IMG/VR virus record: IMGVR_UViG_3300047546_001434
Location: 1 to 30,260 of that record
Strand: one strand, 5' to 3'
Origin: a virus
Length of the DNA stretch: 30,260 nt
Shown in pieces: positions 1-30,260 of the stretch (positions within the stretch are counted from its first letter, which is position 1; every line of letters starts with the position of its first letter). The notes under the pieces are model-generated. The model was not told the origin of the DNA and did not search any database. It was given only the letters and a program-made list of their open reading frames with translations. Made by a program: the position numbers and the translations under genes.

Positions 1-1525
1 CACCTATACCCATGGATATCTGTGCTAGTATAACTATGTTATCTTCTGAGTCATTAAATTGCTGCTCTATAACTTGAGGCTCTGTAGTAGTATGGTCATA
101 CCTTAGAACCTTAGTTATCTTAGATAAACTGGTATATAATCTATCTAGAGTTTCATGGTGCTTAGCCCATACTATGCACTTACCTGATAGAACATGGTTC
201 TCTACTAAGTCATAAACGCTATCTAGCAAAGTATTATCCCCAGTATCTACTACTATTCTACCCGGGTCAGCAGTACTAACTTGGCATTTAGAGGTATATG
301 GTTTTATACTATTAGCTACACAGCTAGGCATATGAACACAAGTATCGCATAGTGTTTTATCTGCCAGAGATTTATATACAAACCCTGAAGATACCTGAGC
401 ACATCTAGTCATAGCAGTAACTGCATTCTCAGGTTCTGGTATGTATTCTCCATTTACAGTAATAGACTCATAGTTAACTAGCTTGTTATATAGCTTTGAT
501 GTTGCAGGGCTAGCTTCTATCTCTATAGTCTGGATAATTCTGTCTGGCAGATCTAAGCACTCTATAGCTTTCTTTCGTATTGAACACTCAGATACTATGG
601 CATTTAGCCTATCTATATTTTTAAGACCCGTAACTATATGTTTATTATAGGGGCTAAAAGTTAAGTACGTTTCCCTAAATTTCCAAGAATCTGGTACTAT
701 GAATTTTCCTAGAAATCGCAGCTGAGCCCACAAATGTAGGGGACTACCTAGAGAGGGAGTTCCGCTAAGTATTAGCCTTCTCGCTGGGGCATTAGGTCCT
801 TCTACTAACTTTAGTATAGCTTTAGTTCTAGCTGAGTCAGGGGTTCTCAAGGAATGACTTTCGTCTGCTACTATTAAGTCAAACTTGTACTTCATAAGCT
901 CATCTATGCACATCTTCGCGGAGTCGTAAGTTATAACCATTCCGCATTTACTAGAATAGGCATTAGCTATTAGCTTTAGCCTGTGGGCTGGGCTACTAGC
1001 TACTATGGGCTGTATGTCTAGCTCAGAGTTACTGTTAGATTTCATCTCCTTTTTCCAGGTAAATAAATTAACTCTAAGGGCTAACACAAGAACCTTTATA
1101 TTATTATTTTTCTTGTGTAGGTATCTTATTAAATCACAAGCTATCTTAGTTTTGCCAAGTCCAGGATCATAGAATAAACCTAACCTAAGATTATTTATAG
1201 CATTAGCTAAGCCCTCTACTTGGTGAGAGTATGGTGTTAGCACAGGTGAGTAGCTATCTATATCTAGAGTTTCTATGCTAGTTTTACATTTAGCTAAGTA
1301 TATTCTCAGGGCTTTTATATCTTCTGTTTCTTTCCAGTATACTATATTCTTTATAGCATCTAAATCTTCTAGTGCTTTTAACCCGAAAGGATAGAAAGCA
1401 GGCAAGTACCAATTACCGTTTGCTTTATTAAACGTTGCCCCGTATAACGTCTTAATAAGAGGTATATCTTTAGTATCTAAGTTAGCTAGGCATATAGCCT
1501 TGTTAGCTATAACTATTGGTTGCAT
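1..1525 (-). CDS. SNF2/DEAD-like superfamily 2 helicase, partial (C-terminus beyond window start)
   Basis: The reverse complement from ATG at 1523-1525 is open to position 1, giving about 508 codons without a stop. Visible superfamily 2 motifs are a Q-like segment (TPYSHQVEGL, about residues 97-106), Walker A PGLGKTK (about 121-127), a DESH box at about 221-224 followed by LRTP, and LILSGTP (motif III, about 250). The last visible part (ILAQISMGIG) leads into motif V. A Cys-rich stretch, CDTCVHMPSC with a further Cys about 12 residues on, could bind zinc. An AGGAG ribosome site (complement 1533-1537) lies 7 bases before the ATG. Phage enzymes of this type act in replication, recombination or transcription, and the exact role here is unknown. 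The gene is divergent from the portal gene, so it probably belongs to another transcription unit. The family call is firm; the function is not. Confidence 0.85.
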   Translation of the reverse strand, partial: MQPIVIANKAICLANLDTKDIPLIKTLYGATFNKANGNWYLPAFYPFGLKALEDLDAIKNIVYWKETEDIKALRIYLAKCKTSIETLDIDSYSPVLTPYSHQVEGLANAINNLRLGLFYDPGLGKTKIACDLIRYLHKKNNNIKVLVLALRVNLFTWKKEMKSNSNSELDIQPIVASSPAHRLKLIANAYSSKCGMVITYDSAKMCIDELMKYKFDLIVADESHSLRTPDSARTKAILKLVEGPNAPARRLILSGTPSLGSPLHLWAQLRFLGKFIVPDSWKFRETYLTFSPYNKHIVTGLKNIDRLNAIVSECSIRKKAIECLDLPDRIIQTIEIEASPATSKLYNKLVNYESITVNGEYIPEPENAVTAMTRCAQVSSGFVYKSLADKTLCDTCVHMPSCVANSIKPYTSKCQVSTADPGRIVVDTGDNTLLDSVYDLVENHVLSGKCIVWAKHHETLDRLYTSLSKITKVLRYDHTTTEPQVIEQQFNDSEDNIVILAQISMGIG

Positions 1526-1555
1526 ACTAGTACTCCTATGTAAAGCAGTGATGCT

Positions 1556-1570
1556 TAAACTTATAACACA
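1556..1570. promoter_or_regulatory. Candidate intergenic promoter motif (copy 1)
   Basis: The 73-base gap between the divergent helicase and portal genes contains TAAACTTATAACACA. Its core ACTTATAACA also occurs before the RNA polymerase gene (5207-5216), and a variant occurs before the 376-aa gene. Read leftward, TGTTATAAG resembles an extended -10 box (TGnTATAAT). Read rightward, it could be an element for a phage polymerase. No good -35 box is visible in either direction, so strand is left open. Confidence 0.3.
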
Positions 1571-1597
1571 ATAACGTGAATATTTAGGGAGGGTTTA

Positions 1598-3340
1598 ATG
1601 AGTTCTTTAGGTTTTAATGACTTCACAGATTCTAGTGGATTGGGTGTTAGTAACTTTGCTGATCCTATGAGATTATGGGTACACTCATTTTCTCCAAGAG
1701 ATTTAAAGCAGTTATTTAGATGGACAGAATACTTATACTATAACAGTGCCCAGATATATGCAGGTGTTAAAAAATTTGCTGAATACCCAATCACAGAAAT
1801 TAATTATCTAAGTGATAGCGATAAATTAGTATCTGCTAATAAAAGACTGTTGGAAGATATTCTAGGTATAAAGAGAGCCTTGATTAGAGCTAGCTTGGAT
1901 TTACAAGTATACGGCAACTCTTTTACTAGTATACACTTGCCTTTCAGAAGATTCTTAAAATGCAAGGCTTGCGGCTACGAGGCACATGTATCTGTATGCG
2001 ACTACACTTACAAACCTACTTCAGCTGAGTTTTCAAATAAGTGCGGTGAGTGCGGTGTAAACGATTTAGTAGAAGTAATAGACAGGCTAATACTAGAACC
2101 AGAAAAGATTAATATTATACGCTGGGACCCTAAACTAATAGATATAGCTGCGAATATAGTAACAGGCGATAATGAATATTTCTTTAGTGTTCCCTCAGAT
2201 ATGAAGTCAGCTGTATATAACGGAGATAGACATCTAATAGAAACTACTCCTATTAATTTACTAAAAACTATGGCGGAGGATGAGCTATTTAAATTTAACA
2301 CAGGTGAGATATTTCATATGAAATCTGATTCTCCTTCTGGTCTTGAGAGTGGGTGGGGGTATCCTAGCTTGGTATCTGCTATACATCTTTTCTACCATGC
2401 TAGTATTCTAAGAAAAGCTAATGAAGCTATAGCTCTGGAGAGAATAGTACCTCTTAGAGTTATGCATCCTCAAGCTGTATCAGGAGCTGCAGATCCTATT
2501 ATGAGTTTGTCTATGGGTAAGTTTATGGGTGAAGTAGAAGAGAACATAAAGAGATGGCGTAGAGACCCTAATCATATAATGATGTCTCCAGTAGCTATAG
2601 GGGTAGCTCAAGTAGGCGGAGAGGGTAGATCTTTAATGGTAGCACAAGAAATAAGCCAAGTAGAAGATAACATCATTGCTAGCATGGGTATACCTAAAGA
2701 ATTTATATATGGCGGTTTAAGTTTTAGCGGTTCAAGTGTTACTCTCAGAATGTTGGAGAATCAATTAGAGCCTAGCACTTTCCAGCTAAATCAATTGTTA
2801 AAATGGATATCAGATAAGTGCTCTAGTTTCTTAGGATGGGAGAAGATTAAAGTAAGTCTCGGTGACTTTAGAATGATCGACGATATGCAGCAAAGACAAA
2901 TGGCTATGCAGCTATGGCAGTCTGGGGTTATATCTAAGACTACGTTGGCAGAAATGAATGGTATAGATATCAACGAAGAACGTGAAAAGATAAAAAATGA
3001 GCAGTTATCCGATGCTAGAAACCAGAAGAAGCTAGATCTAGAAATGCAAGCTATGCAGCAAGACATTGGTATGCAAGCTAGACAAATGGCTACTCAACAA
3101 CAGCAACAACAAATGGGATCTGGCGGTTTGACTTATGATCAGCAAGCAGTTATAGGTCAAGCTGATGGTATAGCTCAACAATTCTTACAGATGGATCCTG
3201 GTACTAGGAAGTCTCAATTAGCTAGCTTGCAGGCTGAAGACTATGTTATGTATAGTGTTGTTATACAAAGACTAGAACAGATGCAGCTAGATCAGAAGAA
3301 TCAAGCTTATGCTCAGATGCAACAACAGCCACCTATGTAG
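1598..3340 (+). CDS. Portal protein
   Basis: This 580-residue protein would form the dodecameric ring at the capsid vertex through which DNA is packaged and ejected. The start follows a strong AGGGAGG site (TTTAGGGAGGGTTTAATG). The central region (about 340-410) has the AQEISQVEDNIIASMGIPKEF segment followed by GSSVTLRMLENQLEP, typical of the portal stem and wing of large phages. The C-terminus (about 480-580) is Gln/Met-rich and ends QQQPPM, as in many portals with a flexible tail. An unusual insertion has CxxC at residues 122/125, Cys134 and CxxC at 149/152, which looks like a zinc ribbon. The gene sits at the head of the rightward structural cluster, and no large terminase is in view. The identification rests on remembered family patterns, not a search. 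Confidence 0.8.
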   Translation: MSSLGFNDFTDSSGLGVSNFADPMRLWVHSFSPRDLKQLFRWTEYLYYNSAQIYAGVKKFAEYPITEINYLSDSDKLVSANKRLLEDILGIKRALIRASLDLQVYGNSFTSIHLPFRRFLKCKACGYEAHVSVCDYTYKPTSAEFSNKCGECGVNDLVEVIDRLILEPEKINIIRWDPKLIDIAANIVTGDNEYFFSVPSDMKSAVYNGDRHLIETTPINLLKTMAEDELFKFNTGEIFHMKSDSPSGLESGWGYPSLVSAIHLFYHASILRKANEAIALERIVPLRVMHPQAVSGAADPIMSLSMGKFMGEVEENIKRWRRDPNHIMMSPVAIGVAQVGGEGRSLMVAQEISQVEDNIIASMGIPKEFIYGGLSFSGSSVTLRMLENQLEPSTFQLNQLLKWISDKCSSFLGWEKIKVSLGDFRMIDDMQQRQMAMQLWQSGVISKTTLAEMNGIDINEEREKIKNEQLSDARNQKKLDLEMQAMQQDIGMQARQMATQQQQQQMGSGGLTYDQQAVIGQADGIAQQFLQMDPGTRKSQLASLQAEDYVMYSVVIQRLEQMQLDQKNQAYAQMQQQPPM

Positions 3341-3349
3341 GATATATAA

Positions 3350-3709
3350 ATGGATAATAACTCAGATTTTATAACTAAGCTGTCTCAAACACAAAAGCCT
3401 TTAGACTTAGACCCATTTCCAGAAATTCCAGATCCTCCTCCAGGATTTAACCCAGAGAAGAATCCTATAAAAACAGAGGGAGTTAGCTCAGTAGCTGATT
3501 ATGCTAAAGATAAAGTAAAGTCGGAATACAAATATATACCCCATGCTAGAGTATTCTGGATTGCACCGGAAGGCTGTCCAGAATTTGATGAGTTGCTAAA
3601 GCGTGGTGCTTCTGGAGAAGTTATGATAGCTAAAAAAGAAGTTGCTGATGTTAGAAACACAGCAGCATTCAAGGTATACATAGAATGGTTGGAGTTAGTT
3701 AATACCTAA
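3350..3709 (+). CDS. Hypothetical small protein after portal
   Basis: This 119-residue protein follows the portal stop by 9 bases and has only a weak GGAT ribosome site, so it is probably translated with the portal. The N-terminal half is Pro/Asp-rich (DPFPEIPDPPPGFNPEKNP, about residues 21-39) and looks disordered. The C-terminal half (about 55-119) looks folded, with a segment around HARVFWIAPEGCPEFDELLK. I do not recognise a family. Its position suggests a portal- or packaging-associated factor, which is inference only. It ends just before a convergent leftward gene pair. Confidence 0.7.
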   Translation: MDNNSDFITKLSQTQKPLDLDPFPEIPDPPPGFNPEKNPIKTEGVSSVADYAKDKVKSEYKYIPHARVFWIAPEGCPEFDELLKRGASGEVMIAKKEVADVRNTAAFKVYIEWLELVNT

Positions 3710-3750
3710 AAAATAACTTTAGCTTTAACTTTAGCTTTATCTATAACTTC

Positions 3751-3879
3751 TTAGAAGTGGAATCCTCCGAAGAAGTCAAAATCATCCTCGTCTGGATCTA
3801 AATAACTTTTTGTCTCTTCTGTCATGCTCTTTCTTTCTGCGTCTATATCCCTGTCTGTTATGCTCAGGGGTTGTAATAA
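3751..3879 (-). other. Open acidic alternative frame overlapping the 82-aa gene
   Basis: In another frame of the minus strand, codons are open from just after a TAG (3880-3882) down to a TAA at 3751-3753. The translation is protein-like: it includes SITDRDIDAERKS and then TEETKSYLDPDEDDFDFF, ending GGFHF. The only ATG (complement 3823-3825) gives a 24-residue peptide and lacks a good ribosome site. The 82-aa frame runs through a CCCC run (complement 3867-3870). Removing one C, or a +1 shift there, would join its membrane segment to this acidic tail and give about 92 residues in place of a very basic tail. It may be a frameshifted real C-terminus, an overlapping mini-gene, or chance. Confidence 0.45.
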
Positions 3880-4030
3880 CTACTGTATCTCTAGCGGTAT
3901 TGCTACCGCTAAATAGCAGTTTACCTATTAAGGCACCTAATGCCACAAGTGAGATTGCTCCCACTTCAGCTAGTATGCCTTGCTTAGTAACTTCACCCCC
4001 TGAGGGGTCTATACCTTCTTCCTTGGACAT
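3782..4030 (-). CDS. Small membrane protein with basic tail (C-terminus uncertain)
   Basis: This 82-residue reading frame starts after a clear GGAGGT ribosome site (complement about 4037-4042). Residues about 20-41 (AEVGAISLVALGALIGKLLF) form one hydrophobic helix, so the protein is probably anchored in a membrane. After residue 55 the frame becomes very basic (YRRRKKEHDRRDKKLF). A competing frame in the same DNA encodes a plausible acidic tail, so the true C-terminus may differ through a frameshift at a CCCC run. It lies downstream of the 358-residue leftward gene with 51 bases between them, apparently one operon. No family recognised. A single-helix phage membrane protein could serve in lysis or superinfection control, but nothing specific supports that. 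Confidence 0.6.
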   Translation of the reverse strand: MSKEEGIDPSGGEVTKQGILAEVGAISLVALGALIGKLLFSGSNTARDTVVITTPEHNRQGYRRRKKEHDRRDKKLFRSRRG

Positions 4031-4046
4031 ATAATACCTCCATGTC

Positions 4047-4093
4047 CCGCTTAGCGGATTAGATCCGCCTACCGCCGCACTTTATTGTGCGGC
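4047..4093 (-). promoter_or_regulatory. Cluster of short GC-rich hairpins between leftward genes
   Basis: Three inverted repeats lie close together: GCCGCAC/GTGCGGC (4074-4080 with 4087-4093, six-base loop, spanning the upstream gene's stop codon), GCGGAT/ATCCGC (4054-4059 with 4063-4068) and CCGC/GCGG (4047-4050 with 4054-4057). The last two share bases and so exclude each other. No T-run follows on either strand, so this is not a standard terminator. A processing site, translational coupling control or protein-binding site is possible. Confidence 0.45.
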
Positions 4094-5158
4094 CTCATCC
4101 TTTTTTGTAAATAGCCCCTTGTTGGCAATCATCCATTTAAGGTTGTTTTTATTTTCAGAGCACAACTTTATGAAAGCTAGCTCAGCAGAGTCTATTCCAA
4201 AGGCCAATACTATGGCCCTATCAGTATCTTGTGCCACCATGAGTTCTCTTAACTCTAACATTGCTTGGTAACCCTTGGTCTTAATGGCATTGATAAGATC
4301 CACCTTATCTTTTAGCCTATGGGTCAGCGCCTCGTAACGCGCAGCATTATTAACAACTTCCAACTTTATCCAACCTACTTCCTTTTCTAATTCCACCATT
4401 TCTTGCTTTGCTCTTGCTTTTTCCTCCTCTTCCTTGAGCTTATTCAGCTCAAGATCAAAGGCTCTTAGTAATTCCTCTTGTTCCTTCGCTGCTCTCTCGG
4501 TTCGAGTTTGTAGTGGTGTTCTTATTTTACACTTAAGTTGATCAAACACATTCCCATCTTGCAAGTCTTCATCTAGATAATCCATTAACTCCAGCATTGC
4601 CCTTTTGCTAGATAGCTCTACCTTGTGCCCCTGGCACTCGAACACCACCGATGGCCTTTCCAATAAGTAAAGGTAGCTGGGTATCTTTGCGCTACCTGCT
4701 GTGAGGTAATCCCCTTCTCTAGCTACCCACTTGCCAAGGCCCATTAATCTTGATGCCTCTTCTGGTTTAGCATCTCTCTCTGTTGCCTCAATCGCAAATT
4801 CTGATCCACAAATAGATACGGTGTAACTGCCGGTTTTACGAGCATCTTTACCACCGCAGGTGGCAACTACCTGCATATGTTCGTGTACCTTATCGATAAC
4901 AGTATCTTTGTCTTTGATTGACACTGAGCTGTTATATGAGGTACCTACAACTTCTTCGCTGAAGTCGCAGGTAATTACCAGCTTAGAAATAGCTACTTCC
5001 CCACCCTTGACAAATGACAAAGGAATGGTGAAAGCGATTTTGTTATTATCTTTAGCTGGTGTAACTTTGCTATCTGAACCACCAAAGCTGGTGTTTAGTT
5101 CTGTAGCTGTAACTTTAGCTTGGACCTTTGGTCCTTTAGTATTGAGATTCTTACTCAA
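4082..5158 (-). CDS. Hypothetical coiled-coil protein, leftward island
   Basis: This is a 358-residue frame. Its first codon is TTG (complement 5156-5158), supported by an AGGAG site 7 bases upstream; no nearby ATG fits. Residues about 1-110 look like a beta-rich domain (TIPLSFVKGGEVAISKLVIT), and about 145-200 form a second folded segment. Residues about 210-265 are a charged coiled coil (KLKEEEEKARAKQEMVELE) with helical continuation. I do not recognise a family. It lies on the opposite strand to the surrounding structural genes, between portal and RNA polymerase, and looks somewhat richer in G and C than its neighbours. This suggests a separately regulated, possibly acquired accessory gene (a moron). 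Expression may start from the AT-rich gap it shares with the polymerase gene. Confidence 0.75.
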   Translation of the reverse strand: MSKNLNTKGPKVQAKVTATELNTSFGGSDSKVTPAKDNNKIAFTIPLSFVKGGEVAISKLVITCDFSEEVVGTSYNSSVSIKDKDTVIDKVHEHMQVVATCGGKDARKTGSYTVSICGSEFAIEATERDAKPEEASRLMGLGKWVAREGDYLTAGSAKIPSYLYLLERPSVVFECQGHKVELSSKRAMLELMDYLDEDLQDGNVFDQLKCKIRTPLQTRTERAAKEQEELLRAFDLELNKLKEEEEKARAKQEMVELEKEVGWIKLEVVNNAARYEALTHRLKDKVDLINAIKTKGYQAMLELRELMVAQDTDRAIVLAFGIDSAELAFIKLCSENKNNLKWMIANKGLFTKKDEAAQ

Positions 5159-5201
5159 TTTTTTCTCCTGTTTAGTAGGTTTGGAACTACCCTTGATTGG
5201 G

Positions 5202-5231
5202 TATATACTTATAACAGGATTTTTATATAAT
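5202..5231. promoter_or_regulatory. Candidate promoter region before RNA polymerase gene (motif copy 2)
   Basis: The divergent gap 5159-5257 holds TATATACTTATAACA (5202-5216) and a TATAAT hexamer (5226-5231) upstream of the 1450-aa gene. No TTGACA-like box lies at 16-18 bases from TATAAT; the shared motif occupies that place instead. The motif recurs before the 376-aa gene, ending 42 bases before the ATG in both cases. Read leftward, TGTTATAAG could serve the 358-aa gene. Confidence 0.35.
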
Positions 5232-5257
5232 TTGTGCCGTAATGTAGGATAGAAAAG

Positions 5258-8200
5258 ATGTCTCAGCCAGAAGTAAGACCACTGATGCAGTCAGTAGAAG
5301 AAAAGCAAAAATCTATTAGAGAAAAGACTATAGAAGGTCTAGAGGGCATGTTCCCCATAGTAGGTACTCACCATGATGTTGAAATTAAGAATTTCAGAGT
5401 AATTGAAAAGCCGGTAGACTATAATACACACAAAGATGCTCTATACAAAAGAGGTACTTTATACGAACCGGTTAAGGCAGATGTAATAATAAAGGACAAA
5501 CAGGGAAATGTGGTTGACCAGAAAAATGGGCACACAGTGCTACACCTACCTAGAGTATCTTGGAATAATGCATTTTTAATAAATGGAAATGAATACGCAT
5601 TTAAGAACCAATTAAGAACAATGCCTGGGGTTTATACTAGACAAAGAGAAAATGAAGAGCTAGAAGCTTCTTTTAACTTGGCTAAAGGAAGCAACTTTAG
5701 AGTCAATATGGATCCTGCAAAAGGTCTACTTAATATGGAGTATGGGACAACTTCAATACCAATGTACCCCGTTCTAAGAAGTTTGGGTATGGAGCACTCT
5801 GACATAGCTAACTACCTAGGTAAAGATCTAGCCGAAAGAAATGCTTCTGAGTACGGAAATAAAGGACAAGCTGCTATACAAAAGCTGTATGAGAAATTAG
5901 TTCCTGAGAATAAAAGAACAGCTACTAGCCACCAAGAAAGAGTACAAGCTATTCAAGCTCACTACGATAGTACTGTTCTATCTGAAAAAACTACAGAAAG
6001 AACGCTTGGTAAAGGTTTTAGCAAAGTAACCCCAGAATCTATATTGTTAGCCAGTAAGAAACTAGTAGGAGTATACAAGGGTGATGAGTCCCCAGACGAT
6101 AGAGATTCTCTTGAGTTTCAGAGAGTTCTAGGAGTGGAGGACATGTTCAAAGAGAGAATAAGGCTAAAGGGTAAGGAACTTGGGTACAAAATAAAGACAA
6201 AGCTAGACTTAGCTAAAGAAGTTAAAGTATCTCAAGTCATGCCAAGCACGGCTATAACCCCAATGCTAAAGCAGTACATATCTACGTCACAGCTATCAAT
6301 GATACCCTCCCAAATTAATCCAGTAGAATTACTAGATAGCTCTCTATCTGTAACTAGACTTGGCGAAGGTGGTATTGGTAGTGATAGAGCTATTCCTGGC
6401 GAAGTTCGACAACTACACCCTACACAGATGGGTATAATAGATCCATTTAGAACCCCAGAATCGGGGCATGCAGGTGTTGACGTTAGATTTACTCTAGGGG
6501 CAGGTAGAGATAAGGATGGGTACTTATATACTAAATTAAAGAATGCTAAAACTAACGAGATGGAGTGGGTTCCTGCTAGGAAAATAAGGGACTTAAATAT
6601 AGCTTTTCCTCAGCAAGATACAGACAAGGGTAGAGTGGATGCTATGGCTAAAGGTAAGGTATCAAAGATAAAACCAGGAGAAGTTGACTACATAGTTAAT
6701 AGCGTAAAAGATATGTATACTCTTAGCACTAATATGGTTCCTTTCTTAGATGGTACTCAGGGTAATCGTATAATCATGGGTAGCAAAATGGTTGGTCAAG
6801 CTGTACCTTTAGTTGAAAGAGAGACCCCATTAGTTGGGCCTTCTCTTAATGACAAGAATACATCTATTAGCATGGAGAATGTAGTTGCTAAGATAAGCTC
6901 CCCTTCTGCTTCAGAGGATGGTGTAGTTTCTAAGGTAAATCCAGATAGCATAGTCTTAAAAACTAAAGAAGGGGAGAAAGTTATACCTTTAGCTAATAAT
7001 GTACCCATGGCCTCTAAAACATTTTATCACCATACTCCTATGGTTAAGGTAGGTGATAAAGTTACTAAGGGTCAGATACTTGCTGAGAGTAACTATGCTA
7101 AGGGAGACAAGCTGGCACTTGGTAAGAATCTTAAAATGGCCTATATGGCTTACCATGGTTTAAACTCAAATGACGCTGTGGTTGTATCTGAGGAAGCGGC
7201 CCATAAGATGCGCTCAGTTAAGATGAGCAAGTATGTAGTTGAGGTAGATAAAGATACTAGAATAGATCACTATAAACATGCAGCTAACTTCCCAAAGCAA
7301 TTCACTAAAGATCAGTACGCTAAGATGAAAGATGGGATAGTACAAAAAGGAACTATATTAAAGCCAGGTGATCCTATAATAACTGTTCTTCAGAAAAAAG
7401 CACCAAGTATAGAGAATCAAATACTTGGTAAGATACACAAATCACTAAGGTCTGAATACTCAGACAAAACTGAAACCTGGACAGGGGAGTCAGAAGCTGA
7501 AGTAGTAGATGTTCAACAACAGGGTAATAAGATAACTGTTGTTACTAAGTCAGAAGAGCCACTAAGAATAGGTGATAAGGTTAGTAATAGATACGGTGGT
7601 AAAGGAGTTATATCTAAAATAGTTCCTACTGAGAGTATGGTGCAAGACGAGTCTGGTAAGCCTATAGATATATTGTGGTCTAGTCTAAGCGTTGTTTCAC
7701 GTATTAATCCTGGGCAGGTTATAGAAGTAGCTATGGCAAAAGCTGCTCAGAAAAAGGGAACAGAATATGTAATCCCCAATTTCCAAAAAGTTAATAATAT
7801 TAAGATGGCTAGGCAGGCCCTAAAGGAAGCTGGGATAAAGGACAAGGAAGATGTTTATGACCCAGTAACTGGTAAGACTATTAAAGGTATTATGGTTGGC
7901 CCGCAGTATACATACCGTTTATTTAAAACAACAGATACTAACTTCTCAGCTAGAGGTATAGATGGCGGCTACGATATAAACGGTGCTCCTAGTAAAGGCG
8001 GTGAGGAAGGTGCAAAGGGTACAGGGGCTATGGAAATAAATGCTCTTCTTGCTCACGATGCCAGAGATATATTAAAAGAAAACGCAGTAATAAAAGGCAC
8101 AAAGAACACTGAGTACTGGAGAGCTATACAACTGGGTAGACCTGTTCCTCCACCTCAAAGCAGCTTTGCTTTTGACAAGTTTAAACACATGTTAGCGGGT

Positions 8201-9610
8201 GCCGGACTTAGACTAGATAGAAAAGAAAATAATATGACTATAGCTCCGTTGCTAGACGAAGAAGTTAAAAAAATGTCTAGTGGGGAAATTAAAAATGCTA
8301 AGATGGTGTTTGCTAAGAATCTAATGCCAGAGAGAGATGGCTTGTTTGATATAGTAACTACTGGCGGTTTACAAGGAACTAGGTACTCCCATATAGAGTT
8401 ACCTGAGTCAGTATTAAATCCACTATTTAGCGATGCAGCTAGAAGATTACTAGGAACTTCTGAAACTAATCTAAAAAAAGAAATACTAGAAAAAGGTGGA
8501 GATGATATACGTAAGAAACTTAATTCTCTAGATTTAGATTCAGAGCTAGAAAAAGCCAAGAAGGAGTTAAGTAATTTAAAAGGAGCTGACAAAGATAACG
8601 CCTACAAAAAGATAAAAGCTATAAACGCTTTAAAAGAGAATAATCATAAGCCAGGAGAGGCTTACATGATTAAGACATTCCCAGTAATACCACCACAGTT
8701 TAGACCTATAGTTCCTGGAAAAGGTAATGATCTACTAGTTTCAGATGTTAATCATATGTACAAGGATCTAATGCTAGCTAAAGAAAAGCTTCAAGAAGCA
8801 AAGGATCTGGATTTACCTGATGATGATATTAAAGAAATGAGATCTCATCTTCAGCAAGCTGCCGGTGCTGTTATAGGTGTTAATCCTCCAGTATCTCAGA
8901 AGCTAGTACAGAGCGAAGTCAAGGGTATTGTTAACACTATTACTGGAACTAAGACTGGGTTTTTTAACGGAAAGGTTTTAGCCAGAAGGCTAGACTTGAC
9001 TGGTCGCGGTACTGCCGCACCTGACCCAGATTTAGGCATGGACGAAGTAGGTTTACCAGAAGAAATGATGTGGGGTATGTATGCGCCTTTTATCATGAAG
9101 AGCTTAGTTAAGCGTGGCTATAATGCTATATCTGCGAAAGAAATGGTAGATAAGAGAACTTCCCAAGCTAGAGAAGAACTAATGATAGAATCAAAGAATA
9201 GGCCTGTATTTTTAAACAGAGCTCCTACACTACATAGATTTAACATGATAGCTGCATTTCCTAAACCAACTTCTGGTAAAACAATTACTGTTTCTCCTTT
9301 TATGGAAGATGGTATGAATCTCGACTATGACGGTGATGCTCTACAGATACATTTACCTGCTACTGAAGATGCTGTTAAAGATACTAAAAAGATGTTATTG
9401 TCTAATAATGTATTTGGCGATAGAACTAGAGAGCAATTACTAGCTTATCCTAAGCACGAAGCTATTGCAGGAATTGCAAGAGTCGCAGAAGATAAACGCG
9501 AGTCTGGGAAAAAGTTTAAATTTAATACAGTAAGAGAAGCTAAGCAAGCCTATAGGCGCGGCGAAGTATCTTTAATAGACCATGTTGAGATTGATAATGA
9601 GAATGACTAA
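5258..9610 (+). CDS. Phage multisubunit RNA polymerase, beta fused to N-terminal half of beta'
   Basis: This 1450-residue protein carries most conserved beta regions in order: FLINGNEY..QLRTMPGV (about 104-125, protrusion), HPTQMGIIDPFRTPESG (about 387-403, fork loop), NRIIMGSKMVGQAVPL (about 503-518), KMAYMAYHGLNSNDAVVVSE (about 626-645), GDKVSNRYGGKGVISKIVP (772-790) and GEEGAKGTGAMEINALLAHD (about 915-934). Without a break it then becomes beta': RYSHIELP (about 1042-1049), FPVIPPQFRPIVPG (about 1141), KVLARRLDLTGRG (about 1239), RPVFLNRAPTLHRFN (about 1315) and the catalytic Mg-binding loop LDYDGD with Asp1356, 1358 and 1360. The beta' N-terminal zinc finger seems to be missing. It ends at AYRRGEVSLIDHVEID, matching the point in beta' just before the TTVGR..FN..LP segment, which opens the second polypeptide at 11103. 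It should form the catalytic core with that protein. No alpha, omega or sigma gene is visible here. Confidence 0.93.
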   Translation: MSQPEVRPLMQSVEEKQKSIREKTIEGLEGMFPIVGTHHDVEIKNFRVIEKPVDYNTHKDALYKRGTLYEPVKADVIIKDKQGNVVDQKNGHTVLHLPRVSWNNAFLINGNEYAFKNQLRTMPGVYTRQRENEELEASFNLAKGSNFRVNMDPAKGLLNMEYGTTSIPMYPVLRSLGMEHSDIANYLGKDLAERNASEYGNKGQAAIQKLYEKLVPENKRTATSHQERVQAIQAHYDSTVLSEKTTERTLGKGFSKVTPESILLASKKLVGVYKGDESPDDRDSLEFQRVLGVEDMFKERIRLKGKELGYKIKTKLDLAKEVKVSQVMPSTAITPMLKQYISTSQLSMIPSQINPVELLDSSLSVTRLGEGGIGSDRAIPGEVRQLHPTQMGIIDPFRTPESGHAGVDVRFTLGAGRDKDGYLYTKLKNAKTNEMEWVPARKIRDLNIAFPQQDTDKGRVDAMAKGKVSKIKPGEVDYIVNSVKDMYTLSTNMVPFLDGTQGNRIIMGSKMVGQAVPLVERETPLVGPSLNDKNTSISMENVVAKISSPSASEDGVVSKVNPDSIVLKTKEGEKVIPLANNVPMASKTFYHHTPMVKVGDKVTKGQILAESNYAKGDKLALGKNLKMAYMAYHGLNSNDAVVVSEEAAHKMRSVKMSKYVVEVDKDTRIDHYKHAANFPKQFTKDQYAKMKDGIVQKGTILKPGDPIITVLQKKAPSIENQILGKIHKSLRSEYSDKTETWTGESEAEVVDVQQQGNKITVVTKSEEPLRIGDKVSNRYGGKGVISKIVPTESMVQDESGKPIDILWSSLSVVSRINPGQVIEVAMAKAAQKKGTEYVIPNFQKVNNIKMARQALKEAGIKDKEDVYDPVTGKTIKGIMVGPQYTYRLFKTTDTNFSARGIDGGYDINGAPSKGGEEGAKGTGAMEINALLAHDARDILKENAVIKGTKNTEYWRAIQLGRPVPPPQSSFAFDKFKHMLAGAGLRLDRKENNMTIAPLLDEEVKKMSSGEIKNAKMVFAKNLMPERDGLFDIVTTGGLQGTRYSHIELPESVLNPLFSDAARRLLGTSETNLKKEILEKGGDDIRKKLNSLDLDSELEKAKKELSNLKGADKDNAYKKIKAINALKENNHKPGEAYMIKTFPVIPPQFRPIVPGKGNDLLVSDVNHMYKDLMLAKEKLQEAKDLDLPDDDIKEMRSHLQQAAGAVIGVNPPVSQKLVQSEVKGIVNTITGTKTGFFNGKVLARRLDLTGRGTAAPDPDLGMDEVGLPEEMMWGMYAPFIMKSLVKRGYNAISAKEMVDKRTSQAREELMIESKNRPVFLNRAPTLHRFNMIAAFPKPTSGKTITVSPFMEDGMNLDYDGDALQIHLPATEDAVKDTKKMLLSNNVFGDRTREQLLAYPKHEAIAGIARVAEDKRESGKKFKFNTVREAKQAYRRGEVSLIDHVEIDNEND

Positions 9611-9845
9611 TAAAGCAATATATAACGCCTACCTTATAGGCTGTAAGCTAGCTGAGATTAACAATGCTAGCCAACTAGCTGCAGCAATGAACAAACAAGA
9701 TGATAAAGAGCTAGATAACTTAAACGAGAAAGTGCCAGATAGTACTAGCTTAATGACTGGCGACTCTGAGTATAAAAACGGGGATTCCTGGGGTCACAAG
9801 GTAGAACTATTTATGCCAAGTAATATGGGAGTACCATCAAGATGA
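9603..9845 (+). CDS. Hypothetical 80-residue protein between polymerase genes
   Basis: Three in-frame ATGs (9582, 9597, 9603) overlap the end of the beta-beta' gene. I choose 9603 because MTNKAIYNAYLIGCKLAEIN resembles the N-termini of neighbouring genes (a Tyr-rich start, then a G-x-x-x-A pattern). The stop overlaps the next start as ATGA. The rest is polar with no visible domain (SLMTGDSEYKNGDSWGHK). Tight coupling to the polymerase genes suggests a product needed in similar amount, such as a virion or polymerase accessory protein. No family recognised. Confidence 0.65.
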   Translation: MTNKAIYNAYLIGCKLAEINNASQLAAAMNKQDDKELDNLNEKVPDSTSLMTGDSEYKNGDSWGHKVELFMPSNMGVPSR

Positions 9846-10696
9846 GTACTTACTCTGACTACTATGACACCGGAGCAAACTTAGCAAAACTAGAGTTTGA
9901 GAAACAGGCCTTTATAGCTAACTTAGGTAAATTAATCTGGAATAGCGCTCCACGTAAAGCTCTCGGATATCTTACTGGTATGGGGGGTAGGATAGGCTCT
10001 AAGGGTAGCTTTGCATATAAGTACTTGCCCTCACATACTGTAGGTAGCGGTCTTGGTTTTGGTATGATTAATGCTGCAACCGCTGAAGAGGGTAATAAAT
10101 CAAACGCATTCCTAACTGGGGCACTAACTGGTGTAGGTTTTGGCGTTATGGGTAGGCACGCTGGTAGATTAGGAGCTAGAATTTTTAACCCGTCAATGCA
10201 AAGATCAAACTTAGCTAGGTATTCTAACATGGGATTTAAGCCTGACGCTGCAAGAGCTATGGCTGCAAAAAATGAATTAGCCTATGTAGAAAATGCATTA
10301 TCAAACTCTGGTGGTAATATATCTAAGCTCAAAAACTATACTTCGTCTGAGCAGTTTAAACTCCTAGATGCAAATTCGCAGAAATTCATATCAGAGGGTT
10401 TATCAAAAGCAAATAAAGGTTATGTAGCGGATGACTTTCTATCAGGCCTAAGTAAGTTAAAGCAGACTGCGAAGACTACTGCAGATGACTTATATAGAGC
10501 AAGCGACAAATCAGCTATAAACAAGTACAGATTTAATAAGGGGTTAAAATATACTGGTGCTGTTGGCTTAGGTATTGGGGGTACATTTATGGTACCATTA
10601 AATGACATTAGTCAATCTGTAGCTAATAGAGTTGTACCTCCTATAGCTCAGACGCCCAGCAATATGTACAACCCATACTATGGAGGTATGAAATGA
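9842..10696 (+). CDS. Hypothetical glycine-rich virion-like protein (284 aa)
   Basis: The ATG overlaps the previous stop (ATGA) and the stop overlaps the next start. The N-terminus YYDTGANLAKLEFEKQAF resembles that of the next gene (YYYKLGYNYTKEA). Three glycine-rich, weakly hydrophobic segments are seen: about 62-79 (HTVGSGLGFGMINAATA), about 88-107 (AFLTGALTGVGFGVMGRHAG) and about 238-254 (TGAVGLGIGGTFMVPL). A helical polar middle lies between them. Such segments occur in phage internal or ejection proteins that enter membranes, but no family was recognised. It lies between the two RNA polymerase genes, so co-packaging with the polymerase is conceivable. Confidence 0.7.
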   Translation: MSTYSDYYDTGANLAKLEFEKQAFIANLGKLIWNSAPRKALGYLTGMGGRIGSKGSFAYKYLPSHTVGSGLGFGMINAATAEEGNKSNAFLTGALTGVGFGVMGRHAGRLGARIFNPSMQRSNLARYSNMGFKPDAARAMAAKNELAYVENALSNSGGNISKLKNYTSSEQFKLLDANSQKFISEGLSKANKGYVADDFLSGLSKLKQTAKTTADDLYRASDKSAINKYRFNKGLKYTGAVGLGIGGTFMVPLNDISQSVANRVVPPIAQTPSNMYNPYYGGMK

Positions 10697-11106
10697 GCTT
10701 ACAAAATTACTATTACAAACTTGGGTATAACTACACAAAAGAAGCATCTGCCAGGTCTTTTATAGTTCCAGCTGCCTTAGGGGGTTTAGGCGGACTAGGT
10801 TACGGTATGACAAGAAAAGAGAACCCAACTAAAGATCCGCTACACCCTGCAGCATCTACTTACGGAGCTATAGGTCTTCAAGCTGGTTTAGGTACAGGTG
10901 CTGCTGCCCTAGCCACTAAGTTATTAGGTATAAAGGGCTTAAATAGATCAGGCTTAGCAGTTCTTGGTGGTTTAGGCGGCGGTATTTATGGATTACATAA
11001 AGCAACCAGCCAAGGTAGGCCAGACTTGTTACTTAAGCAACCAGGCTTAGAGTATCCATATAGCGACTATGAGTATCAACTAGCTTCTTTAAAGGGTGCC
11101 ATATGA
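10693..11106 (+). CDS. Hypothetical small glycine-rich membrane-like protein (137 aa)
   Basis: The start has a GGAGGT site and an ATGA overlap with the preceding gene; its own stop overlaps the beta'-C start in the same way. The N-terminus is MSLQNYYYKLGYNYTKEAS. Three glycine-zipper-like hydrophobic stretches follow: about 23-39 (FIVPAALGGLGGLGYGM), about 57-80 and about 85-100 (GLAVLGGLGGGIYGL). The C-terminus is polar (YPYSDYEYQLASLKG). No family recognised. It is likely membrane-active or packed in the virion, coupled in translation to the polymerase. Confidence 0.7.
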   Translation: MSLQNYYYKLGYNYTKEASARSFIVPAALGGLGGLGYGMTRKENPTKDPLHPAASTYGAIGLQAGLGTGAAALATKLLGIKGLNRSGLAVLGGLGGGIYGLHKATSQGRPDLLLKQPGLEYPYSDYEYQLASLKGAI

Positions 11107-12881
11107 TATCTGGAAAGTTAGGTACAGTACTAATAAACTCAGCTTTGCCGAAGGACTATAGATCCGAAGGTGACTTAGATCTTAAAAAAATGAAAGGCAA
11201 TTTAATTAAGCTAGCTAAAAATGCCCCTGAGCAATATAAGTTCGTAGCTCCAAAGATTAAAAAGCTAGGTGATGAGTTTTCTACTTACGAGTCTATTACA
11301 GTAGGTTTAGATGATATAGAGCCAGACTATGCTGAAAGAGACTCAATAATAAACTCAGCCCAGAAAGTAGTTGACACCTACGGCGCAAAGTCCAAGCAAG
11401 CCTTTGATGCATTTATGTCTGCACAAGAAAAAGTTATGGATTTAACTAAGCGACATAAGGGCGATATGGCGATGACTGCTAGGTCTGGTAGTAGAGGTAA
11501 TACTACACAGCTAATGAAGATCATAGCTACACCTGTAGTGGTTGGGGATTTTCATGGTAATCCTGTGCCATTTTTAATAAAGCGTAGTTATGCTGAGGGG
11601 CTAAGCCCCGCTGAGGCTTGGATAGCAGGGGATGAAAGTAGAAGCCAAGTTATTAAGGGTCAGCTAGGTACAGCAGAGCCTGGGGAAATGCAGAAAGTTC
11701 TCAGTTCTGTTATGTCTTCAGCTGTAGTATCAGAGAATGACTGTGGTACAGATAACGGTATTAGGCTCAAAGTAGATGACCCTAGTATAGAGGGTAGATA
11801 TATAGCGGCTACTGGTGAGTTAGTAACTTCTCAGAAAGCTGCGCAGCTAAGTCAGAAAGGTGGGTTTATATTAGTAAGATCGCCAATGACTTGCGAGCTT
11901 GAGAAAGGCGTATGCCAGAAATGCTCAGGCACGAGCGTAAAGGGCGGTGACTATGACATAGGTACATCTCTAGGTCTTAGGTCTGCTCAAGCTTTATCTG
12001 AACCATTAACACAAATGCAGCTAAGTGCTAAGCACGGCGTTAGCTTGGTTAAAGGTGACGCTAATAAACCAAGAGGTTTAAAAGCCTTTAAGCAATTCGT
12101 AGAAATACCTAAGAACTTTTTCTACAAGGCTACACTTGCTAACTCAGCAGGTAAAGTAGAAAGTATTAAAGAAGCTCCACAAGGCGGGTTTGATGTCTAC
12201 ATAAACAAAGAGCACCATTATGTTCCGCCTGGAAGAGATATTAAAGTAAAGTCAGGGGAGGAAGTAGAAGCGGGAGATTTGCTTAGTACAGGCGTACCAG
12301 CTCCTGACGAAGTACTAAAACACAAGGGTATGGGGTCAGGTAGAGAGTACTTAGTTAAGTCTATTAGAGAGTCTTTTGAAGACAGCGGTATAAAAATAGA
12401 CCAAAGAAATATAGAGGTTCTAGCTAAGACACAGCTTAACTTTGTAAAATTAGATAAGCCAGTAGGAGACATGCTAGAGGGCGATGTAGTTCCTGTTTCT
12501 TCTGTTGTTAAGCAAATGGGTTTAACTGGGCAAAAGTCTAGCGTAATGTCCTCTGTTGGAAAAGTATTAGCTAAGCCAGTGTTTGAACATATACCAGGTA
12601 CACTAATAACTAAAAGAATAGCTGAGGATATATTAGACAAAGGCAAGAATGAAGTTTTTGTAACTGACTCAAAGCCTGTGTTTAAACCGGTTATGGTTGC
12701 TGCTACTAGAACTCCACTACTAAACCCTAATTGGCTTCAAAGACTTGGTTACAGGTACCAAAAAGACACACTTATAGATGCAGCTACATTTGGTCAAAAA
12801 GCAGATATACACGGCTATGACCCTCTAGCAGCTCTGGCTATAGGTAAAGAATTTAAACGAGGACCAAAAGGAGAGTACTAA
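11103..12881 (+). CDS. Phage multisubunit RNA polymerase, C-terminal half of beta'
   Basis: This 592-residue protein continues beta' where the 1450-aa protein stops: GKLGTVLINSALPKDYR (4-20) matches the TTVGR..FN..LP segment. SGSRG (128-132) matches the SGARG region. Residues about 170-210 occupy the place of the bridge helix, keeping its TA..G residues (LGTAEPGE). The zinc site is intact: Cys214 (NDCGT), Cys264, Cys271 and Cys274 (GVCQKC). The trigger loop is SEPLTQMQLSAKHGV (299-313): it keeps His311 at the catalytic His position but has Ser where E. coli has Arg933. The C-terminal clamp segment TRTPLLNPNWLQRLGYRYQ..LIDAATFGQKADIHG is also recognisable. It must pair with the upstream beta-beta'N protein to form an active site. 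Confidence 0.92.
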   Translation: MISGKLGTVLINSALPKDYRSEGDLDLKKMKGNLIKLAKNAPEQYKFVAPKIKKLGDEFSTYESITVGLDDIEPDYAERDSIINSAQKVVDTYGAKSKQAFDAFMSAQEKVMDLTKRHKGDMAMTARSGSRGNTTQLMKIIATPVVVGDFHGNPVPFLIKRSYAEGLSPAEAWIAGDESRSQVIKGQLGTAEPGEMQKVLSSVMSSAVVSENDCGTDNGIRLKVDDPSIEGRYIAATGELVTSQKAAQLSQKGGFILVRSPMTCELEKGVCQKCSGTSVKGGDYDIGTSLGLRSAQALSEPLTQMQLSAKHGVSLVKGDANKPRGLKAFKQFVEIPKNFFYKATLANSAGKVESIKEAPQGGFDVYINKEHHYVPPGRDIKVKSGEEVEAGDLLSTGVPAPDEVLKHKGMGSGREYLVKSIRESFEDSGIKIDQRNIEVLAKTQLNFVKLDKPVGDMLEGDVVPVSSVVKQMGLTGQKSSVMSSVGKVLAKPVFEHIPGTLITKRIAEDILDKGKNEVFVTDSKPVFKPVMVAATRTPLLNPNWLQRLGYRYQKDTLIDAATFGQKADIHGYDPLAALAIGKEFKRGPKGEY

Positions 12882-13546
12882 TGAAATACAAAACTTCAGG
12901 TGTTATAGACTCAGCGGCTAGGATGCTAGTTGGGAATAGAGCGGGTCTTAATTCTGCCCAAAGAAAGTTCGTTAATACGTACGTAGGTAACCATGGGGCG
13001 GTTAAGACAGACTTAAAGAATAGCCGAGGATTTTTAAAGAGTATACTACTAGGTAATCAGAACGCAGCTAATATAACTAGAGCCAGATATATGCAGGGTG
13101 GCTTGCTAGGTAAGGGAGGTGTTATACGCGGAGAACTTTCTCCTAGCGATGAATATATCTCTAGTGCTAAAAAGCTAAAAGATTACCTACTAGCAGATGC
13201 AGGCAGTGCTAGTAATTTCTCAGGATCTGACGTTAAGACTCTGTTGAGTGGATCTCCTATAGCAGCTTTAAACATAGGTTTCAACGTAGGATTTCCTGCC
13301 ATGGAAGCGTCTAAAGTGCTTAGGGGAGAATCTGAAGAGTACGGTGACAGAAAAGGTTCTGGTGTCGGGGCAGCACTTGGTAGCGGCTTAGGCTTCATAC
13401 TATCAAGTAATTTTGGGTTACCTGCCAGTATACTAGCTTCGTATATAGGTAAGAATGTAGGTCAGAGAGCTGGAAGTTTGTTTGACAAAAAAGAGCAAAC
13501 TCCGTATGACCAGACTATGAGCATAGCTGAGAAAGCTCTAATGTAG
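12881..13546 (+). CDS. Hypothetical glycine-rich protein after beta'-C (221 aa)
   Basis: It starts in a TAATG overlap with the polymerase gene behind an AAAGGAG site, so it is co-translated. The N-terminal half is basic and polar (NSAQRKFVNTYVGNHGAVK). Hydrophobic or glycine-rich segments lie at about 126-142 (SPIAALNIGFNVGFPAM) and 158-190 (GVGAALGSGLGFILSSNFG, then ASILASYIGKNVG). The C-terminus is short and charged. No family recognised. It resembles the glycine-rich neighbours at 9842 and 10693, pointing to a set of internal virion or membrane-interacting proteins around the polymerase genes. It is the last gene before a hairpin and a candidate promoter. Confidence 0.7.
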   Translation: MKYKTSGVIDSAARMLVGNRAGLNSAQRKFVNTYVGNHGAVKTDLKNSRGFLKSILLGNQNAANITRARYMQGGLLGKGGVIRGELSPSDEYISSAKKLKDYLLADAGSASNFSGSDVKTLLSGSPIAALNIGFNVGFPAMEASKVLRGESEEYGDRKGSGVGAALGSGLGFILSSNFGLPASILASYIGKNVGQRAGSLFDKKEQTPYDQTMSIAEKALM

Positions 13547-13566
13547 ATACTTTACTTTTAAGTATC
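13546..13566 (+). terminator. Hairpin after polymerase operon (weak terminator candidate)
   Basis: GATACTT (13546-13552) and AAGTATC (13560-13566) form a perfect 7-base stem with a seven-base loop, beginning in the stop codon of the 221-aa gene. No T-run follows, so termination would be weak. It precedes a candidate promoter motif, which suggests a transcription-unit boundary. Confidence 0.4.
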
Positions 13567-13570
13567 TCTA

Positions 13571-13583
13571 TATATACTTAACA
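13571..13583 (+). promoter_or_regulatory. Candidate promoter motif (copy 3)
   Basis: TATATACTTAACA lies 42 bases before the ATG of the 376-aa gene, in one of the few real gaps of the cluster (78 bases). It equals the motif before the RNA polymerase gene apart from a missing TA. The gene on both sides reads rightward, so rightward use is favoured here. AT-rich DNA follows, without a standard -35/-10 pair. Confidence 0.35.
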
Positions 13584-13624
13584 CATAAGAGATTAATTAT
13601 TACATAGTGTAGGAGAATTTAACT

Positions 13625-14755
13625 ATGTCTTTACTAAAACTAGCATTTTTAAGAGGCTGCCAAAACGCACTCGTTAATTCGGGAGCAATTCCTCCTTATA
13701 GATCTGAATTTAAGGCAGATCTAGCTGTTAAGGTAGCAGCATTCGCTTTGCCTCGTAATTGGAAATTAGCTTCTGATGAAGATATTGCTAATGCTATGTC
13801 TTCTATGGCTTCAGGTGCTGAAGAAGAATTAGCCCCAGAGGAACAAGAAGAAATTATGTCTGATGAATCTGATGAGTCAGTAACACCTGAAGAAGCTGCA
13901 GAAGCATTGGAAGAACAAGCTCAAGCCGCAGAAGGCTTGGGTGAAGCCTCTGAAGACGCCGCAGAAGCTTTAGAAGCTATGGATACCGAGTCTGAAGCAA
14001 AAGAAGTTGTTGCTATGTTAAAAAGAGCAGCTGAGGGGGATATATTTGGTGGTGGTGTAGCTAATCCTGAACCACAAGTATTAGATGACTACGAATCAGA
14101 AGCTGGGGATAGAGCTAGTGAGGGCTATGCTCATTTGAGCGGAGGCCAAGGCCTAGCTGACCCTATGGCTAACGCTGAGCCATTTACAGGCGGTATGAAA
14201 GATCTTAGCGAAGGCGTTAGCTTAGATGCTAAGACCGCTAGTTACTTATTACGTAAGTTAGCTGAAGATGCAGCATATAATGTTGGGCCAGAAGTAGCAG
14301 ACCCAAGTAATATTGAGGAAGACCCAAGACCAGAAGCCTATGCTAACTTTGACCAAGGCGATGGAGCTTTTAATGACACTGCCCCTTTTACAGGTGACAT
14401 GCAAAAAGCTAGTGCTTATAACTACTTACTTCAAAAAACAGCTTCTGAAGTTGGAAAATACTTACCTAAGAGACTTAATAGCAGAGACAAGTTAGCTGCA
14501 TTAAGAGCTATGATCGGTATGTCAAATAAAGAAAGAGCTAACTATATCCAACGCATTAAGTGGGCTATGGAAGAAGAAGCAGCTAAAGAAGAACCAGTAG
14601 AAGAACAAGAAGAAGATACTGAAGATACTGAAGATGCTGAAGAATCCCCTGAAGAATCACAATCCTCAGAAGAGAAAAAAGCATCTTACGTTCTTAGACA
14701 ACTAGGTTTAGGTAAGAAGACTGCTTCTAGAAGACAACAAAGAAGAAGATGGTAA
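13625..14755 (+). CDS. Acidic virion-like protein with internal duplication (376 aa)
   Basis: A strong AGGAGA site precedes the ATG. The N-terminus (LKLAFLRGCQNALVNSGAIP) resembles that of the next gene. Residues about 55-130 are extremely acidic and helical (EELAPEEQEEIMSDESDES). Two related blocks follow: about 147-213 and about 219-274. Each has a Pro/Asp-rich section, then PFTGGMKDL or PFTGDMQKA, and then KTASYLLRKLA or YNYLLQKTA. The C-terminus is another acidic run followed by KKASYVLRQLGLGKKTAS and a basic RRQQRRRW tail. KxAS motifs occur repeatedly and may be processing sites. The acidic and basic pattern suits a scaffold or core protein, but no family was recognised. Confidence 0.75.
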   Translation: MSLLKLAFLRGCQNALVNSGAIPPYRSEFKADLAVKVAAFALPRNWKLASDEDIANAMSSMASGAEEELAPEEQEEIMSDESDESVTPEEAAEALEEQAQAAEGLGEASEDAAEALEAMDTESEAKEVVAMLKRAAEGDIFGGGVANPEPQVLDDYESEAGDRASEGYAHLSGGQGLADPMANAEPFTGGMKDLSEGVSLDAKTASYLLRKLAEDAAYNVGPEVADPSNIEEDPRPEAYANFDQGDGAFNDTAPFTGDMQKASAYNYLLQKTASEVGKYLPKRLNSRDKLAALRAMIGMSNKERANYIQRIKWAMEEEAAKEEPVEEQEEDTEDTEDAEESPEESQSSEEKKASYVLRQLGLGKKTASRRQQRRRW

Positions 14756-14756
14756 A

Positions 14757-15188
14757 ATGAAAAGATCGCACTATATACTAGGAATGCACAAGGCATTTGT
14801 AGACTATGGTCTTCTTCCTAGAGGTGTTTCTTTTGATAAGATAGCTGCAGTGGCAGACACCGCTGCCCAAGCTACACCCCAAGAATTTCAGACTGTAGGG
14901 GACTACATAACTCCTAATGATTTAGATTCTCTAGCTAAAATACTAGATATTCTTGGTCAATTATTACAGATGTATCAACAACAATCTGGCGGGGGAGCTC
15001 CACCTCAAGGTATGCCACCTGATCAAGGAGGAATGCCTACTCAAGGTATGCCTCCAGATCAAGGTGGAATGCCTCCTCAAGGTATTCCTCCTCAACAAAT
15101 GGGTGGAATGCCTCCTCAACAAATGGGTGGAATGCCTCCTCAACAAATGGGTGGAATGCCTCCTCAAGGTATGCAACCACCTATGTAA
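14757..15188 (+). CDS. Pro/Gln/Gly/Met-repeat protein (143 aa)
   Basis: It starts two bases after the previous stop. The N-terminal 35 residues (YILGMHKAFVDYGLLPRG, then FDKIAAVAD) share a pattern with the 376-aa neighbour (G-x-x-x-A-[FL]-V-x-x-G-x-[IL]-P). A helical middle leads to a Gln-rich stretch. From about residue 82 the protein is made of PPQGMPPDQGGM- and PPQQMGGM-type repeats to its end. The repeat tail is probably flexible and disordered. A close version of it sits inside the 731-aa protein at 15818. No function recognised; a structural or linker role in the virion is inferred from its place. Confidence 0.7.
   Translation: MKRSHYILGMHKAFVDYGLLPRGVSFDKIAAVADTAAQATPQEFQTVGDYITPNDLDSLAKILDILGQLLQMYQQQSGGGAPPQGMPPDQGGMPTQGMPPDQGGMPPQGIPPQQMGGMPPQQMGGMPPQQMGGMPPQGMQPPM
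15087..15158 (+). repeat. Three 24-base tandem repeats (PPQQMGGM)
   Basis: Three identical copies of a 24-base unit (15087-15110, 15111-15134, 15135-15158) begin CCTCCTCAACAAATGGG and encode PPQQMGGM. They are identical at the base level, including third codon positions, which suggests recent expansion by slippage. Confidence 0.9.
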
Positions 15189-15209
15189 CATAGTACTCGG
15201 TGAGTTGCC

Positions 15210-15821
15210 ATGGGCTTTTTTAATTTAAATAATTTAATACAAGACGACGATTCTAATATAAAGAACCTTCTACAGACTAGCGATGTAGATAAACTAAGCC
15301 GGGCAAAGAGGATAGCTAGGAGTTTTCTATCTAGCAACCCTGGACTGGTAAGAACTTCTATAGGTAGATCATCAGCAGGTTCTTTCTACGACTTTAATAG
15401 CAATAGGTTAGGGGTTAACACAGACTCCCCTGACGTATTAGCCCATGAGCTAGGGCACGCTACTAGGTTATCCGATGCCTCTGATTTGTATAAGGGTATA
15501 CTGGGTACAAGTAAACGGCTATCCAGGATAAATAACCTTATATCTATGCCTCTAGCCTCAATAGTAGCTTTGAATAAGAATACTGACCTTGAGACAAGAA
15601 GAGACATATTACGAAAGATGGCTTTGGGCTCTGCTATTATATCTTCACCTAACTTATTTGAAGAGTTAGCTGCGTCGGCACATGCTGTTAGGCACAGCGA
15701 TACTCCTATTAGAACAGCCCTCAGTGTAACTCCTGGAATGTTTTCTCATATGCTTAGTGATGGAACAGCTCCCTTAACTTATTTATCTATGCACGCTTTA
15801 ACTAGTAAGGATTTTAAATGA
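15210..15821 (+). CDS. Putative zinc metallopeptidase-like protein (HELGH)
   Basis: This 203-residue protein contains VLAHELGHATRL, with His79, Glu80 and His83 forming the HExxH zinc site of metallopeptidases. Glu151 or Glu152 in FEELAASAHAV could be the third ligand, as in HExxH...E families. A hydrophobic segment lies at about 109-121, and IRRD/IRKM-like basic stretches follow. The N-terminal part (about 22-60) is polar. The protein overlaps the next gene (ATGA) and lies among putative virion genes, so it could process virion proteins, act on the cell envelope during entry, or be an inactive relative. The peptidase assignment is by motif only. Confidence 0.6.
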   Translation: MGFFNLNNLIQDDDSNIKNLLQTSDVDKLSRAKRIARSFLSSNPGLVRTSIGRSSAGSFYDFNSNRLGVNTDSPDVLAHELGHATRLSDASDLYKGILGTSKRLSRINNLISMPLASIVALNKNTDLETRRDILRKMALGSAIISSPNLFEELAASAHAVRHSDTPIRTALSVTPGMFSHMLSDGTAPLTYLSMHALTSKDFK

Positions 15822-18013
15822 TTAAACTATCAGCAATATCACCTAAGACTATAGTATCTATGGGTGGGCAAGAGGGGGCTTCTACTCCCGAAGAGAATCA
15901 ACTCAAAGAATTGTTATCCCAAATGGCTTACTCAATGTTGCAGAGTAAGGCACCTAACCTAATGCCGTACATAACATCGTTTAAGCCGATAGAATTGGAC
16001 TTAGATAGCAACAAAGCTGTAGGGGCTTTTAGTATAGATCTTAACGGTAAATCAGTTATGATCCCTATAGTAATGTCCGATGGTAAGGTTAAGCCTCCTG
16101 AAGTTTTTTACGCTAAGGATCAAGATGCTTTTTTGCCTCTCAATAATAAGTGGATGGAAGAAATACAAAAAGCGGAATCTAACAATCTAGGGGAAGCAGT
16201 AGAAGCTCCAGAAAGTTTGTCTAGCGATGTAGATATTAGAGCTCTTACACTACCTCCAACAACTGGTAGATTTGTGTATGCTAGTTTTAATGATATAGAC
16301 TTGCCTAGAGTAATAGACAATTGCGATAATCTAACAAAAGTAGCTTTCGCAGAGATGTTAAAAAAGAGCAGCAAAATACTAAAGTCTTACGTTAAATACA
16401 ATGGGGCTAGCAGTGTAGAGTTGCTTAGGCCTACATATAACTACTCAACTAAAGTGGCTTCTGTTAGCAAATGGGCTGTTCTAGATCCTAAGTCTAGTAA
16501 AGAGTCTTATGTTACTTATTTCGGTAACAAGTTCCAAGACGCATTCTCTAGCTCTTTGAAGTCTGGCTACGCAGTTAGGGACTTTAGAAAAACTGCCGAG
16601 ATATTGGTTGACTCTGAGATTCCTTTGGACTCTACAGTAATGGCTAGATCAGGAATTACAGAACCTAACTTTCCTGGGGTGTACAATATATCTAAGCTAG
16701 GTGGTACTAACGAAAAGGTTTATATTGTCCCTAACCCATTTATGGCTGGAAGTGACTTAATGCCTGTGTCAGATAGCGCTAGCGGTATGGTTAGTACTAA
16801 GGGTGATTATGGGCCTAGTACCAAGAGAAATTTTGGAGGTAGAACATATTTAGTAATAACTCCTAGCAAGTCAGTAGGTTACTTCTCTAAGATAGTTGCT
16901 ATGACTACCACAGAAACTATGGATACGTCTTCTGTTATGGAAGAACTTATGTCAGAGAGAGACCCAAGGAATGGCGACAAGTTATTTTTATCTATGAGAG
17001 GTGGAGATATAACCAACGCCGCATATTTTCCAGAGGGAATATCAAATGTAACAAATAGTGGCTCTGGGGATATATATGCTACATACATGGGTAAAAAAGT
17101 GGTGTTTACTACTTCTAAGGCAATAAAGGTTCCTAAGTCTGTAAGCACTTCTTCAGGGTACTCCTCATTTTCTTCAGAAGGTAATACCGTCATAATAGTT
17201 CCTATATCTTTTAGGCCCGTGTCTGTTTCTGGTAGTCTACAAGAATCAGATTACATAACTGATGCAGACCAGTTGAGAACTACAGTCACTGAGAAAATTT
17301 CCAGCTTAGCTTCTAAGGAAGTTAGGGTAAAAAGAAGCTCAGACGGTAGCTGGGTTTTTAATGGTAGCTACTGTGATGACAAGACTAGTCTTCTTAAGAA
17401 AATGGGGTCAGCTAATATAAATGTGGAGGTAGCTAATAGCTCTATAGCTAAGATACCATATAACTCTAGTAAGCTATTTAGATCATTCACTCCAGTTAAT
17501 CTAACCAAGCTAAGCAGTATATTTGGTCCTGATCCACAACCTCCTCAGGGAATGCCCCCAGAACAAGGTGGAATGCCTCCTCAGGGAATGCCCCCAGAAC
17601 AAGGTGGAATGCCTCCTCAGGGAATGCCCCCAGAACAAGGTGGAATGCCTCCTCAGGGTATGCCAGGCCAGCCAGGTATGGCTCCACAAGCTCAGCAAAC
17701 CATGGAAGCTGCATCTAACTTAAATGACGAAAATATATTTAACGCTAGTGCTGCAGCCTCACTTCTACAGTATAATCCGCTGAATGAAGCCGTAGCTCAA
17801 GAGCTACCTAACATAGAAAAGGCTTTGGATAGTACTGCTAGAATACTTGTTTCTGTGCAAATGAGGGAAGCTGAGTTAGCTCAGCAGATAGGACAGGATG
17901 CTTATAATGAATTAGAGGGTAATCTTAGAAAAGTTCTAGGAGGTCTAGGAGATATTATCTTATCATTACATAAGCAGAAGAGTATGACATCTCTTCCAGA
18001 GGGTATTTCTTAA
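15818..18013 (+). CDS. Large putative virion structural protein with repeat linker (731 aa)
   Basis: It begins in an ATGA overlap with the HELGH gene. Residues about 1-560 look like several mixed alpha/beta segments, with KVA/KTA-type motifs (LTKVAFAEML, STKVASVSKW, FRKTAEILV). Residues about 575-622 are a Pro/Gln/Gly/Met tract made of an exact 12-residue repeat (PPQGMPPEQGGM) and degenerate copies. Residues about 625-731 form a helical C-terminal domain (ALDSTARILVSVQMREAELA). No enzyme motif recognised. Size and location suggest a virion protein, possibly of the tail or an internal core, with the repeat acting as a flexible linker. It shares the tract with the 143-aa protein upstream. Confidence 0.7.
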   Translation: MIKLSAISPKTIVSMGGQEGASTPEENQLKELLSQMAYSMLQSKAPNLMPYITSFKPIELDLDSNKAVGAFSIDLNGKSVMIPIVMSDGKVKPPEVFYAKDQDAFLPLNNKWMEEIQKAESNNLGEAVEAPESLSSDVDIRALTLPPTTGRFVYASFNDIDLPRVIDNCDNLTKVAFAEMLKKSSKILKSYVKYNGASSVELLRPTYNYSTKVASVSKWAVLDPKSSKESYVTYFGNKFQDAFSSSLKSGYAVRDFRKTAEILVDSEIPLDSTVMARSGITEPNFPGVYNISKLGGTNEKVYIVPNPFMAGSDLMPVSDSASGMVSTKGDYGPSTKRNFGGRTYLVITPSKSVGYFSKIVAMTTTETMDTSSVMEELMSERDPRNGDKLFLSMRGGDITNAAYFPEGISNVTNSGSGDIYATYMGKKVVFTTSKAIKVPKSVSTSSGYSSFSSEGNTVIIVPISFRPVSVSGSLQESDYITDADQLRTTVTEKISSLASKEVRVKRSSDGSWVFNGSYCDDKTSLLKKMGSANINVEVANSSIAKIPYNSSKLFRSFTPVNLTKLSSIFGPDPQPPQGMPPEQGGMPPQGMPPEQGGMPPQGMPPEQGGMPPQGMPGQPGMAPQAQQTMEAASNLNDENIFNASAAASLLQYNPLNEAVAQELPNIEKALDSTARILVSVQMREAELAQQIGQDAYNELEGNLRKVLGGLGDIILSLHKQKSMTSLPEGIS
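17540..17647 (+). repeat. Three perfect 36-base tandem repeats (PPQGMPPEQGGM)
   Basis: Identical 36-base copies lie at 17540-17575, 17576-17611 and 17612-17647, followed by a partial diverged copy. Each begins CCTCCTCAGGGAATGCC. The base-level identity points to recent duplication or active homogenisation, and copy number may vary between isolates. Confidence 0.92.
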
Positions 18014-18031
18014 TAGCAAGTTAGGCGTAAA

Positions 18032-18757
18032 ATGAACTACGATATACTTCCAGCTCCTACTAAGACCGATTCTCCGGCTTGGAGATCTAATGAAGTATTT
18101 AATTATTTTGAATCAAATAAATCAGCAAAGCAGTGGCCTTGTGCCTACCAGAATTTGCTTAATGAATACTTAGTAGGAAATACTAAAGACTCTAATATAG
18201 ACAAAGCTTATACTCTGTACTATATACCATTTACCAGAAGTACTATAAATGCCTTGCTATTAGCTGGGGATAATATGTACAACATAGCTAGAAGAATAGA
18301 AGAAGATGAGGAAGTTATACTTTTGTACGCTAAACTATTCTTTGATACATCTGTGTTTAACAATAAGCTCATACGTATGGCATTTGTTAGGCAGCTAGGG
18401 TCATCTACCAAGCAGGAAGAATTTGATAAAGGTTTAATGTCAGCAGCTCTGCAGCTAGGACCTAATTACGTATATTGGAAACTAGGACTATCAAAGGACA
18501 ATGACACTATGCCTGATACAGTTGTAGTGGATATGATGAAAGATTCTTACTGGAAGTTCAATGAAATGAAAATAAAAAATAGCATGGAACTAACTAAAGA
18601 ATCTAGAACCTGGATACCTGCAGCGCTAAGCGCGGCTGGCATGGCTTCTAAGAGTATAAAGCAACTTAGTAGTGAAGCCGAGAGCGTTAAGATAAAATTA
18701 CTAAGCATTGCTAAAACAGTTCCTGCATCAGATATAATGCAAGATTTAAAGGGGTGA
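18032..18757 (+). CDS. Hypothetical protein (241 aa)
   Basis: A soluble, largely helical protein that starts 18 bases after the preceding stop with only a weak ribosome site (TTAGG). The N-terminal part has aromatic-rich segments (PAWRSNEVFNYFESN) and the middle is acidic (RRIEEDEEVILLYAKLFFD). No signal peptide, membrane helix or catalytic motif seen. It lies in an unbroken run of putative virion genes and is followed 3 bases later by the next gene. No family recognised; head-completion or tail-associated roles are possible by position only. Confidence 0.65.
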   Translation: MNYDILPAPTKTDSPAWRSNEVFNYFESNKSAKQWPCAYQNLLNEYLVGNTKDSNIDKAYTLYYIPFTRSTINALLLAGDNMYNIARRIEEDEEVILLYAKLFFDTSVFNNKLIRMAFVRQLGSSTKQEEFDKGLMSAALQLGPNYVYWKLGLSKDNDTMPDTVVVDMMKDSYWKFNEMKIKNSMELTKESRTWIPAALSAAGMASKSIKQLSSEAESVKIKLLSIAKTVPASDIMQDLKG

Positions 18758-18760
18758 CAC

Positions 18761-19648
18761 ATGGGATCATTTAATAGAAGCGACTTAGAGGATATGGCTA
18801 AGTCTCTAGTAGATAAGTTTATGAATAACAATACTGCACTAGAAGATGGGATATTAGAGTCAGCTAAAGATAATCTTTTAAACTCTGAGCAGATTAAACG
18901 TCTTACTGAGATGGCTAATACTTCTGCATTCCTAGAGATGTTTAAGAACACTAGCGGTGACGATAGAATGGTTGAGTTTAAAGTTGCAGATCCTGGAGTA
19001 GTTATTAAAAAATATTACTCTACTACTCCAGACAATGCACCTGCTAAAGGAGTTATGTCTATTGAGATTGAAGAGCTTGATCCATCAGATAATGACACCT
19101 CTGTGTTTTTCGATGATATAGGTGGGTCAGATAAATACGATAAGTCTGAAATATCTGACGAGTCCGACTCAGATTTCTCACTAGAAGATATAGGATTAAA
19201 GGCAGCTAGCTACGTAGAGAAGGTTGCTTCTGTTAGCCTTAAGTCTTTAGATTTTAAATCCGATTTAAATAAATTTAGACGTATGGATATAGAGAATAGC
19301 CTACGTGATAAGCTAGCTCATTGTGATATTACTGCTACTGATATAGCGGATTCTATTGCAGGTAACTTTAAAGGTATATACTCAAGAGAGAAGCACGCTC
19401 AGTTTGAGTTAGATTCTATAAGTAGACACGGTAATGCTGCTGTACCTGTTCTTCAAATGGTTAGATCTAGATTAGGTATGCAGAAGATAGCTAGAGCTTT
19501 AACTGACTCTGAAATACTTACAATACAGGATAGAAATATAGTTGAGCCTAGTAAGCTTTTAGATAAAGTAGCAGAAGCTATTGATGTATCTGCAGAATTT
19601 ATTAAAGCAGAAAGAGCTTTGTACAGAATAGGAGTTAAGAATGTCTAA
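18761..19648 (+). CDS. Hypothetical protein (295 aa)
   Basis: The N-terminal ~65 residues are helical and charged, followed by a short beta-like segment (DRMVEFKVADPGVVIKKYYS). An acidic stretch (DESDSDFSLEDIG, about 129-147) leads to AASYVEKVASVSLKSLDF, one of the K-x-A-S motif segments common in this cluster. The C-terminal half is helical. The end overlaps the next gene by 8 bases. No family recognised. The acidic linker followed by a KVAS site would fit a virion protein that is processed in maturation, but that is inference. Confidence 0.65.
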   Translation: MGSFNRSDLEDMAKSLVDKFMNNNTALEDGILESAKDNLLNSEQIKRLTEMANTSAFLEMFKNTSGDDRMVEFKVADPGVVIKKYYSTTPDNAPAKGVMSIEIEELDPSDNDTSVFFDDIGGSDKYDKSEISDESDSDFSLEDIGLKAASYVEKVASVSLKSLDFKSDLNKFRRMDIENSLRDKLAHCDITATDIADSIAGNFKGIYSREKHAQFELDSISRHGNAAVPVLQMVRSRLGMQKIARALTDSEILTIQDRNIVEPSKLLDKVAEAIDVSAEFIKAERALYRIGVKNV

Positions 19649-20264
19649 TTTTTTTACTAAGCAAGCAGCCTGGGATAAGATAGCATTAGACCCTGGGTCA
19701 GCAATACTAGGACTATCTATGGCTAACGCTGCGGGAGGAGGAGCTGCAGGTGGAGCATCTGCTGGTGACTTAGCTAAGACCCTAGGTGTTGCTTCTGTTG
19801 CCAGTAAAGTAACTAGCCCTCTTTTTGATACAACTGGGTACAGATTAAATAGGGCTCTTAATTCAGGAGTTAGCGGGTTAGCCACAAGAGTTAAAGCTGA
19901 TGAACTAGTAGGTAAAAAAGTGGTAGATACATTTGGGGATCTGGCCAGCAAAGCTATTAATCACATAGTAGATTCTGGCATATCTAAATATAAAAAGCTA
20001 ACAGACCTACCTAAGCAGCAAAGCATACTTAAAGAACTAGTAGGGAAAGATGATGTTATTTCTAGAGCAGATCCTGAACAAGTAGCTAACTTGTATGAAT
20101 CACTTAGAGACATAGCTCCTACGGTAGCTAAACATAGAGAAGCAGTTAGATCTTTCCTAAGACAAGGTTTAGCCCATGAAGGTGGGGTAGACCCTGTTAC
20201 TTTCGGTCAGCTAGCTAGAACAGAACAAGCACTAAAAGGCAAAAACACAGCCAAGATGGATTAG
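19641..20264 (+). CDS. Hypothetical Ala/Gly-rich protein (207 aa)
   Basis: The ATG lies within the last codons of the preceding gene. The N-terminus MSNFFTKQAAWDKIALDPGS carries K-x-A motifs and is followed at about 20-45 by a small-residue-rich segment (SMANAAGGGAAGGASAGD) that could insert in a membrane. The remainder is helical and polar, ending in a Lys-rich tail. No family recognised. It resembles other Gly/Ala-rich proteins in the cluster and may be an internal virion protein. Confidence 0.62.
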   Translation: MSNFFTKQAAWDKIALDPGSAILGLSMANAAGGGAAGGASAGDLAKTLGVASVASKVTSPLFDTTGYRLNRALNSGVSGLATRVKADELVGKKVVDTFGDLASKAINHIVDSGISKYKKLTDLPKQQSILKELVGKDDVISRADPEQVANLYESLRDIAPTVAKHREAVRSFLRQGLAHEGGVDPVTFGQLARTEQALKGKNTAKMD

Positions 20265-20267
20265 AAA

Positions 20268-20507
20268 ATGAACATCAAACTCGCAGAACTTTTATTAACA
20301 CCACAAGTTATCTCTAGAATACCAAAAGAAGCTATTGCTATGCGTGACAATGGTATGCTGCATAAAGTAGCAGCTGATAGAGAAGGATTGCAATATTTCA
20401 CTATTAAAGAAGCTATCTACTCTCTTGGGAAGAAGGCTTACTTGAATAAGCAAGAATGGTCTTTGATCGGTGACGGTATTGATTCATTGGATAAATTATC
20501 AAAATGA
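20268..20507 (+). CDS. Hypothetical small protein (79 aa)
   Basis: A soluble 79-residue protein that starts 3 bases after the previous stop and overlaps the next gene (ATGA). The N-terminus MNIKLAELLLTPQVISRIPK is amphipathic, and the middle reads HKVAADREGLQYFTIKEAIY. No cysteine cluster or membrane segment seen. No family recognised; it is probably co-translated with its neighbours as part of the virion cluster. Confidence 0.6.
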   Translation: MNIKLAELLLTPQVISRIPKEAIAMRDNGMLHKVAADREGLQYFTIKEAIYSLGKKAYLNKQEWSLIGDGIDSLDKLSK

Positions 20508-21070
20508 AGAAATATATAGCATCTAATATACATAACCTTAGAAGCTGGTCATCTATAAGTACCAACTTAGGTGAATTGGCAACTAAGACAGCTAGCAGGC
20601 TAGAGTCTTTTTCTGCTTTAAATCAAAAAGCTATAGTGGATACACAAATAGCTTCTGAGATAACAAAACTAGGCTCAGCAGTTATGGATGCTATAAAGGC
20701 ATCCAAGAACTCTGATATACTAAAGGGCATGTTGTTCGGTACTGGAGCTGCTGTTCCATTAGCTGCTGCAGGGGCATACGTCACTGACAAGGCAGGAGAT
20801 AGAGCAGAAGATCTTGGTACTAAAGCTTTGGTAGCTACGCCTGCAGCTATACTAGCTGGCCTCGCGGCTGGTAGAGCTCTTAACTCTAGCAGGGAATCAA
20901 AACAAGCCTCATATTCTGTTAAAGAAGCTATGGCTGTTATATCACTTAATCAGAAACTAAATAACTCTGTTAGTAATATAAAAGTAGCAGAAGATAGAAA
21001 ATACGCTGATAGCGTAATACTTAGAAGTAACGCTCATCTGGCAGATATAGTTAACTCTATTCTAAACTAA
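20504..21070 (+). CDS. Hypothetical protein with two hydrophobic segments (188 aa)
   Basis: It starts in an ATGA overlap. The N-terminal ~70 residues are polar and helical with KTASRL (about 28-33). Two hydrophobic, Ala/Gly-rich stretches follow, about 76-93 (LFGTGAAVPLAAAGAYV) and about 107-126 (ALVATPAAILAGLAAGRAL), then KQASYSVKEAMAVI and a helical C-terminus. Two membrane-spanning or membrane-inserting helices are plausible. No family recognised. The layout is like the small proteins around the RNA polymerase genes. Confidence 0.65.
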   Translation: MKKYIASNIHNLRSWSSISTNLGELATKTASRLESFSALNQKAIVDTQIASEITKLGSAVMDAIKASKNSDILKGMLFGTGAAVPLAAAGAYVTDKAGDRAEDLGTKALVATPAAILAGLAAGRALNSSRESKQASYSVKEAMAVISLNQKLNNSVSNIKVAEDRKYADSVILRSNAHLADIVNSILN

Positions 21071-21077
21071 GGTTAAT

Positions 21078-22673
21078 ATGAAAAATAGCTCTTTTAATAA
21101 AATCATAGAACTCGATGAGCACTTTAAAGGTACCCATACCTTTGAACCTACAGTTCAATTACTGCACTCTAATTCTAAAATAAAAGTAGCTAGCGAAGCT
21201 TCTGATTGGTCTAGATCTGTATCACCAGAGCCAGGTAAAACTTTTATACTAGTATTAGCTATGGGTGCCAGTGAGTACTATGGACCCAATAGAAACGGCG
21301 ATGCGTTTAGAGAAGCTGAACTTATTAAGAAATACAAGACATTTGAAACAAATGCTCACGTATTTAGATCTCACGTAAATAAAGACCCAGCTAAGTCCAT
21401 GGGTAGCGTAGTCAAAGCTTTCTACAACAATGACATGCACAGAGTGGAACTTATATTAAAGCTAAATAATTCTGACTGCCCCGATATTGTAGATAAAATA
21501 CATGCGGGAGAGAACGTAGCTGTTAGTATGGGTTGCAGAATAGAGTTTGACGTATGTACTATATGTGGCAATAAGGCACCTAGTAGAAAAGAATATTGTG
21601 ACCATTTACTAAATGAGCTTAATGATATTTACCCTGATGGTAGAATAGTTGCTGCAGATAACCCTGATCCTAATTTCTTCGATATATCTGTAGTTTATAA
21701 GCCAGCGGATAAAACAGGGTACATGTTAAAGAAGGTAGCCAGTTTAAATAGTTTTACTAAAGAAGCTGGTTTGCCTAGTAGCTTAATAGCTGAAAAAATA
21801 GCAGCTAGAACGGCTATAGCTAAGTACCTAACAAAGGCTGCTGATATAGAGAAAATAGTTACTGGCGTAGGCTTTGCCGCTAGTACTGGATCTGGTAGTA
21901 GTTCCAGCGATACAGACTCCTTATCAAAGAAGTGGTTGTTATCTATTGTACCTAAGCTAACAAAGTCTCATATGGATATAGCAGATAGTGACTTAGCTTC
22001 TATGAGTAGCAGAGACTTTCCTAAAGTAATAAATACTCTAAGCAAGATGGGTATATTCTTAACTACACCAGAATTTTTGGATTTAATGTTTCTAAAAATC
22101 ACAGGTAATAAAGCACCCGAAGGTTTAGCTAGTAAATTAATATCTCTGCAAGGGGATATATTTAGCTTGCTGTCTAAACACCCAGATATAGCAGAAGACT
22201 TAATTACTTCTGGATCAGTGGCAACTGGTACTGAAGGTACAGATAGCCAGATAGAGTCTAAGATGGCTAGCTATGTCCCATTCAGGTCTTTATTGGCAGG
22301 TAATATATTACATCCAGCTAAGTCAACTAAGTTGGCTAGCTCTAGCGGTACTGGATATATACCTAGATGCACTAACTTTGATAGAGATTTACTTAAGTTT
22401 GCTGCAGTTAGCTTAGCCTGCTATAAAATGAACGTACTAGAAACATGTAGTAATAGTAGCAGCTCTGCATTGGATTTAGCTAAGAGTAGACCCTCTTACA
22501 ATTACAAGATAGCTTCTAATATGCCATGGGTTCCTTATACTTTGTCAGCTATTGATAGAGACAAAACTAAAAGTAAGTTCTCCAAAATAGCTAATTTTGG
22601 CGGAGTGTCTAGGATACCGACTATCACTAGAAACCAAGCAGAGAACTTGATAGTTAACTTGATTCTCTCGTAA
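21078..22673 (+). CDS. Prohead (capsid maturation) protease with zinc motif and long C-terminal extension
   Basis: Residues about 50-220 match the capsid maturation protease pattern of large phages: NRNGDAF (about 71-77), a catalytic-type His in HVFRSHVNKDPAKSMG (His99) and a catalytic-type Ser in NVAVSMGCRIEFDVC (Ser150). Right after it is a probable zinc site, Cys160-xx-Cys163 with Cys174 and His176 (EYCDHL). The enzyme would cut scaffold, core and capsid proteins during head maturation. The C-terminal ~300 residues, rich in K-x-A-[S/A] motifs (KVASLNSFTKEAGLPS, ESKMASYVPF, NYKIASNMPW), have no recognised domain and may be scaffold-like or self-cleaved. It lies upstream of small core-like genes and the capsid gene, as expected. 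Confidence 0.78.
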   Translation: MKNSSFNKIIELDEHFKGTHTFEPTVQLLHSNSKIKVASEASDWSRSVSPEPGKTFILVLAMGASEYYGPNRNGDAFREAELIKKYKTFETNAHVFRSHVNKDPAKSMGSVVKAFYNNDMHRVELILKLNNSDCPDIVDKIHAGENVAVSMGCRIEFDVCTICGNKAPSRKEYCDHLLNELNDIYPDGRIVAADNPDPNFFDISVVYKPADKTGYMLKKVASLNSFTKEAGLPSSLIAEKIAARTAIAKYLTKAADIEKIVTGVGFAASTGSGSSSSDTDSLSKKWLLSIVPKLTKSHMDIADSDLASMSSRDFPKVINTLSKMGIFLTTPEFLDLMFLKITGNKAPEGLASKLISLQGDIFSLLSKHPDIAEDLITSGSVATGTEGTDSQIESKMASYVPFRSLLAGNILHPAKSTKLASSSGTGYIPRCTNFDRDLLKFAAVSLACYKMNVLETCSNSSSSALDLAKSRPSYNYKIASNMPWVPYTLSAIDRDKTKSKFSKIANFGGVSRIPTITRNQAENLIVNLILS

Positions 22674-22709
22674 AAAAGCATATCGTTTTATATATCTTCA
22701 GGAGTTATT

Positions 22710-23285
22710 ATGGAACTTTCTCAAATTTTAAATTCTTTGAGCAACACTGGTTCTGTTGAAAAAACAGCTAGCGCAAGAAGAGGATCTTCTTTAGAGGATG
22801 CTTTGGATCGCGCTTTAAATGAACCATTAACAAAGACAGCATCTGCGAGAGCTAACAACAACTCTCCAGTAGCAGATCTTACTAAAATTGCCGCTAAATT
22901 AGCTACAGCAGAACAAGAAGCTCTTATCAAAGAAGCTGAATTGTACGGAGCTGCTGTGTGCGATGGCTTTATGTCTAGAATGCATGGCTATGAATCAAGC
23001 GGTAAAGGCGTAAAAGTAGCTAGTTATCAAGGCAATGATTACGACTCAGACATGGCTAAAATAGCTATGGAGCTAGGGTATCAAGAAACAAAAGCAGAAC
23101 TAGAAAAAATTGCTAGCGCTGCATATAACGATGGTTATTCTTCAGTAGTTAACTCAGTAGGTTATAGCCAACAGATGACAAAAGAAGCTCATGTTAAACT
23201 AGCTAGTGGCGTTAAGTTAGCTTCAGATAGATATGCTAAAGCTGGTTACAAAGCTGCTATGTCTATCTTAGCTAATATGAGATAG
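22710..23285 (+). CDS. Small helical protein with many K-x-A-S motifs, possible scaffold/core (191 aa)
   Basis: A good AGGAG site precedes the ATG. The protein is helical, polar and nearly without aromatic clusters, as scaffold proteins often are. It carries repeated motifs: VEKTASARR (about 17), LTKTASARA (about 40), LTKIAAKLA, LIKEAELYG, GVKVASYQG, LEKIASAAY and VKLASGVKLAS. It lies between the prohead protease and the capsid protein, where scaffold and core genes are usually found. If K-x-A|S is a cleavage site, this protein would be cut to pieces in maturation. The scaffold role is an inference from place and composition. Confidence 0.6.
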   Translation: MELSQILNSLSNTGSVEKTASARRGSSLEDALDRALNEPLTKTASARANNNSPVADLTKIAAKLATAEQEALIKEAELYGAAVCDGFMSRMHGYESSGKGVKVASYQGNDYDSDMAKIAMELGYQETKAELEKIASAAYNDGYSSVVNSVGYSQQMTKEAHVKLASGVKLASDRYAKAGYKAAMSILANMR

Positions 23286-23292
23286 GTGTAAC

Positions 23293-23649
23293 ATGCTAGC
23301 CGAAACCCATCATTACAAGAGACTATTTGAAAAAGAAGCTAGTGAAATATCTGCTACACAAGCTCAAAGAGTTAGTCTTATTATGAAAGAGGCTTTTCGT
23401 AAAGAGGCTAGCGCTGTGGAGTTTCTTAGAGGTATTGATCCTTTAGTGGCTGGTGCAGCTACTATAGTTCCTGCATACATGCTTGGTAAATCAATTGGTA
23501 GAGACGAAGAAAAATCTAACATACCTAAGTACTTACTTGGCGGTGCAGCTGCAGGCTTTGCTTTGCCTAAGCTATTATCCCTTGCCACTCCATCTTCAAT
23601 GATGGGATTCGATTCCGAAGACATTAAAGAATTTAAGAGAGGTAAATAA
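23293..23649 (+). CDS. Hypothetical protein with two hydrophobic segments (118 aa)
   Basis: The first 45 residues carry KEAS motifs (FEKEASEIS, FRKEASAVE). Two hydrophobic stretches follow: about 50-70 (DPLVAGAATIVPAYMLGK) and about 79-97 (YLLGGAAAGFALPKLLSLA). It overlaps the next gene as TAATG. No family recognised. It is probably a small virion or membrane-associated protein of the head module. Confidence 0.62.
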   Translation: MLAETHHYKRLFEKEASEISATQAQRVSLIMKEAFRKEASAVEFLRGIDPLVAGAATIVPAYMLGKSIGRDEEKSNIPKYLLGGAAAGFALPKLLSLATPSSMMGFDSEDIKEFKRGK

Positions 23650-23903
23650 TGAGATATAGTTTACAAGATCAGTTGGATAAGCTAATCAAAATAGCTGAAG
23701 AAGACTTAAGCAAAGACGACTCAGATAAAGAGGATTGCCATTGTGAAGATGATGACGAAGAATGCGATTGCCATAGCGAAGATAAGCCTGAATTAGAAGG
23801 CGGAGAAGCTAAGGCTCTTTCTATGTTAGCTGAAACGCTAAGATCTAAGGAAGCTTCCGATGTTACATACTCTGATTTGTTAAACTACATAAGAGGTCTT
23901 TAA
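23649..23903 (+). CDS. Small acidic Cys/His-rich protein (84 aa)
   Basis: After an amphipathic N-terminus (LQDQLDKLIKIAEEDLSK) comes a very acidic stretch with Cys30-His31-Cys32 and Cys39-Asp40-Cys41-His42, spaced so they could hold one metal ion. The C-terminal part is helical (AKALSMLAETLRSKEAS). No family recognised. The start overlaps the previous stop (TAATG). Its place between protease and capsid genes suggests a role in head assembly. Confidence 0.6.
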   Translation: MRYSLQDQLDKLIKIAEEDLSKDDSDKEDCHCEDDDEECDCHSEDKPELEGGEAKALSMLAETLRSKEASDVTYSDLLNYIRGL

Positions 23904-23904
23904 A

Positions 23905-24048
23905 ATGGAAGCAAACAAACTCCGCAAGTTAGCTGAGGCTATAAGAGCATATGCTGAAGTATCAGAACAAACAAAACAGCAAAAACTGGCTAACTTGGTA
24001 GTAGCTAGTACTGGTCTAGAATTACTCAGAAGAAAGATTCAGGGGTAA
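23905..24048 (+). CDS. Very small hypothetical protein (47 aa)
   Basis: The frame ATG 23905-23907 to TAA 24046-24048 fills the gap between two genes exactly: it starts one base after the previous stop and ends two bases before the next ATG. It encodes MEANKLRKLAEAIRAYAEVS and continues as a helical, charged peptide ending RRKIQG. The N-terminus resembles those of the flanking genes (KLxKxAE / KIADVLDALAEE). The tight packing and similar N-terminus make it a probable real gene. Function unknown. Confidence 0.6.
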   Translation: MEANKLRKLAEAIRAYAEVSEQTKQQKLANLVVASTGLELLRRKIQG

Positions 24049-24050
24049 TT

Positions 24051-24404
24051 ATGTCCAGTAATAATTTTCTGTTAAAAATAGCTGATGTTCTTGATGCTTT
24101 AGCTGAAGAAAAAAGTAAGTTAGCTAGCGAAATAACAAAAGTTCAACAAGAACAACGCAAAGCTAAACTAACTCCAGTCATAGACAAGCTGTCTTTTGTT
24201 ACTGGGGAAGATGCCGATAAGATTGAGAATAAGCTAGCTTCAGCGAGCGAAGATGTTCTTCAAATCTTGAGCAACATTACAAGAGGCGACTCTAGCAGCC
24301 TTGGCGGGCCAGCTAGATCAAAAACTGCAGGCGTTGAATTTAATAACAAAGATTTAGGTTCAAAAGCTGACAGAGAATTTGCCTCTTGGCTTGTAAATTC
24401 GTAA
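24051..24404 (+). CDS. Hypothetical helical protein, possible scaffold/core (117 aa)
   Basis: It begins FLLKIADVLDALAEEKSKLA and is helical and charged (KVQQEQRKAKLTPVIDKL), with KLASASEDV and SKTAGVEF motifs. The C-terminus is LGSKADREFASWLVNS. A run of Gs in the preceding stop region (AGGGGTAATTATG) may act as ribosome site. No family recognised. Immediately upstream of the decoration and capsid genes, a scaffold or core component is plausible. Confidence 0.6.
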   Translation: MSSNNFLLKIADVLDALAEEKSKLASEITKVQQEQRKAKLTPVIDKLSFVTGEDADKIENKLASASEDVLQILSNITRGDSSSLGGPARSKTAGVEFNNKDLGSKADREFASWLVNS

Positions 24405-24426
24405 TAAACAATAGAGGAGATTGCAG

Positions 24427-24897
24427 ATGGCAAACTTAAAATCCAAATTTGATATCTTGCGTGGCTGGCCTCAACAATCAGCCGTCCAAGAAGACTTTAT
24501 TATTGGCGGCACCTCTAATGGACACAAGCACCATCAAGGTACTTGGGTTTCTCTTGGTGCAGCTTATACAACCGCTAACGAAGCTATGGGTGACGTAGAC
24601 AGCTCCAAAGCTAAGAAGTGTTTCTTAATTATCGAAGGTAAAGATGACTATTCTTCACAATTCGCTAACAGAGTTACAGTTCTTTTAGGCGGTGGTTATG
24701 TAGTTAGATTAGACGGTGATACTGCTAGAGTAGAAGTAGCTCAATACGCTGCTGGTGCTTATGTAGCTGGCTCACCAGTTAAAGTCCTTAACGGTGTTGT
24801 AGCTTTGGCTGCTGGCGGCGATAATGCTGACCTTATTGTAGGCACTGTTTTAAAGTACGATGCTAACTCCAAAACATTAGACGTATTCGTACATTAA
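24427..24897 (+). CDS. Probable capsid decoration (head stabilisation) protein
   Basis: The ATG at 24427 is preferred over an in-frame TTG six bases earlier because GAGGAG then lies at the normal distance. The 156-residue protein is beta-rich with many Gly, Ala and Val residues (VTVLLGGGYVVRLDGDTARV, then AGAYVAGSPVKVLNGVVALA), like small beta-barrel decoration proteins. It lies directly before the major capsid gene. The sequence also uses more C-ending and CGT-type codons than distant genes, as expected of an abundant product. The identification comes from composition and position. Confidence 0.65.
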   Translation: MANLKSKFDILRGWPQQSAVQEDFIIGGTSNGHKHHQGTWVSLGAAYTTANEAMGDVDSSKAKKCFLIIEGKDDYSSQFANRVTVLLGGGYVVRLDGDTARVEVAQYAAGAYVAGSPVKVLNGVVALAAGGDNADLIVGTVLKYDANSKTLDVFVH

Positions 24898-24909
24898 GAG
24901 AGGTTATAA

Positions 24910-25962
24910 ATGAGCACAGAGAGAGAAAAATTAAGCGCACAATTTATTAATAGAAGCTTTGTTAATAAACTCGATCAAGGTCGCGTAAAAGAAGCTCAAG
25001 ATGAAGGTAGCCGTTTTATTCGTAGTAAATTACGTCAAGAATCTTTTGCTAGAGTTATCTTACAACCTGTAGAATTAGCTCCAGAAGAAATTGATCGTGA
25101 TGAACACACAGATCAACCTAAGAAGATTATCGAAAAAGAACCAGATTCTGTAGCTACATTTGTCACATTCAAGGGTGCTGGCCAACGTACATTCTTCAAG
25201 GGTCCAAGATACTCAGTATACTTCGGTAAAATTGAATCTCAACACTTTATGAAGTCAAAGTTCGAACTTCTCACATATCAAAATGACATCCGTAAAATCC
25301 TAACAGATAACTCTGTAAAAGATATGGCTGATGAAGAAGATCGTAAGTTCATGGAAACTATTGACGCAGCTATTCAAGAAGTTGCTCCTGCTACAAATGC
25401 AGGCACTATTGATACTAACGCTGACGGTGTAGTAGAAACATATCTTCCAGAAGGCGAAGATCAATTCGCAATACCTGATCTCTTAGTTTCTAATAACTTA
25501 GTAGCTAAGTCTCTTGACGGTAATGGCGGTTTCGTACAGAAGTCTTTGAGCAGAGAACTTATTGCTCAATTGTACCAATGTATGACACAAAAGAAGTTGC
25601 CTATTGGTAAGCTTCTTATGACCAAAGCTACATACATGGAATGCTTGAAGTTCCCCTACACAGATGTCGGTAACGATATTCTTAGCCGCCACTATGACCA
25701 AGGTCTTGAAGGCGAAGATAAGTTATTTGGTGTACCAGTAGTTACAACAATCAAGAATGATATTATTCCTGATAATGTAATTTACTTGTTTGCTCCAGAA
25801 AACTATCTCGGTAACTTCTTCTTACTTCAAGATGCTACCTTGTTTATCAAGCAAGAAGCTGACATGATCGAATTTTGGTCATACAGTGCCCCTGGTATGG
25901 GTATCGGTAATGCTAAAGGTGTAATTAAATTGAGTGGATTTAAATCAGTAAACTCAATCTAA
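24910..25962 (+). CDS. Major capsid protein (HK97-like)
   Basis: This 350-residue protein follows the decoration gene behind a GAGAGG site and is followed by a strong terminator. It has features of HK97-type capsid proteins of large phages: a helical N-terminal arm (about 1-50), a long beta-strand E-loop-like region (VATFVTFKGAGQRTFFKG), a helical spine segment around 110-150 and C-terminal strands (DATLFIKQEADMIEFWSY). There is a GVPVVTTIKNDIIPDNVIYL stretch near 275-294, common near the capsid A-domain. Arginine is often encoded by CGT here, unlike most genes in the window where AGA dominates, which fits strong expression. Position after protease and scaffold-like genes supports the call. 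Confidence 0.82.
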   Translation: MSTEREKLSAQFINRSFVNKLDQGRVKEAQDEGSRFIRSKLRQESFARVILQPVELAPEEIDRDEHTDQPKKIIEKEPDSVATFVTFKGAGQRTFFKGPRYSVYFGKIESQHFMKSKFELLTYQNDIRKILTDNSVKDMADEEDRKFMETIDAAIQEVAPATNAGTIDTNADGVVETYLPEGEDQFAIPDLLVSNNLVAKSLDGNGGFVQKSLSRELIAQLYQCMTQKKLPIGKLLMTKATYMECLKFPYTDVGNDILSRHYDQGLEGEDKLFGVPVVTTIKNDIIPDNVIYLFAPENYLGNFFLLQDATLFIKQEADMIEFWSYSAPGMGIGNAKGVIKLSGFKSVNSI

Positions 25963-26015
25963 CGTACTAAAGCCAACCAACGCTGAGTTTGTCCTTAGGG
26001 CATTTTAGCTGCATT

Positions 26016-26055
26016 AAAACCCTGTATACTTCTGGTATACGGGGTTTTTTGTTTT
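26016..26055 (+). terminator. Strong intrinsic terminator after major capsid gene
   Basis: AAAACCCTGTATAC (26016-26029) pairs with GTATACGGGGTTTT (26035-26048) in a 14-base stem with one T-G pair and a five-base loop. The T-run TTTTTTGTTTT follows directly. It separates the head module from the fibre module. Confidence 0.92.
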
Positions 26056-26067
26056 AAGGAGAACAAT

Positions 26068-26475
26068 ATGAGTTTGATTATTAAGAATGTCTGCGCTAGC
26101 AATAAGTTGTTGTTACCAAATGGCAGAACATTAAAAGTTGGTACAGAAATTAAAGTATCCGAATCTATTTTAAATAGCTCTTTAGTTAGAAAGCTAATCT
26201 CTGAAAATAAGCTTACTGTTAGAAAAGTAACTCTTAGCAGTACCGTATCAGAAGTTGCGGAGGCTATAACCGAAATAGCTTCTGCTGCTGTTGCTTCTAC
26301 TGTTAGCAAGCTAGCTATAGTAACTAGAGCTCCTGATATAGTAGAAGAAGTAGAGCAAGCTGTAGATGCTGTTTCTGACTTACTCACAGAAGAAACATCT
26401 GTAACTATTATTGATAGCGAAGAAGCTAAACCTAAGGCTAGAAGAAGAACAAAGAAGGAAGACGAAAATGGCTAA
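26068..26475 (+). CDS. Hypothetical protein after terminator (135 aa)
   Basis: An AAGGAG site precedes the ATG just downstream of the terminator. The N-terminal 50 residues look folded (LLLPNGRTLKVGTEIKVSES). The middle is rich in Ala, Val and Ser (AEAITEIASAAVASTVSKLA) and the C-terminus is acidic then basic (EEAKPKARRRTKKEDENG). The final codons overlap the next gene's ATG. No family recognised. Position suggests a head-tail or neck protein. Confidence 0.62.
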   Translation: MSLIIKNVCASNKLLLPNGRTLKVGTEIKVSESILNSSLVRKLISENKLTVRKVTLSSTVSEVAEAITEIASAAVASTVSKLAIVTRAPDIVEEVEQAVDAVSDLLTEETSVTIIDSEEAKPKARRRTKKEDENG

Positions 26476-26848
26476 TATACAAGTAATACCTCTAGATATA
26501 GCTGATGTAGCTGCAGAGGATGTTGTATTAGCTAATGCGGCTTTACAGGTTTACCCTGAAGAATCTGCTTGGAGTTACGCTAACGGTGACTTAACTGTTG
26601 GCGGATATGTTCCGGCTAGATCAGGATCTTGGGTAAGCAGATTTAATCTAGAAAACACAGAAGTCCCTCCTTTAGTTCAATGGAAATACGACTCTAATTC
26701 TGAGAATAATACTTCTTTTGTAATTGAGAATAGAGCTAACCTTGCTTATCTTAGAGTTAACAATATAGACCTAAAGCCTGACCCTAAAAAACTATACCCT
26801 GACAGTCACTGGGAAGTGAATGGTCTTGATCTTATACCACGAGGTTAA
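26468..26848 (+). CDS. Hypothetical protein before fibre gene (126 aa)
   Basis: The frame is open further upstream, but I choose ATG 26468 because GAAGGA lies just before it and it overlaps the previous stop by 8 bases, as is usual here. The protein is beta-rich and aromatic (GSWVSRFNLENTEVPPLVQW, YPDSHWEVNGLDLIPRG). No membrane segment seen. It ends 3 bases before the collagen-like fibre gene, so an adaptor or fibre-associated role is possible. No family recognised. Confidence 0.65.
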   Translation: MANIQVIPLDIADVAAEDVVLANAALQVYPEESAWSYANGDLTVGGYVPARSGSWVSRFNLENTEVPPLVQWKYDSNSENNTSFVIENRANLAYLRVNNIDLKPDPKKLYPDSHWEVNGLDLIPRG

Positions 26849-26851
26849 ATA

Positions 26852-28639
26852 ATGGCTACACCAAATATAGTACCACAAATAGACAATGACGGCTCGCTAG
26901 GTCGTAATGGCCTTAGATGGTCTTTAGTGTCTTCTTATGTTGTTAGTGTACCTACGCTAAGAATAGTAACCAATGACATAAGTGTTCCTGGAACTGCCGA
27001 GCAATATGTAGATATTACTATACAGGATAATAAGTTGATGTTAGGAGATAGCTTCATAGCTGATGCTTCTGACGTTACTCAGATAACTAATACATTAAAA
27101 GACTTAGTAGGAGCTGCGCAGAATCAAACTGTTGCTCAGGTATTAGCAGCTCTGCCCGTGTATTTAAATAACTTTAAAAAAGTGGCTACAGAAGTAGATA
27201 GTTTAAATGCGCAGCTAATTGCTTTGCCAACTAATGAAGATTTTATAGCTGCGGTTGTAGATTCCATAGGTGGCGGTGTACAAGGCCCTGAAGGCCCACA
27301 AGGCCCTGCTGGCCCTGCTGGTGCTCAAGGCCTCAAGGGAGACACTGGTGACCAAGGCCCCCAGGGTATTCAAGGCCTCAAGGGAGACACTGGTGACCAA
27401 GGCCCTCAAGGTATTCAAGGCCTCAAGGGAGACACTGGTGACCAAGGCCCTGCTGGCGCTCAAGGCATTCAAGGCTTAAAGGGTGACACTGGCGACCAAG
27501 GCCCACAAGGCTTAAAGGGTGATACAGGCGACCAAGGTCCTCAAGGTATTCAGGGCTTACAAGGGCAAGCAGGCCCTGCTGGCGCTCAAGGCCCCCAGGG
27601 TATTCAAGGTGAGCAAGGTCCTAAAGGCGACCAAGGTATTCAAGGCTTGCAAGGTATTCAAGGTATTGCTGGCCCTGAAGGACCTCAAGGCCCTGCTGGT
27701 GCTCAAGGCATCCAAGGCTTGAAAGGCGATACAGGCGACCAAGGTCCTGCTGGTGCTCAAGGCCCCATAGGCCCTCAAGGTATTCAAGGCCTCAAGGGAG
27801 ACACCGGAGATCAAGGCCCTCAAGGTATTCAAGGACTAAAAGGTGATACAGGCGACCAAGGTCCTCAAGGTATTCAAGGACTAAAGGGTGACACCGGAGA
27901 TCAAGGCCCTCAAGGTATTCAAGGCCTCAAGGGAGACACTGGTGATCAAGGCCCCCAAGGCTTGAAAGGCGACACAGGTGACCAAGGTCCTCAAGGCATT
28001 CAGGGTATTCAAGGCATTCAGGGTATTCAAGGTCCTAAAGGAGATACTGGTGACCAAGGTCCTCAAGGCTTGAAAGGTGATACAGGCGACCAAGGTCCTC
28101 AAGGTATTCAAGGTATTCAAGGCCCCAAGGGTGATACTGGTGACCAAGGTCCTCAAGGCTTGAAAGGTGATACAGGAGACCAAGGTCCTCAAGGTATTCA
28201 GGGTATTCAAGGCCCTGCAGGGATAGGTATAAATGTTAAAGGCACTGTTGCTACTGTTAATGACCTTCCACCTAATCCAGATAGCGGAGATGCGTACTTA
28301 GTTGAGGCTGATGATAGTTTACATGTATTTACCGCCAGCTCTAATTCCTGGATCAACCTAGGTTCTATACAAGGCCCTCAAGGTGACCAAGGTATACAGG
28401 GTATACAGGGTCCTCAAGGCATCCAAGGCCTAAAGGGTGACACTGGTGACCAAGGTCCTCAAGGTATCCAAGGTATTCAAGGTATTCAAGGTCCCAAAGG
28501 AGACACTGGCGACCAAGGCCCTCAAGGCATTCAAGGCTTGAAAGGCGATACCGGAGACCAAGGTATCCAAGGCCCTCAAGGTATTCAAGGCCTCAAGGGA
28601 GACACTGGTGACCAAGGCCCTCAAGGGAGACACTGGTGA
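26852..28639 (+). CDS. Collagen-like tail fibre/adhesin, N-terminal part (frame-interrupted)
   Basis: Residues about 1-144 form a unique N-terminal domain, presumably anchoring the fibre to the virion (NIVPQIDNDGSLGRNGLRW). From 27284 the frame consists of Gly-X-Y triplets such as GIQGLKGDTGDQGPQ, the pattern of collagen-like triple helices in phage fibres. A short globular module (about 28224-28372, with NDLPPNPDSGDAYLVEADD) interrupts the helix. The frame ends abnormally in GPQGRHW at 28639, while the collagen pattern continues in another frame to 29675. Compared with the intact copy just upstream, 17 bases seem to be missing at about 28619-28627. The full product would therefore be about 940 residues if the shift is an error or reversible. 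Confidence 0.85.
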   Translation: MATPNIVPQIDNDGSLGRNGLRWSLVSSYVVSVPTLRIVTNDISVPGTAEQYVDITIQDNKLMLGDSFIADASDVTQITNTLKDLVGAAQNQTVAQVLAALPVYLNNFKKVATEVDSLNAQLIALPTNEDFIAAVVDSIGGGVQGPEGPQGPAGPAGAQGLKGDTGDQGPQGIQGLKGDTGDQGPQGIQGLKGDTGDQGPAGAQGIQGLKGDTGDQGPQGLKGDTGDQGPQGIQGLQGQAGPAGAQGPQGIQGEQGPKGDQGIQGLQGIQGIAGPEGPQGPAGAQGIQGLKGDTGDQGPAGAQGPIGPQGIQGLKGDTGDQGPQGIQGLKGDTGDQGPQGIQGLKGDTGDQGPQGIQGLKGDTGDQGPQGLKGDTGDQGPQGIQGIQGIQGIQGPKGDTGDQGPQGLKGDTGDQGPQGIQGIQGPKGDTGDQGPQGLKGDTGDQGPQGIQGIQGPAGIGINVKGTVATVNDLPPNPDSGDAYLVEADDSLHVFTASSNSWINLGSIQGPQGDQGIQGIQGPQGIQGLKGDTGDQGPQGIQGIQGIQGPKGDTGDQGPQGIQGLKGDTGDQGIQGPQGIQGLKGDTGDQGPQGRHW

Positions 28640-29388
28640 CCAAGGCCCCCAGGGTATTCAAGGCCTCAAGGGTGACACTGGTGACCAAGGCCCTCAAGGT
28701 ATTCAAGGCCTCAAGGGAGACACTGGTGATCAAGGTCCTCAAGGCATTCAAGGTATACAAGGCGAGCAGGGTATTCAAGGTCCAGCCGGAGCTGATGCTG
28801 TATGGAATTACACAGGCGAGTATAATGGAGGTAGTTCATACTCAATAGGTGATTTAGCAACATATAACGGTAGCCTATGGTACAGATCAAACGCAAACGG
28901 TGGCAATGTAGGTGATGTTCCTAGCTTGGGTAGCAACTTCTGGGATATACTTGCAGCTAAGGGAGATCAGGGAATACAAGGTGTACAAGGCATACAGGGG
29001 GACATTGGAGCTCAAGGCCCACAAGGTATTCAGGGCGAGCAAGGTATTCAGGGCGAGCAAGGTATTCAGGGCGAGCAAGGTATTCAGGGTATCCAGGGTG
29101 AGCAAGGACTAAAGGGTGACACCGGAGATCAAGGACCCCAGGGTATTCAAGGTATTCAAGGCCTCAAGGGTGACACTGGTGACCAAGGACCACAAGGCAT
29201 CCAAGGCTTGAAAGGCGATACCGGCGACCAAGGACCCCAGGGTATTCAAGGTCTCAAGGGTGACACTGGCGACCAAGGTCCCCAGGGTATTCAGGGTATT
29301 CAGGGTATTCAGGGTATTCAGGGTATTCAGGGTCTCAAAGGCGACACCGGCGACCAAGGCCCCCAAGGTATTCAAGGAGACCCAGGAG
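27284..29388 (+). repeat. Collagen-type Gly-X-Y coding repeats in three blocks
   Basis: Blocks run at about 27284-28223, 28373-28790 and 28962-29388. Short units such as GGTATTCAAGG and GGCGACCAAGGTCC recur with few changes, giving many near-identical 18- to 45-base stretches. Such DNA is prone to slippage, recombination and assembly error. Confidence 0.92.
28571..28660 (+). other. Repeat-slippage frameshift junction in fibre gene
   Basis: The intact copy starting at 28571 reads GGCCCTCAAGGTATTCAAGG and goes on to CCTCAAGGGAGACACT. At 28616 the sequence goes from GGCCCTCAAGG straight to GAGACACT. The two CTCAAGG copies have apparently been joined with loss of 17 bases, which moves the reading frame and creates the TGA at 28637-28639. 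Confidence 0.8.
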
Positions 29389-29675
29389 TTGTAGCAGTAA
29401 ACTCTACCGGTATAGGTTCTATTAGCTACGCAGCTCAAACAATAACATACACTGGTCCTACCGGGTCAGAGATCTCTAACTTACTAGCTAAAGGTAGTCT
29501 GTGGACTGCTGTAGGCGGTCACTTAGAAGAGTCAGAAGTTTTCGATCATCACTTTGGGCTATGGGCTTTACATAGAACAACTGGTGATATAATTTTCACA
29601 GATGTAACCGGACACTTCCCAGATAGATTCTGGAGCTACGTAGGTGACGGCACTATAGAATTTACAGGAGTTTAA
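28608..29675 (+). pseudogene. Collagen-like tail fibre/adhesin, C-terminal part (out-of-frame remainder)
   Basis: The Gly-X-Y pattern resumes in this frame from about 28620. The only nearby start would be GTG at 28608, inside the repeat and without a ribosome site, so this is not a convincing separate gene. It is the C-terminal part of the gene beginning at 26852. It contains a module at about 28790-28961 with WNYTGEYNGGSSYSIGDLA and LGSNFWDIL, resembling small carbohydrate-binding domains of the chitin-binding type. A last collagen block runs to about 29388. The C-terminal domain (about 95 residues, including GLWALHRTTGDIIFTDVTG) probably trimerises the fibre or binds the receptor. Expression would need frame correction. 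Confidence 0.75.
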
Positions 29676-29679
29676 CAAC

Positions 29680-30260
29680 ATGGCAGCAGTAAGACCACAA
29701 ACCAATAAGACAGCAGACTTGGGCACAGCAGATAAGCGCTGGGGCACTTTGTATGCTGGTGATATAAATATTGACGGTAACTTAACTGTTACTGGAGATA
29801 CAGTACAAGTAGACGTATCAACAATGTCTGTAGAAGATCCTTTAATTAAATTAGCTAGTGGAAACGCAGCTAACGCTATTGATATAGGGTTATATGGTAA
29901 GTATGTAGAAGCTGCTACTACTAAATACACTGGTATTTTTAGAGACGCTACAGACGGTAAGTTTAAGATATTTTACGGGCTAACCGAAGAACCAACTGCT
30001 ACAGTTAATACTTCTGGTGATGGTTACCTTGTACCTACTCTTGTATGTAATTTAGAAGGTAGTATAACTGGGGGTGCTGGTGTTGCTGACGGGGCTATAA
30101 CAACTGCTAAGATTGCAGATAATGCAGTTACTTCAGCTAAGATTGCAGATTCTAATGTTACCGCAGATAAGATTGCAGCTGATGCAGTAACCACAGCTAA
30201 GATTGCAGATTCTAATGTAACCACAGCTAAGATTGCAGATAATGCAGTTACTTCAGCTAA
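29680..30260 (+). CDS. Second tail fibre protein, partial (C-terminus beyond window)
   Basis: The gene starts 4 bases after the collagen-like gene, with an AGGAG site about 9 bases upstream of the ATG (ACAGGAGTTTAACAACATG). The N-terminus (RPQTNKTADLGTADKRWGTL then GDINIDGNLTVTGDT) is the common virion-anchoring pattern of phage fibres: 'aligned with the neighbours, one per rod'. After about 130 residues, a decapeptide repeat (A-[DG]-[AS]-[NAV]-V-T-[TS]-A-K-I-like) begins and continues to the window end. At least 193 residues are visible. A receptor-binding or fibre-shaft role is likely. Confidence 0.8.
   Translation, partial: MAAVRPQTNKTADLGTADKRWGTLYAGDINIDGNLTVTGDTVQVDVSTMSVEDPLIKLASGNAANAIDIGLYGKYVEAATTKYTGIFRDATDGKFKIFYGLTEEPTATVNTSGDGYLVPTLVCNLEGSITGGAGVADGAITTAKIADNAVTSAKIADSNVTADKIAADAVTTAKIADSNVTTAKIADNAVTSA
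30100..30260 (+). repeat. 30-base repeats encoding AKIAD(N/S)(A/N)VT decapeptides
   Basis: GCTAAGATTGCAGAT recurs every 30 bases, with variation in the intervening codons. The units encode TAKIADNAVT, SAKIADSNVT and similar decapeptides, a repeat commonly found in phage fibre shafts. The array continues past the window end. Confidence 0.85.

Follow-up and report, generated by a model that had tools for sequence, protein, structure and literature searches.

The window (the whole stretch of viral DNA analysed, 30,260 nucleotides) encodes two proteins predicted from their sequence to form a complete bacterial-type RNA polymerase core without alpha or omega, in which beta and the N-terminal part of beta' share one chain and the remainder of beta' forms the other. 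The reading preferred here, with a probability of roughly 60%, is that the two-chain core is catalytically competent, is made late, packaged and delivered with the DNA, and transcribes early genes together with a phage sigma70-family factor on the motif CACAAA-N17-YATAAG.

The two polymerase chains

The polymerase genes and their diagnostic residues are as follows.

5258..9610, plus strand: beta-beta'N fusion (P0001, 1450 aa), by Pfam, PDB sequence matches, E. coli alignment and model; beta is residues 1 to ~990 and the N-terminal part of beta' ~991-1450, with the N-terminal zinc ribbon deleted
7577..7603, plus strand: beta active-site lysines K774 and K782 (E. coli K1065 and K1073), by alignment to E. 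coli
9317..9337, plus strand: catalytic Mg loop NLDYDGD (D1356, D1358, D1360), by alignment to E. coli
11103..12881, plus strand: beta'C (P0002, 592 aa), with bridge helix, trigger loop, second zinc site and beta' C-terminus, by Pfam Rpb1_5 and model
11742..11924, plus strand: zinc site 2 cysteines C214, C264, C271 and C274, by alignment and Cys count
12033..12035, plus strand: trigger-loop His311 (E. coli H936), by alignment to E. coli

The preliminary description had proposed a two-piece polymerase of 1450 and 592 aa; both open reading frames were found where it placed them, and Pfam and the E. coli alignment agree on their identity. P0001 matches Rpb2_6 (4e-48), Rpb2_3, Rpb2_2, Rpb1_1 (4e-16) and Rpb1_2 (2e-17), P0002 matches Rpb1_5 (1e-16), and the sequence matches of both among PDB chains are bacterial beta and beta'. 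Single-chain models likewise match bacterial polymerase chains in the PDB: that of P0001 residues 251-1450 matches bacterial RpoB (E 3e-47), and that of P0002 (pLDDT 84.6) has bacterial beta' 8i23_D as its top match (E 8.7e-28). The motifs claimed earlier (LDYDGD loop, second zinc site, trigger-loop His) all align with E. coli, D1356/D1358/D1360 corresponding to beta' D460/D462/D464 and C214/C264/C271/C274 of P0002, its only cysteines, to Zn2 residues C814/C888/C895/C898.

Beta lies intact and undivided inside the P0001 reading frame, and a short linker joins it (E. coli 1341) to beta' (from ~27). The beta' N-terminal zinc ribbon (Zn1; E. coli C70, C72, C85, C88) is deleted in every phage form aligned, and P0001 contains no cysteine. 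The E. coli sigma-contacting clamp residues R275 and E295 are not conserved in P0001. On E. coli beta' numbering P0001 stops at about 555 and P0002 begins at about 569, so almost no beta' sequence is lost at the split. A frameshift or assembly break in beta' was ruled out, as three other open reading frames fill the 1.5-kb gap, and assembly error as the source of the split was ruled out by L002, a contig whose gene is 99% identical, and by dozens of diverged contigs. A catalytically dead structural relic is extremely improbable; replacement of trigger-loop R933 by Ser and of beta H1237 by Lys (E. coli numbering) in the window polymerase would suit it, but the three catalytic Asp, two active-site Lys, bridge/trigger framework and zinc site are retained across the family.

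The same split is present in Salmonella phage Arash and Vibrio phage D69, at 28-35% identity, and in dozens of IMG/VR contigs; Arash gp206/gp216 (OQ632216) are 35%/30% identical to the window proteins over nearly their full length. The arrangement, first described as unusual, is indeed an odd two-piece form but not a unique one. As to whether close relatives had already been described with it, which was to count against the proposal, Arash gp206/gp216 and D69 were deposited with the split, but no paper was found that identifies the arrangement as a whole beta joined to half of beta'.

Neighbouring genes, sigma factor and promoter-like motif

The remaining features of the window are these.

2..1525, minus strand: DNA helicase, cut by the window edge (phrog_62, 1.5e-64)
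1560..1588, minus strand: promoter-like CCTAAA-N14-TGTTATAAG, upstream of the minus-strand helicase
1598..3340, plus strand: portal protein gene (PHROG portal, 7e-6), just upstream of the polymerase
5208..5236, minus strand: promoter-like CACAAA-N14-TGTTATAAG, directed away from the beta gene and 49 nt ahead of the minus-strand ORF 4082-5158
9582..9845, plus strand: small ORF P0005, overlapping the beta-beta'N end (translational coupling)
9842..10696, plus strand: ORF P0003, between the polymerase genes, with 4-nt overlaps; function unassigned
10693..11106, plus strand: ORF P0004, with a 4-nt overlap with the beta'C start; function unassigned
12881..13546, plus strand: ORF of 221 aa in the same overlapping-gene operon, after beta'C; function unassigned
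21078..22673, plus strand: head maturation protease-like gene of the virion cluster (phrog_18299, 4.5e-11)
24910..25962, plus strand: major head protein-like gene of the virion cluster (phrog_2522, 3.6e-4, weak)

The location inside a virion gene cluster, proposed from the window, holds across relatives: a homologous portal gene lies within 4 kb upstream of the polymerase at 46/49 two-piece loci, as well as at 5/5 three-piece and 47/94 one-piece loci. A family search with P0005 gave no match, and the L002 homologue of the window helicase has an SNF2-type domain (1.3e-20).

The proposed lack of alpha and omega was borne out, with alpha (PF01193, PF01000) and omega (PF01192) each found in 0/35 family records while the controls were positive in 13, 13 and 14 of 14 genomes. 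The accompanying claim of no nearby sigma holds within the window alone and, for the phage, was rejected as an effect of the window edge. L002 carries a gene for a sigma70-type factor just beyond the left edge, past the window helicase and ~8 kb upstream of the polymerase; in the two-piece relatives examined such a gene is found ~8-11 kb upstream, and sigma70 region 2 is present in 29/35 family records, including 25/26 with the split architecture. Because each of 31/31 relatives has one beta gene (Rpb2_6 match) per genome, a single enzyme must serve.

A sigma70-spaced motif, CACAAA-N17-YATAAG, precedes genes that lie on the opposite strand from the polymerase. All 23 copies of TGKYATAAG in the window-clade loci lie on that strand, 14/23 of them intergenic (8.5% expected), and a CRCAAA-like hexamer stands at a fixed 14-15 nt in 15/23. 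GGYATAAG is not enriched in the window, the window clade having TGTTATAAG/TGTCATAAG instead, and no obvious late promoter was seen upstream of the beta gene in 13 aligned leaders.

Particle proteome and proposed role

Packaging in the virion, first suggested from gene order, gains support from the published proteome of sucrose-gradient-purified particles of the relative Arash, in which Gp206 ranks first (3516 spectra) and Gp216 fifth (1210) (PMC10585845). By our own division these values are ~2.3 and ~2.0 spectra per residue, compared with 1.5 for the portal protein, and the first two fit the expectation for a 1:1 complex. Because Arash shares the split and its two chains are among the most-detected particle proteins, the polymerase is probably packaged and brought into the host cell, where it would initiate phage transcription. 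The Arash particles also list a sigma factor, Gp10, with 24 unique peptides (PMC10585845); the sigma factor encoded upstream of the portal is a distinct protein, Gp196, which that paper does not mention. This mismatch counts against the preferred reading, as do the identity of Arash to the window proteins of only 35%/30% and the unconserved clamp residues R275 and E295.

It is possible, if somewhat unlikely, that the polymerase is instead a non-virion enzyme transcribing late genes, its presence in particles being carry-over, and that host polymerase redirected by the phage sigma factor transcribes the early genes. The Arash particle list runs to 116 proteins including metabolic enzymes, among them those of nucleotide metabolism, and its authors themselves raise carry-over (PMC10585845); TGnTATAAG, moreover, resembles an extended -10 and could be used by host polymerase with phage sigma. 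On the other side stand the ranks of the Arash chains, above or near the capsid protein, the single polymerase per genome, and the position of the polymerase inside the virion gene cluster with the promoter-like motif on the opposite strand.

On the preferred reading, the polymerase would be synthesised late alongside virion proteins, packaged in the particle and brought into the host with the DNA. There the delivered core would pair with the phage's own sigma70-family factor at CACAAA-N17-YATAAG and transcribe early genes. In cellular polymerases the assembly of beta with beta' depends on alpha (and often on omega), a role for which the joining of the two subunits in one chain may substitute. 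A hybrid enzyme, in which host alpha and omega join the phage chains, would accord with the bacterial fold, the presence of the beta' C-terminus and the lack of an encoded alpha, yet it is given little probability, as chain fusion would remove the need for alpha in joining beta to beta' and phiKZ-like phage polymerases function without alpha (PMC7598289).

Chain number and known polymerases

The same family also has one-chain (~2,015-2,200 aa) and three-chain forms. In a rooted tree computed under a site-mixture model with SH-aLRT support, the split forms group as a single clade that sits within the one-piece forms (SH-aLRT 100 and 97), a placement requiring the least possible number of changes; an AU test did not reject confinement of the one-piece forms to one clade (p 0.121). 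The tree favours, without proving, a single-chain ancestor, later broken inside beta'. Matches checked for member contigs lying within host genomes were ordinary bacterial rpoBC loci, of value only as an outgroup.

An alternative, considered quite unlikely, is that the beta' split was inherited from an already-split ancestor of the cyanobacterial rpoC1/rpoC2 type and beta was later fused to the N-terminal half. The split adjoins the cyanobacterial RpoC2 start (profile position 29-31 = RpoC2 residue 6-14), a site common to phiKZ-like phages (PMC7598289), but split forms nested among one-piece forms argue for a single-chain ancestor, though this nesting is not firm.

Tentatively, and with somewhat less than even confidence, the family may represent a widespread tailed-phage lineage beyond the phiKZ-like and mReC groups as described, in which an alpha-less bacterial-type polymerase arose by fusion of beta and beta' (~2,100 aa) and the chain was then broken inside beta', as in the window, and, last of all, at the beta/beta' junction (three chains). 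On this view the two-chain core, packaged with its own sigma, would make up a self-sufficient three-protein holoenzyme that reads CACAAA-N17-YATAAG. Such a holoenzyme would be, to our knowledge, the first cellular-type virion polymerase keeping sigma-dependent initiation, and, if packaged with sigma, a compact, probably rifampicin-insensitive polymerase of practical use. The series of one, two and three chains around the same core, all without alpha, makes the assembly question testable in the culturable Arash. The origin of phiKZ-like polymerases has been termed a mystery in reviews; the family links these scrambled enzymes to the clearly bacterial-like phage polymerases, since the break in beta' falls at one position in the two groups.

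The nearest known systems are Arash gp206/gp216 (OQ632216, PMC10585845) and Vibrio phages D69, D148 and D181, which share the beta-beta'N plus beta'C split. These Arash-type phages also resemble the window in having a portal gene just upstream and a sigma70-type gene, and in that alpha and omega were not found; their polymerase genes are annotated merely as beta and beta', or as hypothetical. The Arash/Vibrio phages and the window belong to separate clades, Arash has its helicase downstream of beta'C, unlike the window, and D181 and D148 have a homing-endonuclease insertion within beta, which in D181 was shown to hold a group I intron.

The phiKZ/AR9-type polymerases (Chimalliviridae and kin) are, like that of the window, multisubunit enzymes without alpha or omega, with a virion-borne version known, and their beta' is divided at the cyanobacterial site, past the catalytic barrel (PMC7598289), near the place of the window split. 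They differ in that beta is also split, whereas in the window it is whole and fused to beta'N; in having two polymerases per genome (virion and non-virion), compared with one in 31/31 window relatives; and in lacking a recognisable sigma, which 25/26 split-architecture records encode. Family HMMs matched phiKZ subunits only weakly (gp74 by the beta'C model, gp73 by the beta one), too weakly for a tree or exact mapping, and the phiKZ split site is taken from the literature (PMC7598289).

The mReC phages (multimeric RNAP-encoding Caudovirales, PMC7481178) are likewise tailed, metagenomic and equipped with a deep-branching bacterial-like polymerase. Their defining criterion is a beta' of >=800 aa with NADxDGD (PMC7481178), while the window has beta' in two pieces with NLDYDGD. 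The mReC capsid family PF07068 was found in 0/47 relatives, with the T4 positive control matched; in mReC themselves a capsid was detected in only 8/97 contigs (PMC7481178). The published criteria and the absence of PF07068 argue against membership in mReC, as does a one-piece-seeded scan, which gave almost only single-chain forms and no phages with separate full beta and full beta'.

Helicobacter and Wolbachia have full beta-beta' fusions, in which the beta C-terminus is directly joined to the beta' N-terminus; there the fusion takes in the whole of beta' and the enzyme has alpha, whereas in the window it extends no further than the N-terminal part and alpha is lacking. The single-chain two-barrel phage polymerases (YonO, P23-45 gp64/gp96, crAss-like) belong to the same superfamily and also have few chains, but they are small and very divergent (PMC10770324, PMC5467207), while the window relatives keep nearly whole bacterial beta and beta'. 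The cellular alpha2-beta-beta'-omega polymerase has an alpha dimer, omega and the Zn1 ribbon, all three of which the window polymerase is without, but the two share the DxDGD triad, the active-site lysines, Zn2 and the trigger-loop His.

A multisubunit polymerase core divided over two chains

The polymerase of this 30,260-base IMG/VR fragment is encoded by two genes, defined by ORF calling and Pfam:

5258-9610, plus strand: P0001, 1450 aa, every beta domain and then the N-terminal beta' domains
11103-12881, plus strand: P0002, 592 aa, the remainder of beta'

Aligned to E. coli and in its numbering, P0001 runs from beta 1-1341 through a short linker into beta' from about residue 27 and ends near beta' 555, and P0002 begins near 569; the fusion of beta to only half of beta' reported in the preliminary description is thus confirmed. 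Its conserved residues also hold up, with the catalytic Asp 1356, 1358 and 1360 and Lys 774 and 782 of P0001, and the four zinc-2 Cys and trigger-loop His311 of P0002, all in register with E. coli. The N-terminal zinc ribbon of beta' is deleted, and P0001 contains no cysteine over its whole length. AlphaFold models match bacterial beta' in the PDB for P0002 (pLDDT 84.6; E 8.7e-28) and bacterial beta for P0001 251-1450 (pLDDT 72, with weak stretches; E 3e-47). From beta-beta'N via beta'C as far as ORF 12881-13546, the start of each gene overlaps the stop of the one before, so the genes look translationally coupled.

Several rifampicin-contact residues differ in the window (Q513M, D516S, H526S, R529S, S531T), so resistance is predicted from the alignment. 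Across the split clade (two- and three-chain forms) the trigger-loop R933 position holds Ser, Gly or Asn, and its loss accompanies replacement of beta H1237 by Lys and K1242 by Asn (P0002 308, P0001 890 and 895). One-piece forms mostly retain the bacterial residues, and the three replacements may represent a coupled change.

An N-terminal Y/F..G...A pattern recurs in many virion-cluster proteins (9582-25000), together with repeated KxA motifs (KLA, KEA, KTAS); these may be sorting or protease sites. A collagen-like repeat gene occupies two overlapping ORFs in different frames (26852-28639 and 28608-29675), and the cause is probably either a frameshift or misassembly of the repeats.

Probable packaging, sigma and a promoter-like motif

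The best reading, with a probability of roughly 0.6, is a two-chain, alpha-less core that is packaged and works with a phage sigma. Beta-beta'N and beta'C would together form the core carried in the particle, which would act with sigma after injection; the polymerase would be made late and act early in the next infection.

The reported lack of alpha and omega extends to the family: alpha (two Pfam models) and omega were found in 0 of 35 records, most above 130 kb, with positive controls, and PF01193 (alpha) in none of 15 additional one-piece records. The reported lack of a nearby sigma was an effect of the window edge, which excludes a gene present in L002, a contig with a 99%-identical polymerase gene; its 233-aa sigma has regions 2 and 4. 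Sigma70 region 2 occurs in 29/35 records (25/26 split, 4/9 one-piece), and the gene lies ~8-11 kb upstream of beta in the two-piece phages checked.

Packaging, proposed in the preliminary description, draws support from the published proteome of gradient-purified particles of Salmonella phage Arash, which has the same split. Gp206 ranked first by spectral count (3516; 128 unique peptides, 100% coverage) and Gp216 fifth (1210), with capsid at 1333, portal at 877 and sigma Gp10 at 467; spectra per residue, calculated from the published counts, are about equal for the two chains. Since the list comprises 116 proteins, metabolic enzymes among them, carry-over is a real caveat, raised by the proteome's authors too.

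A promoter-like motif precedes both minus-strand genes of the window:

1560-1588, minus strand: promoter-like motif before a minus-strand gene
4082-5158, minus strand: gene for a 358-aa protein, divergent from the beta gene; product without Pfam or PHROG match
5208-5236, minus strand: promoter-like motif before gene 4082-5158; CACAAA-N17-TATAAG, conserved

In Arash the top 8-mer upstream of genes is GGTATAAG (8 observed vs 0.12 expected); relative G001 independently gave GGCATAAG (5 vs 0.11). GGYATAAG is intergenic in 18/31 copies in Arash (binomial p 6e-12) and 11/20 in G001 (p 3e-7), with 9% expected, and Arash has 30/31 of its copies on the strand that does not carry the polymerase cluster. 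Eight window-clade loci, non-independent in their counts because they share descent, hold 23 copies of TGKYATAAG, 23/23 on the opposite strand and 14 intergenic, compared with 0-4 intergenic copies for seven scrambled patterns; the pattern is absent from the bacterial and phiKZ loci checked. A CRCAAA-like hexamer stands 14-15 nt upstream in 15/23 copies, and the combined CACAAA-N17-YATAAG has sigma70-promoter spacing with different hexamers. The motif is missing before the polymerase and virion genes, on the other strand, which would fit an enzyme made late and acting early in the next infection.

Relatives, chain number and origin of the split

In Arash, where they are gp206 and gp216 and follow portal gp204, and in Vibrio phages D69, D148 and D181, both halves are encoded full-length, at ~28-34% identity by tblastn and 30-35% by alignment, and IMG/VR scans gave dozens of further relatives. 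The HMM survey, in which some contigs were entered as two loci, counted 58 complete loci with two pieces, 8 with three (beta, beta'N, beta'C) and 28 with one piece, a chain of ~2,015-2,200 aa that spans beta-beta'N-beta'C. Among the matches listed, a further scan added nearly 80 loci, nearly all one-piece, and one-piece relatives (L060, L088, L102, L112, L118, L224-L303) are very common in IMG/VR. A portal gene of one and the same family is found no more than 4 kb upstream of the polymerase in 46/49 loci of the two-piece type, 5/5 of the three-piece type and 47/94 of the one-piece type, so that the carriers look like one phage lineage.

Several loci carry interruptions. A group I intron (RF00028, 100.7 bits) with an adjoining homing endonuclease interrupts the beta part in D181 (L006, 7506-7786), and beta of L113 is broken at the same position (515/516). 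Long in-frame inserts occur at the catalytic DGD loop (L134, L042, L101, L119, L120, L129), in beta'C near the trigger loop (L134, L133) and at beta ~416-440 (L046, L048, L051, L119); those of L134 are intein-like, with a LAGLIDADG-like motif. Single in-frame stops break the one-piece ORFs of L228, L229, L230, L233, L234 and L237 at several places, which suggests stop-codon recoding. The annotated rpoB/rpoC beta and beta' genes in AFYI01000006, AGRM01000005 and CAKLQH020000005, listed as phages, are probably host contamination.

Phage forms make one clade (64/64) against bacterial outgroups. In a 33-taxon site-mixture tree the split forms group together in a single clade (SH-aLRT 100) whose sister is one-piece L088 (SH-aLRT 97), and architecture requires three changes, the minimum. 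Rooted on bacteria, the cheapest order would be fusion of beta and beta', a break inside beta', then a break between beta and beta'N; constraining one-piece forms to a clade is not rejected (AU p 0.121).

The arrangement, initially considered unusual, is already deposited in Arash and the Vibrio relatives; open-licence literature on fused, split or single-chain phage RNA polymerases, recent reviews included, yielded no account of the split or the one-piece forms. The window polymerase is a variant of the phage multisubunit enzyme, and the interest of the family lies in its chain-number series and proposed sigma dependence. The window polymerase has its beta' broken close to where cyanobacterial rpoC1 and rpoC2 are divided, a position also reported for phiKZ-type phages (PMC7598289); unlike those phages, the window family has exactly one beta gene per genome (31/31 genomes).
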